From Cellvibrio sp. pealriver (GTDB lineage Bacteria; Pseudomonadota; Gammaproteobacteria; Pseudomonadales; Cellvibrionaceae): a DNA stretch of 64,000 bases. Below the pieces are notes generated by a model. That model was not told the origin of the DNA, ran no database searches, and saw nothing but the letters and a program-made list of their open reading frames with translations. This document shows positions 1 through 64,000 of this stretch, in pieces. Position 1 is the first letter of the stretch, and every line of letters begins with the position of its first letter. Made by a program: the position numbers and the translations under genes. The stretch is taken from the NCBI RefSeq assembly GCF_001183545.1, contig NZ_KQ236688.1:124001-188000 (forward strand), in the 5' to 3' direction.

Positions 1-102
1 CTCAAACACACGAACAAAACGATACCTGCGCTCAGCCTGGATAATACCTACTTGGTGGATATTACTACGCAGGCCGGGCGCGATTATGTGTGGAGTAATT
101 AA
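1..102 (+). CDS. C-terminal end of an unidentified protein (partial)
   Basis: An open frame runs in from the window edge in frame 1 and stops at TAA (100-102), giving 33 residues ending DITTQAGRDYVWSN. The composition is protein-like, and a chromate transporter on the other strand ends 39 bp later, so the two genes converge. The tail is compatible with the C-terminal beta-sandwich of a secreted glycoside hydrolase, but that is a weak impression. Only the tail is visible, so no function is assigned. Confidence 0.5.
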   Translation, partial: LKHTNKTIPALSLDNTYLVDITTQAGRDYVWSN

Positions 103-140
103 ACTATTGTTGATACTGCAATCTTGTTACCGCGATATTT

Positions 141-1481
141 TTACAGGAACATTTTGACTGCAACACCGAGAACTGCACAAATGCCCAGCACTTTGATGAT
201 GCCCAGCTTCCAATAAAATAACAGCGCACTGGCGATCACACCGATTGCCAGTGCAATCCAATCCAATTGTGCCAACCAACCGGATTCAACGCCCTGCGGC
301 CAAAGTGTGTGGTACGCAAAAAATAAAGCGAGGTTAAGAATCACACCAACAACCGCGGCGGTAATGGCGGTGAGTGGTGCAGTGAAGTGCATATTGCTTT
401 GGGTAGATTCCACCAAAGGGCCGCCTGCAAGAATAAAGATAAACGAGGGTAAAAACGTAAACCAGGTGACGAGTGTTGCGGCAATCGCCCCAGCTAAAAA
501 CACATGCTCACTGCCCAGAAATTGTTGGCTATAGGCACCCACAAATCCAACAAAGGCAACCACCATAATTAATGGTCCCGGTGTGGTTTCACCCAGCGCC
601 AGGCCGTCCATCATTTGTGCGGGAGTAAGCCATTGGTAGTGGGTGACAGCACCTTGATAAACATAAGGCAGCACTGCATAAGCGCCACCAAATGTCAGTA
701 GTGCAGCCGTGGTAAAAAACCACGCCATTTGGGTAAAGCCATGTTGCCAACCAAACACTGTTCCTAATAACAGCATGGGAATTATCCACAACAATAATCC
801 GCAACTGATTACGGCAATTAAACGGCGGGGGCGGAATTTTGCATGTTCCGGCGTTGGGGGTTCGTCATCGATAATGGCGGCACCGTAATTTTTTTGGTTG
901 GCTTGGTGTTTGGCGCTGGCATTAAATAATTGCGGCGCAAATTTTCCACCGAGCCAACCAATAACACCTGCTGCCAATACAATAAAGGGGAAGGGCAGGT
1001 GCAAGGCAAAAATCGCAACAAAAGCGGCGGCAGCAATTCCCCATAGCCAATTATTTTTTAAGCTGCGCGAACCAATCCGGTGTGCGGCCTGCACCACAAT
1101 CGCAGCCACAGCGGGTTTGATACCGTAGAAAATGCCTGCGATTAATGTCAGATGTCCGTAAGCGATATAGAGCCAGGACAAGAAAATTAAAATAAACAAC
1201 GACGGTAATACAAACAGTGCGCCTGCAATAATTCCCCCCCAGGTGCGGTGCATTAACCAGCCAATGTAAGTCGCCAGTTGTTGTGCTTCTGGTCCTGGCA
1301 ACAACATGCAGTAATTGAGTGCATGCAGAAAACGCTTTTCAGAAATCCAACGGCGCTGCTCCACTAATTCCTGATGCATGATAGCGATTTGCCCGGCGGG
1401 CCCGCCAAAACTGATAAAACCTAATTTCAACCAAAATTTTATTGCTTGCCATAAGTTAACAGCGGGAGGTGGAGTATCCAT
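141..1481 (-). CDS. chrA: Chromate transporter, two-domain CHR family (ChrA)
   Basis: Predicted inner-membrane protein of 446 aa, the usual size of the long two-domain CHR family, which exports chromate. The N-terminal CHR domain has the signature region around FGGPAGQIAIMHQELVEQRR (residues 25-44) and LPGPEAQQLATYIGW. The second domain, from about residue 240, carries the matching FGGAYAVLPYV and GETTPGPLIMVVAFVGF. About ten hydrophobic segments are visible. A polar linker (about 185-215) separates the halves. The ATG start puts the first CHR motif at the expected distance. It is a single gene, convergent with the partial gene to its left. Chromate is the family substrate and has not been shown for this protein. 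Confidence 0.92.
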   Translation of the reverse strand: MDTPPPAVNLWQAIKFWLKLGFISFGGPAGQIAIMHQELVEQRRWISEKRFLHALNYCMLLPGPEAQQLATYIGWLMHRTWGGIIAGALFVLPSLFILIFLSWLYIAYGHLTLIAGIFYGIKPAVAAIVVQAAHRIGSRSLKNNWLWGIAAAAFVAIFALHLPFPFIVLAAGVIGWLGGKFAPQLFNASAKHQANQKNYGAAIIDDEPPTPEHAKFRPRRLIAVISCGLLLWIIPMLLLGTVFGWQHGFTQMAWFFTTAALLTFGGAYAVLPYVYQGAVTHYQWLTPAQMMDGLALGETTPGPLIMVVAFVGFVGAYSQQFLGSEHVFLAGAIAATLVTWFTFLPSFIFILAGGPLVESTQSNMHFTAPLTAITAAVVGVILNLALFFAYHTLWPQGVESGWLAQLDWIALAIGVIASALLFYWKLGIIKVLGICAVLGVAVKMFL

Positions 1482-1584
1482 TTATAAACGCCTTGCAATA
1501 GTTTTGTCATAAAACCGCATCATAGCAGACACGCTTTCCGTATCTGAAGATGCAAAGCCTCCTGTTTTATTGGTGTATGGTGAT

Positions 1585-1611
1585 GTCACTACGCTGTCAT
1601 ATTCTCGTCAT
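1585..1611 (+). promoter_or_regulatory. Pho-box-like direct repeat array
   Basis: CTGTCAT (1594-1600), a 4-bp AT-rich spacer, then TCGTCAT (1605-1611) match the two 7-bp direct repeats of a PhoB box with one or two mismatches. A third GTCA half-site at 1585 keeps the same 11-bp period (GTCA at 1585, 1596 and 1607). A plausible -10 (TTATTG/TATTGA, 1625-1631) follows at Pho-promoter distance. The downstream gene encodes a PstS-like protein, which supports the reading. Binding is inferred. Confidence 0.6.
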
Positions 1612-1690
1612 ATAGTGCTGGCCTTTATTGATGGGTGGTTTGTGCAATGCAAATCGCTCATTGTTTTTTGATGGCCTGCAGAGAATGTCT

Positions 1691-3418
1691 ATGTCCCCTA
1701 AATCCCATAAACACATGCATTACAACGTCGCCTTGGTTGATAAATTATGGAATTTAAAACGGTTGTGTGAAGCCCATTTAAAAATGCACATCCCCTTAAA
1801 TATGGTGTTGAAGGATGAAGAATATCGCACCGAGTTGTTGGAAAAAGCCTTATCTGCAAATAACGATGAGCTGACCCAATTGGTGTGGGAAGTGCGGCAA
1901 ATGGAAGATGCCATAGTGACTGCTACCCACACTGGCGATGAATTCAAACCACGTAAAAAAACACGCGGCGGCATTAAATTAAATGCACTTTCAGCGGTGG
2001 CCTGCTCGCTGTTGCTCATTCTGGGGGGCTATTTATTGCGGTCTTTTTTGCCGTTGGATGCTGGTGAAGTGTTTGTATTGCAAGCCATCACCGAAACGCG
2101 AGTGAAATCGGCGGTCGCTCCCACTGCACCTGTTTATGTGCCGGGTACGCCACTGGTGCGTGCGGGTAAGCCGCTATTTCGTGTGCATGGTTCAAATACT
2201 GTGGGCGAAAAATTAACGCCGCGCTTGGTTGAATCCTATTTAATGGCTCGCGGTGCAACGGATATTAAAACCGAACAAGGCAGGACTCCCACCGAAAAAG
2301 CGGTAACGGCACAGCTCAACGGGCGTATCGAATTTATTGAAATACATGCACATGGTTCAAGCACAGCGTTTACCGATTTGTTACAGGGCAAAGCGGAATT
2401 GGGTATGTCATCGCGTCGTATCAAAGAACAGGAGCGCGAGCTACTACTGGCCAAAAGTGGTGATTTAACCGAGCCTGGCAGTGAACATATTATTGGGCTC
2501 GATGGTTTGGCGATAGTTGTGAATACCAAAAACCCTGTTGGCCAACTTTCTATTCCGCAGTTAGTAAAAATATTTTCCGGCGAAATTACCAATTGGTCTG
2601 AATTGGGTGGAACCGATTTACCCATCACGCTGTATGCGCGCGATGAAAACTCCGGCACATGGGATTCATTTAAAAGTATGGTGCTCGATTCTTCCTCTGC
2701 AAGTTTGGCGCTTACCGCAAAACGGTTTGAGTCCAGTACCGAGTTATCTGATTCGGTAGCCAAAGATGAAGGCGCGATAGGGTTTATTGGTTTGCCTTAT
2801 GTGCGCCGCGCAAAATTGTTGGCGATATCGACAACCAAAACCTCCAAGGCTATTTTGCCGACTCACTTTACTGTCAGTACCGAAGACTATCCGCTATCAC
2901 GCCGTTTGTATTTTTATCTGCCACAAAAAAATATCAACAATGAGGCGGAAGAGTTTGTGAAATTCAGCGCAACTGAGCGCGGGCAAAGTATTGTGGAAGA
3001 CATAGGTTTGGTATCGCAAAATATTAAAACCGGTCAGCCGTTTAACAATAATTTTTATCCGGAAGAAATGCGCAGCTTGACTGCGCGTTCGCAGCGCTTG
3101 TCGATCAATTTTCGTTTTAAAGATGGCAGTGATGAATTGGATACCAAAGGTATATCTGACCTTGACCGTTTGGTGAAATATGTTGAAGTGAATTCGCCCA
3201 GACGCGTCCAGTTGTTTGGATTTTCTGATAGCGAAGGCGATAAAGCAGAAAATATTGAGCTATCGCTGCGCCGAGCCCAGGTGGTTGAACAACATTTGAT
3301 TGCTCGCGGGATTTATCCTCTGGTTGCACGCGGCATGGGGGAGGCAGCGCCTCTGGCGAGCAGTAAATCAGAAGAAGGGCGCAGGATGAACCGCCGTGTT
3401 GAGGTGTGGATTTTATGA
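1691..3418 (+). CDS. PstS-like phosphate-binding protein fused to an OmpA peptidoglycan-binding domain
   Basis: About 575 aa. The first ~95 residues are charged and probably cytoplasmic. They are followed by one membrane segment (around LNALSAVACSLLLILGGYLL), then a PstS-like domain with phosphate-pocket motifs HGSNTVGEKL and HAHGSSTAF, and finally a C-terminal OmpA domain (INFRFKDGSDELD to GEAAPLASSKSEEGRRMNRRVEV). This predicts a bitopic inner-membrane protein that binds phosphate in the periplasm and holds peptidoglycan. ATG 1691 is chosen because AGAGA lies at good spacing and the Pho-type promoter would start transcription near 1637. ATG 1685, ATG 1631 and TTG 1628 are alternatives. No pst transport genes are adjacent, so a sensing or scavenging role is more likely than classical ABC uptake. 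Phosphate specificity is inferred. Confidence 0.8.
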   Translation: MSPKSHKHMHYNVALVDKLWNLKRLCEAHLKMHIPLNMVLKDEEYRTELLEKALSANNDELTQLVWEVRQMEDAIVTATHTGDEFKPRKKTRGGIKLNALSAVACSLLLILGGYLLRSFLPLDAGEVFVLQAITETRVKSAVAPTAPVYVPGTPLVRAGKPLFRVHGSNTVGEKLTPRLVESYLMARGATDIKTEQGRTPTEKAVTAQLNGRIEFIEIHAHGSSTAFTDLLQGKAELGMSSRRIKEQERELLLAKSGDLTEPGSEHIIGLDGLAIVVNTKNPVGQLSIPQLVKIFSGEITNWSELGGTDLPITLYARDENSGTWDSFKSMVLDSSSASLALTAKRFESSTELSDSVAKDEGAIGFIGLPYVRRAKLLAISTTKTSKAILPTHFTVSTEDYPLSRRLYFYLPQKNINNEAEEFVKFSATERGQSIVEDIGLVSQNIKTGQPFNNNFYPEEMRSLTARSQRLSINFRFKDGSDELDTKGISDLDRLVKYVEVNSPRRVQLFGFSDSEGDKAENIELSLRRAQVVEQHLIARGIYPLVARGMGEAAPLASSKSEEGRRMNRRVEVWIL

Positions 3419-3419
3419 T

Positions 3420-3560
3420 CCAGCCCCCGAGTCCCTCACCCTGGCCCTCTCCCAGAGGGAGTTATGCATTTAGCTCCCCTCTTCCCTAAATGGGAGAGGG
3501 CATACCTTTTCCCCCCCTCTCCCTCTGGGAGAGGGGTTGGGGGTGAGGGCAAAAGGCTGG
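3420..3560. repeat. Intergenic nested palindromic repeat (CCCTCACCC / CCCTCTCCCAGAGGGAG type)
   Basis: The outer arms pair CCAGCC (3419-3424) with GGCTGG (3555-3560), CCCTCACCC (3433-3441) with GGGTGAGGG (3541-3549), and CCCTCTCCCAGAGGGAG (3445-3461) with CTCCCTCTGGGAGAGGG (3519-3535). An inner hairpin pairs CTCCCCTCTTCCC with GGGAGAGGG. Each arm also contains its own small palindrome. It sits between two converging genes and could act as a bidirectional terminator. Similar G/C-rich intergenic palindromes are dispersed in many gammaproteobacterial genomes. Confidence 0.8.
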
Positions 3561-3573
3561 GGTGAAAATAGGG

Positions 3574-5079
3574 CTATTTCGTTTTGAAAAACTCCATCAT
3601 CTGCTGCAGTTGTAACGCTTGGCTGGTGAGTTCTTCCGCCGTTGAGTAAAGCTCTTCCGCCGATGAAGAATTTTGTTGGGTGGCAATACTGATTTGGGAA
3701 ATCGCGGTAGTGATTTGGTTTGCGCCTGAGGTTTGTTCATCGCTCGCAGCAGAAATTTCTTGCACCAGGTCTGCCGTTTTACGGATCTCGGGCACTATGG
3801 TGTCCAGTAATTGACCTGCGCTTTCCGCTAGCTTCACTGAACCACCGGCCAGTTCACCAATTTCTTTTGATGCTGTTTGGCTGCGCCCTGCGAGTTTACG
3901 CACTTCACTGGCCACTACCGCAAAACCGCGCCCGTGTTCACCGGCTCGCCCTGCTTCAATTGCCGCGTTTAAGGCGAGCAAATTTGTTTGATAGGCGATG
4001 TCATCGATCACGCTAATTTTTTGTGCAATTTTGCGCATTGCATCAACGGTATTTTTAACCGCATCACCTCCCTGTTTTGCTTCAGCTGCGCTTTTGCTGG
4101 CAATATTGTCAGTGACTTTTGCGTTGTCATTATTCTGCCCAATCGATGCCGTAATTTCTTCCATCGCTGCACTGGTTTCTTCAATGCTCGCTGCTTGCTG
4201 GGTTGCTGCTTGGCTCAGTGATTGAGCGGTTGCACTCAGTTCTTCGGATGCGGATGAAAGGGAATCGGCAGTGGAGCGTACATCGCCAATAATTTCTGAC
4301 AAGCGCGTAACCATTTGCCGAATGGCAAACAAAATACTGCTTTGGTCATTTGCATGTGTTTTTACCTGCACCGATAAATCGCCCTGTGCAATCCGGTAAA
4401 TAATATCCGCGGTATAGTTAGGTTCGCCGCCCAATTGTTTGAGCAAGCTGCGGGTAATCAGGAAACTTAAAATAATCGCTACGAGAATACTGCTGATAAT
4501 AATGATGCTGTTCAGCATCAGGGTATTTTCATAGCGTTGGGTGGAAAGGTCGTATTCCTGTTTGGCAATTTGCACCTGAAATTTATTGAGCGCGGTGAAT
4601 ACCTCATTCAGTGGATCAAAAATAGGGTAGATGCCTGTTTGGGTAAATTGATTGACCGCATCGATATTGCCGTTGGCATACCAGGTTTTTAAATCAGCCA
4701 ATTGCGCATGGGTACGATCAATTAATGGTGTGGCTTGTTTGATTAAGCGTTTCTCTTCATCCAACAAATAGGTCGTGAGATAGTGTTCCCATAGTTTGTC
4801 TGTTGCTGGCAGGGTTTCATTGGTGATTTGCAGGGCTTCTTGCGGGGTGATTAAACCTTTGACGGTTTTTTGCGGGACATCGACCAGAATGAGCGCAAAA
4901 TTATCGATCACTTCTTTTAAATCGCGCATGGGTTCAACCCGGTCAAGATAAACGGTGCGCATGCCCTGATTGGCATCGCTCATTCCCTGTATCCCCAAAC
5001 CTCCGATAACAATCATGAGTATGACCAGTGTGCTTGCCAAAATGGCCAGACGTACCGCGACTTTTGTATTGCTAAACAT
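3574..5079 (-). CDS. Methyl-accepting chemotaxis protein, 4HB-type sensor
   Basis: Transmembrane chemoreceptor of 501 aa. The first membrane segment is near residues 9-30 ([21 protein letters not shown]). A helical periplasmic four-helix-bundle domain follows to about 185, then a second membrane segment ([18 protein letters not shown]), a HAMP domain, and a cytoplasmic signalling domain with the conserved hairpin tip around [20 protein letters not shown]. The start at 5079 is preferred over upstream codons because AGGAG stands 6 nt before this ATG and the N-terminus becomes a normal anchor. The ligand is unknown. The C-terminus (MMEFFKTK) lacks a CheR-docking pentapeptide. It is transcribed alone. 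Confidence 0.92.
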
Positions 5080-5310
5080 GACTAACTCCTTATTGTTGTA
5101 CCGGTCCCATTCGGCCAGAGATTGGCTCATACCGGTTGGCGTATGCCTGTGGATGTGTTGGCGGGCTGCTAACGTTAGTTGATGACTGAACTAGGCTCAA
5201 TTTGTAAAGAGTTGTAATGAACCTTAGTCAGCAAGGGGGTATTTGTCAAAAACGGGAGGGGGAGCGAGGAGTGGAACTACTCTGTCTGGTGACCGATTGG
5301 CGAGTGCTGA

Positions 5311-5685
5311 TCAGCTTTTACTGAGCAGCCACTCTTTGGCGAGGTTGATGTCATTAAACATTTTGCCAAAGCTAATCGAGCGACTGGCGAGTACATCGTA
5401 CACAAATTGTGTGGTTTCCCGGGTGCGGGGGTTTTTATCCACCCACGCAAATTTGTACTTGGTGGTAATGCCTACTTTTTTAAAAATAGCGGGGTGGTCA
5501 AACGCTTCCAGAGTCGTAACTGAGTCAAGCAAATACTGCTCGCCTAACACCTTGAAACACTGGTGAGCCTCACAGGCGTGAGCGACTTGTTGCCAGAATG
5601 CGACGGCATTTTCATAGTTGCCAATACCGCGCACTTCTATATGAAGATAATCGCCGTGCGGTGTGACTTTTACATCGATATTCAT
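5311..5685 (-). CDS. Small protein of SpoIIAA/STAS-like fold, unknown function
   Basis: 124 aa, soluble, with no signal peptide. The pattern (beta-rich N-terminus DVKVTPHGDYLHIEVRG, helix ENAVAFWQQVAHACEAH, strand KVLGEQYLLDSVTT, later helix and strand) resembles the SpoIIAA-like/STAS-like family of small bacterial proteins, whose members have no settled role. It lies between a chemoreceptor and a glutathione transferase on the same strand but with its own gaps, so operon membership is unclear. The fold assignment is from pattern recognition only. Confidence 0.65.
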   Translation of the reverse strand: MNIDVKVTPHGDYLHIEVRGIGNYENAVAFWQQVAHACEAHQCFKVLGEQYLLDSVTTLEAFDHPAIFKKVGITTKYKFAWVDKNPRTRETTQFVYDVLASRSISFGKMFNDINLAKEWLLSKS

Positions 5686-5706
5686 GGGTTACTACAACTC
5701 CAATAA

Positions 5707-6390
5707 CTATTTGTTGCGTAAATCGGCAAGCAGTTTTCCTGCCGCGAGAATCTCTTGCTCATGTTCCGGTTCGCGCCAGGTTTCTTTTAAGCCGCTGGCA
5801 TACCAGTCTTGCATCGCAGGTACATTGAGCAAGCGTGTCAAGTAATCCTGTGCCGGTCCGGTTAATGGCAATCCATAGGTTTGGAAACGAAAGGCGACCG
5901 GAGCAAAAAAGGCATCTACTGCGGTGAAATACGCACCTGCTAAAAATGGCCCCCTAAAGGTTTGTAAACCTTGGTTCCATAATTCATTAATACGCTGGAT
6001 ATCCCGCTCCAGACCAGCGCTGATCGCATGCAGTTGAATGCGATGGCCGCAGCTCATGCCGCAGGTGTTGCGCAGGGTTTGGAAACCTGAGTGCATTTCC
6101 GCACTGGCTGAGCGAGCCCACGCACGGGCAGCCTTATCTGCTGGCCAAACCTGCGGATAAGTTTCTGCAATATATTCAACAATCGCGAGCGAATCCCACA
6201 CAGTTTGATCGCCATCTTGCAAACAGGGAACACGTCCGTTGGGTGAAAAATGGCGATACGAATTCCAACTACCGCCTGCATCCAAGGGATGTATTTGCTC
6301 CTCAAACGGAATATTCAGTGTGCGCATCAATACCCAAGGGCGCAGTGACCAGGACGAGTAATTTTTGTTGGCAATATGCAGGGTGAACAT
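5707..6390 (-). CDS. Glutathione S-transferase family protein
   Basis: 227 aa. The N-terminal thioredoxin-fold domain starts MFTLHIANKNYSSWSLRPW; the SSWS serines are candidates for activating glutathione. The cis-proline region GRVPCL and the D-S pair of WDSLAIVEYI, which grips the gamma-glutamyl group in this family, are present. A helical C-terminal domain follows from about residue 90. The start at 6390 is chosen because AAGGAG precedes it and the family N-terminus is then exact; the longer frame adds 29 unlikely residues. The substrate is unknown; likely detoxification or a maleylacetoacetate-isomerase-like activity. Confidence 0.88.
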   Translation of the reverse strand: MFTLHIANKNYSSWSLRPWVLMRTLNIPFEEQIHPLDAGGSWNSYRHFSPNGRVPCLQDGDQTVWDSLAIVEYIAETYPQVWPADKAARAWARSASAEMHSGFQTLRNTCGMSCGHRIQLHAISAGLERDIQRINELWNQGLQTFRGPFLAGAYFTAVDAFFAPVAFRFQTYGLPLTGPAQDYLTRLLNVPAMQDWYASGLKETWREPEHEQEILAAGKLLADLRNK

Positions 6391-6508
6391 CGGGCAAACT
6401 CCTTGTGTGATGTGGACTTGTTGCTGGCGGATGATGCGTGAAAAATTAACACAAATGCGTGTGCAAACCCGAAACATTAACCATTGCTAACAAAAAGACG
6501 CGCTAACA

Positions 6509-6533
6509 AAAAGCCAGCGTAAGGCTGGCTTTT
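6509..6533 (-). terminator. Intrinsic terminator after purK
   Basis: AAAAGCCAGC (6509-6518) pairs with GCTGGCTTTT (6524-6533) around a 5-nt loop. The A and T tracts on both sides let it work in either direction. It lies immediately downstream of the purEK operon. Confidence 0.85.
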
Positions 6534-6537
6534 ATCA

Positions 6538-7614
6538 TTACAGTGAAGCGATTGCGTTCAGGCTCCAATCAATTGCCTCGCGATAATAATCGGCAGGCAA
6601 TAAATCACCCAGTAACACCAGGGTTTCGCGCACTTCGGTGATGTTGCTGCTGACGATATTGATGTGACCGACTTTGCGGCCAACACGCACGTCTTTTCCA
6701 TACCAATAGACACGCGCGCAAGGCAGGTCGCGCCATTGTGGATTGTAGTCAGTACCAATCAAATTGATCATCACGTTATGGCCAACCACTTGCGGCTGGG
6801 GCGTTGCCATATTGGCAACGGCGCGCAGGTGATATTCAAATTGGCTGATGCTCGCACCGGCTTGTGTCCAGTGGCCGGAATTGTGTACGCGCGGTGCCAA
6901 TTCGTTAATCAATAATTGGTCGCCTACGCGAAAAGTTTCCATCGCCATCACGCCCACGTAATCGAGCGCGTTGAGAATTTTACCTAGCATCTCTTCCGCT
7001 TGCGCCTGCAGTGGTTGCAAACGCGCAAGTGGCGCAACAGACGCGTAGAGGATGCCATTCAAATGCAGGTTCAAGGTGAGCGGATAAAACACGCATTCAC
7101 CTTGTTGATTGCGCACGCCGACTAACGAGACTTCTTCATCAAAATTGATCGCCTGCTCGGCGATAGCTTCACCTTGCCAGTCATCAGGCACTTGATCATC
7201 ATCGGTGCGCAGCCAGTGTTGGCCGCGGCCATCGTAACCGCCAGTGCGGCGCTTCAACAGCACGCGCTCGCCCAGTTGGTCGCGCAATTCGTTAGCGGTA
7301 ATGTCGTTACATACGTTGCGCCAGGGCGCAGTGGCAATGCCGAGTGAATCGATCAATTCTTTCTGGGTTTTGCGGTCTGCCAAACGCCCGAAGACGTTTT
7401 GGTTGATAAAGCGAGGGTGTTCGGCAAGTGCATGGGTCACTAGTGTTTCCGGCCATTGCTCGCGCTCGGCCGTCACTAAATCAGTGGGGGCCAATGCCGG
7501 AGCAGTGGCTTCATTAATATCGACCGGGCATACATCCAGTGCCAAAGGCATACCGGCGTGTTTTAACATCGCACCTAATTGGCCTGCACCCAAAACCCAA
7601 ATACGTTGACTCAT
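6538..7614 (-). CDS. purK: N5-carboxyaminoimidazole ribonucleotide synthase (PurK)
   Basis: Cytoplasmic ATP-grasp enzyme of de novo purine synthesis. It carboxylates 5-aminoimidazole ribonucleotide with ATP and bicarbonate to give N5-CAIR. 358 aa. The N-terminal nucleotide-fold motif is VLGAGQLGAML. ATP-grasp features include LLKRRTGGYDGRGQHW and, near the C-terminal third, INELAPRVHNSGHWTQ, a PurK hallmark. The start at 7614 has GAGG at 6 nt spacing; the frame extends 4 residues to a TTG with no such site. It follows purE by 13 bp in the same operon, matching sequential reaction steps, and ends just before an intrinsic terminator. Confidence 0.96.
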   Translation of the reverse strand: MSQRIWVLGAGQLGAMLKHAGMPLALDVCPVDINEATAPALAPTDLVTAEREQWPETLVTHALAEHPRFINQNVFGRLADRKTQKELIDSLGIATAPWRNVCNDITANELRDQLGERVLLKRRTGGYDGRGQHWLRTDDDQVPDDWQGEAIAEQAINFDEEVSLVGVRNQQGECVFYPLTLNLHLNGILYASVAPLARLQPLQAQAEEMLGKILNALDYVGVMAMETFRVGDQLLINELAPRVHNSGHWTQAGASISQFEYHLRAVANMATPQPQVVGHNVMINLIGTDYNPQWRDLPCARVYWYGKDVRVGRKVGHINIVSSNITEVRETLVLLGDLLPADYYREAIDWSLNAIASL

Positions 7615-7627
7615 GCCTAACCTCAAC

Positions 7628-8119
7628 TTACTGATCGCGAGGATCAGGATTATCCAAAACCGCTTGGGTCTGGTCGTGGCGGAATTGTTCGATCTTGATC
7701 GCCAGTACCGGATCGGTCACTGCCAGAATCTGGCAAGCCAGCAAACCGGCATTAAACGCACCCGCTACACCAATTGCCAAGGTGCCGACTGCGACGCCTT
7801 TTGGCATCTGTACGATGGAATACAGGCTATCGATTCCGCTCAGCGCCTTGCTTTGTACCGGAACCCCCAGTACGGGCAAGCGCGTATGCGCAGCGACCAT
7901 ACCCGGTAAATGCGCTGCACCACCGGCACCGGCGATAATAACGGCATAGCCATTCTCAACCGCTGACTCGGCAAATTCAGTGAGCTTTTGCGGGGTACGG
8001 TGCGCAGACACCACCTCAGTATGGTACTCAACACCCATCTGCTCCAGTATTTCTACCGCCGCCTGCATAGTGGCCCAATCACTCTTGGAGCCCATAATCA
8101 CCGCAACTTTTCTAGCCAT
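7628..8119 (-). CDS. purE: N5-CAIR mutase (PurE)
   Basis: 163 aa, the normal size of class I PurE. It moves the carboxyl group of N5-CAIR to form CAIR in purine biosynthesis. Visible family motifs are [10 protein letters not shown] at the N-terminus (phosphate binding), VVSAHRTP (catalytic histidine region) and [14 protein letters not shown]. It is the first gene of the purEK operon. The 190 bp upstream, towards the toxin-antitoxin pair, show no PurR-type box that I can recognise. Confidence 0.96.
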
Positions 8120-8262
8120 AGCACTTGCCTGAATCTGAATGAAAGTTCGCTCAAAATGTGAGCCGGAAACGGAAAAAAGGCGCGCATATTAGCATGATGA
8201 CGGAGGGATGCCGAACTCATTCTTGACCCAGTCTTGCTGGATGGATAAACAAATGGCTAAAA

Positions 8263-8295
8263 TGATCAAAATGATTGTATTAATTAAAGTGATCA
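8263..8295 (+). promoter_or_regulatory. Paired TGATCA palindromes upstream of the toxin-antitoxin operon
   Basis: Two TGATCA palindromes (8263-8268 and 8290-8295) in similar AT-rich surroundings, start to start 27 bp apart, lie just before the antitoxin gene. Phd/YefM antitoxins usually repress their own operon at paired palindromes like this. The operator role is inferred from position. Confidence 0.5.
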
Positions 8296-8310
8296 ATATG
8301 AGGATCTGTC

Positions 8311-8568
8311 ATGGAAACCCTAACTGCCAGCGATGCCAAGCGTGAATTTGGCGATCTTCTCTTAAAAGCTCAAAGTGCGCCCGTTGGCATTAACAAAAAT
8401 GGAAAGCCAGTAGCGGTGATGCTCTCCTATGCCGAATACGAGCAGCTTGCCGCCTATAAAACCGAGCAACTTAAAGCACAGATTCAGCAAGGTATTGCGG
8501 ATTTGGACGCTGGTCGCATCGCAAGCGGAAATACCGTGCTTGAGCGTCTACGTCAGCGAGTAAAATGA
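8311..8568 (+). CDS. Type II antitoxin, Phd/YefM family
   Basis: 85 aa, typical length. The N-terminal Phd/YefM fold reads METLTASDAKREFGDLLLKA, followed by PVGINKNGKPVAVMLSYAEYE, the classic 'PV.I.KNGKPVAV..S..EY' segment that dimerises and binds the operator. The charged C-terminal tail would cover the toxin. It overlaps the toxin start by 4 bp (ATGA), a translational coupling normal for these pairs. The GAGGA sequence upstream serves as ribosome binding site. Confidence 0.92.
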   Translation: METLTASDAKREFGDLLLKAQSAPVGINKNGKPVAVMLSYAEYEQLAAYKTEQLKAQIQQGIADLDAGRIASGNTVLERLRQRVK

Positions 8569-8858
8569 TGCCCAACTTTTATTTCACGGAGCAAGCCGAA
8601 AAGGATTTGGAAGCGATTATCGATTTTACCTTTCAACGTTGGGGTCTAGCGCAGTCGCATAACTATATAGATGATCTGGAGTCACTTGCCCAGATACTCG
8701 CGGAAAATCCTCTGCTGGGTACTGAGCGCGAGGAGTTGTCTCAAGGATTGCGCAGTTTTCCTTATCAAAGCCATTTGCTTTTTTATGTGTTGCGAAAAGA
8801 CGGAATCGCGATTGTGCGTGTGTTGCATACGAGTGTGGATGTGGCGCGGTATTTTTAA
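8565..8858 (+). CDS. ParE/RelE-superfamily toxin
   Basis: 97 aa. Family features are the N-terminal FTEQAEKDLEAIIDFTFQRWG helix segment (residues 6-26), the middle NPLLGTEREELSQGLRSFPYQSHLLFYVL with the conserved LR.FP..SH.. strand, and the C-terminal RVLHTSVDVARYF ending. The 'P.LG...eel..GlR' pattern favours ParE (DNA gyrase inhibition) over RelE mRNA cleavage, but sequence alone does not settle this. Two adjacent ATGs (8565, 8568) are possible starts. The pair appears intact, with no frameshift. Confidence 0.9.
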   Translation: MMPNFYFTEQAEKDLEAIIDFTFQRWGLAQSHNYIDDLESLAQILAENPLLGTEREELSQGLRSFPYQSHLLFYVLRKDGIAIVRVLHTSVDVARYF

Positions 8859-9033
8859 CCCGCCTAGGATATTTGGATGTCAGTTATAACTTTCGCGGCC
8901 GCATAACCGCTTCCTCATGGAAAAGGCTGGCACCTCAGCTTCGAAAGGCTTTGTTGGCTTTCAAAAATAATGGTTTGAATACGTAGGGCAGTTATGTTCT
9001 AGATTTCAACTCCATGCAAAAATATGTTCTTCA

Positions 9034-9064
9034 CAAAAACAAGTCGGGCATTGCTGCCCAACTT
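9034..9064 (-). terminator. Intrinsic terminator of the SbtA-like gene
   Basis: On the minus strand AAGT-GGGCA pairs with TGCCC-ACTT (9041-9064, one mismatch, GCAA loop), followed by a GTTTTTG tract. It lies 14 bp past the stop codon of the transporter. Between it and the toxin gene (8859-9033) I see nothing assignable. Confidence 0.7.
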
Positions 9065-9077
9065 ACTCTACTACTTC

Positions 9078-10016
9078 TTACATCCCACCCATCACTCCCA
9101 CCATCCAGTGATAAACCGGAATCCCCAGCAACACATTCAACGGAAAAGTCACGCCCAGCGCTGCAAAAATTGCGAGGCCGACATCAGCTTCTTTAATGGC
9201 GGCTTGGATTGCGGCGGGCGCGGCAATGTAAGAGGCGCTGGCGGTGAGGGCGGCGAGGATCAGTACGCTGCCTTGCGGTAAGCCGAGGGCGATACCTGCA
9301 GTCATGCCGACCAATGCCAATCCGAACGGTGCGATGAGCGCGAAGCTGACCAGTTTCCAATGCTGCCAGGGGAAAGGCGCTAAATGACGTGAGGCGCACA
9401 CGCCCATTTCCAACAAAAACAGTGCGAGCAAGGCTTTAAAGGCTCCAAGAAATAATGGGGCTATGTCTTTGCTGCCGTCGGGGCCGTAGAGGTAGCCGAT
9501 AATCACACCGCCGGTTAGCAAGACTACGCCGCGGCTGGTGATTGCCTCGTGCCAAATACCTTTCATGCTGGTGCCCGTGCCTGTCGCTTTTTTATAAAGC
9601 AGGATTCCCACCACAATCGCCGGCAACTCCAGCAATACCAGATAAAGCGTGGTCTGTGGGGCGATGCTGAGGTTGTTGGCTTCGGCAAATGCAAGCGCTA
9701 CCGCAAAGGTGCCGGCGCTGGCAGAACCATAGTGTGCGGCGATACTGGCGCTGTTGGCACTGCTGAGTTGAACCCATGCGCGCAGCAGCGGGTAGAGAGC
9801 GAGCGGAATAGCGATGCCAAGCAGGACGACCGTGATCACTTCGGGCAATAACTGCCAATGCACATTGCCATGTAAGGCGAGGCCGCCTTTCAGCCCAAGG
9901 GTCAGCATGAGCAGGATACTGAGCGTGTCGTAAGCGGCTTTGGGTACTTTTAAATCGGATTTGGCGACACCGGCGATAACGCCGAGCAGGAAAAACATAA
10001 CAACGATATCGGGCAT
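9078..10016 (-). CDS. SbtA-like sodium-dependent bicarbonate transporter
   Basis: 312 aa, about ten membrane segments in two halves, matching the Sbt_1 (formerly DUF897) family, which includes the cyanobacterial Na+/bicarbonate symporter SbtA. Characteristic stretches are KVPKAAYDTLSILLMLTLGLKGG near residue 25, the central AAHYGSASAGTFAVALAF, and the related C-terminal LTASASYIAAPAAIQAAI. Non-cyanobacterial members are mostly uncharacterised, so bicarbonate is the family-based guess. It is divergent from a LysR regulator across a 119-bp gap holding a palindrome. No PII-like SbtB partner is adjacent. Confidence 0.85.
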   Translation of the reverse strand: MPDIVVMFFLLGVIAGVAKSDLKVPKAAYDTLSILLMLTLGLKGGLALHGNVHWQLLPEVITVVLLGIAIPLALYPLLRAWVQLSSANSASIAAHYGSASAGTFAVALAFAEANNLSIAPQTTLYLVLLELPAIVVGILLYKKATGTGTSMKGIWHEAITSRGVVLLTGGVIIGYLYGPDGSKDIAPLFLGAFKALLALFLLEMGVCASRHLAPFPWQHWKLVSFALIAPFGLALVGMTAGIALGLPQGSVLILAALTASASYIAAPAAIQAAIKEADVGLAIFAALGVTFPLNVLLGIPVYHWMVGVMGGM

Positions 10017-10094
10017 GGTGAACTCCAGCGGTAGAAACTGCAGTTATTGTCGCGATTTAATGAAATAGACGATAATTAATGTTTATGTAATTAA

Positions 10095-10114
10095 ATATAG
10101 ATAATTGTCTATAT
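10095..10114. promoter_or_regulatory. Candidate LysR operator in the sbtA-lysR divergent promoter
   Basis: ATATAGA (10095-10101) and TCTATAT (10108-10114) form a perfect inverted repeat with a 6-bp AT-rich centre. It fits the T-N11-A dyad of LysR-type operators and sits 22 bp before the regulator start. A related half-site ATAGACGATAAT lies about 30 bp away on the transporter side, so two operator units may control both directions. Confidence 0.6.
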
Positions 10115-10135
10115 TGAGGGAAAAGGTGCATATCC

Positions 10136-11083
10136 ATGAATATCCGTCATCTAACGTTTCGGCTGTTGCAGGTCTATATCGCCGTGGTTCGCACCGGGTC
10201 TATCTCGCAAGCGGCGGCGCAATTGCATCTCACCCAGCCAACCGTTTCCCTGCAAATCAAACGTTTGACCGAGGCGGTAGGCGATGTGCTGTTAGAAGTG
10301 CGCGATGGGCACTACCAACCGACGTTTGTCGGGCAGGAGCTGTATCACGCGTCGCTGGATGCGCTCACGCGCTTTGAAGACTTTGACAGTTTTTTGAGTG
10401 ATGCCGCCTTGGGGCGCAAAGGGCATTTCAGTATTGGTGTGGTGACTACCGCGCAATATGTGTTGCCGCGTTTGCTCAGCCCCTATGCACAGCAATATCC
10501 CGGGGTGGATGTGACATTTAATATCGGCAACCGTGGCAGTGTGTTGCAGCGCTTCCAAAACCAGTTGGATGATTTGTATTTATTTAGCCATCCCCCTACC
10601 GGCGACCATGTAGTGAGCGGCCGTTTTTTGCGTAACCCTTTGGTGTTGATTGCGCCTTTGCATCATTGGGCCGCGCAGAAAAAAAGTGTGCAATTTGCAG
10701 AGCTTGCGGACGAGCGCTTTTTAATGCGCGAACCGGGCAGTGCGACGCGCATGATGTTTGAAAATTGGTTGCGTGAAAATAATATTCAGCTGCATAAAAC
10801 CTTGCAGATTGAAAGTAACGAAGTGATCAGGATGAGTGTGGAAAGCGGCTTGGGGTTGGCGGTGTTATCAGAACATACGCTGGCGCAGGCGAATACCAAA
10901 GTGGCAATTATCAATGTGCAGGATTTTCCACTCACCAGCCATTGGTATTTAGTGCGTCACGGCGACCGCCGACTCCCTGCTGCCGCCTCGAATTTTATTG
11001 ATTTCATGAATACCCATTTGGATCAATGGGTGGAAGAAAAATACATCCGCAATGAGCTTTCCGTTTTACTCGGCAGCCACTGA
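10136..11083 (+). CDS. LysR-family transcriptional regulator
   Basis: 315 aa. The N-terminal winged helix-turn-helix is textbook: FRLLQVYIAVVRTGSISQAA, then LHLTQPTVSLQIKRLTEAVG. A LysR effector-binding domain follows from about residue 92 (GHFSIGVVTTAQYVLPRLL). The effector domain resembles CbbR/CysB-like regulators in layout. Divergence from the SbtA-like transporter with a shared palindromic promoter suggests it controls that gene, perhaps in response to carbon status; this is inferred from position. Its 3' end overlaps the convergent nuclease-family gene by 18 bp. Confidence 0.92.
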   Translation: MNIRHLTFRLLQVYIAVVRTGSISQAAAQLHLTQPTVSLQIKRLTEAVGDVLLEVRDGHYQPTFVGQELYHASLDALTRFEDFDSFLSDAALGRKGHFSIGVVTTAQYVLPRLLSPYAQQYPGVDVTFNIGNRGSVLQRFQNQLDDLYLFSHPPTGDHVVSGRFLRNPLVLIAPLHHWAAQKKSVQFAELADERFLMREPGSATRMMFENWLRENNIQLHKTLQIESNEVIRMSVESGLGLAVLSEHTLAQANTKVAIINVQDFPLTSHWYLVRHGDRRLPAAASNFIDFMNTHLDQWVEEKYIRNELSVLLGSH

Positions 11084-11920
11084 TTTTTCTGTGCGCACAA
11101 TAATAGGGTAATGGTCGGATGGGTATAAGTTGTTATACAGCGTTGTATCGACTGCATGGCTTAATACCTTGAGCTTTTTGGAAACAAAAATGAAATCGAT
11201 TTTGTTGTCAGTTTCAGTATTCTCACCAAATCCATTAAAAGTTTTGTTGCCACCGGTTGCAGGTGTTGAAGAGGCTTTTTCAGCATCTGTTAAAAAACTG
11301 TTCATGATTTCGTAGGTTTTAGAATCCGCTTTGCAGTTGAAATCACCCGTAACAATCACCGCGGTTTGTGCATCCACTTTTGCTATTTCTGCCTGCAATA
11401 ATTTTGCACTTTCCTGCCGCGCGGTTTCGCCTTCATTATCAAAATGCGCATTAAAAATTGCGAGGGTATTTTTACTGGCTTTATCGAGCAGTTGCGCCAC
11501 TGTCAGTGTGCGTCTGTAGGTTGCATCCCACCCGCGTGACGGTTGTTGCGGTGTTTGTGACAGCCAGAGTGTTTTCTGGCTCTGTAAGCTGAGGCGCGCG
11601 GTGCGGAATAAAATAGCAGTGGTTTCACCTTTATCCCTGCCGTCGTCGCGCCCTACACCTATCCAGGAATAATCGTCCAACATTTCTACCAGATCTTCCA
11701 CCTGATATAACTCTGCTTCTTGCAAACCAATCACATCCGGGTTGTGCGTTTTAATCAAATGCGCAACCAGATATTTACGCTTTTTCCAATTGTTCGGATT
11801 CTCCGCTGCTTCACACGCGCCGCAGCGAACGTTGTAGCTCATCACGTCCAACGTTTGGCTGTGTGCATGAAAGCTGATGGAAAAAACGCATAATAGTAAA
11901 CTGGCTGCAAGGTATTTCAT
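11066..11920 (-). CDS. Secreted endonuclease/exonuclease/phosphatase family protein
   Basis: 284 aa with an N-terminal signal peptide (MKYLAASLLLCVFSISFHAHS). The EEP fold motifs follow in order: MSYNVRC, IGLQEAELYQVE (metal-binding glutamate), WIGVGRDDG, NAHFDNEG, VIVTGDFNC and, at the C-terminus, KIDFIFVS and SDHYPIIV (catalytic Asp-His). The start at 11920 is chosen because it gives a clean signal peptide; the longer frame adds 17 residues. The substrate may be nucleic acid, a phospholipid or an inositol phosphate. It precedes nothing obvious in an operon; the apbE gene lies upstream on the same strand, 57 bp away. Confidence 0.85.
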   Translation of the reverse strand: MKYLAASLLLCVFSISFHAHSQTLDVMSYNVRCGACEAAENPNNWKKRKYLVAHLIKTHNPDVIGLQEAELYQVEDLVEMLDDYSWIGVGRDDGRDKGETTAILFRTARLSLQSQKTLWLSQTPQQPSRGWDATYRRTLTVAQLLDKASKNTLAIFNAHFDNEGETARQESAKLLQAEIAKVDAQTAVIVTGDFNCKADSKTYEIMNSFLTDAEKASSTPATGGNKTFNGFGENTETDNKIDFIFVSKKLKVLSHAVDTTLYNNLYPSDHYPIIVRTEKSVAAE

Positions 11921-11977
11921 TAGCGGTTCCCCGTGAGTAAATAATCTGGCGGTCGATGTTGAAATAATCACTATAGA

Positions 11978-13012
11978 TTATGGCTGCTTCAGGCTCACAT
12001 CTTTCATATCATTCATCGCCTGACTTTGTGATTCAATTAACTCATCACCCTGTTGGTCGATAAACAGCACTGCCAGATTATTATCGTTGGCAACTTTCAA
12101 ACCCTCGCTGCTGCCCATACACAAGAGTGCAGTTGACCAGGCATCGGCAATCGTCGGATCGGGGTGGAGGATGGCAACCGATACCGTGTTGTGCTCAACC
12201 GGTTTGCCGGTGCGTGCATCCAAAATATGGCTGTAGCGTTTGCCGTTACTATCAAAGTAGTGGCGGTAGGTGCCCGATGCCATAAGTGCCATAGGCGCAC
12301 CGCTATCGAAGCTGGCGATTTTGTGCATCTTGCGTTCATTTGGCAGTGGCTTTTCCATTGCAATTTTCCATGGCTCGCCATTGGGTTTTTTGCCATTGAT
12401 TTTTAGTTCACCACCGATTTCTACCAAATAATTTTCTACGCCGTATTGCTCCAATACTTTAACGATTTGCCCTACGGCATAGCCTTGGCCGATGGATGAA
12501 ACATCAATTCGCAATGTGGGAATTTTTTTGCGCAAATGGGTGGTGTCTACCGTTTCAAGATTGTCCAGCCCGATAATCGCCATGGTCTCTGCAAGTGCAG
12601 CATCACTTGGCGGTGTGAATTCATCTTTTTTAAATCCCCATAAATCAAACAGCGGTTTAATGGTGAGGTCGTAACAGCCATGGCTTGCACGATGGATAAC
12701 GCGCGCAGTCTCGACCAATGACACCAATTCTGCATCGGCCTCCAATACGTCGGTGGTTTGCTGTGCGTTAAAGACTTCGATTTTGGAGTCATCGCGATAA
12801 TTGGATAACGCCAAATCCATGCGCTCCAGTTCATCACTCACGGCTTTTTCTATGGTGGCGATATCGGCCGTTGTGGTTGCAGGCAGCTGAAATGTGAGGT
12901 TATAGGTAGTGCCCTGCGCATAGCCGGAAATTTTACTCAGCTCCGGCGTTTTGCTACAGGCGATGGTGAGTGCGCAAAGTGCGCCTATCAAGCTGCGATA
13001 CATCAGGCTCAT
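11978..13012 (-). CDS. apbE: FAD:protein FMN transferase, ApbE family
   Basis: 344 aa. ApbE uses FAD and Mg2+ to attach FMN to a threonine of target flavoproteins such as Nqr or Rnf subunits. The N-terminus (SLIGALCALTIACSK) looks like an export signal with a cysteine at residue 19 that could be lipidated, though the lipobox is imperfect. Conserved ApbE segments are GYAQGTTYNLTF, AVGQIVKVLEQYGVENYLVEIGGEL, a YSHILDARTG motif and a late DAWSTALLCMG. No Nqr, Rnf or other obvious flavinylation target lies in the window, so its client is elsewhere. It is transcribed towards the EEP gene. Confidence 0.93.
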   Translation of the reverse strand: MSLMYRSLIGALCALTIACSKTPELSKISGYAQGTTYNLTFQLPATTTADIATIEKAVSDELERMDLALSNYRDDSKIEVFNAQQTTDVLEADAELVSLVETARVIHRASHGCYDLTIKPLFDLWGFKKDEFTPPSDAALAETMAIIGLDNLETVDTTHLRKKIPTLRIDVSSIGQGYAVGQIVKVLEQYGVENYLVEIGGELKINGKKPNGEPWKIAMEKPLPNERKMHKIASFDSGAPMALMASGTYRHYFDSNGKRYSHILDARTGKPVEHNTVSVAILHPDPTIADAWSTALLCMGSSEGLKVANDNNLAVLFIDQQGDELIESQSQAMNDMKDVSLKQP

Positions 13013-13200
13013 GGTTATACATCTCTCAAGTCAAAGTAAGTGATCCAGAACAAACAGGGCGGCATTATAGCTTGCTAGACTATGGATAGACTGTTTGGAT
13101 AAGCCGCTTTTGTGTTTTTGTCACTGCGGCCATTTTCTGGCTCAGATACTGCTTGGTGTTTTATTCGCATTCATTGAGCCCATATTATCTGGATTGGTTT

Positions 13201-14928
13201 ATGCCCCATCGCGCCCATTTATTTTCGCTACGTCTTGCCCATGCCTTGCGAGAGGCTTGTTTTGCTGAGAAATACGATGCGCCGCGTTTTACGCGCGATT
13301 TATTAGCGGGTATTACCGTCGGTGTTATTGCAATTCCACTGGCAATGGCACTCGCCATTGCCAGTGGTGTGCCGCCGCAATACGGTTTGTACACCGCCAT
13401 CATCGCCGGCTTTTTAATCCCGCTACTGGGTGGTTCGCGTTTTAGTATTTCTGGTCCTACTGCTGCGTTTGTGGTCATCCTCTATCCCATCGCACAACAA
13501 TATGGCTTGGGTGGTTTGCTGGTGGCGAGTGTGATGGCCGGTGGCATTTTGGTGGTGATGTCACTGCTGCGGTTGGGGCGCTTGATTGAATATATCCCTG
13601 AGGCAGTTACGCTCGGCTTTACTGCCGGTATTGCGGTGGTGATCGCTACTTTGCAAATCAAAGATTTTTTTGGTTTGCAATTGCCACACATGCCTGAACA
13701 TTATTTGGAAAAACTGTGGTTGTTAATTCAAAGCGTGCCGGATTTTTATTGGCCGAGTTTTGTTGTCGCCGCTGTAACGCTTGCCGTGATGTTGTTATGG
13801 CCGTTATTGAAACTACCTGTCCCGCCACATTTGCCTGCGTTGATTGTGGGAACGTTTGCTGCGTTATTACTGAATCAATCCGGCTTTTCGGTTGATACGA
13901 TTGGCTCGCGCTTTTCCTACACTTTGGCCGACGGCACCACCGGCTTTGGTATTCCGCCGCAGTTACCGCAATTTGAATGGCCCTGGTTACAAGCAGGTGC
14001 AAATGGCGAATCGATTCAATGGAATCTGCATGTGTTGCAGGATTTACTCGCTGCCGCGTTTGCGATTGCCATGCTCGGCGCAATTGAATCGTTATTGTGT
14101 GCGGTGGTGTTGGATGGTATGTCCGGTAAACGCCACAGCGCCAACAGCGAATTATTGGGACAGGGCATTGCGAATATAATTACGCCCTTTTTTGGTGGCA
14201 TTACTGCAACGGCGGCGCTCGCGCGTTCAGCTGCGAGTATTAAAGCGGGTGCAGAATCACCTATTGCGGGAATGGTTCATGCGCTGGTGGTTTTGCTCGG
14301 TTTGGTAGCGCTCGCACCGCTATTAGCGTATTTGCCGATGCCTGCAATGGCGGCGCTATTGGTGATGGTTGCCTGGGGAATGAGTGAAGCACACAAGGCC
14401 GCACATTTAATGAAAACCGCACCGCGCGGCGATATTTGGGTGTTTATCACCTGTTTTGCGTTAACCGTGTTATTCGATATGGTGATCGCGATCACTGCGG
14501 GTATTGTGCTCGCAGCGCTCTTGTTTATGAAAGAAATTGCCGCTATGACCCATGTGGATGATGTGACCGATGCAGGGCGAGTGGACGATAAAAAATTACC
14601 GGAAAACTGGCGCGCATTCAGCATTAGCGGGCCATTATTTTTTGCCGCGGCGGATCGCGTTTTTGGTGAACTGTCAACGCTGTGTACCGAACAGCAGCAC
14701 ATTATCCTTTCATTAAAAGAAGTGTCGCTATTGGATGCGGGTGGTTTGTCGGCGCTGGAAAAGCTAATTGCTAAATGTGAAAAAAATAATACCGAATTAA
14801 TCCTGACGGACATTCCCAAACAGCCACTCAGTACACTTGCGCACGCCAATATCAAACCGGTCAAAGGCGTGCTGCGTTTTTATTTAACGTTGGCTGAGGC
14901 TCGCCGGGTGGTTGTCGAAGGCCATTGA
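13201..14928 (+). CDS. SulP-family anion transporter with STAS domain
   Basis: 575 aa. The SulP membrane domain begins with the signature RDLLAGITVGVIAIPLAMALAIASG-type segment and continues through GLYTAIIAGFLIPLLGGS and FSISGPTAAFVVIL; about 11-14 hydrophobic segments follow. The last ~110 residues form a STAS domain (FSISGPLFFAAADRVF, SLLDAGGLSALEKLI). Family substrates include sulfate, bicarbonate and other anions, and the sequence does not decide which. ATG 13201 is taken as start because the longer frame only reaches a TTG at 13153. The 3' end overlaps the convergent phosphoethanolamine transferase gene by 45 bp. Confidence 0.9.
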   Translation: MPHRAHLFSLRLAHALREACFAEKYDAPRFTRDLLAGITVGVIAIPLAMALAIASGVPPQYGLYTAIIAGFLIPLLGGSRFSISGPTAAFVVILYPIAQQYGLGGLLVASVMAGGILVVMSLLRLGRLIEYIPEAVTLGFTAGIAVVIATLQIKDFFGLQLPHMPEHYLEKLWLLIQSVPDFYWPSFVVAAVTLAVMLLWPLLKLPVPPHLPALIVGTFAALLLNQSGFSVDTIGSRFSYTLADGTTGFGIPPQLPQFEWPWLQAGANGESIQWNLHVLQDLLAAAFAIAMLGAIESLLCAVVLDGMSGKRHSANSELLGQGIANIITPFFGGITATAALARSAASIKAGAESPIAGMVHALVVLLGLVALAPLLAYLPMPAMAALLVMVAWGMSEAHKAAHLMKTAPRGDIWVFITCFALTVLFDMVIAITAGIVLAALLFMKEIAAMTHVDDVTDAGRVDDKKLPENWRAFSISGPLFFAAADRVFGELSTLCTEQQHIILSLKEVSLLDAGGLSALEKLIAKCEKNNTELILTDIPKQPLSTLAHANIKPVKGVLRFYLTLAEARRVVVEGH

Positions 14929-16632
14929 TGTTGGATTGTCACTACACCAATTGTTTTGCGCCTTAATACCGCCATCGGGAGATGAATAGCCGATACATCC
15001 GAGCAGGCTATCAAAAATTTGTTCATGATGCGGTAGGAAGTTATTGTCTTCGCGTTTTTTCAGATTAGCGATGAGTTGTTGGTTCTGCGGTTGTGCGATG
15101 AACTTATCGGATGTCCATACCAAAAACGGCACGCGGAATTGTTCGGGTGGAGCCAATTCTTTCGGTGTTGCATGAAAGTGACTGTTTTCACCGATGGACT
15201 CACCGTGGTCGGGTACATAAAACACCAGCGCATTTTTATCACGCAATTTATCGAACACTGTTTTCAGCATGTGATCCACATAAAGCACTGTGTTATCAAA
15301 TGAGTTGACCAGTTGCTCGCGGCTACAGGTGTCGTCTATATCCATGCATTCCGGTGTAAAACGTGCGAACTCGCGTGTATAGCGCTGGCTGTACAGATGA
15401 TGTGAACCTTTGGTGTGCAACACCACCAGATGTTTTCCCTGTTTATATTTATGAATGGATTTTTCCAACTGATCCACCAGTAGCATATCGTCAATTGGAC
15501 GTTTGCTGTGGGCATATTGCGAGGCAATGATTTCACGGATTTCATAACTGTTGGCATCCAGACTGGAATAAAACCAGGCTTCACTTTGCATACCAAATAA
15601 TTCCGAGGTAAAACCTAATTTGCGCATCACTGCGAAAACATTACGCTCTTTAAGCGTGCGTTGATCGTCGTCTGCGGTGCCGTTTTCACGCACAAACATA
15701 CAGCGCAATGACAGTTTGGTAGCGGTATCGCAAGAGGTTCCGCGCAAAGCAATCAGATTCGGTTCTTGTGATAACAAAGGCGTTGTATTGCGTTCATAGC
15801 CAAATAAACCCATGTGATCCCAGCGCGTTGTTTCACCAATTACAAACACGACAAATAAGTCATCGAGTGTGCCTGGCGGTTGGTAGGTGAAATGCTTGCT
15901 AGGGTCGAATAGCTGTTTGTTGCTCTTATCCTCTTTACCGAGTTGGTGTACGTAAATGGCGAGGCTGGCAATCCAATTGGTGGGCAGATACGAATGCGCA
16001 ATCACACCGCCAATACTAGCCGTGTATTGATTATTTTTACGTGCCTGGTTTTCGGTGAGGTGAACAATGGTTTTTATACAAAGATTCACCGCCAGCAAAC
16101 AACACAGAATCGGAATACTGCGGCGGGCATAGTATTTGAGAGAAGAATAGCCAAGAGAAGCATATTCAGGCGGCATGTGTTTAATACCGCGCATTCGCTG
16201 ATAAATACTGCTAGAGAGCGGCGTACACCACAACAGCACTACCGGTACAATCCCAGTGAGTGTCCACCATAGAAAGAATTCGTGGCCGAGTGCTTCACCA
16301 TTTAAATCAGTATCCAGCGTGAGGGTGGAAACAATCACACCATAGCCAATCACCACGTTGAAAAAAATCATGTAATAACTGGCGGCAGCAGAGACAAGCA
16401 GGGTAAAACTGGCGAGTGTTTTGTAAAGGGTTTGGCCAAACAGGCTGAAGGCGCTGATAAGCAGATAACAAAACCCCACCAATGCAATGGCGGAGAGCAA
16501 CGCAGAGGTGATCTCTAATCCGCCACCTGCCATGGCATTGCGCATCAGATTAGCACTGTTGAGTGCGAGGCCTATGTAGAGGCTTAGTGCCAGCGACATC
16601 TGCCGCTGGCTTAAACAGGGTAGGGATTTCAT
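14884..16632 (-). CDS. Phosphoethanolamine transferase, EptA/sulfatase family
   Basis: 582 aa inner-membrane enzyme with a large periplasmic domain. Five hydrophobic segments occupy the N-terminal ~190 residues (the EptA/EptB N-terminal domain). The sulfatase-like domain begins at VVFVIGETTRWDHMGLFGY, whose threonine after GE is the expected phosphoenzyme nucleophile, and contains the later metal-binding YVPDHGESIGENSHFHAT. Such enzymes transfer phosphoethanolamine from phosphatidylethanolamine to lipid A, core sugars or other glycans; the acceptor cannot be read from sequence. There is no PmrAB-type regulator nearby. The ATG at 16632 is favoured over a TTG 15 nt upstream. Confidence 0.88.
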   Translation of the reverse strand: MKSLPCLSQRQMSLALSLYIGLALNSANLMRNAMAGGGLEITSALLSAIALVGFCYLLISAFSLFGQTLYKTLASFTLLVSAAASYYMIFFNVVIGYGVIVSTLTLDTDLNGEALGHEFFLWWTLTGIVPVVLLWCTPLSSSIYQRMRGIKHMPPEYASLGYSSLKYYARRSIPILCCLLAVNLCIKTIVHLTENQARKNNQYTASIGGVIAHSYLPTNWIASLAIYVHQLGKEDKSNKQLFDPSKHFTYQPPGTLDDLFVVFVIGETTRWDHMGLFGYERNTTPLLSQEPNLIALRGTSCDTATKLSLRCMFVRENGTADDDQRTLKERNVFAVMRKLGFTSELFGMQSEAWFYSSLDANSYEIREIIASQYAHSKRPIDDMLLVDQLEKSIHKYKQGKHLVVLHTKGSHHLYSQRYTREFARFTPECMDIDDTCSREQLVNSFDNTVLYVDHMLKTVFDKLRDKNALVFYVPDHGESIGENSHFHATPKELAPPEQFRVPFLVWTSDKFIAQPQNQQLIANLKKREDNNFLPHHEQIFDSLLGCIGYSSPDGGIKAQNNWCSDNPTSMAFDNHPASLSQR

Positions 16633-16773
16633 TATTATTATCCACAAGGATCAATAGTTGATTGTTACAGAACGGGCTCTGGTGAAGCGCTAATCCTTGT
16701 GAGGTTATCAGGCGTAAATTAAGTCAAACTTAAATTCGCGTTAACAATACTTTCCAATTTATTGAGGCATTTA

Positions 16774-16890
16774 TCACTCGTGCTGTGAATCGTCCTCACC
16801 GCCAAACTCCACCAATAGTGCCTGAACGAAGTTCTTCAGTTCAAGCGCTATAATCGCAAAGTCTGCGTCAAATTGTTCTGCTCTACTTTT
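16774..16890 (-). pseudogene. Diverged 3' remnant of an rdgC gene
   Basis: On the minus strand, a 38-codon open stretch ending at TGA (16774-16776) reads AEQFDADFAIIALELKNF then VQALLVEFGGEDDSQHE. It aligns with the C-terminus of the intact RdgC in this window (AEQFDADFAIMAMELKNF ... FGGEADHE). Most residues are kept while many third codon positions differ, so it is an old or foreign copy and not a fresh duplication. No start or upstream RdgC sequence remains; similarity fades at about 16890. It lies just upstream of the histidine kinase gene. Confidence 0.8.
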
Positions 16891-16947
16891 TCAGTCAGCT
16901 CTATACTGCTATTAACTCTCGTTAGCCGTGCTTTGTGTGAAGGTGTT

Positions 16948-18918
16948 ATGACAGAACTATCTCAAGAATCTGCTCGCTTTACTCCCCTGCTCAGGCTCAA
17001 TCGTAAGCTGATTTGGATAATACCTTTGCTGTTACTGGTTGCGATGTTGGGGGTAATTGAAGTTCTGATCAGTATTGAACGCAGCTCTGCACGGCAGGGC
17101 TCGCTCAAAGAGACTGGTTTGAAGTTGGCAGGTATCGGCAGCTCGCTGACCTATGAATTGGATGCTACTCGCTACTTCACCATGGGCTTAAAGGCGTTTG
17201 TGGAGGCCAATGCCGGTAATCTGAATGAACACTTTCTCGAGCCGTGGCTGACGGAGTTGCAAACGCGTGGGGCACATATTCGCAACATCGGTTTGGCACC
17301 CGGGAATCGCATCACTTACATATACCCAAAGGAGGGAAACGAGGCGGCATTGGGGCTTTATTATCCCGATCTCCCCAATCAATGGCCCAGTGTTAAAGAG
17401 GTGATGGAAACCCGCCAACCTAAACTCATAGGTCCAATAACCTTGCAGCAAGGCGGACAGGGGATGATTTACCGTGAGGCTATTTACTTGGAGGATGGCC
17501 GCTATTGGGGGGTCGTGAGTACAGTGATGAATGCCGATAGCCTATTTTCCAGCCTGCGACAACAAGCGCTCGCTCAAGAGTTGAGTATTAATATTTTTGA
17601 TCGCGATACTGAGCATTGGCTGCTGCAGCCAGAGTCGGTTGAGGGCTCGCTTCAAGAGCGTATCTCATTGAATTTACCCGGGCGGAAGTGGGAGCTGGTG
17701 GCGGGATTAAATGACAATCAGTTGTCATCGCGAGTGACAATGTTGCGTTTTGGGGGGTGGCTGACGTCTTTCGTAATGGCCTACTTGATGCTTCGAGTCC
17801 TGCTTGCGTGGCGCGAGCGCGAACAGGCAGATCAGGCGCTCTATATCAGCCAAAATCGTTTGAAGCGTGTATTTGCTTCTTCGCCGCAGGGAATGGCATT
17901 GGTAGATGAGCGGCAGCAGTGGCTGGAGGGCAATGACAGTTTTTGCAGATTGTTGGGTATTGCTCGGGATGGTTTTACCGGAAAGTCTATAGAGGAGTTA
18001 TTTGTTCCCAGAGAGCGTGAGCGCGTACGTAATTTAATGGCAGCGATTCAAGAGGCTCATCAACAGGGAAATAAACACTTCGAACAGTTTGAGGCTTTCC
18101 TGCATTCGCACACAAAAGGGGATGTGATGGGCTTGGTTAGCATTGGTATCTCCTATCGCTCGGGCACACACACTCACTGGATTGTGCAATTAATTGATAT
18201 TAGCGAACGTTTGCGCCTTGAATCTTTGAAGCATGAGTTTGTATCGATTGTCAGTCATGAATTGCGTACACCACTGACCTCCACTCTGGGAGGATTAAAA
18301 CTATTAGCCAGCGGACAATTCCAACAGTTTGATGAGCAGGTATTGATGATTATTCATATTGCTCTGAATAATAGTGAGCGGCTGGCATTACTGATCAATG
18401 ACTTGCTGGATATGGAAAAGTTGATTGCAGGCAAAATGCAACTCAGTCTGAAGTCACATGAGCTGCAAAACATTATCGAGCAGGTGAATGAACAGATGAG
18501 TGCCTATGCTGCCCAACACAAAGTGAATGTTGTATTGCAGTGTGCTGACGAGCCACTGTGGTGCAATGTGGATGAGCTGCGATTACAGCAGGTATTAACC
18601 AATCTACTGTCTAATGCGATTAAGTTTTCTCCCGCAGGTGGCCAAGTTATTTTGGGTGTGGAGGCAAATGCCGGTCAGGCGCGTTTGTTTGTGCGTGACT
18701 TTGGTGAAGGTATTTCGGATGAAAATCAACACAAATTATTTAAACAATTTTCTCAGGTTGACTCTTCATCAACACGTAAAGTAGGTGGTACTGGCTTGGG
18801 ATTGGCAATCAGCAAAGAACTGGTGGAGGCTATGCAAGGTTCGATAGGTTTTCTAAGCCCCGCTGATGGGGGAGCCTATTTTTATGTAGATTTACAGCGC
18901 CAGCCTGCGCCTGAGTAA
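16948..18918 (+). CDS. CHASE-PAS sensor histidine kinase (orphan)
   Basis: 656 aa. One membrane segment (about 20-42), a periplasmic CHASE domain (about 70-205, with the typical NRITYIYPKEGNEAALGL), a second membrane segment near 268-286, a PAS domain (about 300-420), HisKA with SHELRTPLT (His437), and a HATPase with LTNLLSNAIKFS, DFGEGI and GGTGLGLAI. All catalytic boxes look intact. ATG 16948 has GAAGG upstream; the frame continues to TTG 16873, but that part overlaps the rdgC remnant. No response regulator is adjacent and no receiver is fused, so its partner is unlinked. AAG and GAG codons look more frequent than in neighbours (not counted), consistent with acquisition together with the rdgC remnant. 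Confidence 0.92.
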   Translation: MTELSQESARFTPLLRLNRKLIWIIPLLLLVAMLGVIEVLISIERSSARQGSLKETGLKLAGIGSSLTYELDATRYFTMGLKAFVEANAGNLNEHFLEPWLTELQTRGAHIRNIGLAPGNRITYIYPKEGNEAALGLYYPDLPNQWPSVKEVMETRQPKLIGPITLQQGGQGMIYREAIYLEDGRYWGVVSTVMNADSLFSSLRQQALAQELSINIFDRDTEHWLLQPESVEGSLQERISLNLPGRKWELVAGLNDNQLSSRVTMLRFGGWLTSFVMAYLMLRVLLAWREREQADQALYISQNRLKRVFASSPQGMALVDERQQWLEGNDSFCRLLGIARDGFTGKSIEELFVPRERERVRNLMAAIQEAHQQGNKHFEQFEAFLHSHTKGDVMGLVSIGISYRSGTHTHWIVQLIDISERLRLESLKHEFVSIVSHELRTPLTSTLGGLKLLASGQFQQFDEQVLMIIHIALNNSERLALLINDLLDMEKLIAGKMQLSLKSHELQNIIEQVNEQMSAYAAQHKVNVVLQCADEPLWCNVDELRLQQVLTNLLSNAIKFSPAGGQVILGVEANAGQARLFVRDFGEGISDENQHKLFKQFSQVDSSSTRKVGGTGLGLAISKELVEAMQGSIGFLSPADGGAYFYVDLQRQPAPE

Positions 18919-18963
18919 ATGTTCAGGCGCTGCTTCAGACGATTAAACTAATGGCGCGATGGA

Positions 18964-19872
18964 TTACTCATGATCCGCTTCACCACCAAAGGCAGCAAGC
19001 AACGCAGCAATGAAATTTTTCAACTCCATCGCCATAATCGCAAAGTCGGCATCAAATTGTTCCGCTTTACTTTCCGGGTTGCGTTCGTTGGCTTTATCGC
19101 TGATCACATCTTCAAATTTTAATCGCTTGATGGCGACTTGATCGTCAATCACGCAGCTGATGGATTCTTTCCACACCAGTGCAATTTTGCTTACATGCAT
19201 TCCGCTTTCCAAATGGTTGCGGATCTCACTTGCGGTTAAATCCTGTTTTTTACAGCGGATGACGCGACCATCTTTAGCAGCTTGCAGTTCAACTTCTTCG
19301 CCCAATTCAAACTGGTGCGGAGCCTGGCTTTCACGCAGCCAATGGGTCATCACCTGGGTGGGAATATTTTTGGGGGCGATAGGCAAGCAGCGCAAACTAC
19401 CAAGAGCCTCACGCAATTTACCAAGCAAATCTTCCGCGCGTTTGGCTGAGGACGAATTCACCACAATCAGTTTTTCTTGCGGCGCGATGTAGGCGTAATC
19501 CAGCGATGAGCGGGTAAAGGCTTTTGGCAAGAGCGAGAAAATAATTTCGTCTTTTAAGGTATCGCGCTCTTTGCGGCCAACGGGGCGGGATTCTGCTTCA
19601 CTGATCGCAAGCACCTTTTCTTCCAGTGCTTCCTTGATCACCCCGCCGGGCAGGATTTTTTCCTGACGTTTTGCACAAATCATAATGTAGCCATTGGTCA
19701 CGTGTACAAACTCACTGCCGTGGCGGCCGAGCGGAAATTCAAAACCATAACGCAAAGGGTCGAGGCTGCCGCAGGGGTTAAAACAAAATTCGGCGAGCTT
19801 TTCATTTAATTCTTCAGCGGAAATCGTCCACTCTTCGGTGAGGCGATACAAACGTAAATTTTTAAACCACAT
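18964..19872 (-). CDS. rdgC: Recombination-associated protein RdgC
   Basis: 302 aa, the standard RdgC length. RdgC is a ring-shaped dimeric DNA-binding protein that restrains RecA. Conserved features are the start MWFKNLRLYRLTEEW, the region LGRHGSEFVH, the SRPVGRKERDTLKDEI segment (conserved GRK.R..lk) and the terminal DFAIMAMELKNF. The gene is intact. A truncated second copy of its last ~38 codons lies 2.19 kb away on the other side of a histidine kinase gene. Upstream (19873-20117) is a structured repeat element, so its promoter must lie within or just below that element. Confidence 0.96.
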   Translation of the reverse strand: MWFKNLRLYRLTEEWTISAEELNEKLAEFCFNPCGSLDPLRYGFEFPLGRHGSEFVHVTNGYIMICAKRQEKILPGGVIKEALEEKVLAISEAESRPVGRKERDTLKDEIIFSLLPKAFTRSSLDYAYIAPQEKLIVVNSSSAKRAEDLLGKLREALGSLRCLPIAPKNIPTQVMTHWLRESQAPHQFELGEEVELQAAKDGRVIRCKKQDLTASEIRNHLESGMHVSKIALVWKESISCVIDDQVAIKRLKFEDVISDKANERNPESKAEQFDADFAIMAMELKNFIAALLAAFGGEADHE

Positions 19873-19939
19873 GAAATATCCGGCAATTTAATTATGAGGT
19901 TGGGATTGCAGAGTTTATCGAAGCTGCGGAAGCAGGGCA

Positions 19940-20082
19940 TTCGGTGTGATCTTTGAGACCGTATGCGGCATTGATGCCGCATTCGCCCCCAATGGACGAC
20001 CCACACGGATGTGGGAAGTGTCCATAATCGTCGGGAACGATTATGGACCGGGTTCACGGCGTGTCGTAAAGATCACACCGGA
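19940..20082. repeat. Multi-stem inverted-repeat element, unknown
   Basis: A perfect 13-bp outer stem CGGTGTGATCTTT (19942-19954) / AAAGATCACACCG (20068-20080) extends by one G-T and one T-A pair. It encloses three strong hairpins: ATGCGGCAT/ATGCCGCAT (19963-19982), CCCACA-CGGA-TGTGGG (20000-20015) and TCCATAATCGT/ACGATTATGGA (20021-20047). A small CCG/CGG stem (20048-20059) follows. No T-tract follows, so it is not a plain terminator, and it carries no credible reading frame. It could be a structured RNA, a miniature mobile element with inverted ends, or a protein-binding site. It fills most of the 245-bp fklB-rdgC gap. Confidence 0.75.
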
Positions 20083-20117
20083 GCCCATGCTGATGGTGAA
20101 ATTCAAATCAATGTGGA

Positions 20118-20738
20118 TTAACCAACAATATCAATCAACTCAACATCAAAAATCAGCGCAGAGTAAGGCTTGATACTGGCACCTGCGCCGCGCTCACCGT
20201 AAGCGAGGTTGTGCGGGATGTACAGGCGGTACTTGGAGCCCACTGGCATTAGTTGCAGTGCTTCAGTCCAGCCAGCGATAACACCGTTTACCGGAAAATC
20301 GATTGGTTGACCGCGATTGACAGAAGAATCGAACACAGTACCGTCGATCAAGGTACCGTGATAGTGGGTCTTCACTTTAGAGGTTGCAGTTGGAATCGCG
20401 CCAGTACCCTGGGTGATCACTTCATATTGCAAGCCAGATGCAGTCACAGTGATGCCTGCTTTCTTCGCATTCTCAGCCAGGAAAGCTTCGCCAGCAGCGG
20501 CCAACACTTTGCTCTTTTCAGCTTCTTTCGCTTGCATTTGGGCGTTGATTGCCTCGAACGCTGCTTGCATTTGCTCGTTGCTGTATGGCATCTCAACACT
20601 GTTCAGTGCATCCATAACCCCTTGCGCCACAGCTGCTGCTGATACGCCGTCAAACGGATTGCTGGCCAGTTGATCGCCCATTTGGCGGCCAATTCCGTAG
20701 CTCACCAGTTCTTCATTCGTCTTGTACTGATTAGACAT
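20118..20738 (-). CDS. fklB: FKBP-type peptidyl-prolyl cis-trans isomerase
   Basis: 206 aa. An N-terminal dimerisation region (YGIGRQMGDQLASNP, about residues 14-90) is followed by a C-terminal FKBP domain (about 95-205) with the typical VKTHYHGTLIDGTVFDSS, GVIAGWTEALQLMPVGSKYRLYIP and IFDVELI strands. This layout is that of cytoplasmic FklB (FKBP22). There is no signal peptide, which argues against periplasmic FkpA. It speeds proline isomerisation during protein folding. The AI-2E-type permease lies 44 bp upstream on the same strand and may be co-transcribed. Confidence 0.92.
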   Translation of the reverse strand: MSNQYKTNEELVSYGIGRQMGDQLASNPFDGVSAAAVAQGVMDALNSVEMPYSNEQMQAAFEAINAQMQAKEAEKSKVLAAAGEAFLAENAKKAGITVTASGLQYEVITQGTGAIPTATSKVKTHYHGTLIDGTVFDSSVNRGQPIDFPVNGVIAGWTEALQLMPVGSKYRLYIPHNLAYGERGAGASIKPYSALIFDVELIDIVG

Positions 20739-20782
20739 AACTCAAATTCCAAAGGATAAATAAGGCCGCGCAGTCTAGCAGA

Positions 20783-21898
20783 TCAGGCCGCAGAATCCTT
20801 ATCGGGTTCATTCGATGCAGACGGTGAATCTTGCTCGATAGTGTCATCGTCAGGCGCGATAACATGCATTTCGCGGATAAAAATCCCCCAAAACGCCATA
20901 AACAGTGCCGCAACCAAAGGCCCAATGATAAAACCGTTGATACCAAACAGTGCCAAGCCCCCGAGGGTGGACAGCAGCACAATATAGTCCGGCATTTTGG
21001 TATCGCGCCCGACCAAAATAGGGCGCAGGATGTTATCCACCAAGCCAATAACACCCGCCCCAAACGCCACAAGGATGATGCCTTTGATATTGTCACCGGT
21101 CGCAAACAGGTAAATTGCAACCGGCACCCAGACAATCGCCGGGCCAATAGCGGGGATCAAGGAAAACATTCCCATTACCACACCCCACAAAAGTGCACCC
21201 GGGATTCCCAGTGCCCACAGGATCAATCCGCCCAGAGTGCCCTGGATAATCGCGATCACCAAATTGCCTTTGATAGTCGCGCGGGTGACTTCGCCAAACT
21301 TGGCGAACAGCATGCGCTCGCGGGCATCACCCAGAGGAAGTGCGCGGATCAGTAATTCCAGCAAACGCTGGCCATCGCGCAACAGGAAAAATGTCAGGTA
21401 CAACATCAGGCAGATATTCAACAGCAGTTTGAAGGTGTTTTGGCCGATACTCAGGGCGTTTTGCGCCAGCCATTTGCCGCTGCTCATACTGACATTCAAT
21501 ACCCCTTCTTTGATTCTGGCGACATCGATACCAAAGCGTTCCGCAGCTTGCTGTATAGCGGGAAAGGCCGTGCGCACCTGTTCGATGTATTGGGCAGGGT
21601 TGACCTCACCGGATTCCAGTTTCTTATAAAAGTCGGCACCCTCGGCCACAACAGAGCTAACCAGAACCGTAACGGGTAACACTACAATCACTATGCAGGC
21701 AGTCAGGGTCAACAGCGAAACCGTATTGGTGCGCCCATTCAAGCGCTTCAGCAGCCGCTGTTGTAACGGGAAGAAAATGATAGTGATGGCGCAAGCCCAA
21801 AAAATCGTTCCGAAAAAGGGCTTCAGAATCATCAAAAAGCCCACGGAGACAATTAATAAAAACAGCAAAAACGTGCGTGTTTCCAATTTTTGTTGCAT
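20783..21898 (-). CDS. AI-2E family transporter (YdiK/TqsA-like permease)
   Basis: 371 aa, seven to eight membrane segments. The family pattern includes an N-terminal hairpin (FLLFLLIVSVGFLMILKPFFG), a long soluble helical stretch, then ATIKGNLVIAIIQGTLGGLILW, LIPAIGPAIVWVPVAI and GRDTKMPDYIVLLSTLGGLALFGINGF-type segments. Family members export autoinducer-2, act as Na+/H+ antiporters or are of unknown substrate. The start at 21898 has GAAGGA upstream and gives the usual N-terminus; the longer frame adds 31 residues. The C-terminal tail is acidic. Likely transcribed with fklB. Confidence 0.88.
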   Translation of the reverse strand: MQQKLETRTFLLFLLIVSVGFLMILKPFFGTIFWACAITIIFFPLQQRLLKRLNGRTNTVSLLTLTACIVIVVLPVTVLVSSVVAEGADFYKKLESGEVNPAQYIEQVRTAFPAIQQAAERFGIDVARIKEGVLNVSMSSGKWLAQNALSIGQNTFKLLLNICLMLYLTFFLLRDGQRLLELLIRALPLGDARERMLFAKFGEVTRATIKGNLVIAIIQGTLGGLILWALGIPGALLWGVVMGMFSLIPAIGPAIVWVPVAIYLFATGDNIKGIILVAFGAGVIGLVDNILRPILVGRDTKMPDYIVLLSTLGGLALFGINGFIIGPLVAALFMAFWGIFIREMHVIAPDDDTIEQDSPSASNEPDKDSAA

Positions 21899-22091
21899 GG
21901 CGCTTATCCTTCGTAAGATCAAAACAAATGGCTGCTGACTATACGGGAGCGCCCCAAGGGTGTCATCCGTCGCGCCTTTGAAAATAGCCATTAGGCAAAC
22001 CAGACACTATCTTCTATGCTGGCAAACAGTGATTGTCTTTTTCGGGTTGTCGGGTTTCATGCAGATACTGGTTTTTTTCCTGGGTTCAAGA

Positions 22092-23012
22092 ATGCGCTTG
22101 TGGGTGTGGCTACTGCTGTGCTCCGGTGGCCTGTGGTGCACCCAGGTATTGGCTCAAGCTGGCGATGGAAAAATCCATATCCCTGTGCGGGTGCAGGGCA
22201 CCAAGCTGGAAGAGCCGGTCGATTATTTTACCGAACTGCTGATCATGGCGTTGAATGCCAGTAAAGCCGAGAACGAAGTGATCGATATTGTATTTTCTGA
22301 CCGTGACTACTCCCAGGCGCGCTGGATCCATCTCTTGCAAAACGACAAGCGCAATTTTGTGATCTGGACCATGACCGATAAAACACGCGAGCAGCAGATG
22401 CGCCCCATCCGTATCCCTTTATTCAAAGGCTTGTTTGGATACCGTGTGTTATTGATTCGTAAGGGTGAGCAGGCGCGTTTTGATAATGTCACCGGGCTTA
22501 CCGATCTCGCCAAACTCCTCGCCGGCCAGGGCACTCATTGGCCGGATACCGACATCATGCTGCACAATGGTTTACGTGTGACCACCAGTGAAACAACCGA
22601 ATCATTGTTCCGCATGTTAAGCGCGCGCCGGTTTGATTATTTTCCGCGTGGAATTTCAGAGGCTTGGTTTGAGTTAATGCAACGCAACGAAAAGAATTTG
22701 GTGGTCGAGAAAAATCTGCTGCTGTACTACCCGACGGCTATGTATTACTTCGTCAATAAAGACAATGAAGCGCTTGCCAAACGAATTGAATCGGGTTTGG
22801 AAACCCTGATCGACAACGGGAAGTTTGACCAGTTTTTTTACAATCACCCAAGAATCAACACCGGTTTGGAAAAACTCCAACGGCGAAAAATCCTGCGCAT
22901 GGAAAACCCGTTTTTACCTGAGGAAACGCCAGTTGATAACCCGCGTTATTGGATTGATTTAAACGACATAAGTAGATCTGAAGTAAAACCAGAAGATGCT
23001 GTTTCGCGATAA
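22092..23012 (+). CDS. Periplasmic solute-binding-like protein, unknown ligand
   Basis: About 306 aa. A signal peptide (MRLWVWLLLCSGGLWCTQVLAQA) is followed by a domain resembling SBP_bac_3-like periplasmic binding proteins that stand alone, without an ABC transporter. Features include VDYFTELLIMALNASKAENE, a central LNDLAKL-like hinge (GLTDLAKLLAGQG) and a final KFDQFFYNH. Such orphan proteins are common in marine and soil Gammaproteobacteria; the ligand is not known. The start is uncertain: ATG 22059 would add 11 residues, and the longest frame reaches 21960. It diverges from the AI-2E permease. Confidence 0.72.
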   Translation: MRLWVWLLLCSGGLWCTQVLAQAGDGKIHIPVRVQGTKLEEPVDYFTELLIMALNASKAENEVIDIVFSDRDYSQARWIHLLQNDKRNFVIWTMTDKTREQQMRPIRIPLFKGLFGYRVLLIRKGEQARFDNVTGLTDLAKLLAGQGTHWPDTDIMLHNGLRVTTSETTESLFRMLSARRFDYFPRGISEAWFELMQRNEKNLVVEKNLLLYYPTAMYYFVNKDNEALAKRIESGLETLIDNGKFDQFFYNHPRINTGLEKLQRRKILRMENPFLPEETPVDNPRYWIDLNDISRSEVKPEDAVSR

Positions 23013-23053
23013 ATCGCGCAACAGCATGTGCCGAATGGACGGCGAGCAGGGGA

Positions 23054-23236
23054 TTAATGCGGTGTTTTTTCAGTGGGATTATTGCAGCTGGCATCGCTGG
23101 TTTTATCGCAGCCGCCACATCCGCCGCAGGCAGAGGATTTTTTGGCCGAGGGGAAAATCCAGCGGCGTAGGAGGAAAACCACTGCGGTTAGAACGCATAT
23201 GCCGACGATCAGTTCTTGCCAGGGTAGATCATGCAT
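23054..23236 (-). CDS. FeoB-associated Cys-rich membrane protein
   Basis: 60 aa. A single membrane helix (ELIVGICVLTAVVFLLRRWIF, residues 8-28) is followed by a short cysteine-rich tail with CGGCGGC and a later single cysteine. This matches the small FeoB-associated Cys-rich family often found at the 3' end of feo operons. It sits 11 bp after feoB on the same strand. The cysteines could bind iron or mediate redox contact with FeoB; the role is inferred from association. It is short but well supported by position and pattern. Confidence 0.85.
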   Translation of the reverse strand: MHDLPWQELIVGICVLTAVVFLLRRWIFPSAKKSSACGGCGGCDKTSDASCNNPTEKTPH

Positions 23237-23247
23237 GGCTCACCTCA

Positions 23248-25110
23248 TCAATTCACGATTGCGCTGGCGACTTGGTAGGTCACCCAGGCCGCGAAATAGG
23301 CCAGTGCGAACAAATAAACGGTAAAGAACAGCGTTGCTTTGGTTGAGTTGGTCTCACGTTTTACGACCGCAATAGTGGAGATACATTGCGGTGCGTACAC
23401 AAACCACGCCAAATAGGAGAAGGCCACTGGCAGTGACCAGCTGGCAGCCAGTGCGCCCCCCAAAGCGACATCGATGGACTCTTCGCCTACGGCGTAAACC
23501 GTTGCCAGCGCACTGACCGCAACTTCGCGCGCGCCCATCGCGGGGATCAGCGCGATACACATCTGCCAATTGAACCCGAGTGGGGCAAACAGCGGCTGCA
23601 TAAAGTGGCCAAGCTGGCCGGCAAAGCTGTAGTCGATGGCGGGTAGGGTGGCATCTTCCGGCGCGCCCGGAAAAGTGGCCAAAAACCATAAAACAATTGA
23701 TAAGGCAAGAATGATGGTGCCCACGCGGCGGATGAAAATCCAGGCGCGCTCACGCAGCCCCATCAGCAGGTGGTACATCATCGGCCAGCGATAGCTCGGT
23801 AACTCCAATAGCAGTGGAAACTCTTCACGCGCGGTGCGGCGGCGCATCATCCAGGCCACCAATGCTGCACTGGCTACACCGGCAAAATACAGGGCAAACA
23901 AGGTCAACCCTTGCAAGTTGAAAACACCCCACACCGTCTGCTCGGGAATGAAGGCCGCGATAATCAGTGCATAAACCGGTAAACGCGCCGAGCAGGTCAT
24001 TAAAGGAGCAACCATGATAGTAATAAAACGTTCGCGCGGGTCAGAGATAGTGCGTGTCGCCATAATGCCCGGAACGGCACAGGCAAAGCTGGAAAGCATG
24101 GGAATAAATGAGCGGCCGGATAACCCCAAACCGCGCATAGGGCGATCAAGCAAAAACGCGGCTCGGGTGAGATAACCGCTATCTTCCAGTACCAGAATGA
24201 AGAAGAACAGGATGATGATTTGTGGCAGGAAGACCAACACACCACCTACACCGGCGATCAGGCCATCCACAATAAAGTCTTTCAAAATGCCGTCGGGTAA
24301 GGTGGCACCGACCAGTTCGCCCAGACTACTGAAGCCTGCGTCGATTAAGTCCACCACCGGCGATGCCCAGGCAAATACCGCCTGGAAGATCACCAGCAAA
24401 ATCGTGAACAGGGCGATCATCCCCAACAGCGGATGCATAACCAATGCATCCAGACGATCCTGCCAGCGCGGTAGGTGCGCTGGTTGGATGACGTGCTGGC
24501 TCATGATGCTTTCAATCTCAGCGTAAAGCGCTTCAACCGATTCCTGGCGGTCGCTCAGGGTGAGTACCTGCGCGCCTTGCTCCGTTGGCTGTTGTGCACT
24601 TTGTGCATAAGTGTCCAAATACTGGCGTAATTCAGCAACGCCCTGGCTGTTAACGGCCACGGTTTCGATAATCGGCATACCGATGGATTGGGAGAGTGCT
24701 GCGGTATTGATGCTGATACCGCGGCGTTTGGCTTCATCCATTTGGTTGAGCGCAAGTACCATCGGGCGGTTGAGACTTTTGAGCTCCATCACCAAGCGCA
24801 GGCCCAAGCGCAGGTTGCAGGCATCAACCACGGCAATGAGCAAATCAGGGCGCTTTTCATGGGCGAGTTTCCCCAGAATTACATCGCGCGCGACCTGTTC
24901 ATCGGGGGAGGTCACAAACAGGCTGTAAGTCCCGGGGAGATCGAGTATTTCAGTGGGGGTGGCGATATGGGTGACGGTGCCGGAGCGGCGTTCAACGGTT
25001 ACCCCCGGATAATTTGCCACTTTGGCGCGCGCGCCAGTCAATCGGTTAAACAGGGAGGTCTTACCACAGTTGGGGTTGCCAACCAGTGCGAAACGTATAG
25101 GGGCGGACAT
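23248..25110 (-). CDS. feoB: Ferrous iron transporter FeoB
   Basis: 620 aa inner-membrane Fe2+ transporter with an N-terminal G domain. GTPase motifs: G1 GNPNCGKTS (residues 10-18), G2 region around NYPGVTVE, G3 DLPGTYS, G4 NQMD. A helical spacer leads to the membrane core from about residue 220 with segments such as GGVLVFLPQIIILFFFILVLEDSGYL and a conserved SSFACAVPGIMATRTI. It is shorter than E. coli FeoB (about 770 aa), mainly in the spacer and C-terminal region, but frame and motifs are intact. It follows feoA by 29 bp and precedes a Cys-rich partner by 11 bp. Confidence 0.95.
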   Translation of the reverse strand: MSAPIRFALVGNPNCGKTSLFNRLTGARAKVANYPGVTVERRSGTVTHIATPTEILDLPGTYSLFVTSPDEQVARDVILGKLAHEKRPDLLIAVVDACNLRLGLRLVMELKSLNRPMVLALNQMDEAKRRGISINTAALSQSIGMPIIETVAVNSQGVAELRQYLDTYAQSAQQPTEQGAQVLTLSDRQESVEALYAEIESIMSQHVIQPAHLPRWQDRLDALVMHPLLGMIALFTILLVIFQAVFAWASPVVDLIDAGFSSLGELVGATLPDGILKDFIVDGLIAGVGGVLVFLPQIIILFFFILVLEDSGYLTRAAFLLDRPMRGLGLSGRSFIPMLSSFACAVPGIMATRTISDPRERFITIMVAPLMTCSARLPVYALIIAAFIPEQTVWGVFNLQGLTLFALYFAGVASAALVAWMMRRRTAREEFPLLLELPSYRWPMMYHLLMGLRERAWIFIRRVGTIILALSIVLWFLATFPGAPEDATLPAIDYSFAGQLGHFMQPLFAPLGFNWQMCIALIPAMGAREVAVSALATVYAVGEESIDVALGGALAASWSLPVAFSYLAWFVYAPQCISTIAVVKRETNSTKATLFFTVYLFALAYFAAWVTYQVASAIVN

Positions 25111-25139
25111 GCTTGCTACCTGATCAAAGACTTGAACGG

Positions 25140-25439
25140 TTAAGGATGAGGGGTGATAGGTTCAACGCAGATCTTGGCTGCTTCGGCGCGGCGCAAGGCA
25201 AACTTGGTGCCGTTTACTTGTACCGCCAAAGGGTCGGAACCCAACAAGCCAAAGCCAATCACCTTTAAATGGGCACCTGGTAAAAATCCCAATTCCTTTA
25301 AACGCAGGCTGACGCTTTCATCCTGAGCGCCAAACAGGGGTTGCCCAATCAAGCTGGTCACCCGGACTGATGTACCTTTGCGGCATTGGTCAAGGCGCAG
25401 GGTGGGGGTGAAGGAATCAGCATGTGAGGCAATATTCAT
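25140..25439 (-). CDS. feoA: Ferrous iron transport accessory protein FeoA
   Basis: 99 aa, a small cytoplasmic SH3-like protein that supports FeoB. Family motifs: TLRLDQCRKGTSVRV, then LGFLPGAHLKVIGFGLLGSDPLAVQVNGTKFALRR-type strands ending AAKICVE. The start at 25439 is chosen because the longer frame adds a non-homologous hydrophobic leader; the ribosome binding site is weak. It is the first gene of the feoA-feoB-Cys-rich operon, behind a possible Fur box. Confidence 0.9.
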   Translation of the reverse strand: MNIASHADSFTPTLRLDQCRKGTSVRVTSLIGQPLFGAQDESVSLRLKELGFLPGAHLKVIGFGLLGSDPLAVQVNGTKFALRRAEAAKICVEPITPHP

Positions 25440-25462
25440 AAGTGATACATCGCATATGTAAA

Positions 25463-25477
25463 TGAGAGTGATTATTA
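25463..25477 (-). promoter_or_regulatory. Possible Fur box upstream of feoA
   Basis: TGAGAGTGATTATTA (plus strand) fits the 7-1-7 Fur pattern TGATAAT-N-ATTATCA with four mismatches. It lies 24 bp before the feoA start, where an iron repressor would block the feo promoter. Confidence 0.45.
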
Positions 25478-25501
25478 GAAAGAATACTGTATTTGCCCCC
25501 A

Positions 25502-25531
25502 AGCCGCAATTTTCAAAAACAGATTGCGGCT
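25502..25531. terminator. Hairpin between cti and feoA
   Basis: AGCCGCAAT (25502-25510) pairs perfectly with ATTGCGGCT (25523-25531) around a 12-nt loop. It lies 66 bp past the cti stop on the minus strand. No clear T-run follows, so termination is only probable. Confidence 0.45.
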
Positions 25532-25597
25532 GATACAGGTGTGCCTTGTTAGCGGGTAATAGAAGTAATCAGCTCCGGTAACCCGTTGCGATAATCA

Positions 25598-27997
25598 CTA
25601 GCGATTTTCCAGCCGGTTGTAATCCAGCAGGGCTGCTTCTTCCGGTTCGCTGGAGGAATAAAGCTGGTGGACCTTATCGCTAAACGCCCAGAATTCGCTG
25701 CTGCTGCGGCGAATGCCGTAAATATCGCGCAGCACTTTGTAGTCATCCTCTGAATCCAGTGTTTGGATACGGCTGACAAAATCCTCCAATTGTTGTTCCT
25801 CTACGCGCATAAAACTGTTGGGGTAGTTGCCGATAATGCCCTGCGCAATGGTGAGATTATCCTCGGCGGCAATGCGCCGTTTATCTTCCCCAAAAAGTGA
25901 CGATAGATTGGAATAAGCGTTGTTGTGCACCAGCGTGAACAAACCGGTATTGGGAATATAAATGAGTGTGGTTTGCGGTAAAAAGCTGATGGGCTTTCCG
26001 GTGGTGTTTTGCAATTTTTCATAGAGCGCCAACTTATGTGCGGGCAATTTTTTTGCCTGGATATTAAAGGGCGAATGTGCGGCCTCCCCCAGATGCAATT
26101 TCAATTTTTGATAAAGCTCTTGTTGCGGATCATTGCTGACATAGCGGATTTTGTTGGGCGCATCGATTTGCTTGATGTAAAGGTCAACGTAGGTTTTAAG
26201 ATTGGATTCGGCATCGCGGTACCAATAGGACATGACTTTTTCCTGCTCGTTTTCCGGGAGCAGGCCGACAAAGTTCATCTCGCCTTCAATGCGCAAAAAG
26301 TCCATATAAAGACGGCTCAATAGCTGGTGCGATACATTGCCATACACATCAAAACCAGCGACCAATAAATAATGAATGCGCTCAAGCAAAGGGTAGTCAA
26401 TTATCCATGCTGTTTTAGGGGCTTGGCCGATAAGGCCTTTGTGCACGCTGGCGCTGTCGCTGTGACGAAAAATAGTGAGTGCGGCATTCGGATTTCTCTT
26501 TTTAATATCTGTTTTAACATGCGGGCTCTTCTCACCGTTCCAAATGTTATTCATTTCAAGTCCGCCTTCGTTAGCAATCAACTTGCTGACAAACGCAGCT
26601 TTTGCGTTCAGATATTCTTTTTGCAGCTCGGAATATTTCAGCCAATTTGTCATCGGTAACAAGGTATTGCCCGCTTCTGCAGGTAATTGCAGGTGCTTGC
26701 TGTTTTCCGACAAAAACTGCGCAATTCCATTGGTATTTTGTGTTTCGGGCGATACAAAGAAAACCCAGAAGTGATCCTGAATCACATTGAGTGCAACCTG
26801 CCCACGACAGACCGGACCTTTAATAAAATTCATAATCGTGAACTGCGCTTCATCCAACATAAAACGGTAGCGCGCATTGACCGGTAGTTGGGCGAAGCTC
26901 ACAAAAGGATTCGCTGCAATTGCAGGATCATAAGAGGGAAGGTGAGTCACCTCGTAAGAAAACTCGCCTTCTGTCGCAAAAAATAATTGCTGCCATTCCT
27001 TCATGCGCTCGGCATTTAATGCATATGGCATGTGGTTTTTAGCAACGATGCTCGATGGATCTTGCCATAAGCGGTAATACACTCGCGCAACCATGGGGTT
27101 GTCGTAAGGGCGCAGGGTGCTGATGCGTTCGATGGGTTGACCTGGCGGCGTGCTGGAGCGCACCAAGCGGAAATAGGTTCTGGGCGCTTCCTTAAAATGA
27201 AGTTGCGCCAAAAACAGATGTTCGTAAATATAGCGATTGACTAATTGTTGTTTCAGGCTGTCGCCGTTGAAGAACACTTCCCACTGGTTCACTTGTTGTT
27301 GCACGCTTGCGGGAAGTTTGGGTGGCGTTCCCATCGCAGCACCTTGCGCGAGCCACTCCATAATTAATGTGTGTTCTTTTGGGCTGAGCGCAGGAAGGCC
27401 ATAAGGCATTCCCCACAGCGGGTTTTTATCAGCAAATGCGGCAAAATTTTCGATGCTCGGGCAATACTGTTTGTAGTTGAGATCGAAATCAAAATCGGCG
27501 GGTAAAATCTCTGCTGTTGGTAGAGGATGGTTTTTTTTCAGTTCAAGTGATTGTGCCAGCACGCCGGCATTGATATTGGCTTTGCGCGAATTGCTGCGCT
27601 CATTCAATACGGGATGGAATCCCTTGCTGCGCCAATCAGAGGTTGTGTGTGCATCTTCAAACAAACGGGTGAGTGATGCCCCCAGCAAGCGCGTTCCATC
27701 GTACACCTTGACCGGATTGGCCCCACGCAGCAGTCCCTCGTAAGATTCCATTTTGAGCTGGCAAGGCGCGTCGTAACAGCCGTGGCAAACAACACAGCGC
27801 TGCTCCAGCGTCTTCCGCGTGTCTTTGTAATAGGTCAATGTTGCTTTGGTTGGTGCGGAGGATATTTCCCGCGGTTGTGCTTTGCCGTAGAGCTGGTCCC
27901 ATTGCGAGCCGGTGATACTGGCGCACCCCAGGGTAAGCAAAATTATCATCCATAATCCGGTACGTGCAGTTTGTTGCACTGATGTGTTGATCGACAT
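25598..27997 (-). CDS. cti: Fatty acid cis/trans isomerase (Cti)
   Basis: 799 aa periplasmic enzyme that converts cis- to trans-unsaturated fatty acids in membrane phospholipids, stiffening the membrane under solvent or heat stress. The N-terminus is an export signal with a lipobox-like LTLGC. A single cytochrome-c-type haem site, CVVCH, lies near residue 73, as in known Cti proteins. The length and the long C-terminal isomerase region fit the family. AGGA precedes the ATG at good spacing. It diverges from the DUF3014 gene. Cti is usually expressed constitutively and controlled by substrate access; no operator is seen. Confidence 0.93.
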   Translation of the reverse strand: MSINTSVQQTARTGLWMIILLTLGCASITGSQWDQLYGKAQPREISSAPTKATLTYYKDTRKTLEQRCVVCHGCYDAPCQLKMESYEGLLRGANPVKVYDGTRLLGASLTRLFEDAHTTSDWRSKGFHPVLNERSNSRKANINAGVLAQSLELKKNHPLPTAEILPADFDFDLNYKQYCPSIENFAAFADKNPLWGMPYGLPALSPKEHTLIMEWLAQGAAMGTPPKLPASVQQQVNQWEVFFNGDSLKQQLVNRYIYEHLFLAQLHFKEAPRTYFRLVRSSTPPGQPIERISTLRPYDNPMVARVYYRLWQDPSSIVAKNHMPYALNAERMKEWQQLFFATEGEFSYEVTHLPSYDPAIAANPFVSFAQLPVNARYRFMLDEAQFTIMNFIKGPVCRGQVALNVIQDHFWVFFVSPETQNTNGIAQFLSENSKHLQLPAEAGNTLLPMTNWLKYSELQKEYLNAKAAFVSKLIANEGGLEMNNIWNGEKSPHVKTDIKKRNPNAALTIFRHSDSASVHKGLIGQAPKTAWIIDYPLLERIHYLLVAGFDVYGNVSHQLLSRLYMDFLRIEGEMNFVGLLPENEQEKVMSYWYRDAESNLKTYVDLYIKQIDAPNKIRYVSNDPQQELYQKLKLHLGEAAHSPFNIQAKKLPAHKLALYEKLQNTTGKPISFLPQTTLIYIPNTGLFTLVHNNAYSNLSSLFGEDKRRIAAEDNLTIAQGIIGNYPNSFMRVEEQQLEDFVSRIQTLDSEDDYKVLRDIYGIRRSSSEFWAFSDKVHQLYSSSEPEEAALLDYNRLENR

Positions 27998-28218
27998 TCC
28001 TCTGCTATCCCCTTTCCTCTGGAATCTTATGACTCTATGTATCTCATAGTGGTATTTGTGGATTGCAGTCTAATCCGCGCCAACAAAAAAAGGGAACCTG
28101 ATACTGGCGACGCTGTCACCCTAATACAGATTAGGCCATAATCCTGCTGGCGACTGCTTCCGCTTAGGGAGCGAGCGTTGCCCATCCAGTTTCCAATCAC
28201 TATTACAAAGGTATTGCT

Positions 28219-29061
28219 ATGAGTGATGACTACCAACCGCGACAAAGCTCGTCCACCTCCATGATCGTAATTGTGGTACTGGTCTTGATTGCTGTTGCGG
28301 CTGCTTTCTTTTTCTTGCGCGATGATGCCCCCGCGACATCGCAATCTGTGGTAACCCCGGTTGCAGTTGCTCCCCAAGCTGTCAGTAGCAGTAGTTCCTC
28401 CGCTGCCCCCATCGTTGAGTACACCCCCCCTGTGCCCGTGGTTGAGGTAGAGCCTTTACCTGCATTGAACGAAAGTGACGCAGGTATCTTGGCTGCCCTA
28501 CAACAATTGCGTGGTGAAGGATTAATACAGTTGTTGGTGCCGCAGGAGGTAATCCGCAAATTTGTATTGGCGGTAAACAATATTTCCGAGGGTAAGGTCA
28601 TACACGAGTATCGCCCGGTGGTATCACCGCCACCGCCGTTTATCGCTGAAACCTTCTCGGTCATGGTAGAAGGCACTGCAGTTGATCAGGAGCGTATAGC
28701 CCCGACTAACTACCAGCGCTACGAGGCTTACGTTACTACACTTGCATTAATCGACAGCGATGCTGCAGTTGCAGTTTATCGCCGGTTCTATCCACTGCTT
28801 GAAGAAGCCTTTCGGGAGTTGGGATTGAAAAAACCAAACTTCCACAGCGTTATGATTGCAGCGATCGATAACCTATTGGCCGCACCGGATCATCAAGGTG
28901 ACTTGTTACTGGTTCGCCCCAAAGTGTTCTACCAATACGCCGATCCCGCCCTTGAAGCCCTGCCTCAAACACACAAATTAATGCTGCGCATGGGGCCTGA
29001 AAATGCGCGCAGCGTTAAGGCAAGTCTGCGCCAATTGCGGGCACGTCTTATTAACCAGTGA
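28219..29061 (+). CDS. DUF3014 domain protein, single-pass membrane
   Basis: 280 aa. A short cytoplasmic N-terminus is followed by one membrane helix (MIVIVVLVLIAVAAAFFFL, residues 15-33) and a Ser/Pro-rich linker (about 40-85). The C-terminal DUF3014 domain includes LLVPQEVIRKFVLAVNNISEGKV and YQRYEAYVTTLALIDSDAAVAVYRRFYPLLEEAFRELG. The function of this family is not known; it appears anchored in the inner membrane with its domain in the periplasm. A strong terminator follows, so it is a single-gene unit. Confidence 0.88.
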   Translation: MSDDYQPRQSSSTSMIVIVVLVLIAVAAAFFFLRDDAPATSQSVVTPVAVAPQAVSSSSSSAAPIVEYTPPVPVVEVEPLPALNESDAGILAALQQLRGEGLIQLLVPQEVIRKFVLAVNNISEGKVIHEYRPVVSPPPPFIAETFSVMVEGTAVDQERIAPTNYQRYEAYVTTLALIDSDAAVAVYRRFYPLLEEAFRELGLKKPNFHSVMIAAIDNLLAAPDHQGDLLLVRPKVFYQYADPALEALPQTHKLMLRMGPENARSVKASLRQLRARLINQ

Positions 29062-29101
29062 TACATGTTTGCGCATAATTTCCTGCAACCAAAATGACCT
29101 G

Positions 29102-29127
29102 AAAAGCCGCTGAAAAGCGGCTTTTTT
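29102..29127 (+). terminator. Intrinsic terminator of the DUF3014 gene
   Basis: AAAAGCCGCT (29102-29111), GAAA loop, AGCGGCTTTT (29116-29125) and a run of Ts. It lies 41 bp after the stop codon. Confidence 0.9.
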
Positions 29128-29301
29128 GTTTCCGATAAAGTGATGTGTGTATTTTGGTAATGTTCCTTGCTGCGCCATGAAAATTTTTTTTCATATCAAA
29201 ATTGTGGCGCGAATTTGCAACTTATTGATTTTGAATTACTTTCCTGTCATTTTTTCAGTGTTAAGACGGTAAATATTACTTTTCATTTCTTTGCAAAACT
29301 G

Positions 29302-29351
29302 TTGACAACGTTGTCCAGCAGGAATAGTGTTGGTCAATCGACAACGTTGTC
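29302..29351 (+). promoter_or_regulatory. Promoter with two NagR-type operators before the TonB receptor
   Basis: The 12-bp palindrome GACAACGTTGTC occurs at 29304-29315 and again at 29340-29351, 36 bp apart centre to centre. The first overlaps a -35 TTGACA (29302-29307), which is followed by a 17-bp spacer and -10 TAGTGT (29325-29330). The second would lie just past the transcription start. The palindrome recurs before nagK at 37947. It resembles the LacI-family NagR site described in Alteromonadales; no lacI-type gene is in this window. Confidence 0.75.
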
Positions 29352-29423
29352 TCTATTTGGTTCGTTGTTGAAGAGTTAGATCATTATTAATACACACAAA
29401 TGACAAGTCACGGGAGAATAACC

Positions 29424-32078
29424 ATGCGTAACAAGTTAAGTGATGCGATCAAACTGGCCAATAAGAGTGCATTAATGCTCGGCTCAGTTGCAGCAGTCAC
29501 CATGATGGGTTTTGCAACAACTGCCAATGCACAAGATGCAGGTGCTGAGCCCGAAGAAGTATTGGTAACCGGTATTCGTGGTGCGTTGCAACAAGCGATT
29601 GACGTGAAGCGTAATTCTGACGCCGTTGTAGATGCCATTTCGTCAGAAGACATTGGTAAATTCCCTGATAAAAACCTGGCTGAATCGCTTCAGCGTGTTC
29701 CAGGTGTAACCATTAACCGTGGTTTCACCGGTGAGGGTAACGAAGTATCTATTCGCGGTGTGAACCCACAATTAACCTCGGTATTGCTGAACGGCAACTA
29801 TGTTGCTTCTACTGGTTGGTTCTCACAAACCGCCAACAAGCGCAGCTTCAACATGGATCTGCTGCCATCTGAATTGGTGAAGAAAGTAGAAGTATACAAA
29901 TCTCCAACCGCTTCTTTGGATGAAGGTGGCGTGGGCGGTACTGTAATTGTAGAAACTCGCAAACCTCTTGATCTGGATGCGAACACTGCTTTCGTATCGC
30001 TCGAAGGTATGGCGAACTCAATCGCTGACGGTGAAACCGGTGGCGGTGCTACTGGTATGTACAGCTGGAAAAACGAATCAGAAAGCTTCGGCATCCTTGT
30101 TGCGGCATCGACTCTTGAAACCATCGGTCGTGCACACAAAGCAGAAAACTACTGGGAAGAAGGTTGGTCAGCATCAGGTATTGCTGCGTTTGATCAAGAC
30201 CGTGTACGCGATGTATTTGACATCACCGCACAATGGGCTCCTACCGATGAGTTGACGTTCACTGGTCATTATCTGTCTACCGAAATTGACGCGACCAACA
30301 CTAACCAAAACTTCCTGTTCATCAACTCTCACTGGCGTGATGGTGTACAAAACCAGAACATGATTGTTCCTGGTACCAAAGGTGGTCGCACCACTCCAAA
30401 CAACGGTTTGGCGACTATCGGCGAATACACTTCTGGCGCTTGGTTAGCTCAGGATATCAACAGCCGTGAAGCCAACATCAAGAGTGAAGTGGGTGATGTA
30501 GGATTCAAATACGAAATCGACGGCTTTACCTTGGAAGGTTCTGTGGGCACCACAGAAGCTAACGGCGGTAACGGCGGTAACATCAACTCCTTGTGGGGTA
30601 TTGGTGGTTACGCAATCGATTGGGCTGCACCTGGCGAGCCAGGAAAATCAGTACCATTCATGTATAACGGCAAGCCTGTAACCGTTAAGATCAACATGGA
30701 CGGTAAAACCCAAATGCAACTGGCACCACAGGGTGTAGATGCTGCCGATGGCGAGTGGCAAGCACTGGGTGATGGTCCTTCACGTGAATCCAACGTGTTG
30801 CACGACGAAGAACAATACTTCGAATTGGATGGTAAGTTTGACGTAGAGTTTGGTGCAGTTAACGCGATCAAAACCGGTATCAAAGCACGTACTCACGAAT
30901 TCTCGAACGATGGCTACCGTTACACCTACACCGGTACCGAATTTGCGGGCACTACACTGGCTGATTGGCAAGATGGCGTGATCAAGCACAGCGGCGAAGG
31001 TCTGTTCGGTGGTTCACCAACCCGTATCGCACGTATTGATGCAGACAAAGTAAGAAAAGCATTCAAAGCAAATCAATCTGCTGGCGTACAAAACCGTGGT
31101 GCATGGGCTGAGGTTGAAGAAGACATCACTGCACTTTACACCCAAGCTGATTTCGAAGGTGATGCCTACGCGGGTAACGTTGGTGTGCGTTATGTAACGA
31201 CCGATATTACCGGTACTCGTTACACCATCGCTGCATTGAACGATGTAAACAACAAAACCACTGAGCAAGAAAAAGGTGAATACAGCGACATTCTGCCAAG
31301 CTTCAACTACAAGTTGGACTTGTCTGATGACCTGGTTGCCCGTTTCTCTGCCGCTCGCGTTATGAGCCGCCCAGGTTATAGCGACATGAGTCCTTCATAC
31401 ACCAGCCAAAGTCAGGTTTCTCGTAAAGCTGCCAAAGGTAACGTAGGTCTGGATCCATATCGCGCTACGCAAATGGATTTGGGGGTTGAGTGGTACTTCG
31501 ATGAAAACGCTATCGCATCTGCTGCAGTATTCACCAAAGACATCCGTTCATTCTTGACCAGTTCTGTTGTGATCGAAAAAATCACTGATCCAAGCGGTAC
31601 ATGGGATTACGAAGTGACCACACCTAGCCAAGGTCGTGGTGGTAAGTTGCAAGGTTTGGAATTGCAATATCAACAAACCTTCGGCAACTTCGGTGCTATC
31701 GCTAACTACACTTATGTGGACGGTGAAGGTGAAAACGACAAAGGTGTGAAAGCAGCGTTGCCGGGTACTTCTCGTAACTCATACAACTTGACTGGTTACT
31801 ATGAGACTGACTTGATCTCTGCACGTTTGGCTTATACCCATCGTTCAGAGTTCCTGGCAGAAGGTTTGGGTATTGGTGGTACTGAGTTGTATGCTGACCA
31901 GTCCTTCCTTGATGCTAACGTTACCTGGTTTATCACCGATAACATCAACGTGAGTTTCGATGCGCAAAACCTGTTGGGTGAAGTGACTACCAGTACTCAC
32001 GGTTATGGTCTGGAAACATTGAGTATCTCTAACGACAACGGTACTCGTTACTACGTTAAAGCTTCTATGAAGTTTTAA
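29424..32078 (+). CDS. TonB-dependent outer-membrane receptor, probable GlcNAc/chitooligosaccharide uptake
   Basis: 884 aa. A signal peptide ends near ANAQDAGAEP, a TonB-box-like EEVLVTGIRGALQQA follows, then the plug domain (IGKFPDKNLAESLQRVPGV, VSIRGVNPQLTSVLLNG) and a long 22-strand barrel ending in an aromatic residue (VKASMKF). This is the TonB-Xanth-Caul subfamily, typical of Cellvibrio, Xanthomonas and Caulobacter sugar uptake. ATG 29424 has GGGAG 7 nt upstream; ATG 29400 is an alternative without a site. The substrate is inferred from the operator shared with the nag operon. Confidence 0.92.
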   Translation: MRNKLSDAIKLANKSALMLGSVAAVTMMGFATTANAQDAGAEPEEVLVTGIRGALQQAIDVKRNSDAVVDAISSEDIGKFPDKNLAESLQRVPGVTINRGFTGEGNEVSIRGVNPQLTSVLLNGNYVASTGWFSQTANKRSFNMDLLPSELVKKVEVYKSPTASLDEGGVGGTVIVETRKPLDLDANTAFVSLEGMANSIADGETGGGATGMYSWKNESESFGILVAASTLETIGRAHKAENYWEEGWSASGIAAFDQDRVRDVFDITAQWAPTDELTFTGHYLSTEIDATNTNQNFLFINSHWRDGVQNQNMIVPGTKGGRTTPNNGLATIGEYTSGAWLAQDINSREANIKSEVGDVGFKYEIDGFTLEGSVGTTEANGGNGGNINSLWGIGGYAIDWAAPGEPGKSVPFMYNGKPVTVKINMDGKTQMQLAPQGVDAADGEWQALGDGPSRESNVLHDEEQYFELDGKFDVEFGAVNAIKTGIKARTHEFSNDGYRYTYTGTEFAGTTLADWQDGVIKHSGEGLFGGSPTRIARIDADKVRKAFKANQSAGVQNRGAWAEVEEDITALYTQADFEGDAYAGNVGVRYVTTDITGTRYTIAALNDVNNKTTEQEKGEYSDILPSFNYKLDLSDDLVARFSAARVMSRPGYSDMSPSYTSQSQVSRKAAKGNVGLDPYRATQMDLGVEWYFDENAIASAAVFTKDIRSFLTSSVVIEKITDPSGTWDYEVTTPSQGRGGKLQGLELQYQQTFGNFGAIANYTYVDGEGENDKGVKAALPGTSRNSYNLTGYYETDLISARLAYTHRSEFLAEGLGIGGTELYADQSFLDANVTWFITDNINVSFDAQNLLGEVTTSTHGYGLETLSISNDNGTRYYVKASMKF

Positions 32079-32111
32079 TTAATGGGAAGCTGATGTTAGT
32101 TGCTTCTTAGG

Positions 32112-32142
32112 AAAAGGAAGGCGAAAGCCTTCCTTTTTTTTT
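32112..32142 (+). terminator. Intrinsic terminator after the TonB receptor
   Basis: AAAAGGAAGGC (32112-32122), GAAA loop, GCCTTCCTTTT (32127-32137) and further Ts. It separates the receptor from the downstream halogenase-like gene, which therefore needs its own promoter or read-through. Confidence 0.92.
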
Positions 32143-32217
32143 GCTATATTTTGATATTGTATAGTTACGTTAAATGAGTAACGTTCGTTATTCCCCCGGA
32201 TACTTGCAGGTGTTTTC

Positions 32218-33786
32218 ATGAGCTCTCTTGTCAATCATGTGTTGGTCGTTGGTGGTGGTACAGCGGGTTGGCTGAGCGCGGCAATCCTTGCTAAACAATT
32301 GAATTCAAATCAACCCGGCGCGGTAAAAGTGACCTTGGTTGAATCTCCTGATATTCCTATTCTTGGCGTAGGTGAAGGCACTTGGCCTACTATGCGGACA
32401 ACATTGCAAACTCTGGGCGTGAATGAAAGTGAATTTATGCGTGAGTGCGATGCTACCTTTAAACAAGGATCAGAATTTGTTAATTGGATCGAAACGCCCA
32501 CTTCAGAAAAAACAAATCGTTATTTTCATCCGCTAAGCGCGGTCTTCCATGCATCTTACAATTTTAATTTGGCTCCCTACTGGTTATTGAAAGAAGGTAA
32601 TGATGGATTGCCATATGATTTGGCCGTTGCAACCCAAAGCCGTATTTGTCAGCTTGGATTAGCCCCAAAAAAAATTACTACACCAGAATATGTTGCATTG
32701 CAGAATTATTCTTATCATTTGAACGCAAATAAATTTGCCGATTTTATGGCTAAGTTTGCGGTAAGTAAGCTGGGGGTACAGCATCTACGAGCAAACGTTG
32801 GTCAAGTCAAATTGGATGAGCACGGTAATATTCATTCAGTGTGTACTGACAACCCTGAATGCGCCGAAATAGCCGCCGATTTTTTTATTGATTGCTCCGG
32901 CTCACGGGCGCTGCTAATTGAGAAGGCGCTTGGTATTAAATGGCATAGCATTAGCGATGTTATTTTCAATGATACCGCGTTAGCGATGCAGGTTCCCTAT
33001 GAAAATGCAGATGATCCGATTGCAACCCACACAATAGCTACTGCGCAAGAAAATGGTTGGACATGGGACATCGGTTTACATAATCGGCGTGGTGTCGGTT
33101 ATGTCTACAGTAGTCGTCATACAACCGATGAGCGGGCAGAAGAGGTGCTTCGTCAACATATTGGTAAACAAAGCAATGGTATTGAAGCGCGTAAAATTCC
33201 ACTCAAGCTTGGTTATCGTGAAAAATTCTGGCATAAAAACTGTGTTGCAATTGGAATGTCTGCCGCGTTTATCGAACCTTTGGAGGCTTCAGCAATTTTT
33301 CTGATTGAAGCTGCAGCTAATATGTTAGCTGACCAATTTCCGCGTGATGCGAGCGCGCTTCCGTACGTGGAAGAAAAATACAATAAAACATTTCGTTTGC
33401 GTTGGGATAAGTCAGTGGATTTTGTCAAGTTGCACTACTGCATTTCGCGTCGGCGTGATACCCAATACTGGATTGATAATTGCGACGAAAAGTCTATTCC
33501 TGCAACGCTATTGGCTAAATTGAATCACTGGCGGTCACATATTCCCAGTAAATACGATTTTGATTATGCCTATGAGCCTTTCGTGTTGGATAGCTATTTG
33601 TTTGTGCTTTATGGTATGCAATACCCCACAAACCTTGCTCACAACCAATCTACGTTTCAAGACCGTGAAGTTGCACGAAAAAAATTTATGGAAATTAATA
33701 ATGTCACTGCAATGCTAGCAAAAGAACTACCCAATCAGCGTGAGCTGGTAGAAAAAGTATACAAATACGGTTTTCAGAGAGTGTGA
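32218..33786 (+). CDS. Flavin-dependent tryptophan-halogenase-family protein with WxWxIG motif
   Basis: 522 aa. FAD-binding GGGTAGW lies at residues 12-18. The lysine that carries the haloamine/hypohalous intermediate in this family (Lys79 of PrnA) is present as Lys82 in CDATFKQGSEFVNW. The catalytic-glutamate region FIEPLEASAIF is also present. The diagnostic WxWxIP motif, however, reads W281-T-W283-D-I-G. It is a close paralogue of the gene at 36126-37685. Relatives linked to TonB receptors in other genera have been reported to halogenate indole-type substrates, but the substrate here is unknown. AGGTG precedes the ATG. It converges with the next halogenase gene across a perfect palindrome. 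Confidence 0.88.
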   Translation: MSSLVNHVLVVGGGTAGWLSAAILAKQLNSNQPGAVKVTLVESPDIPILGVGEGTWPTMRTTLQTLGVNESEFMRECDATFKQGSEFVNWIETPTSEKTNRYFHPLSAVFHASYNFNLAPYWLLKEGNDGLPYDLAVATQSRICQLGLAPKKITTPEYVALQNYSYHLNANKFADFMAKFAVSKLGVQHLRANVGQVKLDEHGNIHSVCTDNPECAEIAADFFIDCSGSRALLIEKALGIKWHSISDVIFNDTALAMQVPYENADDPIATHTIATAQENGWTWDIGLHNRRGVGYVYSSRHTTDERAEEVLRQHIGKQSNGIEARKIPLKLGYREKFWHKNCVAIGMSAAFIEPLEASAIFLIEAAANMLADQFPRDASALPYVEEKYNKTFRLRWDKSVDFVKLHYCISRRRDTQYWIDNCDEKSIPATLLAKLNHWRSHIPSKYDFDYAYEPFVLDSYLFVLYGMQYPTNLAHNQSTFQDREVARKKFMEINNVTAMLAKELPNQRELVEKVYKYGFQRV

Positions 33787-33790
33787 TATG

Positions 33791-33828
33791 AACCTGTGCA
33801 ATTTTACAAATGTAAAATTGCACAGGTT
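33791..33828. terminator. 38-bp perfect palindrome between convergent halogenase genes
   Basis: Two 18-bp arms (33791-33808 starting AACCTGTGCA, and 33811-33828 ending TGCACAGGTT) are exact inverted copies separated by AA. They lie 4 bp after one stop codon and 8 bp before the other. Most likely a bidirectional transcription stop. Confidence 0.85.
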
Positions 33829-33836
33829 AATGTCCG

Positions 33837-35348
33837 TTACATTTTATTTGCAGCACAGTGTTGTGCAATAAAATCTTCATGAAACGGCATTAGATCGACA
33901 GATGTTTTTATCGCTTGCCGAATTTTTGACATGCGTTCATGTAAAACAGCATCATCCGTTAAGTCTGTCAGAGGGTGATAGCTGGAAGGCATAAGTCCTT
34001 GACCTTGCATAACTTCAAACCAACTGAGTTCGCTAAACATTTCATAACTTTCACGAAAAATTTTTCCGGTCGATCTGAAGAGTGATATTTTTTGTGCAAG
34101 CGAGTCGGGAATCTCCATTGTTCGGCAATAATTCCAAAAATCAGAATCATCCCGTTCAGTAACGTGATAGTGCAGAATGAGAAAATCCCGAATTTTTTCA
34201 AATTCAAAATGTGTTTGGCGGTTGTATTCAGCAATATTGGCTTGATTAAAATCCTTAGTAGGAAAAAGGCTGATTAATTTAGCCAGGCTGGATTGTATAA
34301 GGTGGATACTTGTTGACTCCAGTGGTTCCATAAATCCGCTAGACAGGCCTACTGCCACACAATTTTTATTCCAAAACTGCTTTCTTTTACCGGTAGTGAA
34401 ACGCAATTGTTTGGGGGCGGCTAATACTTCGCCATCTAAATTGGACAAAAGAATATTTTTAGCTTCTTGATCATCCATAAATTTACTACTGTAGACATGA
34501 CCATTCCCAATCCGATGCTGTAATGGGATTCGCCATTGCCAACCAGCACTGTGTGCAGTGGAACGAGTGTAGGACGTTGGTGCTTTATTACTTGCGCAAG
34601 GAACAGCCCAGGCTCTGTCACATGGCAGCCAGTGCGACCAGTCCTCGTAGCCTGTTTTTAAGGCTTCTTCAATCACAAGACCTTTGAAACCAGAACAGTC
34701 AATAAACAAATCAGCTGCTAATTGCTTCCCGTTTTTTAACGTTACTGACTCGACGAATCCATCACTATCACGCAAATTTACCTGATCAATAGTCGCTTCG
34801 ATACGCTCAACGCCAAGATTTTCTGCGTATTGACGTAAAAACTTTGCGTATAGCCCCGCATCAAAATGATACGCGTAAGGGATATTGGAAAGAGGAGAGT
34901 TTGGATTGTTAATCGGGCGCATAAATTTGCGATTCAGCGCAGCACTGGTGTTTAGGCAATATTCACCTATGTCAGCATCCGGGTTTGTATGATTTAACTT
35001 CAGCCAGTAGTGATAAAAAGGTATCGCATCAACATCGATACCAACGTCACCAAACGCATGAATGTAGGAGTGTCCTTGCTTTCTCCAGTTTACAAATTGA
35101 ATGCCTAGTTTGAATGTCGCTTGAGTTTTTTTGACGAAATCGTTGTCATCCAACCCAAGCATTATATTAAAGCGTTGTATTTGAGGAATCGTTGCCTCGC
35201 CTACACCTACAGTACCTATGTCTTCCGATTCAACCAATCTAATTTTAACTTTTTCCCTGCCAAGAATTTTTGCTAGGGCTGCCGCGCTCATCCAGCCTGC
35301 GGTTCCCCCTCCCACGATGAGGATTGATTCAATATTAGTATGTTGCAT
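33837..35348 (-). CDS. Flavin-dependent tryptophan-halogenase-family protein, canonical WxWxIP
   Basis: 503 aa. FAD motif GGGTAGW (13-19), family lysine at Lys80 in QATFKLGIQFVNW, intact WxWxIP (W270-Q-W-R-I-P275) and FMEPLESTSIHLI carrying the catalytic-glutamate region. This is the one paralogue of the three with a full canonical motif set, so it is the best candidate for real halogenation, dependent on FADH2 from a reductase encoded elsewhere. It is the last gene of a minus-strand group halogenase-SapC-halogenase, 49 bp after sapC. Confidence 0.88.
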   Translation of the reverse strand: MQHTNIESILIVGGGTAGWMSAAALAKILGREKVKIRLVESEDIGTVGVGEATIPQIQRFNIMLGLDDNDFVKKTQATFKLGIQFVNWRKQGHSYIHAFGDVGIDVDAIPFYHYWLKLNHTNPDADIGEYCLNTSAALNRKFMRPINNPNSPLSNIPYAYHFDAGLYAKFLRQYAENLGVERIEATIDQVNLRDSDGFVESVTLKNGKQLAADLFIDCSGFKGLVIEEALKTGYEDWSHWLPCDRAWAVPCASNKAPTSYTRSTAHSAGWQWRIPLQHRIGNGHVYSSKFMDDQEAKNILLSNLDGEVLAAPKQLRFTTGKRKQFWNKNCVAVGLSSGFMEPLESTSIHLIQSSLAKLISLFPTKDFNQANIAEYNRQTHFEFEKIRDFLILHYHVTERDDSDFWNYCRTMEIPDSLAQKISLFRSTGKIFRESYEMFSELSWFEVMQGQGLMPSSYHPLTDLTDDAVLHERMSKIRQAIKTSVDLMPFHEDFIAQHCAANKM

Positions 35349-35397
35349 TAAGTGCCTGGCTTCTTATAGTTTGAGCATGTCGGCTCATGGGTGAGAA

Positions 35398-36093
35398 TTA
35401 TTTTATTGACTTCATTTGAACAAGCGTGGACATATTGCCCAGCGAAGCCAAATGAGCAAAAACGGCTGGTAAATAATTTTTGTGTCTCAACTCAAGAAAA
35501 GTCGCGTCAGAGAGATCATTTATTTTTTTATGGTCTATCGCATACAAACCATTTAGCGAATAAGATCCAGACTCTTCACCGCTTGTATTGATGGTTAAAT
35601 TAAAAGGGGATAAAAGATTTTTTTCTGCTATGTAACGGATAAATTCCCGGGTTACAGGTGTCTGGCTTACGAACGTTGAAAGGCGTTCTTTTACACCTTT
35701 TAAATATTCGCTTTCGCTGCCATCACTATTAAAAAGCTCATTGCCTTCTGTTTCGTTAAATAGTGGACTGCTCATGTCTGCACACAGGCTTGCAGTATCG
35801 GGTGCAATTAAAAATGGATAACCTCTGATTGCTGCTGGAATGTAAGAAGCTGCCCAATGCTCTTCGCTATAAAACAAATTTTCATTTGGCTGCAGGCCAA
35901 GCATTGCAACACAACGAAACTCGCCGGTTTCAGCGTCTTTAATAAAAACAATCGGATAGCAGATGGAAGCAGGTACAAATTCATGTACTTGCAAAATAGC
36001 GATGTGCTGATTTTTTGTTTGCTGATAATTTCGGTTGTTTTTTATTTTTAGATTTTTGTGGACTTCTTTGTTTAAGACGACAATGTTGCTCAT
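35398..36093 (-). CDS. SapC family protein
   Basis: 231 aa, soluble, no signal peptide. The pattern matches the SapC family, named after a Campylobacter S-layer-region protein and of unknown function: YQQTKNQHIAILQVHEFVPA, an FIKDAETGEFRCVAMLGL segment, GYPFLIAPDTASLCADM and the GLYAIDHKKINDLSDATFLELRHK tail. These proteins recur beside TonB receptors and tryptophan-halogenase homologues in Cellvibrio-, Xanthomonas- and Caulobacter-like genomes, so a shared function is likely. It lies between two halogenase genes (32 and 49 bp gaps) in the same direction. Confidence 0.85.
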   Translation of the reverse strand: MSNIVVLNKEVHKNLKIKNNRNYQQTKNQHIAILQVHEFVPASICYPIVFIKDAETGEFRCVAMLGLQPNENLFYSEEHWAASYIPAAIRGYPFLIAPDTASLCADMSSPLFNETEGNELFNSDGSESEYLKGVKERLSTFVSQTPVTREFIRYIAEKNLLSPFNLTINTSGEESGSYSLNGLYAIDHKKINDLSDATFLELRHKNYLPAVFAHLASLGNMSTLVQMKSIK

Positions 36094-36125
36094 GATTTTC
36101 CCGTGATTTTTAGTAAATGATAATT

Positions 36126-37685
36126 TTATATGGACTGAAAGTTGTATGTGCGTATCTTATTAAGCAAATCGCGATGCGTAGGTAGTTCTTTTGCGGCTAT
36201 CTCTGCCAGCTCTTTTACGCGAGAAAACTGCTTTTGAGCATAGTCGACCATTTGGTAGGCTGATTTTTTATGGTTAATATCCATTTGGAAATCCAATCCG
36301 TAGAGAATGTATTGATAACTTTCCAAAGGAAATGGCTCATAAACATTATCAAAGTCATAGCGGCTTGGTGGGTGCGATTTCCAATGTTCCAGTCTGTCCA
36401 TTAGAGCAGTTGGAACCGTCTCTGGATTGCGGTTGTCTATCCAAAATTGAGTGTCATCCCTGCGTGAGAGAAAGTAATGCATTTTGATAAACTCAACCGA
36501 TTTATCCCAGCGGTACAAAAACGAACGGTTGAATTTTTTAGCGACAGATTGCATCTCATGTCGTGTACGTGGGAACTGGTCTGCCAGCATATTGCCTGCT
36601 GCCTCAATCAAGAAGATAGCCGATGCTTCCAGTGGTTCTATGAATGCCGCTGACATACCTATGGCAACACAGTTTTTTTTCCAAAAACGTTCTCTCCAAC
36701 CAATGTTCATCTTAATTCTGCGTGAAGCCAAGTGGTCAGCTTGTGGGCCTAAATAGCGTCTCAGGGTTTGCTCCGCGCTTTCATGGTCGGTGTAATGGCT
36801 GGAATATACATAGCCTGTACCGCGACGGTTGGTTAAGCCTATATCCCATATCCAGCCATAATTTTGAGCGGTAGAAAGTGTTTGTGTGGCGACAGGGTCG
36901 TTGTGCTCATCCTGATAGGGCACTTGAATGGCAATGGCATGATCGACAAACAATTTGTCCGAAATGCTTTTAAATGGAACGTCGAGCGTTTTTCCGATAA
37001 TGAGTGCAGAGAAGCCGCTGCAATCCACAAAAAACTCAGCTGCAATAACGCCATGCTCTTCGGTATCAATTGATGTGATGTATCCATCCTGATCTTGATT
37101 GACCTGTCTTATGTGCCCGAAGAGATGTTTAACTCCTAATTTCTCGGTGCAATGGGTTTTTAAGAAATCAGCGAAGCGTGCAGCATCAAGATGATAGGCG
37201 TAGCTTTGTATGCCCTCATACTGTGCAGTTGTTATTTTTTTTGGAGCCAATCCCTTTTCGCATACGGAACCTTGGAATGAAACTGCATCGGCATAGCTTA
37301 TGTCGCCTGCGTAGCCTAGGCTCCAATAGGGAGCCAGATTAAATTGTTCAGGATTTTGCAGGGATGTGAAGTGATTATAGTAAAAATTTGATTGGTCGTT
37401 TGAAGGTGTTTTTCTCCAATTAATAAATTTACTGCCTTGCTTAAAGCTTGCATTGCAATAACGCATAAACTCAGCTTCATCTATCCCTAATTTTTGAAGT
37501 GTGGCACGCATTGTTGGCCATGTGCCTTCGCCCACGCCGATAGTGGGAACATCTGGAGATTCAATTAATGTTACTTGTACTGCATCAGTTGACTTGCTAT
37601 TGAGTTCCTTTGCCAGTTTTGCAGCAGTTAACCAGCCTGCAGTGCCTCCGCCAACAATTAATATTTGTTTTACTAAGTCACTCAT
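36126..37685 (-). CDS. Flavin-dependent tryptophan-halogenase-family protein with WxWxIG motif
   Basis: 519 aa. FAD motif GGGTAGW (12-18), Lys82 in CNASFKQGSKFINW and FIEPLEASAIF are present, while the tryptophan motif reads W278-I-W280-D-I-G. It is strongly similar along its length to the protein encoded at 32218-33786, so the two arose by duplication. The start is set at 37685: GAGCGGA lies upstream, and the longer frame begins with TTG. It is the first gene of the minus-strand group, with a possible promoter (TTGACT, 18 bp, TAGTGT) within about 60 bp upstream, and is divergent from the nag operon. Confidence 0.87.
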   Translation of the reverse strand: MSDLVKQILIVGGGTAGWLTAAKLAKELNSKSTDAVQVTLIESPDVPTIGVGEGTWPTMRATLQKLGIDEAEFMRYCNASFKQGSKFINWRKTPSNDQSNFYYNHFTSLQNPEQFNLAPYWSLGYAGDISYADAVSFQGSVCEKGLAPKKITTAQYEGIQSYAYHLDAARFADFLKTHCTEKLGVKHLFGHIRQVNQDQDGYITSIDTEEHGVIAAEFFVDCSGFSALIIGKTLDVPFKSISDKLFVDHAIAIQVPYQDEHNDPVATQTLSTAQNYGWIWDIGLTNRRGTGYVYSSHYTDHESAEQTLRRYLGPQADHLASRRIKMNIGWRERFWKKNCVAIGMSAAFIEPLEASAIFLIEAAGNMLADQFPRTRHEMQSVAKKFNRSFLYRWDKSVEFIKMHYFLSRRDDTQFWIDNRNPETVPTALMDRLEHWKSHPPSRYDFDNVYEPFPLESYQYILYGLDFQMDINHKKSAYQMVDYAQKQFSRVKELAEIAAKELPTHRDLLNKIRTYNFQSI

Positions 37686-37755
37686 ATTCCGCTCGATGTT
37701 CAATTAAAAATCACATCACACTAACTGCTTGCGAGTAACCAAGTCAAGCCGAAAA

Positions 37756-37784
37756 CGGTAGCAAAAAAATCAAAAAAGCTACCG
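37756..37784. repeat. Inverted repeat upstream of the halogenase-SapC group
   Basis: CGGTAGC (37756-37762) and GCTACCG (37778-37784) enclose an A-rich 15-bp centre. It lies just above the proposed -35 of the minus-strand group and could be an operator or a divergent-transcription stop. The rest of 37785-37944 shows nothing assignable. Confidence 0.4.
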
Positions 37785-37944
37785 CTTTGAACTAAGGAAA
37801 AAAGGCGGTGAAGAGAGATTGATTTATCGTCTCTGATTGGGATTTATATGAACAATGAATGTGTTAAATCATTGCTTCCCAAAAGCGATTTTTGAAAAAA
37901 AAGGTAAATTCCCGTCCGAATGAGAGATTGAGCTTAAAATTTCT

Positions 37945-37973
37945 TTGACAACGTTGTCCGGTAGGCGTAATCT
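37945..37973 (+). promoter_or_regulatory. Promoter overlapped by NagR-type operator before the nag operon
   Basis: -35 TTGACA (37945-37950), a 17-bp spacer and -10 TAATCT (37968-37973). The palindrome GACAACGTTGTC (37947-37958) covers the -35, so a bound repressor would exclude polymerase. It is identical to the two copies before the TonB receptor. Transcription would start near 37980, about 250 nt before nagK. Confidence 0.75.
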
Positions 37974-38070
37974 AACCCTGTCCGATGATGACTTCTGGAT
38001 CTGATATCTCTCCTTATCGGGTTCAGTATCATGGGGCATGAGTTCTCTAGAGCTGTAGTAGTGGTCTTGT

Positions 38071-38102
38071 GGTTAGTGTCCTGCGGGGCACTAACCTTTT
38101 TT
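38071..38102 (+). terminator. Strong intrinsic terminator inside the nagK leader
   Basis: An 11-bp stem GGTTAGTGTCC / GGGCACTAACC (38071-38096, one G-T pair, TGCG loop) followed by TTTTTT. It lies about 120 nt after the operator-controlled start and 128 bp before nagK. No reading frame precedes it on this strand. It therefore ends a short leader RNA or acts as an attenuator. Confidence 0.8.
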
Positions 38103-38230
38103 AACTGTCTGTTATGATGACGACTTTGCTTGGGGTTGTTGCCCGTGCATAAGAAGAGTCAAGTTTTTTGAGTATCTGGCAGCTGATGACATGTGCCGGG
38201 TATTTGCTCTAAAAAATAATGAGGTAGATC

Positions 38231-39157
38231 ATGGCAAAGATGCCACTTGGCGAACAACCCTTGTTTATCGGTATTGATGGCGGAGGTACCAAGTGTCGTG
38301 CCAGTATCATGACTGCTGACTTACAGGTGTTAGGTACCGGTGTCGGTGGTCCTGCCAATCCTTTCCAAGGCGTTCAACAAGCCAAAGATTCTATCCGTAC
38401 TGCTGCTGAACTTGCATTGATTGATGCAGGTTTGCCTCCTTCTGCAATGAGTGAGTTAATCGCTGGCGCTGGTCTTGCCGGTGTGAATGTTCCAAGCCTT
38501 TATGATGTTATGTCGGCGTGGGAACATCCTTTCAAAGAAATGCATCTCACTACCGATCTTCATATCGCCTGCCTTGGTGCCCACAACCGTGACGAAGGTG
38601 CGGTAATGATTTGTGGTACTGGTTCGTGCGGCTACTCTTTTGTAAATAACGAGTCCCTGTTTATCGGTGGGCATGGTTTTCCTATCGGCGATAAAGGCAG
38701 TGGTGCCTGGATGGGCCTTGAAGCTATTCAGGCAATCCTGTTGGCCTATGATGATTTGGGGCCGCAAACCAAACTGAGTGAATCTATTGGTGAGTTCCTG
38801 CAGGCATCGGGTGTTATGATCGTTGATCGCATGTTTGGAGCCAAGCAGGGCGATTATGCCAAGTTTGCTATTTTTGTAGTCGATGCTGCAGATGCAGGTG
38901 ATGCCGTTGCGATTGGTATTGCCAAAGAAGGTGCGGCTTACATGAGTGGTATTGCGCGTAAGCTTTGGGCAACCAACCCTGGGCGTATGTCAATTATTGG
39001 TGGCCTTGCTCCACGCCTGATTCCCTGGATGGAAAAAGATATGGCGGAAAAGCTTTCTCCTGCGCTATATCAACCGGAATTTGGTGCCGTGTATTTCGCC
39101 AAACAGCGTTTTAAATATATTAATAATAATCAGAGTGTTTTAACCACTGCTAACTAA
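38231..39157 (+). CDS. nagK: N-acetylglucosamine kinase, BadF/BcrA ATPase type
   Basis: 308 aa cytoplasmic kinase of the actin-like ATPase fold that makes GlcNAc-6-phosphate from imported GlcNAc. Motifs: phosphate-1 IGIDGGGTKCRAS near the N-terminus, MICGTGSCGY (phosphate-2) and GDKGSGAWMGLEA. It is the first gene of nagK-nagP-nagX-nagA-nagB. GAGGT sits 6 nt before the ATG. The operator-promoter lies about 260 bp upstream with a terminator in between, so expression probably needs antitermination or a second promoter. Specificity for GlcNAc is inferred from the operon. Confidence 0.9.
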   Translation: MAKMPLGEQPLFIGIDGGGTKCRASIMTADLQVLGTGVGGPANPFQGVQQAKDSIRTAAELALIDAGLPPSAMSELIAGAGLAGVNVPSLYDVMSAWEHPFKEMHLTTDLHIACLGAHNRDEGAVMICGTGSCGYSFVNNESLFIGGHGFPIGDKGSGAWMGLEAIQAILLAYDDLGPQTKLSESIGEFLQASGVMIVDRMFGAKQGDYAKFAIFVVDAADAGDAVAIGIAKEGAAYMSGIARKLWATNPGRMSIIGGLAPRLIPWMEKDMAEKLSPALYQPEFGAVYFAKQRFKYINNNQSVLTTAN

Positions 39158-39173
39158 CGCGAGAACCATACAA

Positions 39174-40478
39174 ATGAATAACGAAGCTGTCGCTGTGCAT
39201 TCCCCCCCCGGAAACTCGAAAAGTATTGTGTTGCCACTGGCAATGATCGCTGGGCTATTTTTTATTTTTGGTTTTGTCACTTGGCTTAATGGTTCGTTAA
39301 TGCCTTATTTGGAAGTTGTGTTGAACCTGACACCCTTTCAAGCTTCTTTTATTTTGTTTTCTTTTTATATCGCCGTTACCGTTTTCTCACTGCCATCTTC
39401 CTGGGTTATCCGCAAAGTAGGATATAAAAATGGAATGGCGATCGGTTTGGGCGTTATGGCCTTGGCTGCGTTACTTTATATTCCTGCGGCAAAAACCCAT
39501 TGGTTCGCGTTGTTTTTAGTTGCGCAATTTATGATGGGGGCAGGGCAGACATTAGTGCAAACAGCGGTGAACCCCTATGTTGTGAAAATGGGGCCTGAAG
39601 AATCTGCCGCACGTCGTATTAGCTTGATGGGCATTCTCAATAAATCGGCCGGTATTGTTGCGCCTTTGGTTTTCACCGCATTGATTCTGGGTGGAATGAG
39701 TGGTCATCCAACTACAACACCATCGCCCGAAGAAATTGAACAAATGGCGAGTAATTTGGTGTTGCCATACATCTACATGGCGCTGGTGATCGGTGCTGTG
39801 GCGCTTTTGGTAAAAATATCGTCTTTGCCTGAATTGAATTTGCATGAAGAAGAGAATGATCATCTTCCCATACGCGAAGTGCTGCAATTTCCCAGCTTGG
39901 TGTTAGGCGTTATCGCGCTTTTCTTATACGTAGGTGTTGAAGTTATCGCAGGTGATACGATTGGTGCTTACGGCCGCAGTATAGGTTTCACCAATTTCTC
40001 TATTCTGACCTCCATTACCATGACCTGTATGGTGATAGGTTATATCTTGGGGATATTGTTGATTCCACGTGTCATTTCCCAGCAAAAAATGCTGTCGGTT
40101 TCTGCAGTACTCGGTGTGCTGCTGAGCTTGGCGGTGGTATTCGGCAGTAATGAGTCTACGGTTATCAGTTCAATGTTTGCCTTTCTGGGCGCACCTTCTA
40201 TTCCGGATACTATTTTGTGCATTGCGCTTCTGGGCTTGGCGAATGCCATTGTGTGGCCTGCGGTATGGCCATTGGCATTGAGTGGTTTGGGTAAATACAC
40301 CAGCACAGGTGCGGCCTTGTTGATCATGGCTATTGCCGGCGGTGCTGTGGTGCCGGTCATTATGGGGGCGCTGTCAACGGTTGTTGATCGCCAAACCGCT
40401 TACATAGTGATGACACCTTGCTACTTATTTATTCTTTTCTATGCGGTCAAAGGACACAAACTGCGCAGCTGGAAATAA
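39174..40478 (+). CDS. nagP: GlcNAc permease NagP, FucP-type major facilitator
   Basis: 434 aa, 12 membrane segments, of the sugar:H+ symporter group related to FucP and glucose/galactose porters. Visible are FFIFGFVTWLNGSLMPYLE in the first segments, the FMMGAGQTLVQTAVNPYVVKMGPE stretch typical of FucP-like proteins and a central acidic loop (NLHEEENDHLP). NagP takes the place of the PTS in GlcNAc uptake in Shewanella-like bacteria. It starts 16 bp after nagK; the next gene's start codon lies 47 bp past its stop. With NagK it forms a non-PTS uptake route. Confidence 0.9.
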   Translation: MNNEAVAVHSPPGNSKSIVLPLAMIAGLFFIFGFVTWLNGSLMPYLEVVLNLTPFQASFILFSFYIAVTVFSLPSSWVIRKVGYKNGMAIGLGVMALAALLYIPAAKTHWFALFLVAQFMMGAGQTLVQTAVNPYVVKMGPEESAARRISLMGILNKSAGIVAPLVFTALILGGMSGHPTTTPSPEEIEQMASNLVLPYIYMALVIGAVALLVKISSLPELNLHEEENDHLPIREVLQFPSLVLGVIALFLYVGVEVIAGDTIGAYGRSIGFTNFSILTSITMTCMVIGYILGILLIPRVISQQKMLSVSAVLGVLLSLAVVFGSNESTVISSMFAFLGAPSIPDTILCIALLGLANAIVWPAVWPLALSGLGKYTSTGAALLIMAIAGGAVVPVIMGALSTVVDRQTAYIVMTPCYLFILFYAVKGHKLRSWK

Positions 40479-40525
40479 ATTTTTTCCTCACACGTTTTAC
40501 CGCTACATCGTCTGCGAGGTATCCG

Positions 40526-41614
40526 ATGGTTAAACAACGTTTTCTGGCTTTGGATGTGATGCGTGGTTTGACCCTCGCGTTGATGATTTTGGTAAATACT
40601 CCGGGTTCCTGGGAGTTTGTGTACGCTCCACTGCTCCATGCTGATTGGCATGGAGCAACGCCCACTGATTTTGTATTCCCTTTCTTTATGTTTATTGTTG
40701 GCTCGGCCATGTACTTTTCTGTGCGTGGTTTGTCCCAGCTTTCGTTTGCGCAACAATCCAAAAAAATCCTGCGCCGTGTAGCTTTGTTGTTTTTAATCGG
40801 TGTTTTGTTATCTGCATATCCATTCACCGAGAGTTTGAGTGAGTGGCGCGTTATGGGAGTGTTGCAGCGTATCGCACTCGCATATGGTTTTGCGGCATTT
40901 ATTATTTTGTATTTTGGATTTTCGGGGCGCGTTGTTATCAGCACCATTTTGTTGGTGGGATATTGGGCTCTGTTAAATATGTCATCGGATCCTTACAGTC
41001 TTGAGCACAATGTTGTGCGTCAGTTTGATCTGAGCGTGCTGGGCGCTAGCCATTTGTGGCAGGGTAAGGGTATGCCGTTTGATCCAGAAGGTATCCTCAG
41101 TACATTTCCATCGATTGTGAATGTGATCATCGGTTTTGAAGCGACGCGTGTTCTATTGGCGAGCGAAGATAAAGAAAAAGCACTGAGCAAATTATTTGTG
41201 TCCGCATTGGCGTTGATTGGTTTGGCGTTGTTGTGGAATACCGTATTTCCTATCAATAAATCCTTGTGGACCAGCCCGTTCGTTGTGTTGACCTGTGGCG
41301 TTGCTATTTTGATGTTGATTTTGCTGGTCAAGCTGGAGCAATCCTCGCTAGCAAACGCTATCAAACCTGTGTATCACAGCTTTGAAATTATTGGTAAAAA
41401 CCCGCTGTTTATTTATGTATTGTCGGGTTTATTGGCAACAACCATGTATTTAATTCCTGTCGGCAATGAATCACTTTACACCGCTTTGTATGGAGCGTTC
41501 CGCAGTGTGACCGACCCTTATTTTGCCTCGTTTATTTTTGCGCTTTTACAAGTGGCTATTTTGTGGTTTGTGGCTTGGGTACTGCACAAGCGCAATATTA
41601 TTATCAGCTTATAA
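40526..41614 (+). CDS. nagX: NagX, membrane protein related to heparan-glucosaminide acetyltransferase
   Basis: 362 aa with about ten hydrophobic segments. The N-terminus RFLALDVMRGLTLALMILVN (residues 4-23) and DFVFPFFMFIVGSAM are hallmarks of the DUF5009/HGSNAT-like acyltransferase family. NagX-type genes are common in non-PTS nag operons. The activity is not established; acetyl transfer to glucosamine or processing of chitin-derived sugars are possibilities. ATG 40526 has GAGGT 6 nt upstream; the longer frame overlaps nagP by 61 bp and adds no family sequence. Confidence 0.88.
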   Translation: MVKQRFLALDVMRGLTLALMILVNTPGSWEFVYAPLLHADWHGATPTDFVFPFFMFIVGSAMYFSVRGLSQLSFAQQSKKILRRVALLFLIGVLLSAYPFTESLSEWRVMGVLQRIALAYGFAAFIILYFGFSGRVVISTILLVGYWALLNMSSDPYSLEHNVVRQFDLSVLGASHLWQGKGMPFDPEGILSTFPSIVNVIIGFEATRVLLASEDKEKALSKLFVSALALIGLALLWNTVFPINKSLWTSPFVVLTCGVAILMLILLVKLEQSSLANAIKPVYHSFEIIGKNPLFIYVLSGLLATTMYLIPVGNESLYTALYGAFRSVTDPYFASFIFALLQVAILWFVAWVLHKRNIIISL

Positions 41615-41658
41615 AGAATTTTCTGCGCTAAGGCAGATGTTGTTATACAGGTATGGCT

Positions 41659-42816
41659 ATGAAACAGGCTTTGGTGGGCGCGCGCATTTTTACCGGAGAC
41701 ACTTTTCTGGAAAATTATGCGGTTGTGATCGCTGACGAAAAAATAGAAGCGCTGGTTCCTGCTGCGGAGTTGGATGCGAATATTCCGCAAATTTTATTGG
41801 ATGGTGGCATCCTTGCGCCTGGTTTTATCGATCTGCAAGTGAATGGCGGTGGCGGTGCATTTTTTACCAATGACACCAGCGTGAGCGCTATCAAAACTAT
41901 GTTGGACGGGCACCGCCCAACTGGCACAACCTCGATGTTACCTACCTTAATCAGCGATACCCGCGAAGTTCACCAAGCGGGCGTTAAAGCAGTTGCTGAC
42001 GCGGTTGCTGCGGGTATGAAAGGTGTTTTGGGTGTACATGTGGAGGGACCGTTTTTTGATATGGCGCGCCGCGGTGCACACAACGAACGCTATATCCGCA
42101 CGATGGAGCAAGCCGATATTGATTGGCTGGTTGCCTCTGTTAAAAGTCAGCATGAATTTAAAGTAATGCTCACGCTTGCCCCGGAACATGCGGCACCCGG
42201 CCAGATAGCACAATTGGCATCAGCAGGTGTTGTGGTCTGCGCAGGTCATACCGATGCGCATTACGAATCGGTTGTCAGCGCCTTAAAAGAAGGTCTTAGC
42301 GGTTTTACACATTTATACAACGCGATGCGCCCGACCACTGGCCGCGAACCTGGTGTGGTAGGCGCGGCATTGGAAGATGGTAATAGTTGGTGCGGCATTA
42401 TTATTGATACGTACCATGTGCACGCTGCATCAGCACGCGTTGCCTGCGCAGCAAAACCCAAAGGCAAAATCTATTTAGTGACAGATGCAATGTCTACTGT
42501 CGGCTCACCTGAAAAATCATTCCAGATTTACGGCGAAACCATTTATGAAAAAGAGGGTTGCCTCGTTAATGCAGAAGGTCGGTTGGCAGGCAGCGCGATT
42601 GGCATGATTGACGCTGTGCGCTTGAATACGCAATGGGTGGGAATGGAGTTAAGTGAGAGCCTGCGTATGGCTTCGTTATACCCCGCTGAATTTATGCAGG
42701 TCGATAATTCGCTTGGTCGCATCCAACCGGACTACCGCGCAGATTTGGTACATTTTACCGATGGCTATCGTGTAACCCACACATGGGTTGCGGGCGATTT
42801 CTTACGTCATTCGTAA
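41659..42816 (+). CDS. nagA: N-acetylglucosamine-6-phosphate deacetylase
   Basis: 385 aa amidohydrolase that turns GlcNAc-6-P into glucosamine-6-P and acetate. Motifs in order: GGILAPGFIDLQVNGGGG, HVEGPFFDMARRGAHN (metal-binding glutamate), AGHTDA, HLYNAMRPTTGREPG and LVTDAMSTVG (catalytic aspartate). ATG 41659 has an AGG at 7 nt; ATG 41653, two codons earlier, lies too close to it. It is the fourth gene of the nag operon. In the metal site, the first-shell histidines of amidohydrolases (HxH) read as LQVNG here, which is normal for the one-metal NagA group. Confidence 0.93.
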   Translation: MKQALVGARIFTGDTFLENYAVVIADEKIEALVPAAELDANIPQILLDGGILAPGFIDLQVNGGGGAFFTNDTSVSAIKTMLDGHRPTGTTSMLPTLISDTREVHQAGVKAVADAVAAGMKGVLGVHVEGPFFDMARRGAHNERYIRTMEQADIDWLVASVKSQHEFKVMLTLAPEHAAPGQIAQLASAGVVVCAGHTDAHYESVVSALKEGLSGFTHLYNAMRPTTGREPGVVGAALEDGNSWCGIIIDTYHVHAASARVACAAKPKGKIYLVTDAMSTVGSPEKSFQIYGETIYEKEGCLVNAEGRLAGSAIGMIDAVRLNTQWVGMELSESLRMASLYPAEFMQVDNSLGRIQPDYRADLVHFTDGYRVTHTWVAGDFLRHS

Positions 42817-42875
42817 TTTTTTCTGCAAGTTAAGTTGTTTATTTTTTCGGTCAATGCCACTCACTGGAGTGTTCA

Positions 42876-43670
42876 ATGAAAGTTGTTATTTTGAAAGATG
42901 CCGCTGCTGTTGCGAATTACGGCGCGAATATTTTTATCAAACAAATTAGCCGTAAACCCGATTCAGTATTGGGCTTGGCAACCGGCTCAACACCGGTAGC
43001 TCTATATAAAGAGCTTATTGCAGCCTATCAGTCCGGGCGCGTGTCTTTCAAAAATGTCAGCAGTTTTAATCTGGATGAATATTTGGGGTTGCCTGCAACC
43101 CATCCGCAAAGTTATCGCTACTTTATGAACCAACAATTATTTGATCATATTGATATCGATAAAAATTCAACCTTTGTTCCACCAGGTGATGCAGAAGATC
43201 CGTTTACCGCGTGCGCACTTTATGAAACTGCAATCAAACAAAAAGGCGGCATTGATGTGCAGTTGCTAGGCATTGGCCGTAATGGTCATATTGGTTTTAA
43301 TGAGCCATCATCATCGCTGATGTCGCGCACCCGTGTGAAAACGTTAACCCGTGCAACCATTGATGATAATGCGCGCTTTTTTGCGGCAGATGAGTACCAG
43401 CCACACTTGTCTATCACCATGGGGATAGGCACCATTCTTGAATCGAAAAAAGTAGTGTTACTGGCGACCGGCGAAAATAAAGCAGAAGCGATTAAGGCTA
43501 CTGTTGAAGGTCCATTAACCGCTGCTTGCCCTGCATCGGCATTGCAACTGCATGAGCAGGTTGTATTGGTCATTGATGAAGCCGCTGCTTCACACTTGTC
43601 AGATGTAGAGTTCTACAAGCACATTGAGAGCGAAAACCAAAAATTATTGGAGCGTTTGGGGCGCAATTAA
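42876..43670 (+). CDS. nagB: Glucosamine-6-phosphate deaminase, NagB type I
   Basis: 264 aa, the length of classical hexameric NagB; it converts glucosamine-6-P to fructose-6-P and ammonia. Motifs: [24 protein letters not shown] (catalytic aspartate region) and [13 protein letters not shown] with the catalytic histidine. GGAG lies 7 nt before the ATG. Shewanella-type operons often use the unrelated SIS-domain NagB-II; here the classical enzyme is found. It is the last gene of the operon and is closed by a terminator. Confidence 0.95.
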
Positions 43671-43688
43671 CTCCCATTTGGCGTCATC

Positions 43689-43716
43689 AAAAGGCCGGCT
43701 TTGCCCGGCCTTTTTT
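43689..43716 (+). terminator. Intrinsic terminator of the nag operon
   Basis: AAAAGGCCGG (43689-43698), loop CTTTGC, CCGGCCTTTTTT (43705-43716). It lies 18 bp after nagB. Confidence 0.93.
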
Positions 43717-43878
43717 ATTCTCCCGTGCACGGTTAATGGTCATTCCAATGGAGGGCGTGGATCGGTTGTTACGGTTTGTCTGGGCTAGGGCTCCTGAATC
43801 TCGGTGCTTGATGGTGTAGAATCGTCGCCCTGTTTTACCGCCTTCCGATTTACTCTCTAACAATTCGAGAAGTTCATT

Positions 43879-45399
43879 ATGCCAACCGTGATTCGCCAGC
43901 AAGACCTGATCGACAGCGTCGCCGATGCGCTGCAATTTATCTCTTATTACCACCCCGTGGATTTTATCCAGGCCATCCATAAAGCCTACGAGCGCGAGCA
44001 AAACAAAGCCGCCAAGGACGCGATGGCGCAAATTCTTATCAACTCACGTATGTGTGCCATGGGGCATCGCCCGATTTGCCAGGACACCGGCATTGTCACT
44101 GTGTTTGTGACCGTGGGGATGGATGTTCAATGGGATGCGCAGATGAGCCTCACCGACATGGTGAACGAAGGTGTTCGCCGCGCTTACAACAATCCCGATA
44201 ACGTATTGCGTGCATCGATTCTGGCCGATCCGGACGGTGCCCGTAAAAACACCGGTGACAACACCCCTGCTGTGATCCACTACAACATAGTTCCGGGCAA
44301 TACCGTTGATGTACACGTAGCGGCTAAAGGTGGCGGATCTGAAGCAAAAACAAAATTTGCCATGCTCAACCCCTCTGACTCGGTTGTGGATTGGGTGTTG
44401 AAAGTCGTGCCCGAAATGGGTGCAGGTTGGTGCCCACCGGGCATGCTGGGAATCGGCATTGGTGGCACGGCGGAAAAAGCCATGCTGCTTGCCAAAGAGG
44501 CACTGCTTGATCCTGTCGATATCCAGGAGCTTCAAGCGCGCGGAGCCAGCGACCGCTACGAAGAATTGCGCATTGAGCTGTACGACAAAATTAATCGCTT
44601 GGGCATTGGTGCCCAAGGGCTGGGCGGTTTGACTACTGTAGTTGATGTGAAAATCAAAGATTACCCAACCCACGCTGCTAACAAAGCGATCGCGATCATC
44701 CCTAACTGCGCTGCAACGCGCCACGCACATTTTGTGTTGAATGGTTCTGGCCCTGCGTTCCAAACGCCACCGGCGTTGGAGGATTATCCGGAAATCAGTT
44801 GGGATGTAGGTAGCAGTGTTCGCCGCGTCAATCTGGATACCGTCACGCCAGAAGATGTGCTGGAGTGGAAAACCGGTGAGACGATTTTGCTCTCCGGCAA
44901 AATGTTAACCGGCCGCGATGCCGCACATAAAAAGATGACCGACCTGCTTGCCAAAGGTGAGCCGCTGCCAGTGGATCTCAAAGGTCGCTTCATTTATTAC
45001 GTCGGACCGGTTGACCCGGTGCGTGATGAAGTAGTCGGTCCAGCCGGTCCAACAACGGCTACCCGTATGGATAAATTCACTCGCACTATGTTGGAACAAA
45101 CGGGCTTGCTCGGGATGATCGGCAAATCCGAACGTGGCCCAACCGCCATTGAGGCGATACGCGATAACAAATCCGTTTACCTGATGGCAGTTGGCGGAGC
45201 GGCCTATCTGGTTGCGCAAGCGATCAAGTCATCCAAGGTATTGGGTTTTCCGGAATTGGGGATGGAAGCCATCTACGAATTTGATGTAAAAGACATGCCA
45301 GTGACAGTGGCGGTGGACTCACGTGGTGAATCCGTTCACACCACCGGCCCGCAAATCTGGAAGGCCAAAATAGAAGAAGGTGTAGTGACAGTCCAATAA
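43879..45399 (+). CDS. fumA: Class I fumarate hydratase (iron-sulfur)
   Basis: 506 aa cytoplasmic [4Fe-4S] enzyme of the citric acid cycle, fumarate to L-malate. Motifs include RMCAMGHRPICQDTGIVTVF with cluster-region cysteine, GGGSEAKTKFAMLNPSDS, GIGIGGTAEKAM, the second-domain NCAATRHAHFVLNGSGPAF, GPAGPTTATRMDKF and a C-terminal FPELGMEAIYEFDVKDMPVTVA-type segment. It is a single gene with its own promoter (possible -10 TAGAAT about 60 bp upstream) and terminator. The exact physiological paralogue (FumA, FumB or a tartrate dehydratase relative) is judged from full-length similarity. Confidence 0.93.
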   Translation: MPTVIRQQDLIDSVADALQFISYYHPVDFIQAIHKAYEREQNKAAKDAMAQILINSRMCAMGHRPICQDTGIVTVFVTVGMDVQWDAQMSLTDMVNEGVRRAYNNPDNVLRASILADPDGARKNTGDNTPAVIHYNIVPGNTVDVHVAAKGGGSEAKTKFAMLNPSDSVVDWVLKVVPEMGAGWCPPGMLGIGIGGTAEKAMLLAKEALLDPVDIQELQARGASDRYEELRIELYDKINRLGIGAQGLGGLTTVVDVKIKDYPTHAANKAIAIIPNCAATRHAHFVLNGSGPAFQTPPALEDYPEISWDVGSSVRRVNLDTVTPEDVLEWKTGETILLSGKMLTGRDAAHKKMTDLLAKGEPLPVDLKGRFIYYVGPVDPVRDEVVGPAGPTTATRMDKFTRTMLEQTGLLGMIGKSERGPTAIEAIRDNKSVYLMAVGGAAYLVAQAIKSSKVLGFPELGMEAIYEFDVKDMPVTVAVDSRGESVHTTGPQIWKAKIEEGVVTVQ

Positions 45400-45437
45400 A
45401 CATTGGCATTTAATATTGCATCGCTATAGATGATCAT

Positions 45438-45470
45438 AAAAAACCGGCAGTGAATAACTGCCGGTTTTTT
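45438..45470 (+). terminator. Intrinsic terminator of fumA
   Basis: AAAACCGGCAG, loop TGAATAA, CTGCCGGTTTT and further Ts. The following 45471-45693 is AT-rich intergenic DNA with no feature I can name. Confidence 0.92.
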
Positions 45471-45693
45471 TATGGCCGAAAATTAGAAAATATAAAAAAT
45501 AGAAATAAAAAAATAATGCATAGGCGTTTTCATTCTACGTTTTTTGGATACATATCAAGTCGCATTTCGATTATTAGTAAAAAATCGGTTAAACGAATTG
45601 CAAACAGAGCAAGCTGAAATAAACCTGCTAGTGTTAATCCATACTGTTCAAAAACAGGCGAGATTCTTGCCGCCCTGACTGTACAGTTTCACC

Positions 45694-46884
45694 ATGGAAT
45701 CAATGGAGTGGATTGCATTTATGCAGGTGAAAAACCTATTGCTCATTGTCTTCGCGTTGGTCGTTGGCTCACTGCTGGGAATTTATCTCCACCCTATTGC
45801 TGGCGTGGTGTTGGTATCGGCACTTCTGGCTTATGTGGTGTTGAGCAATCCCTTATCAATTCATTCTCCTATCGGGCGGCCAGCACAATCGCTTAATGGT
45901 AGCGGCACCGATACTACCGGCTCCCCAATTAATCACAATGCGCTAATTGAAACCAGTGTCATTGTGAATGAGGTTGTACAGGAAAGTATGAGCAATCTGG
46001 TGGCGCAGATTGGCATCCAGTCCGATGCAGTCAATACCCTGACCCAATCGTTTGAACAAATCAAAGCACTGCTGGAACAACAGCAGCAAGCGACGCAGCG
46101 GCTGTTGTATGAAATTGATGAAGATAAAAGCAGCGACAGTATTTCAGCGCGTATGAGTTTGTTTGCTGAAAACACCTATAACTTGCTCAATCAGTTTGTG
46201 GATACCACAGTCAATATGAGTGCCTCCTCAATGGAGCTGGTAGAAAAAGTAGGTGCTATTGCCGACCAAATGCCCGATGTCCTCAAAGCATTAAAGGACA
46301 TCGATCAAATTGCTGCGCAAACTAATTTACTTGCGCTGAATGCGGCAATTGAAGCCGCGCGTGCAGGTGAAAGTGGGCGAGGGTTCGCAGTTGTTGCCGA
46401 TGAGGTGCGGGCGCTCTCCAATCGCTCAGCCGGGTTTAGTTTGGAAATCCAAAAGCGTTTGAGAGGAATTGCTGGTGCCATTGATGATTTGACCCGTGTG
46501 GTAGGCGAGGTCGCATCGCAAGATATGACTTATGTGTTGCAAGCCAAAGCAGAAATGCAAACGGTCAGCGATAACCTGATCAAAAAAGCCGATAAAGACC
46601 AGTTAATAAATCACGATATGGAGGCGCTGGTTGGGCAGTTGGTAAACGCATTGCACGATGCGATCCGCGCACTGCAGTTTGAAGATATGTCAACGCAAAA
46701 TATGCGCTATACCATTCAACGCCTTGAAGAGCTGTTACCCATCAGTGCATCGCTCGAAGATGCCGACAAAGATTTTGCACGCCTTAGCCGTGAAATAGCC
46801 CGCTACCGTGAATCATCCTACCGCCAAAAACATAATCCAGTGTCGGCCAGTTCAGTTGAAAGTGGCTCAATCGATTTCTTCTAA
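45694..46884 (+). CDS. Short chemoreceptor-like membrane protein
   Basis: 396 aa. Two adjacent hydrophobic segments in the first ~50 residues ([18 protein letters not shown] and [18 protein letters not shown]) with no periplasmic sensor domain between them. The rest is cytoplasmic and includes the receptor hairpin tip [37 protein letters not shown], reached after an unusually short helical arm. The C-terminal part ([24 protein letters not shown]) differs from ordinary receptors. It heads the partner-switch and che cluster, 17 bp before the first STAS gene. The start is uncertain (45694, 45703 or 45721, none with a good site). It may sense membrane state or act as an adaptor. Confidence 0.85.
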
Positions 46885-46900
46885 TAAAGTGGAGTGTCTT

Positions 46901-47179
46901 ATGTCCAATCTTGCTGTCATTAGAATGCCAAAGCGTTTTGATTATTCCTCCAGTGCAGAATTTAATAATGCCATGGCTGCAGCATTAGAGCATCCAGGCA
47001 CCATTACCCTTGATTGCATAGAGTTGGAATATATCGATAGCGCGGGCATAGGTTTGTTGGTGATGTCGCAAAAAAAAGCCCAATCACGCCAATCAAAAAT
47101 TGTATTGACCAACTTGAAGTCATCCCCAAAGGAAATTTTACAGCTGGCAAACTTACAGAAAATTATTGATTTCAATTGA
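46901..47179 (+). CDS. STAS-domain anti-anti-sigma-factor-like protein
   Basis: 92 aa single STAS domain. The phosphorylation-site region LDCIELEYIDSAGIGLLVMS fits SpoIIAA/RsbV proteins, with the acceptor serine in DSAG. GGAG lies 6 nt before ATG 46901. It is the first of two STAS genes preceding a REC-PP2C-HATPase gene, so it is a likely target of that phosphatase and of its kinase-like domain. Confidence 0.88.
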   Translation: MSNLAVIRMPKRFDYSSSAEFNNAMAAALEHPGTITLDCIELEYIDSAGIGLLVMSQKKAQSRQSKIVLTNLKSSPKEILQLANLQKIIDFN

Positions 47180-47267
47180 CTCAACCATCGCCTTACAAGG
47201 TGTTACAGATAAAAGAGTTGAGAATATTGAAAGTATGGAAGGTAGTCATGTTATTAAAGGTGCAGCC

Positions 47268-47552
47268 ATGAGCCAGCAAGCAAACATTATACTTCCCAGC
47301 CGGTTTGATTACGGCTATCACAAAGAATTTCAGCGGCAATGTACAGAGCATCTCGACAATCAAAGCATTACAGGAATTGTGTTTGATTTTAGCCGGGTAG
47401 AGTATTTGGACAGTGCGGCATTGGGCATGATGATGATGTGGCAGCGCCGTGCGGTAGCTGCACAGAAAAAAATGATGATTAAGGGTGCAAAAGGTGCAAC
47501 GGCGCAAATATTGGAAATGGCAAATATGAAAAGGATATTCGAGTACATTTAA
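47268..47552 (+). CDS. STAS-domain anti-anti-sigma-factor-like protein
   Basis: 94 aa single STAS domain with the site region FDFSRVEYLDSAALGMMMMW, acceptor serine in DSAA. It is paralogous to the preceding gene. ATG 47268 follows AAAGG at 8 nt; the longer frame reaches into the previous gene and is unlikely. Its stop codon shares a base with the ATG of the next gene (TAATG), coupling its translation to the REC-PP2C protein. Confidence 0.87.
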   Translation: MSQQANIILPSRFDYGYHKEFQRQCTEHLDNQSITGIVFDFSRVEYLDSAALGMMMMWQRRAVAAQKKMMIKGAKGATAQILEMANMKRIFEYI

Positions 47553-49267
47553 TGGTCATCAGTGAACTTCAGGCAGCAGAGGCGCATTCAATTCTGGTCA
47601 TCGATGACGATGAATTCCTGAACGAGCTATTTTGTCAGTTTTTTCACAGCAAAGGCTTTATTACCGATTCGGCGCACAGTTTTTGCCAAGCTGTTGATCT
47701 ACTGAATTCAGGTCTTTGTGCGGATTTGATTTTACTGGATTATCAATTGGGTGATGGAACAGGTTTGGAATTGCTGGCGCAATTGAGTGATTACCTGCAA
47801 GAGCGACAAACCCCGGTGATTATGATCAGCGGCAATGAAGATCCGGTCTTTTTGGAACAATGTTTTGCCAGCGGTGTAGCAGATTACATTATCAAACCGG
47901 TGAACTTGTCGCTCTTGGCGCTCAAAGTCAGCGCCCTGATTAAATCAGTCAGTTTGCAGCGTCTTATCAGTTTGCAAAACAGGGAATTGGAGCGATTTAA
48001 ACAGGAAGCAGAACGTGAAGAATCTATTGCCAAGTTCACCTACGAATATTTGTTGCGTCAAAACAGCCAATCAATAGACGGTGTATCTATTTGGTTAAAG
48101 CCATCGACATCATTTAGCGGCGACATAGCCCTTGCAAAAATGTCACCCAGTGGCGATTTATATTTTTTGTTGGCAGATGCAACTGGCCATGGTTTATCTG
48201 CCGCTATTACCGTGATGCCGGTGGTATCGATTTTTAATAGCATGGTATCCAAAGGGTTTCACATCCAGCCCATAGTGACTGAAATTAACAAAAAGTTAAT
48301 TCGCGATACACCGCAAGACCGTTTTGTTGCCGCTGTGGTTATCCAATTGCATCAAGAGCAACAAGAAATCGAAGTATGGAATGGCGGTATGCCAACAGTG
48401 TACTGGGTGAATGATGGAAAAATTATTCACGCCTTCAAGTCACAGCACATGGCGCTCGGTATTTTGGAGGAAGATCTTTTTGATGCAAATGTTGTTAGCT
48501 GTGAAATCACCGCACATGGACACATTCTTGCTTATAGCGATGGTTTGATCGAAGAGACTAATGCTGAAGGCGCTTCTTTTTCATCGGCCAGGGTTGTGGA
48601 AGTAATCGAATCCAGGCCTGACAATTTGCAGCAGGCTTTGGCTCACGCACTTGCCGCGCACACAGGAAGAGAAAAATACCGGGACGATGTTTCCATTTGT
48701 ACGCTGGAGCCTAGCTTGGTGTTGGCCAGTTGCCTGCAGCAACTGCGCGATAGTTTGAGCCAAGGTTGTGTGCAGGAGGATATCGGTGATTTTTCCTGGA
48801 GCGTCAAAATATCCGGAAAAAAAATTGCTAGCTGTGAGATTCCACCCTTGTGCAATAAATTTTTGCAGTATCTGGAGATAAATCAGCATCTTTGCCAAAT
48901 CGTTTTTCTGGTTGTCAGTGAAATGATCAGTAATGCCATAGATCATGGCATTTTGAAATTGGAATCATCCCTTAAAGAAACAGCGGATGGTTTTACCTAT
49001 TATTTTCGTGAGCGAGAGCGTCGTCTTGAGCAATTAACCAGTACGGATACGATTGAGTTGCGGTTGCTGTGGGAAACCAATGCCCAGCAGCCGAAATTAC
49101 ATATCAGCGTACAAGACAGTGGCGCAGGTTATTGTTACAACGAACGTAACTCTCAAGAAAATGATGGGCTATCAGGTCGCGGATTACAGTTAATCCGCAA
49201 CCTTGCGCAGCAGGTGGAAGTAGTAGCGCCAGGCAATTTAATCAGGGCCGTGATAAGCCCGTTTTAA
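47552..49267 (+). CDS. Receiver-PP2C phosphatase-HATPase partner-switching regulator
   Basis: 571 aa with three domains. A receiver (about 10-130) carries the acidic pair VIDDDE, phospho-acceptor LLDYQLGDG and KPVN lysine. A PP2C/SpoIIE phosphatase (about 170-370) has FSGDIALAKMSPSG, ADATGHGLSAAI and YSDGLIEETN. A C-terminal GHKL/RsbW-like ATPase has SEMISNAIDHG (N box), DSGAGY and GRGLQLI. It combines the switch phosphatase and anti-sigma-type kinase in one chain, governed by phosphorylation of its receiver, presumably by the CheA encoded just downstream. The two STAS proteins upstream are the expected substrates. Confidence 0.9.
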   Translation: MVISELQAAEAHSILVIDDDEFLNELFCQFFHSKGFITDSAHSFCQAVDLLNSGLCADLILLDYQLGDGTGLELLAQLSDYLQERQTPVIMISGNEDPVFLEQCFASGVADYIIKPVNLSLLALKVSALIKSVSLQRLISLQNRELERFKQEAEREESIAKFTYEYLLRQNSQSIDGVSIWLKPSTSFSGDIALAKMSPSGDLYFLLADATGHGLSAAITVMPVVSIFNSMVSKGFHIQPIVTEINKKLIRDTPQDRFVAAVVIQLHQEQQEIEVWNGGMPTVYWVNDGKIIHAFKSQHMALGILEEDLFDANVVSCEITAHGHILAYSDGLIEETNAEGASFSSARVVEVIESRPDNLQQALAHALAAHTGREKYRDDVSICTLEPSLVLASCLQQLRDSLSQGCVQEDIGDFSWSVKISGKKIASCEIPPLCNKFLQYLEINQHLCQIVFLVVSEMISNAIDHGILKLESSLKETADGFTYYFRERERRLEQLTSTDTIELRLLWETNAQQPKLHISVQDSGAGYCYNERNSQENDGLSGRGLQLIRNLAQQVEVVAPGNLIRAVISPF

Positions 49268-49292
49268 TGGTGACGATAAGGGTCTTAGGTGT

Positions 49293-49658
49293 ATGAGCAA
49301 ACAAGTATTGATTGTGGATGATTCAGTCTCTGTCCGGCAAATGGTAGAGGCAACACTGAAATCGGCGGGTTATTCGGTCAGTACCGCAAAAGATGGTCTT
49401 GAAGCATTTAATATGTGCAAGGCCAGAAGTTTTGATTTTATTTTAACGGATCAAAACATGCCGAACATGGACGGTCTGACATTTATTAAATCTGCCCGCG
49501 CACTGCCTTCACATTCACGCACACCCATCGTGGTGTTGACCACAGAAGCAAGTGACGCGATGAAAGCCCAAGGGCGCGCAGCAGGCGCAACCGGATGGAT
49601 GGTAAAGCCATTTGATCCCGCCAAGCTGCTGGAAATTGCTAAAAAAGTGATGGGGTAA
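49293..49658 (+). CDS. cheY: CheY-family response regulator
   Basis: 121 aa, a lone receiver domain. The acidic pair VDDS, the phospho-acceptor aspartate in LTDQNMPNMDGLTF (Asp at about residue 53), threonine in VVLTTEAS and lysine in VKPFDP are all present. It lies directly before cheA, as in cluster II (F7) systems of Pseudomonas, and is likely the cluster's own output or phosphate sink. It does not show the CheY1-type motor-binding sequence clearly. Confidence 0.92.
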   Translation: MSKQVLIVDDSVSVRQMVEATLKSAGYSVSTAKDGLEAFNMCKARSFDFILTDQNMPNMDGLTFIKSARALPSHSRTPIVVLTTEASDAMKAQGRAAGATGWMVKPFDPAKLLEIAKKVMG

Positions 49659-49699
49659 ACACGGGGCGCGTGCCGCCAAAAAATGCGCAGGATGTGGAT

Positions 49700-51712
49700 A
49701 TGTCAATCGACATGCAACAATTTCACGCTGTTTTTTTTGAGGAAAGTCAGGAACACCTCGAAGAAATGGAGCAGCTGTTGTTAGCGCTGGATCTGGAAAA
49801 TCCGGATCCGGAAATGCTCAACAGTATTTTTCGTGCAGCCCATTCCATTAAAGGCGGCAGTGGTATCTTCGGGTTTGATGCGCTGGGCAGCGTAACCCAT
49901 ATTATGGAAAATCTATTGGATAAAATCCGCAAGGGGCAGATGGGTATTGTTGCCGGGATGGTGGATTTATTTTTACGTTCGGTTGATCAGTTAAAAAGTA
50001 TTTTGCACAGTTATCGCAGTGGCGGCGAAATCGATTGGGCTGCCGTGCATACCCTCACCAGTGAATTGGAGTTGGTGACCGCAGGAAAGCGTCAAGACCA
50101 AAAAAACAATAAAGAAAGCGAGCAAGGCTATGGCTTTTTTAATCAGCTAGACACGGCTCCTGTAGAAGAAACCTATGGCTTTTTTGATGAGCCTGTTGCC
50201 GATGATGGTTTTGGTTTTTTCGAGGATTTGCCAGTAGCCACTGCAACAGATTTCAATACTACAGTTTCAAATACTATAGCTTCCAATACAACCGGCGCCA
50301 TGACGGAGGTTCCTGTTACTGCAGTTACTCGTGAGGTAGCGAGTAAGGATGTATTTGGCTTTTTTGAAGACTTATTAGTGCCCGAGTCTAGCTCGCCAGA
50401 AAAAATAGATTCTTCATCTGAAATTCCCAGCACAACGACTACCGCAACTACCTCCGTTAAAACCAAACCGGAAGCCTCAGCGCCCGTCATATCCAAATCC
50501 AAAACTGCTGATCAGGTCAGTGTAGAAAGTTCATCCATTCGCGTTGATGTCGCCAAGGTAGATCAGCTGATTAATCTGGTGGGTGAGATTGTCATAACCC
50601 AATCCATGATGAGCCTATTGGGCAAAAGTCTTGAAGGTGCGTTAGCTGAAAAATTCCAAACTGTTGCGGGTGAGTTGGAACGCAATACACGCGAAATTCA
50701 GGAAGCGGTCATGTCTATCCGTATGTTGCCGGTGTCTTTTGTATTCAATCGATTCCCGCGTGTTGTGCGTGATCTCTCCACCAAGTTGGGTAAACAAATT
50801 GATTTAGTGATTGAAGGTGGCGAAACAGAGTTAGATAAAGGTCTTACCGAAAAATTGGTCGATCCTCTCACGCATTTGGTGCGCAATAGTATTGACCACG
50901 GTATAGAGGCTGCGGAGGTGCGTCGCGCACGTGGGAAAAATCCTACCGGAAAAGTGGTGCTACGTGCTGCACAGCAAGGCGGCAATATCGTAATCAGTAT
51001 CAGCGATGATGGCGGTGGCTTGAATCGTGAACGCATTTTGGAAAAAGCGCGTGAAAATAATATTAGTGTCAGTGAAAACCCTAAAGATGAAGAAGTGTGG
51101 CAATTAATTTTTGCACCCGGGTTTTCCACTGCAGCTGAAGTAACGGATGTGTCCGGCCGTGGTGTGGGCATGGATGTTGTAAAGCGCAATGTACAAAGTT
51201 TGGGTGGGCGTATTGATATTGAATCACGTACCGGACAGGGCGCTACCTTTACCATTCATTTACCGCTGACATTGGCCATTGTTGATGGCATGTGCGTGTC
51301 GGTTGGCGACCAAACTTTTATTGTGCCACTGGTGCATATTGTGGAATCCATGCAGCCATCGCCAAAAGATATTAAAACCCTGGCAGGTGATGATCAGCTA
51401 TTGCATGTGCGCAATGAATATTGGCCGATTTTACCGCTGCATAAAATCATGCAACTGGACTCACAATTTACCGATGCAAGCAAAGGCATAGTGGTATTGA
51501 TTGAAACCACAAAGTACCGTTTTGCATTGTTTGTTGATGCATTGGTTGGGCAGCAGCAAGTCGTTATTAAAAGCCTTGAGCAGCATTACAAACGCGTACA
51601 GGGCGTTGCAGGTGCCACGATTATGGGTGACGGCAGCGTAGCCCTGATTCTGGATGTGGAATCGCTTGCGCTCAGTGTCAATCACAATGTGAATTTTGCG
51701 GCGGCAGTGTAA
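49700..51712 (+). CDS. cheA: Chemotaxis histidine kinase CheA
   Basis: 670 aa. The P1/Hpt domain has the phospho-acceptor His48 in FRAAHSIKGGSG. A long low-complexity linker (about 130-280) holds four short GFF motifs. The dimerisation domain runs from VDQLINLVGEIVI. The HATPase has LVRNSIDHGIE (N box), DDGGGL and DVSGRGVGMDVV. The C-terminal CheW-like P5 domain starts near TLAIVDGMCV. ATG 49700 follows AGGA at 7 nt; the GTG at 49670 lacks a site and would add 10 residues. A conventional P2 domain is not visible. It lies 41 bp after cheY. Confidence 0.93.
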   Translation: MSIDMQQFHAVFFEESQEHLEEMEQLLLALDLENPDPEMLNSIFRAAHSIKGGSGIFGFDALGSVTHIMENLLDKIRKGQMGIVAGMVDLFLRSVDQLKSILHSYRSGGEIDWAAVHTLTSELELVTAGKRQDQKNNKESEQGYGFFNQLDTAPVEETYGFFDEPVADDGFGFFEDLPVATATDFNTTVSNTIASNTTGAMTEVPVTAVTREVASKDVFGFFEDLLVPESSSPEKIDSSSEIPSTTTTATTSVKTKPEASAPVISKSKTADQVSVESSSIRVDVAKVDQLINLVGEIVITQSMMSLLGKSLEGALAEKFQTVAGELERNTREIQEAVMSIRMLPVSFVFNRFPRVVRDLSTKLGKQIDLVIEGGETELDKGLTEKLVDPLTHLVRNSIDHGIEAAEVRRARGKNPTGKVVLRAAQQGGNIVISISDDGGGLNRERILEKARENNISVSENPKDEEVWQLIFAPGFSTAAEVTDVSGRGVGMDVVKRNVQSLGGRIDIESRTGQGATFTIHLPLTLAIVDGMCVSVGDQTFIVPLVHIVESMQPSPKDIKTLAGDDQLLHVRNEYWPILPLHKIMQLDSQFTDASKGIVVLIETTKYRFALFVDALVGQQQVVIKSLEQHYKRVQGVAGATIMGDGSVALILDVESLALSVNHNVNFAAAV

Positions 51713-51744
51713 TTTTAAAATCAGGTAATTTGAGGTAGCGGCGT

Positions 51745-52245
51745 ATGGAACCGGCAGCATCACCTGCGGCAAATAATATCAAGCAGGAATTTCTCACCTT
51801 TACATTAGGCGATGAAAATTATGCGATCGATATTCTCACGGTTAAAGAAATTCGTGGTTACGAGTCAGTAACCAAAATTGCCAATGCGCCGCCCTTTATA
51901 AAAGGCGTGATTAATTTACGCGGCGATATAGTACCTATTGTTGATTTGCGTATTAAATTTGATGTGGGCAATGTCACTTACGATGAGTTTACCATAGTGA
52001 TTGTGTTGCATATCCACAGCCGTATTGTCGGCATAGTAGTGGATGGCGTTTCCGATGTGGTGAGTTTGGAGAAAGAACAGTTGCGGCCGCCTCCGGATTT
52101 TGGCGTCGCCTTTAACAGCCGTTATTTATTAGGGCTGGCAACAGTGAACGAACAAATGATTATTTTGGTGGATATTAATGAGCTGATATCGAGTGAAGAG
52201 CTGGGCTTGTTTGATTCACCTGAAGCAACTGGCGCAAGTGCATAA
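51745..52245 (+). CDS. cheW: Chemotaxis coupling protein CheW
   Basis: 166 aa. The CheW fold starts [23 protein letters not shown] and includes [22 protein letters not shown] and a central [21 protein letters not shown]. It bridges CheA to the soluble receptor encoded 12 bp later. GAGG lies 8 nt before the ATG. It is slightly long for the family, with a short N-terminal extension and an acidic C-terminal tail. Confidence 0.93.
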
Positions 52246-52257
52246 GGAGCAAATTCA

Positions 52258-54258
52258 ATGAACATTATCAATCTTTTTAACGCAGGTTCCGGCAACAAAC
52301 ATATTAAAGTGAATGAGCGTGAATATGAAAACATGCGCGGACAAATAGCTGCTATTAACCGTGTTCAAGCGGTCATTGAATTTGCACTGGATGGAACCAT
52401 ACTCAATGCCAATCAAAACTTCCTCGATGCAATGGGCTACAGCCTCGACGAAATTAAAGGTAAGCATCACAGTATATTTGTTGAGCCAGCATATAAAGCC
52501 AGTCAGGAATATCGTTTATTTTGGGATCGCCTGGGGCGTGGTGATTTTGAAGCAGGTCAATACAAACGTATCGGTCGCGGCGGAAAAGAAGTGTGGATAC
52601 AGGCCAGCTATAACCCCATCCTTAATGCAGAAGGGTGCCCTGTTAAAGTGGTGAAATATGCAACGGATATCACGCAGGATGCACTCAAAAAAATTGAAGC
52701 TGATCACCAGCTAAATAGGATTTTGGGGGCTTTGAATACAACGACCACCAACGTCATGGTGGCCGATACCGGGCGCAATATTATTTACATGAATAAATCT
52801 GTTGAAACCATGTTGCGTGCTGCGGAAGCTGATCTGCGTACAGTGCTACCGCATTTTTCTGTCGATAAAATTGTGGGCAGTAATATGGATATCTTCCATA
52901 AAAATCCAATGCATCAAATGAAATTATTGGAGTCCCTGACCACAACCTACACATCAAACATTGTAGTCGGCAAGCGACATTTTCGTTTAGTGGCTAACCC
53001 TATTTTCAATAAAGAAGGTATGCGTCTCGGCTCAGTGGTCGAGTGGCTTGACCGCACTGTTGAAGTTGCTGTTGAGTCTGAAGTGAATAGACTTGTTGAA
53101 GCTGCGGCGGCGGGGGATTTTAGTGAGCGTATCAGCACCGATGGAAAAGAAGGGTTCTTTTTAAAGCTGACAGAAGGATTGAATAGTCTTGTCTACACTG
53201 CTGATAAAGGCCTTAATGATGTGGTGCGTGTATTAAGTGCAGTATCGAAAGGCGATTTGACTGAACGGATAGATGAGGATTATTCCGGAACATTTGGTGA
53301 TTTAAAAAATTATTGTAACGAAACTACCGAAAGCCTGAGCAAAATGCTGAGCGATATTCGCAGCGCAGCCGATATGATTTTTACTGCCTCCAGTGAAATT
53401 GCACAGGGCAATGCCGATCTTTCCAGCAGAACAGAGCAGCAAGCAGCGAATCTGGAAGAGACTGCTTCATCAATGGAGGAGATTACCTCCACGGTGAAAT
53501 TAAATGCGGATAACGCCAAGCAAGCGAATGTATTGGCGGAACAAGCTTCTACAGTGGCCACCGATGGTGGAGCACTAATCCAGCAAGTGGTATCCACGAT
53601 GAATGCGATTAATGAATCGGCACGCAAGATTTCCGACATTATTGGCGTGATTGATGGTATCGCCTTCCAAACCAATATTCTCGCGTTGAATGCGGCCGTG
53701 GAAGCGGCACGTGCGGGTGATCAGGGGCGTGGGTTTGCAGTCGTTGCGTCTGAAGTTCGCACACTTGCACAGCGCTCGGCCAATGCCGCAAAAGATATTA
53801 AAGCGCTCATTTCTGATTCGGTGCAAAAAATTGATAGCGGCAATCAGTTGGTGGGTAAATCGGGCGATACGATGAAAGAAATTGTCAGTTCGATTAAGCG
53901 TGTAAATGACATCATGGCAGAGATTGCAGCGGCTTCTGCAGAGCAGTCTGCTGGCATTGAAGAAGTATCTACAGCGGTCTCGCAAATGGATGAGATGACA
54001 CAACAAAATGCCGCCTTGGTTGAACAGGCAGCGGCAGCCGCAGAAAGTTTGCAATCACAAGCGGATCAGTTGACGCGCAACGTGGCGCAATTCCGCTTGG
54101 ATGAATCGCAAGTGGAAATAACATCTGCGCAGCGCTTGCCTGCATCGCGCGCGGCTACAAAAGTAACCGCGAAAGCCCCTGTTAAAAGAGCACCTGCTGC
54201 CAATAAAAAACTCACGCCGCCCAGTTCGTCGGCTGAAGATGAGTGGGAACAATTTTAA
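52258..54258 (+). CDS. Soluble PAS-PAS-HAMP chemoreceptor with CheR-docking tail
   Basis: 666 aa, no membrane segment. PAS 1 (about 35-150, with the [10 protein letters not shown] pattern common in PAS receptors), PAS 2 (about 155-285), HAMP-like region (about 290-360), then the signalling domain with the hairpin tip [26 protein letters not shown]. The last five residues are E-W-E-Q-F after a flexible A/P/K-rich linker, matching the xWxxF pentapeptide that tethers CheR. It resembles the cytoplasmic Aer-2/McpB receptor of Pseudomonas cluster II in location and tail. It probably senses redox or an internal ligand; no haem-binding residue could be assigned. Confidence 0.92.
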
Positions 54259-55130
54259 CGCAGCACAATGGGGCAGCCGCTGTGACTAGTACGCTGGGGC
54301 GTGAATTTGATTATGGTGATGCTGATTTTGCGCGCATCAAAACAACCATTTATCGCAAGGCCGGCATTCATCTTGGCGATAACAAAAAGCAGCTGGTTTA
54401 TAGCCGTTTGGCGCGGCGGTTGCGTGCATTGCGTATGGGAAGTTTTTCTGAATACTTGAATTATTTAGAGATAACACCACAAGAGTTACAAGAGTTTATC
54501 AATGCACTAACCACTAACCTGACAGCATTTTTTCGCGAAGAACACCATTTTGATATCTTGGAAAAGTTTGTTGCGCTACATCGCCGCAATAAACCCTGCC
54601 GCATTTGGTGTGCCGCCTCAAGTACAGGTGAAGAACCTTATTCTATTGCCATGACGCTGGTGCAAGCTTATGGGCGTTATGATCCTCCAGTGGAAATTAT
54701 CGCTTCGGATATTGATAGCCAGGTGCTAAAAACTGCAGCGGCAGGTGTGTATAGCATTGAACGGTTGGATGCGTTGAGCCTTGTGCAGAAGAAGCAATTT
54801 TTTTTGCGCGGTAAAGGCGTGAATGCCGGTAAGGCTAAAGTCGTTGATGAATTGCGTTCCTTAATCGATTTTAGGCAGATCAATTTATTGGATAAACACT
54901 GGTCTCTGGATGGAAAATTCGATGTGATTTTTTGCCGCAATGTAATGATCTATTTTGATAAACCAACTCAGCTGGCACTACTTGAGCGCATGACACGCCT
55001 GTTAGTGCCGGATGGTTTGTACATTGCAGGTCATTCAGAAAGTTTCTCCCATGCCGCACATTTGGTGAGTCTTGTTGATAAAACTACCTATCGCGTGGCG
55101 CGACCCTCCGGTGAGGAGGTTGTGCGATGA
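54243..55130 (+). CDS. cheR: Chemoreceptor methyltransferase CheR
   Basis: Up to 295 aa. SAM-dependent enzyme that methylates receptor glutamates. An N-terminal helical domain ([32 protein letters not shown]) precedes the methyltransferase domain with [17 protein letters not shown] (SAM motif), [11 protein letters not shown] and [14 protein letters not shown]. The start is a GTG at 54243, overlapping the receptor by 16 bp, or GTG 54282 after a GGGG; no ATG is in frame nearby. Docking of this enzyme to the receptor pentapeptide is likely. Confidence 0.93.
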
Positions 55131-55741
55131 ATTACGATAATAATGCCCATTTGGCTCCCACTCTTTATTACGACAAACACTTTGATCGCCAAGCGGTAAA
55201 GATTTTACCCGGTGAGTATTTTGTAACAACCGGCGAAAAATTAATTGTCACCGTATTGGGATCCTGTGTTGCGGTATGTTTGCGCGATAAATATACCGGC
55301 ATGGGAGGGATGAACCATTTTTTACTGCCTAGCGATAGCCAAAATGACACAGGTTTATTTACGGAATCTGCACGTTATGGAATTTATGCGATGGAATTGC
55401 TCATTAACCATTTGCTAAAAATGGGTGCAAACCGCAATCGTCTGGAAGCAAAAGTATTTGGTGGCGGCAATGTGTTACGCGGTTTAAAGGTCAATAATGT
55501 GGGCCAGCGTAATGCTGAATTCGTATTGGATTATTTACATCTTGAGCAGATACCAATCGCCGCGCAGGATTTATTAGGTGATTTTCCGCGTAAGTTGTAT
55601 TTTTTTCCTGATACCGGTCAGGTGCTCGTAAAAAAAATTAAATCCTTACATAACAGCACCATTATTGATCGTGAAAGCGACTACCGCATGCGTGTTAAAT
55701 TTACCCCCAAAAGTGGCGATGTGGAATTGTTTGATAGTTAA
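55127..55741 (+). CDS. cheD: Chemoreceptor glutamine deamidase CheD
   Basis: 204 aa. CheD deamidates receptor glutamines. The catalytic cysteine lies in LGSCVAVCLRD and the histidine in GGMNHFLLPS, about 20 residues apart as in the family. The further FGGGNVLRG segment is typical. ATGA overlap with cheR (start 55127, stop 55130) shows coupled translation. Presence of CheD fits the F7 class. Confidence 0.93.
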   Translation: MNYDNNAHLAPTLYYDKHFDRQAVKILPGEYFVTTGEKLIVTVLGSCVAVCLRDKYTGMGGMNHFLLPSDSQNDTGLFTESARYGIYAMELLINHLLKMGANRNRLEAKVFGGGNVLRGLKVNNVGQRNAEFVLDYLHLEQIPIAAQDLLGDFPRKLYFFPDTGQVLVKKIKSLHNSTIIDRESDYRMRVKFTPKSGDVELFDS

Positions 55742-55767
55742 GTACGGATATGGGCAGGAGCGTATGT

Positions 55768-56835
55768 ATGCCAATTAAGGTCTTGGTGGTGGATGACTCT
55801 GCATTAGTGCGCAGTTTGCTGGCAGAAATTATTCGCGATACATCGGATATGGTGTTGGTAGGTGCTGCACCTGATGCTTTTGTCGCACGTGATATGGTCA
55901 ATCAGTTTGCACCTGATGTGATTACGCTGGATATTGAAATGCCACGCATGGATGGCTTGTCATTCTTGGAGAAGTTAATGGCGGCGCGGCCTACGCCAGT
56001 GGTGATGATTTCAACCTTGGCGGAAGAGGGTGCAGAAGCGACTTTACGCGCGTTGGAGTTGGGCGCACTCGATTATATTCCCAAACCAAAATTAGGCGTG
56101 AGCAGCGGTATTCGCGAATATGCTGAATTGATTGTGGAAAAGCTGCGTGCGGCCGCAAGCGTGAAAGTAAAACCGCTGGTGAAAAAATATCACGCTGAAT
56201 CAAGTGGTGCACAAAAAATCCAAAATTCAGCCAAGCTATCAGGAACTGAAAAAATTATTGCGATTGGTGCATCTACTGGCGGCACTGAAGCGATTAAAGA
56301 TTTATTAATACAGCTGCCAGCTGCAGTGCCTGGCATTGTTATGACCCAACATATGCCCGCGGGTTTTACCCGCACTTATGCAGAGCGATTGAATAAACTG
56401 ACACGGTTACATGTTGTGGAAGCAAAAGGCGGTGAACGTATTTTGCCTGGCCACGCATTTCTCGCACCCGGTGGTTACCATCTTGTGGTGGTACGCTCGG
56501 GTGCAGATTACATTGTTAAGTTATCAGAGAGCGAACCTGTGCATCGTCATCGCCCTGCGGTGGATGTGATGATGGAGTCAGTCGCATTGGCTGGTGGAAA
56601 AAATGTGCTGGGCGTATTGCTCACAGGCATGGGGAAAGATGGCGCTAAAGGTATGTTGGATATTCGCAATCATGGTGGTTATACCTTTGCGCAAGACGAA
56701 CAAAGTTGTGTGGTTTACGGAATGCCCAAAGAGGCTGTGCTCTGTGGTGGCGTAGATCAAGTGGTGGAGTTGGATAAAATGGGCGCGGCACTACTTGAGA
56801 AAATAAAATCAATGGGGAGTGGTAACCGGCTGTGA
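55768..56835 (+). CDS. cheB: Chemotaxis methylesterase CheB
   Basis: 355 aa. The receiver domain has VVDDSALVR and phospho-acceptor LDIEMPRMDGL. A linker leads to the methylesterase with GASTGGTEAI (nucleophilic serine), MTQHMPAGFT (histidine) and TGMGKDGAKGM (aspartate). ATG 55768 follows AGGAG at 8 nt; ATG 55750 and 55764 lack a site or frame. Last gene of the cluster; it converges with the degenerate kinase with only 1 bp between stop codons. Confidence 0.93.
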   Translation: MPIKVLVVDDSALVRSLLAEIIRDTSDMVLVGAAPDAFVARDMVNQFAPDVITLDIEMPRMDGLSFLEKLMAARPTPVVMISTLAEEGAEATLRALELGALDYIPKPKLGVSSGIREYAELIVEKLRAAASVKVKPLVKKYHAESSGAQKIQNSAKLSGTEKIIAIGASTGGTEAIKDLLIQLPAAVPGIVMTQHMPAGFTRTYAERLNKLTRLHVVEAKGGERILPGHAFLAPGGYHLVVVRSGADYIVKLSESEPVHRHRPAVDVMMESVALAGGKNVLGVLLTGMGKDGAKGMLDIRNHGGYTFAQDEQSCVVYGMPKEAVLCGGVDQVVELDKMGAALLEKIKSMGSGNRL

Positions 56836-56836
56836 T

Positions 56837-59143
56837 TCAGTACGAATTTATAGCTTGCGGAAATTCAACAACAAAATAATCACTCTCTCCCTTGCTTTCG
56901 ATTGTTATTTTGCCATGCATTTTTCCAATCATTTCTTTAGCAAGGATGAGCCCTAAATATCCTTCATCATGCAGTCTTTCATCGACATTGCTCGCCTCCG
57001 CTGTGAAATACGCTTTCAAATTAGCGCGCATCCCGGCATTCATTTTATTGTTCAGTATTTTTAGTGAGATTTTGACACGGCTGCGGTCTTCGAAAACCTG
57101 AATATCAAGGAGGCTATCGGGAACAGAATAGGTGAGTGAATACTGTAGCAGCTGGGTTAATACTTGAATGAACCTCGTTTTATCCACCAATACTGCCAAG
57201 TCTGTAGTGTTGCAAGTAATATGGTGTTTGCACTGATAAATGTCGTTATACGCGCGATTGCGCTGTACGGCTTGTTCAACCAACGGAATCACGGCTTGTG
57301 ATGTCAGCTGATAGTTGGAATCACTTTGCGAGAGGGTTTGCATCTCTAACAAATCAGCCATGAGTTTTTGCAGATGGATGCTATTGGTGTGCGCAATATG
57401 GATCGCATTCTTTAATGAATTGGGCAGTGCAGTCTGCTCATGTTGTTGTAAGAGTTTGATGACTTCGCTGATGATGTTAAGTGGCCCCAGAATTTCTTTA
57501 CTGGCGGCACTAATAAATTGGTTGCGTAAATCATCAATACGCCGTTTTTCAGTAATGTCGCGCACTATCCCGATGAACAATGGATCGCCTTGTTGAAATA
57601 CACGCGACACCATCAAATCCATCGGAAATTCTTTGCCATTGCGCCTTAGGCCTTTTACTTCACGGCCAATGCCGAGGATATTTTTCTTGCCTGTTTTAAG
57701 GTGCGTTTTCAGATAATCGTCATGCAGGGATTTATGCGGCTCGGGCATAAGCTCGCTGACATTTTTCCCAATTATTTGTTTTGCTCTATAGCCAAAAATC
57801 GTTTCCGCTGCGTGATTGAACGTTTGGATGATTCCTTCTTTATTGATTGTAATAATGCCATCGGCAATATCATTCAGAATGGTTTGGGTGTGCTGGGTGC
57901 TTGCTTCAAGCGCGGCTTTATCCTGCGCATGCTGTTGCTCGTGATGCATGGTTTGCACGAACTGTGCGATGCTTTTTAGTATGGGTTCCAGCGCTTCAGC
58001 GGTTTGGTGTGTGTAGCTCTGCGGGGCATTAGCCAGCCCGAGAATAGCGATTTGCTCCCGTCCATTAAAAATGGGTATGCCGATAAAACTCCCTATGGTG
58101 GGGTGGCCTTTGGGTAACGTACTTGCACGCATGTCTTGCGCAATATTGGGGCTAATGATCGGCTTGTCCGAGCGCATGATTTTTCCGAATAGTGTATCCA
58201 GATTGCGATATTCACCATTTTCCGGAAGATGGGTTTTCCGAAAGTTTTCCAACAGGGGATCATTTTTTTTGATGCTGGAGAAAACCAGAGCGCGCATAAA
58301 AGGTTGTTGCTGTTGGTCGCGTTCTACTTGTCCGATAAAGCCCAATTCACTATTGCTTATGGCTAAGGTTTCGCTCAGTAACTCGCTTAATGCCGATTTA
58401 ATATCGCCATCGCCAATAAAAATGGATTGCGCGTTATTAATAATTTGTTCAAGTTTTTGTTTGTGGTTAATGGTGTTGGAGAGTTGCAGGAGGTGATCGT
58501 TTTTGCTGAGTAACTCTTCCATATTGTGCCGCGCACGAGTACTGCTTGCGATGACGAAAAAAATAAAGAGTAACGTCATGCTGCTCATGGCAATCGCTGT
58601 TGGGCCATCTTCCAGAAAAATAGCGACGCTCAGTGGCGATATGGTGAGCATGACAAAGCCCAGCGACGAGTACTTATCTACCGTCAGCGAGGTCATTGAC
58701 CCGCTGGCAACGCCGGCCAGTGAAAATGAAAGTAATGCTTGGTAAATCGTATCTTCATGTGCAAACAGTAATAGGGCGGATGACCCCCAGGCTGCACCGG
58801 TCAACCATACACCGATTCGGAACAGTCTTAGCCAGAAAGTGGCGGAATAGAGTTGATGCAGGTTGTGCCAACAGATCCACAAGATCAAACGCGCAAGCAG
58901 GGTGCTGCCTAATAATAGGTTCCAGAGAATAATTTCAGCCTGACCGATGACCTTCCAGTGGGAGATGCTCAGGATCAGGGCAATGGCAATCGAGGATAAC
59001 AATGAAACTGGCAAGCTGTTATACAGCGACCGCATCTGTTCGTGTGCCAATGAGTCCTGGCTTAGCGCGTTATTATTCAAGAGCGCGCTGTTATTCATTG
59101 GGTGCGCGTTGCTATCCAGGTGCACGGGTTGGTTTTCCTGCAT
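56837..59143 (-). CDS. GAF-PAS protein with degenerate histidine-kinase core (pseudokinase)
   Basis: 768 aa. An N-terminal membrane module (six or so hydrophobic segments, about 42-200), a GAF domain (about 235-400), a PAS domain (about 415-535) and a kinase-like core. The H box reads AASKEILGPL, with Lys549 where the phospho-acceptor histidine should be. The N box reads LTQLLQYSLTYS in place of NLLxNA, a DxGxG box is missing, and the G2 region is reduced to EGYLGLILAKEM. The frame is uninterrupted and conserved enough to look functional, so it is probably a signalling scaffold or dimer partner. Start 59143 follows GGA; the longer frame starts at GTG. It converges with cheB. Confidence 0.85.
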   Translation of the reverse strand: MQENQPVHLDSNAHPMNNSALLNNNALSQDSLAHEQMRSLYNSLPVSLLSSIAIALILSISHWKVIGQAEIILWNLLLGSTLLARLILWICWHNLHQLYSATFWLRLFRIGVWLTGAAWGSSALLLFAHEDTIYQALLSFSLAGVASGSMTSLTVDKYSSLGFVMLTISPLSVAIFLEDGPTAIAMSSMTLLFIFFVIASSTRARHNMEELLSKNDHLLQLSNTINHKQKLEQIINNAQSIFIGDGDIKSALSELLSETLAISNSELGFIGQVERDQQQQPFMRALVFSSIKKNDPLLENFRKTHLPENGEYRNLDTLFGKIMRSDKPIISPNIAQDMRASTLPKGHPTIGSFIGIPIFNGREQIAILGLANAPQSYTHQTAEALEPILKSIAQFVQTMHHEQQHAQDKAALEASTQHTQTILNDIADGIITINKEGIIQTFNHAAETIFGYRAKQIIGKNVSELMPEPHKSLHDDYLKTHLKTGKKNILGIGREVKGLRRNGKEFPMDLMVSRVFQQGDPLFIGIVRDITEKRRIDDLRNQFISAASKEILGPLNIISEVIKLLQQHEQTALPNSLKNAIHIAHTNSIHLQKLMADLLEMQTLSQSDSNYQLTSQAVIPLVEQAVQRNRAYNDIYQCKHHITCNTTDLAVLVDKTRFIQVLTQLLQYSLTYSVPDSLLDIQVFEDRSRVKISLKILNNKMNAGMRANLKAYFTAEASNVDERLHDEGYLGLILAKEMIGKMHGKITIESKGESDYFVVEFPQAINSY

Positions 59144-59280
59144 TGAATATTCCACAGCAGTGTGTTTGTTTTTGAGAGCTGGCTTGCATGCCTGAGTATA
59201 GATCAGGCTGGAATTGGCAATGCTAAAGATTAAATAGTGTGAGAACTATTACGGGAGATTACGTGTGTTGGGATTCGCTG

Positions 59281-59302
59281 TAGTTGGAGAGTAGTTGGAG
59301 AG
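59281..59302 (+). repeat. Tandem 11-bp repeat upstream of the degenerate kinase
   Basis: TAGTTGGAGAG occurs twice in direct succession (59281-59291, 59292-59302) in a purine-rich stretch about 140 bp upstream of the kinase start. No function is apparent. Confidence 0.6.
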
Positions 59303-59357
59303 TATATGTGCAGGAGATTGCGCGTGGAGAGAGGGGATGCGTGTCAGTTAGCAAGCC

Positions 59358-59378
59358 GCCGGGGCTGCTGGCCCCGGC
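59358..59378 (-). terminator. GC-rich hairpin after the carbonic anhydrase gene
   Basis: GCCGGGGC (59358-59365) and GCCCCGGC (59371-59378) pair perfectly around TGCTG. It lies 15 bp past the stop codon of the carbonic anhydrase gene. There is no T-tract, so termination is uncertain. Confidence 0.5.
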
Positions 59379-59393
59379 ATCGTCGCTACCCTG

Positions 59394-60023
59394 TTAATAC
59401 AAACGGTATTGTTCAGGGATTTGTTCGACGGAATCGATAGGCGGAGTCAGCTTGTGCAAGATGCCATCGTGAATGTCGTAAATCCATCCGTGAATCGTTA
59501 ATTCCTGACCGCGAGCCCAAGCGTTTTGCACAATGTTGCTGCGGGAAATATTGTCTACCTGTTGGATCACGTTAAGTTCGCACAGGCGGTTTACACGCTC
59601 ATCCTGATCATCCAACCGGTCAAGAACATTTTTGTTGGCGTAATACACATCGCGGATATTGCGTAACCAGTAATCAATTAACCCGAGCTTCTGATTTTCG
59701 AGTGCTGCCCTGACACCCCCGCAACCATAATGGCCGGTGACCATTACATGCTTCACTTTCAAAAATTCTACGGCGTAATTTAATACTGTCATGCAGTTCA
59801 GATCGGTATGGATCACTACGTTTGCCACATTGCGGTGTACAAAAATTTCACCGGGAGCGAGGTTAAGAATCTGATTGGCAGGTACACGGCTATCGGAACA
59901 ACCTATCCATAAATATTCCGGGGCTTGTTGTTTGGCCAGGTTGGAAAAAAACTCGGGGTCTTCCCGTTTGATGTCTGTTGCCCATTTTACGTTTGCGGCG
60001 AACAGGCTCTCTAAATCACTCAT
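59394..60023 (-). CDS. can: Beta-class carbonic anhydrase
   Basis: 209 aa cytoplasmic zinc enzyme interconverting CO2 and bicarbonate. Zinc ligands and catalytic pair: Cys42 and Asp44 in IGCSDSRVPA, then His and Cys in GHYGCGGVRAAL (about 98 and 101). Further family motifs: HRNVANVV. ATG 60023 follows GGAG at 6 nt; the longer frame adds 4 residues. It supplies bicarbonate for carboxylations such as purK/purE chemistry and fatty acid synthesis. It diverges from sbcB. Confidence 0.95.
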   Translation of the reverse strand: MSDLESLFAANVKWATDIKREDPEFFSNLAKQQAPEYLWIGCSDSRVPANQILNLAPGEIFVHRNVANVVIHTDLNCMTVLNYAVEFLKVKHVMVTGHYGCGGVRAALENQKLGLIDYWLRNIRDVYYANKNVLDRLDDQDERVNRLCELNVIQQVDNISRSNIVQNAWARGQELTIHGWIYDIHDGILHKLTPPIDSVEQIPEQYRLY

Positions 60024-60235
60024 GGCAGGCTCCAATTGTTGTTGTTTCTGGCTTGGGGTCGCTTGACTCTGGCTATTAACCAGCGTTTTTAATTAAGGTT
60101 TTTGGATGTTGGTTTCCGGGCGCGGTGTTTACCCCGAATGTGGGTGGCAGTATAGGGGAAAGCCGCCTATGGGTGTTACATTGCTATTTGGGGTCTGACA
60201 GGATACCGATTATTTTTCTACCGATGGATATAACC

Positions 60236-61696
60236 ATGACCAAGGGTGAGCAACAAAATACGCTGTACTGGCACGATTACGAAACCTGGGGAGAGGTGCC
60301 ATCCATAGATCGCCCCTCACAGTTTGCCGGTGTGCGCACTGATGAAGAGCTCAATATCATCGGCGAACCGCTGATGATTTACTGCAAGCCTGCGCCTGAT
60401 GTGTTGCCCAAGCCGGAGGCCTGTCTAATTACCGGTTTGTTACCTCAGGTTGCCGAGCAAAAAGGCTTGCCGGAATACCAGTTTATTGCCCGCATCCATG
60501 CTGAATTGTCGCGTCCGGGTACCTGTGGGGTGGGGTTCAACTCTATCCGTTTTGATGATGAGGTTACCCGCTATACCCTGTATCGCAATTTTTACGACCC
60601 CTATGAGCGTGAGTGGCGCTACGGCAATTCGCGCTGGGACATCATCGACATGGTGCGTATGACCCGCGCTCTGCGCCCCGAGGGAATTCAGTGGCCGGAT
60701 TACGAGGATGGCCGCCCCTGTTTCAAGTTGGAGATGCTGACTAAAGCAAATGGTTTGGTGCATGACGCGGCGCACGATGCGCTATCGGATGTCTATGCAA
60801 CTATCGCCGTGGCGAAACTGATCAAAACCCGCCAACCCAAGTTATATGACTATGCTTATAAATTGCGCGATAAGCGCTTTGTCGCCAGCCTGATTGATAT
60901 CGATAGCCATAAGCCGGTGCTGCATATCTCGTCGCGTTTTCCCGCTGAAAATGGCAATGCCGCGTTGGTGTTGCCATTGGCGATGCATCCCACCAACAAG
61001 AATTCAGTGATTGCCTTTAATCTGGCTACGGATCCCGCAGCGTTGCTAAGCCTGCCAGTAGATGAGTTGCGCTTGCGCTTATACACCCGTACTGAAGATT
61101 TGCCCGAAGGTGTGGAGCGATTGGCATTAAAGGAAATCCATCTCAACAAAACCCCCATGCTGCTACCTGCCAATATGCTGGATGATGCTACAGCGCAGCG
61201 TTTACGTATCGATAAACCATTATGTGAGCGCCATTGGCAGTCCCTGTGCAATCTGACCTTGTCAGAGCAGCAGCAATTGCTGCACACCTTGCATCAGCTT
61301 TACAGCGAAAACGGATTTGCTGAAAAAACCGATCCTGAGCAAATGCTGTACAGCGGTTTTTTTGATGATGCGGACAAGCAATTAATGGCACGTGTACGCA
61401 AAGCAACGCCAGAGCAGTTGGCGGTTGAAGTTTTTCCCTTTCGCGATGAGCGGCTTAAAGAAATGTTGTTTCGCTACCGCGCTCGCCATTTTCCGTCTAG
61501 TCTCAATAATGTCGAACAAAAGCGATGGGAGGCGTTTTGTCGCTGGCGATTGACCGCCAAAGAAGCACAGGGCAGTTTAACTCTGGCTGATTTTCGGGAG
61601 CGCGTGGCGTCGCTGTTGGTAGCGCCGGATATCACTACTGAACAGAAAGATTTGCTAAAGCAATTAAGTGTTTATGCCGATAAGCTAGAAAAATAA
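60236..61696 (+). CDS. sbcB: Exodeoxyribonuclease I (SbcB)
   Basis: 486 aa, close to the ~475 aa of known SbcB. 3'-5' single-strand DNA exonuclease used in mismatch repair and recombination. DEDD motifs: YWHDYETWG (Asp/Glu), GVGFNSIRFDDEVTRY and HDAAHDALSDVYATI. The SH3-like and C-terminal helical domains follow. ATG 60236 matches the family start; ATG 60224 is four codons earlier, and the longest frame to 60125 is non-homologous. It lies in the same direction as the following chemoreceptor but with separate regulation. Confidence 0.95.
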   Translation: MTKGEQQNTLYWHDYETWGEVPSIDRPSQFAGVRTDEELNIIGEPLMIYCKPAPDVLPKPEACLITGLLPQVAEQKGLPEYQFIARIHAELSRPGTCGVGFNSIRFDDEVTRYTLYRNFYDPYEREWRYGNSRWDIIDMVRMTRALRPEGIQWPDYEDGRPCFKLEMLTKANGLVHDAAHDALSDVYATIAVAKLIKTRQPKLYDYAYKLRDKRFVASLIDIDSHKPVLHISSRFPAENGNAALVLPLAMHPTNKNSVIAFNLATDPAALLSLPVDELRLRLYTRTEDLPEGVERLALKEIHLNKTPMLLPANMLDDATAQRLRIDKPLCERHWQSLCNLTLSEQQQLLHTLHQLYSENGFAEKTDPEQMLYSGFFDDADKQLMARVRKATPEQLAVEVFPFRDERLKEMLFRYRARHFPSSLNNVEQKRWEAFCRWRLTAKEAQGSLTLADFRERVASLLVAPDITTEQKDLLKQLSVYADKLEK

Positions 61697-61765
61697 CAAG
61701 ATTTTATTACTACAAATAACAACTACCCATCCCTCAGGATGGACCACTATTCCGGAGGCCAGACA

Positions 61766-63661
61766 ATGGCAGCTAGTTGGTCACTACGCAAAAAAATCAG
61801 TACTTCCGTTGCAGTATCCCTGTTGCTTGTCGGGTGTGCTGTTTCATTCCTTTCCTATGTGTCTGCCATGAAGGCCATGGAAAACAATATTAATCGTCAG
61901 GTTGCAGGTATTTCCGCTACGTTCAGCAAATACGTGAGCGACTGGTTTGAGTTGAAAGGGAAGGCGTTGGAGGGTTTTCCGGCAAACGCCACTGAAGAGA
62001 GCTATAACGCCCATCTCACACAGGTAAAAGTATCTGCGGATGTGGACAACAGTTTTTTGGCATTCGCAGATGGCAGATTGTTTAACGCCAATAATCTGGT
62101 AATGGCACCGGGTAATGATGACCCCCGCGTGTGGCATTGGTATATCCATGCACTGGAGCGCCCTCGCGAGACAACCATTGAGAGCCCTACTATTGCATCG
62201 GCAACAGGTAAAAATGTGGTGTCCTTAGGGCGCGCCGTAATCAATTCCGATGGCAGTGTAAAAGCCATATTGGGTATTGATGTGGTGATTGACGATATCG
62301 TCCAGCAATTGCGTGACATTGATCTCCCTGGTAATGGCTATATGTTTATTGCGCGTGGCGACAAGGTGTTCTCTCACGCAGATCAAAAACTGTTGAATAA
62401 ACCTTTACTGGATATTTCAGCTGATTTGACCCAGTCGCAGCTCGAAAAAATTCTCAGGGATAAAGATGAATTGCATTTGATCCAACTGGATGGCAAGAGT
62501 ACCCAGGTGTTTGCTGATGCCATTCCCGGTTCAAATCTGGTGCTGGTGATGGTGCTTGATCGCGAGTTACTGGTGGCACCGGTCCACTCGGCTTTGATGG
62601 GGCAATTAGCAGCTATTCTGGTGCTGTTGGTGGCTATTCTCGTCGTGTTGAATTGGTTTATTGGGGTACTGTTGAAACCATTGCACACGGTATCCCAGTC
62701 GCTGTCGGATATCGCCTCGGGCGGGGGCGATTTGTCGCGCCGTCTGCCGCTCACCTCACATGATGAGGTCGGGTTATTGGCCGCCAACTTCAATTCATTT
62801 GTCGATCACATGAGCGATCTGGTCAAGCATATCCGTGCCCAAGCCAACGATCTGCAGGACAACGCCCGCGCGATGGCAGATTCGGCGGTGTCTTCGGTGC
62901 GTGATCTCGGCGTGCAGCAACAACAAATTGGCATGGTCGCCCAGGCGATGAACGAAATGACCAGTGCTACCCACGAAATTGCCCATCATGCGGAGCACAC
63001 TGCAGACTCGGTGCGTGAGTCGGTCAGCAGTGCGAGTGAGGGTAAGTTACAAGTCGATAAAACACGCGATTCCATCGTGGTACTGGCTAAAAAGGTCGAG
63101 CAAGCCGGTACAGTGATATCTACCCTCAATAACAATGCACAAAATATCAGCGGTATTCTGGCCACTATTCAAGGTATCGCAGAGCAGACCAATTTGCTGG
63201 CACTCAATGCAGCGATTGAAGCTGCGCGTGCAGGTGAACAGGGGCGTGGTTTTGCGGTAGTGGCAGATGAAGTGAGAGTGTTATCACAGCGCACCCATGC
63301 CAGCACAGAGGAAATCCAATCGATGATTGGCAGTCTCCAATCTACTGCACAGAATGCAGTATCGATCATGGAGGACAGTCGTCGTCTGGCTACCGGTAGC
63401 GTCGATAATGCGGACAGTGCATCGCATTCGCTGGATAAAATTAACTCATCCGTCGGTGCTATCAGTGGTATGGCTGTACAAATTGCTACGGCCGCTGAGG
63501 AGCAAAGCCAGGTTGTGCAAGAAGTGCTTAATAACATCACCGCGATTAAACAGGTTGCTGATAACTCTGCTGCTTCTGCCTTGCAGGGCGATGAAAGAGC
63601 GAAAAGTTTGCAAGATTTGGCGCGCGGCCTAAATGATAAGGTCTCAACTTTCCGCCTTTAA
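61766..63661 (+). CDS. Methyl-accepting chemotaxis protein with dCache-type sensor
   Basis: 631 aa. First membrane helix near residues 14-34, then a periplasmic domain of about 240 residues resembling dCache (DPRVWHWYIHALERPRETTIESPTIASATGKNVVSLGRAV and a following IDVVIDDI strand), a second membrane helix (LAAILVLLVAILVVLNWFIG), HAMP (SQSLSDIASGGGDLSRRL) and signalling domain with the hairpin tip [23 protein letters not shown]. The ligand is unknown; dCache receptors often bind amino acids or organic acids. GGAGG lies 7 nt before ATG 61766. No CheR pentapeptide at the end. A UUCG-loop terminator follows. Confidence 0.93.
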   Translation: MAASWSLRKKISTSVAVSLLLVGCAVSFLSYVSAMKAMENNINRQVAGISATFSKYVSDWFELKGKALEGFPANATEESYNAHLTQVKVSADVDNSFLAFADGRLFNANNLVMAPGNDDPRVWHWYIHALERPRETTIESPTIASATGKNVVSLGRAVINSDGSVKAILGIDVVIDDIVQQLRDIDLPGNGYMFIARGDKVFSHADQKLLNKPLLDISADLTQSQLEKILRDKDELHLIQLDGKSTQVFADAIPGSNLVLVMVLDRELLVAPVHSALMGQLAAILVLLVAILVVLNWFIGVLLKPLHTVSQSLSDIASGGGDLSRRLPLTSHDEVGLLAANFNSFVDHMSDLVKHIRAQANDLQDNARAMADSAVSSVRDLGVQQQQIGMVAQAMNEMTSATHEIAHHAEHTADSVRESVSSASEGKLQVDKTRDSIVVLAKKVEQAGTVISTLNNNAQNISGILATIQGIAEQTNLLALNAAIEAARAGEQGRGFAVVADEVRVLSQRTHASTEEIQSMIGSLQSTAQNAVSIMEDSRRLATGSVDNADSASHSLDKINSSVGAISGMAVQIATAAEEQSQVVQEVLNNITAIKQVADNSAASALQGDERAKSLQDLARGLNDKVSTFRL

Positions 63662-63685
63662 GGTTTATTTGCAGTCACTAAATTC

Positions 63686-63713
63686 AAAAAAGCAGCCTTC
63701 GGGCTGCTTTTTT
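63686..63713 (+). terminator. Intrinsic terminator after the dCache chemoreceptor
   Basis: AAAAAAGCAGCC, TTCG tetraloop, GGCTGCTTTTTT (63686-63713), 25 bp past the stop codon. The following 183 bp to argG hold no feature I can name with confidence. Confidence 0.93.
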
Positions 63714-63896
63714 GTTCTTGGCAGTTTTGCCTGCCGATTACCCGCTGTTAGGCGGGTGTGAAAACCCTGTATTTCGCTACGGCAACTGTGGGAATTTGGC
63801 CCACTTGCGAGTACAATTCCGCGCCCAAGTAGGAAGGGGTCTGTGGCTTGTGGATCCTGCCCGGTGATCGTCAACGAGTTATAGCGGGAGTTTCCC

Positions 63897-64000
63897 ATGT
63901 CATCTATCAAAAAAGTGGTGTTGGCCTATTCCGGCGGCCTCGACACTTCAGTTATCGTCAAATGGCTGCAAGAAAACTACAACTGTGAAGTTATCACCTT
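63897..64000 (+). CDS. argG: Argininosuccinate synthase, N-terminus (partial)
   Basis: 34 codons run to the window edge: M-S-S-I-K-K, then [20 protein letters not shown], the ATP-pyrophosphatase P-loop that identifies ArgG. It condenses citrulline and aspartate in arginine biosynthesis. GGGAG lies 6 nt before the ATG. Only the first ~34 residues are visible; the identification rests on the very characteristic N-terminus. Confidence 0.93.

Follow-up and report, generated by a model that had tools for sequence, protein, structure and literature searches.

Why should genes for homologues of flavin-dependent halogenases (FDHs) and for SapC lie within a locus for the utilisation of N-acetylglucosamine (GlcNAc)? 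In the window, the 64,000-nucleotide stretch of the Cellvibrio sp. pealriver genome analysed here, an earlier note had placed such genes between a TonB-dependent receptor and the nag operon. The open reading frames are present in that order (Table 1), with profile scores above the cut-off for the receptor (611 bits to TIGR01782, cut-off 310), for halB1, halA and halB2 (417, 674 and 412 bits to PF04820, cut-off 21) and for SapC (228 bits to PF07277, cut-off 28.9); the nagX-like gene scores 158.7 bits against a cut-off of 480. The TonB receptor, an inner-membrane sugar transporter and the catabolic genes thus stand together, as in the carbohydrate utilisation loci with a TonB receptor (CUT loci; PMC1790865) and the nag loci of Shewanella (PMC2996990), as far as these are described in the main texts. 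The window locus differs from those descriptions in carrying FDHs and SapC; the words "halogenase" and "SapC" do not occur in the main texts of the two papers. The gaps between the receptor and the successive genes of this group are 139, 50, 49 and 32 bp, and therefore leave space for a very small precursor gene at most.

Table 1. Features of the receptor and nag locus, in window positions
Feature	Position	Strand	Basis
Operator-like palindrome GACAACGTTGTC, copy 1, 5' of receptor	29304..29315		pattern search
Palindrome GACAACGTTGTC, copy 2	29340..29351		pattern search
TonB-dependent receptor, TIGR01782 (Xanthomonas-Caulobacter type), 892 aa	29400..32078	+	profile match
halB1, FDH homologue	32218..33786	+	PF04820 profile, motifs
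Inverted repeat between convergent halB1 and halA, arms 92% complementary	33785..33834		sequence
halA, FDH homologue, BrvH/Xcc4156 branch	33837..35348	-	PF04820 profile, motifs
SapC, 231 aa	35398..36093	-	PF07277 profile
halB2, second FDH of 2pyx branch	36126..37703	-	PF04820 profile, motifs
Palindrome GACAACGTTGTC, copy 3, between divergent halB2 and nagK	37947..37958		pattern search
Structured RNA, terminator-like hairpin at its end	37975..38100	+	sequence, comparison of congeners
nagK, N-acetylglucosamine kinase	38231..39157	+	profile
nagP, GlcNAc MFS transporter	39174..40478	+	profile
nagX-like, transmembrane glucosamine N-acetyltransferase family	40418..41614	+	below curated cut-off
nagA, GlcNAc-6-P deacetylase	41653..42816	+	profile
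nagB, glucosamine-6-phosphate deaminase	42876..43670	+	sequence

The minus-strand group of halA, SapC and halB2 starts next to an operator region, as the earlier note had it, and this region holds as a pattern of three palindrome copies. The third copy is 243 bp upstream of halB2, yet it also heads the nagK side. With at most one mismatch and on both strands, the 13-mer TGACAACGTTGTC has 6 matches against 0.03 expected, and the genome has 13 copies of the 12-mer palindrome, compared with 2 of the same pattern read backwards. The inverted repeat is a possible bidirectional terminator, and the conserved structured RNA, which forms the nagK-side edge of the exchanged block described below, may be read either as a small RNA or as a nagK leader. 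The palindromes in common would suit enzymes that sense or alter a ligand, aromatic or not, on its entry via the receptor, and FDHs act on aromatic rings.

The hallmarks of FDHs are an FAD motif, a catalytic Lys, the WxWxI(P) motif and an active-site Glu. All of these are kept in the three FDHs of the window, with WxWxIP in halA and WxWxIG instead in the halB type, and halogenating activity is predicted from the motifs. Among the 29 FDHs of the genome (32 rows, less three weak or fragment rows), the catalytic Lys and WxW are retained in 27 and lost in two paralogues. QhpG, LodB and GoxB are flavoenzymes of protein or peptide modification; to the NCBIfam equivalog profiles of these distantly related flavoproteins, the window FDHs score 20 to 38 bits, far below the cut-offs of 240 to 400. 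Since the same proteins also match the small-molecule halogenase CmlS (35 to 46 bits), these matches carry little weight. Near full-length homology links halA to BrvH (6frl, E = 8e-156) and Xcc4156 (6y1w, E = 2e-159), and the closest solved structure to halB1 by sequence is 2pyx (E = 3e-145, also near full-length). The FAD motif, catalytic Lys and WxWxI are common to all of them; unlike these three proteins as described, the window FDHs are members of receptor loci. In the sections of their papers drawn on here, BrvH and Xcc4156 accept indoles and do not accept free Trp, the substrates proposed are peptides, and no native substrate is given; the Xcc4156 paper describes the substrate lid of the free-tryptophan halogenases PrnA and RebH as absent from Xcc4156. 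By eye, the N-termini of the window FDHs bear no signal peptide, which suggests that the enzymes are cytoplasmic and argues against their action on an entering ligand.

The window locus exemplifies a general arrangement of receptor and accessory genes. In this genome, 27 of the 29 FDH genes have a TIGR01782 receptor within 5 kb; one FDH (4146058) is 204 kb from the nearest. The linkage is well above chance, with 14 of 16 FDH clusters beside a receptor where 1.4 would be expected (never more than 8 in 20,000 random draws). In three congeners, the draft genome G012 being left out, 50 of 55 FDHs are linked in the same way (65 rows, minus 9 weak ones and with one split pair merged; 99 receptors with approximated ends, from 104 rows minus 3 below the cut-off and with two split pairs merged). 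Recurrence in several genera, also claimed earlier, was found again: among the best 80 of at least 586 halB relatives, all in named genomes of Gamma- and Alphaproteobacteria, a receptor is present at 77 loci and SapC at 76; 17 of the 80 stretches are shorter than 20 kb. Taken family by family, Caulobacter crescentus too has matches to PF04820, SapC and TIGR01782. These counts use all stop-to-stop frames, because overlapping false open reading frames had hidden genes; a pass over the listed open reading frames gave 70 receptors and 70 SapC.

Such linkage could arise if FDHs and SapC have no functional tie to the receptor and take part in a different common process, such as the production of an antimicrobial or signal during growth on glycans of any kind, while hitch-hiking on receptor replacement. 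The loose composition of the gene sets is in keeping with this. However, the proximity of 27 of 29 FDHs to a receptor is against it, and the 18 other neighbours of these loci that were scanned include no natural-product gene; they include GH95, GH13, GH3, GH9, GH81, GH20 and GH18 enzymes, which vary between the loci and mark several kinds of glycan locus. Furthermore, receptor distances within the genome correlate with those of halA (r = 0.66, p = 5e-5, 12 loci), which also argues against hitch-hiking, although co-duplication would yield the same result. A correlation was likewise found for SapC (r = 0.66, p = 0.003, 7 loci), and that for halB was not significant (r = 0.32, p = 0.22, 6 loci). 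Mapped on the tree of the receptors in this genome, FDH linkage shows barely any clustering (7 changes; the number was as low in 67 of 500 shuffles), and a search among the receptors for a residue diagnostic of FDH linkage found none.

A new observation of the present study concerns the nag site, where the mature receptor is exchanged together with its accessory genes as one block. The upstream flank stays the same across 16 congeners, as does nagK, and the mature receptor and the accessory genes differ together, in varying sets of FDH, SapC, Cupin_8 and DUF6445; one congener has no FDH at this site. Between the window and L160, identity is 93% for NagK and 84% for DUF3014 against 41% for the receptor and 39% for halB. 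Likewise, L167 and L168 share 95% identity in NagK and 39% in the receptor, and carry SapC with Cupin_8 and halB with DUF6445, respectively. In partial Mantel tests on 15 of the 17 loci (L165, an incomplete locus, and L167, which has no halB, were left out), halB correlated with the receptor given NagK (0.90, p = 0.0002), in contrast to halB with NagK given the receptor (-0.19). The signal-peptide window of the receptor tracks NagK (0.90, against 0.06 for halB), whereas windows from about residue 70 onward track halB. A receptor without accessory genes was replaced in one of 13 congeners (L196), a control unmatched for divergence. Since any replacement with crossovers beyond a set of neighbouring genes moves them jointly, the exchange is no proof of a functional tie; physical linkage alone can explain it. 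We regard hitch-hiking in the absence of such a tie as unlikely.

That these genes are exchanged along with the receptor, and the sugar pathway is retained, suggests action on the receptor itself. The best explanation, to which we give an about even chance, is that the FDHs and SapC form a receptor-dedicated accessory kit outside sugar catabolism whose enzymes act on the receptor polypeptide; in the window, halB1, halA, SapC and halB2 would then serve a receptor for GlcNAc or chitooligosaccharides. The kit would probably act by oxidative or halogenating modification of the receptor protein before export. The apparently cytoplasmic FDHs would reach the polypeptide before or during export and add halogen or hydroxyl groups to its aromatic side chains. 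Hydroxylation of other side chains would fall to the Cupin_8 and DUF6445 proteins found at sister loci, and the part of SapC would be to present the exported protein or keep hold of it. The aim may be to adjust or shield a protein exposed at the surface, or to aid its folding. Several results count against this explanation: FDHs are absent within 5 kb of 12 of the 28 receptors in this genome, one FDH is far from any receptor, linkage barely clusters on the receptor tree, the in-genome halB correlation is not significant, a receptor without a kit was also replaced, and the receptors show no diagnostic residue. Of the two functions that the earlier note had offered, action on the receptor system is thus favoured by inference, and modification or sensing of an aromatic compound is disfavoured because the glycan enzymes differ between kit loci and the kit at the nag site varies, even to the loss of FDH, while nagK stays. 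We consider action on an entering ligand very unlikely.

A SapC protein is also known from the S-layer loci of Campylobacter fetus. The window protein shares the Pfam family name, and many family members in the bacterial class are near surface-protein or secretion genes; it differs from the C. fetus protein in standing beside FDHs and a TonB receptor. Away from receptor loci, SapC is often near giant, apparently secreted proteins: 20 of the 23 matches outside this genome were fetched, and 11 of the 20 loci (a raw count; in 5 the chosen open reading frames omit SapC itself) have an open reading frame of at least 1,800 aa. Eight proteins scanned near SapC elsewhere gave matches to RTX, HlyD, OEP, ShlB/POTRA, TPS and SecA. 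Its confidently predicted fold has no match among the solved structures of the PDB. The kit might thus aid the biogenesis of large exported proteins as a chaperone or quality control, with FDHs as scaffolds or a flavin redox check and no stable modification. The proximity of SapC to RTX, type I, two-partner and SecA-type secretion genes, its unmatched fold and the two paralogues without catalytic Lys and WxW would agree with such a role. However, these motifs are kept in the other 27 FDHs, the Cupin_8 and DUF6445 partners have oxygenase-like motifs by eye, and 12 of the 28 receptors of the same family in this genome have no FDH within 5 kb; we therefore regard this role as unlikely. Modification of the receptor remains our preferred reading. 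Its wider form is more tentative, with somewhat less than an even chance: a widespread proteobacterial system in which FDHs of the cytoplasm, together with SapC and with oxygenases of the JmjC-like and other kinds, place halogen or hydroxyl groups on the TonB receptor while it is still nascent. The mature receptor would then circulate jointly with these modifying proteins, as a cassette that can be exchanged at fixed sites in the genome.

Many genes bear the name "tryptophan halogenase", and for the solved relatives of the window FDHs no native substrate is known. Both the linkage and the exchange of cassettes point to the neighbouring receptor as a candidate substrate. If this is true, SapC gains a role, and outer-membrane receptors bear a so far unrecognised modification, with possible effects on uptake and on the binding of phages or bacteriocins.

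The gene content described in the earlier note was borne out: a TonB-dependent receptor (TIGR01782 type), halB1, halA-SapC-halB2 and nagK-nagP-nagX-nagA-nagB were all located, the receptor and halB1 on one strand, halA-SapC-halB2 on the opposite strand and the nag genes beyond. Flavin-dependent halogenase homologues (FDHs, PF04820), SapC (PF07277), Cupin_8 and DUF6445 genes, which occur in varying sets beside such receptors, are here called the kit. The palindrome GACAACGTTGTC lies in two copies 5' of the receptor and in one between halB2 and nagK; genome-wide it has 13 copies, compared with 2 for the pattern read backwards. One halB protein of this genome is 91% identical to a protein of Cellvibrio sp. 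OA-2007.

Coordinates of features in the window and elsewhere in the genome
Feature	Coordinates	Strand	Remarks
TonB receptor	window 29400-32078	+	
halB1	window 32218-33786	+	
Inverted repeat	window 33785-33834		between convergent halB1 and halA; 24-nt arms, 92% complementary
halA	window 33837-35348	-	
SapC	window 35398-36093	-	
halB2	window 36126-37703	-	
Structured RNA	window 37975-38100		fold z -4.8; flanked by the third palindrome and nagK
nagK	window 38231-39157	+	
Fumarate-hydratase-like gene and chemotaxis-receptor-like ORF	window 43879-46884		shortly 3' of nagB
L035	genome 2499027-2501040		TonB receptor matched in two frames; no FDH nearby
FDH paralogue at L021	genome 2662652-2664211		adjoins motif-bearing FDH
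GACAACGTTGTC, further copy	genome 3612015		60 bp 5' of receptor ORF in another FDH locus
FDH paralogue at L031	genome 3925131-3926816		adjoins motif-bearing FDH

From 32 PF04820 rows in the 4.43 Mb genome, 29 were taken as full genes, of which 27 lie within 5 kb and 28 within 10 kb of a receptor. Grouped into clusters, the FDHs fall inside the 5 kb limit in 14 of 16 cases; placing them at random 20,000 times gave 1.4 on average and never more than 8, so that the linkage is beyond chance. Conversely, 16 of the 28 TIGR01782 rows above the cut-off have an FDH within 5 kb, and for eight of the nine SapC genes an FDH is no more than 1.2 kb away. The 5 kb distance to a receptor also holds for 50 of the 55 FDHs counted over three near-complete congeners. 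PF04820 rows numbered 11-31 per genome in 15 congeners searched, and zero, or two to three weak ones, in eight genomes of the same order but outside the family. The catalytic Lys and WxW are retained by 27 of the 29 FDHs; the paralogues without them (L021 and L031) could be substrate-binding partners. Congeners also have PF04820 rows with similarly low scores. Five Cupin_8-like genes (one profile-confirmed, PF13621; four assigned by eye) and one DUF6445 gene (PF20043) are in or beside the FDH loci, and HxD...H patterns were seen by eye in these proteins, which we take to be the iron/2-oxoglutarate oxygenase pattern. Within the genome, the receptor correlates with halA (r 0.66, p 5e-5, 12 loci) and with SapC (r 0.66, p 0.003, 7 loci); the test with halB on 6 loci fails.

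Recurrence of the receptor-SapC-halogenase linkage in several genera, as the earlier note had claimed, was confirmed. A halB alignment search of named genomes gave at least 586 relatives; in the stretches fetched for the best 80 of these, we found the receptor in 77, SapC in 76, Cupin_8 in 20, DUF6445 in 19 and nagK in 14 (gene models from this genome's genes, the SapC model from a 65-sequence alignment, and single-sequence queries for DUF6445 and the nag genes). Among the 63 of these stretches longer than 20 kb, the receptor was present in 62 and SapC in 60; the expectation from the receptor density of this genome (28 in 4.43 Mb) is about 0.14 receptors per 21.5 kb. Hosts among the best 80 include Shewanella, Colwellia, Thalassotalea, Pseudoalteromonas, Microbulbifer, Novosphingobium, Sphingomonas and Azospirillum.

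A search of 21 genomes found the structured RNA in 13 congeners in addition to this genome, matching over 155 nt or more at 76-94% identity; in all 14 it sits 5' of nagK. Its alignment has 45 invariant nucleotides and compensatory changes at seven base pairs, and it carries a terminator-like hairpin; no Rfam family matched, and a target search gave none. It is a candidate for a small RNA, or for an attenuator in the leader of the nag operon.

Through the conserved element 5' of nagK we located the nag site in congeners and read 16 sites, in the order DUF3014-like upstream gene, receptor, kit, element, nagK. The upstream gene aligns with that of the window in 15 of 16 (L165 is cut short), and NagK is 83-93% identical to the window's in 12 of 16; receptor identity to that of the window is 37-42% in 15 congeners and 32% in the cut-short L165. 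The kits were halB with DUF6445 in 11 and halB, halC and DUF6445 in two (L159, L164); single sites had SapC and Cupin_8 without FDH (L167), two halB (L172), or halB with an unnamed 222-aa ORF (L163). Swaps of the cassette are evident in close pairs: identities for NagK and receptor were 95% and 39% in L167/L168, 97% and 55% in L158/L159 (halB 52%), and 97% and 61% in L162/L163 (halB 53%); L159 and L164 (NagK 93%) have receptor (92%), halB (82%) and halC in common. In partial Mantel tests, halB followed the receptor given NagK (0.90, p 0.0002; 15 loci), not NagK given the receptor (-0.19, p 0.87); for DUF6445 (13 loci) the values were 0.73 (p 0.0008) and 0.23 (p 0.10). In a segment-by-segment comparison of the receptor, the signal-peptide part (residues 10-54) tracks NagK (0.90), not halB (0.06), residues 40-84 are mixed (NagK 0.52, halB 0.57), and segments from residue 70 to the C-terminus track halB (0.69-0.89; NagK 0.04-0.32). 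When the receptor domains are separated, the barrel retains a link to halB with the plug held constant (0.42, p 0.003); with the barrel held constant, the plug showed no link (0.11, p 0.29). In all four swap pairs, continuous DNA similarity stops within the receptor gene and restarts at the element 5' of nagK, with patches of 64-77% similarity persisting between these points in L158/L159 and L162/L163.

At a second, GH81-GH3 site, L175, L176 and L178 (GH81 91-94%), out of seven close congeners, carry a receptor nearer another paralogue (40-49%); the kit differs too in L176 and L178, and L175 ends at a contig edge. In L177 the FDH is closest to another paralogue (61%), and SapC and Cupin_8 match the unchanged ones. 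Variation is greater in five more distant congeners; in L183, GH81 and GH3 are present but no receptor is. The control was a receptor site lacking a kit, unmatched for divergence: the receptor was replaced in one of 13 congeners (L196, 36%), and L186 has an extra receptor. Exchange therefore also affects receptors that lack a kit.

The earlier note had offered two options, that FDH and SapC modify or sense a ligand entering through the receptor, for example an aromatic compound, or that they act on the receptor system itself. We scanned 20 chosen genes of kit loci, two of which were kit genes; the other 18 come from loci other than L013 and L030. No shared aromatic ligand is apparent among these 18, and the glycan enzymes vary: GH95, GH13, two GH3, GH9, GH81, GH20, GH18 and one GH43-like, beside a CBM6 protein, galactose-1-phosphate uridylyltransferase, an MFS transporter and an SMP-30-like protein. 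Five (GGDEF, peptidase, adenylosuccinate synthetase, DUF7133, LysR) are uninformative on the ligand, and L017, L018 and L021 had no glycan gene within the genes scanned there.

The kit tracks the receptor, not the sugar. The published FDH relatives BrvH and Xcc4156 are reported to be active on indoles but not on free tryptophan, and peptides were suggested as their substrates. We therefore consider the receptor polypeptide the likeliest kit substrate, at about even chances. This reading is weakened in that no target residue marking FDH linkage was found in the receptors, and in that the kit, whatever its function, would be carried along by any replacement whose crossovers lay beyond it. Such contiguity in one replacement leaves unexplained the in-genome correlations of the receptor with halA and SapC, which co-duplication would also yield, and likewise the association of SapC with further proteins that appear to be exported.

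SapC was found in 21 of 143 genomes of the wider class. Of 20 such loci read, the stretch held an ORF of 1,800 aa or longer in 11 (a raw count) and an FDH-receptor pair in two, and six of eight neighbours scanned matched RTX repeats, HlyD, OEP, ShlB/POTRA, the TPS domain or SecA. From these long ORFs and secretion-type matches, a large exported protein looks like the commonest SapC partner outside receptor loci. Among loci L037-L056, many Gammaproteobacteria-type genomes of this class have SapC close to very long ORFs and secretion genes, mostly in single copy and without FDH.

A literature search, with most subscription papers and preprints outside it, found no paper that connects TonB receptors with either SapC or FDHs of this kind, and 'halogenase' and 'SapC' have no occurrence in the main texts of two papers on sugar TonB loci (PMC1790865, PMC2996990). 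The locus in the window can be classed as a variant of the known CUT and nag loci, to which a dedicated kit is added.
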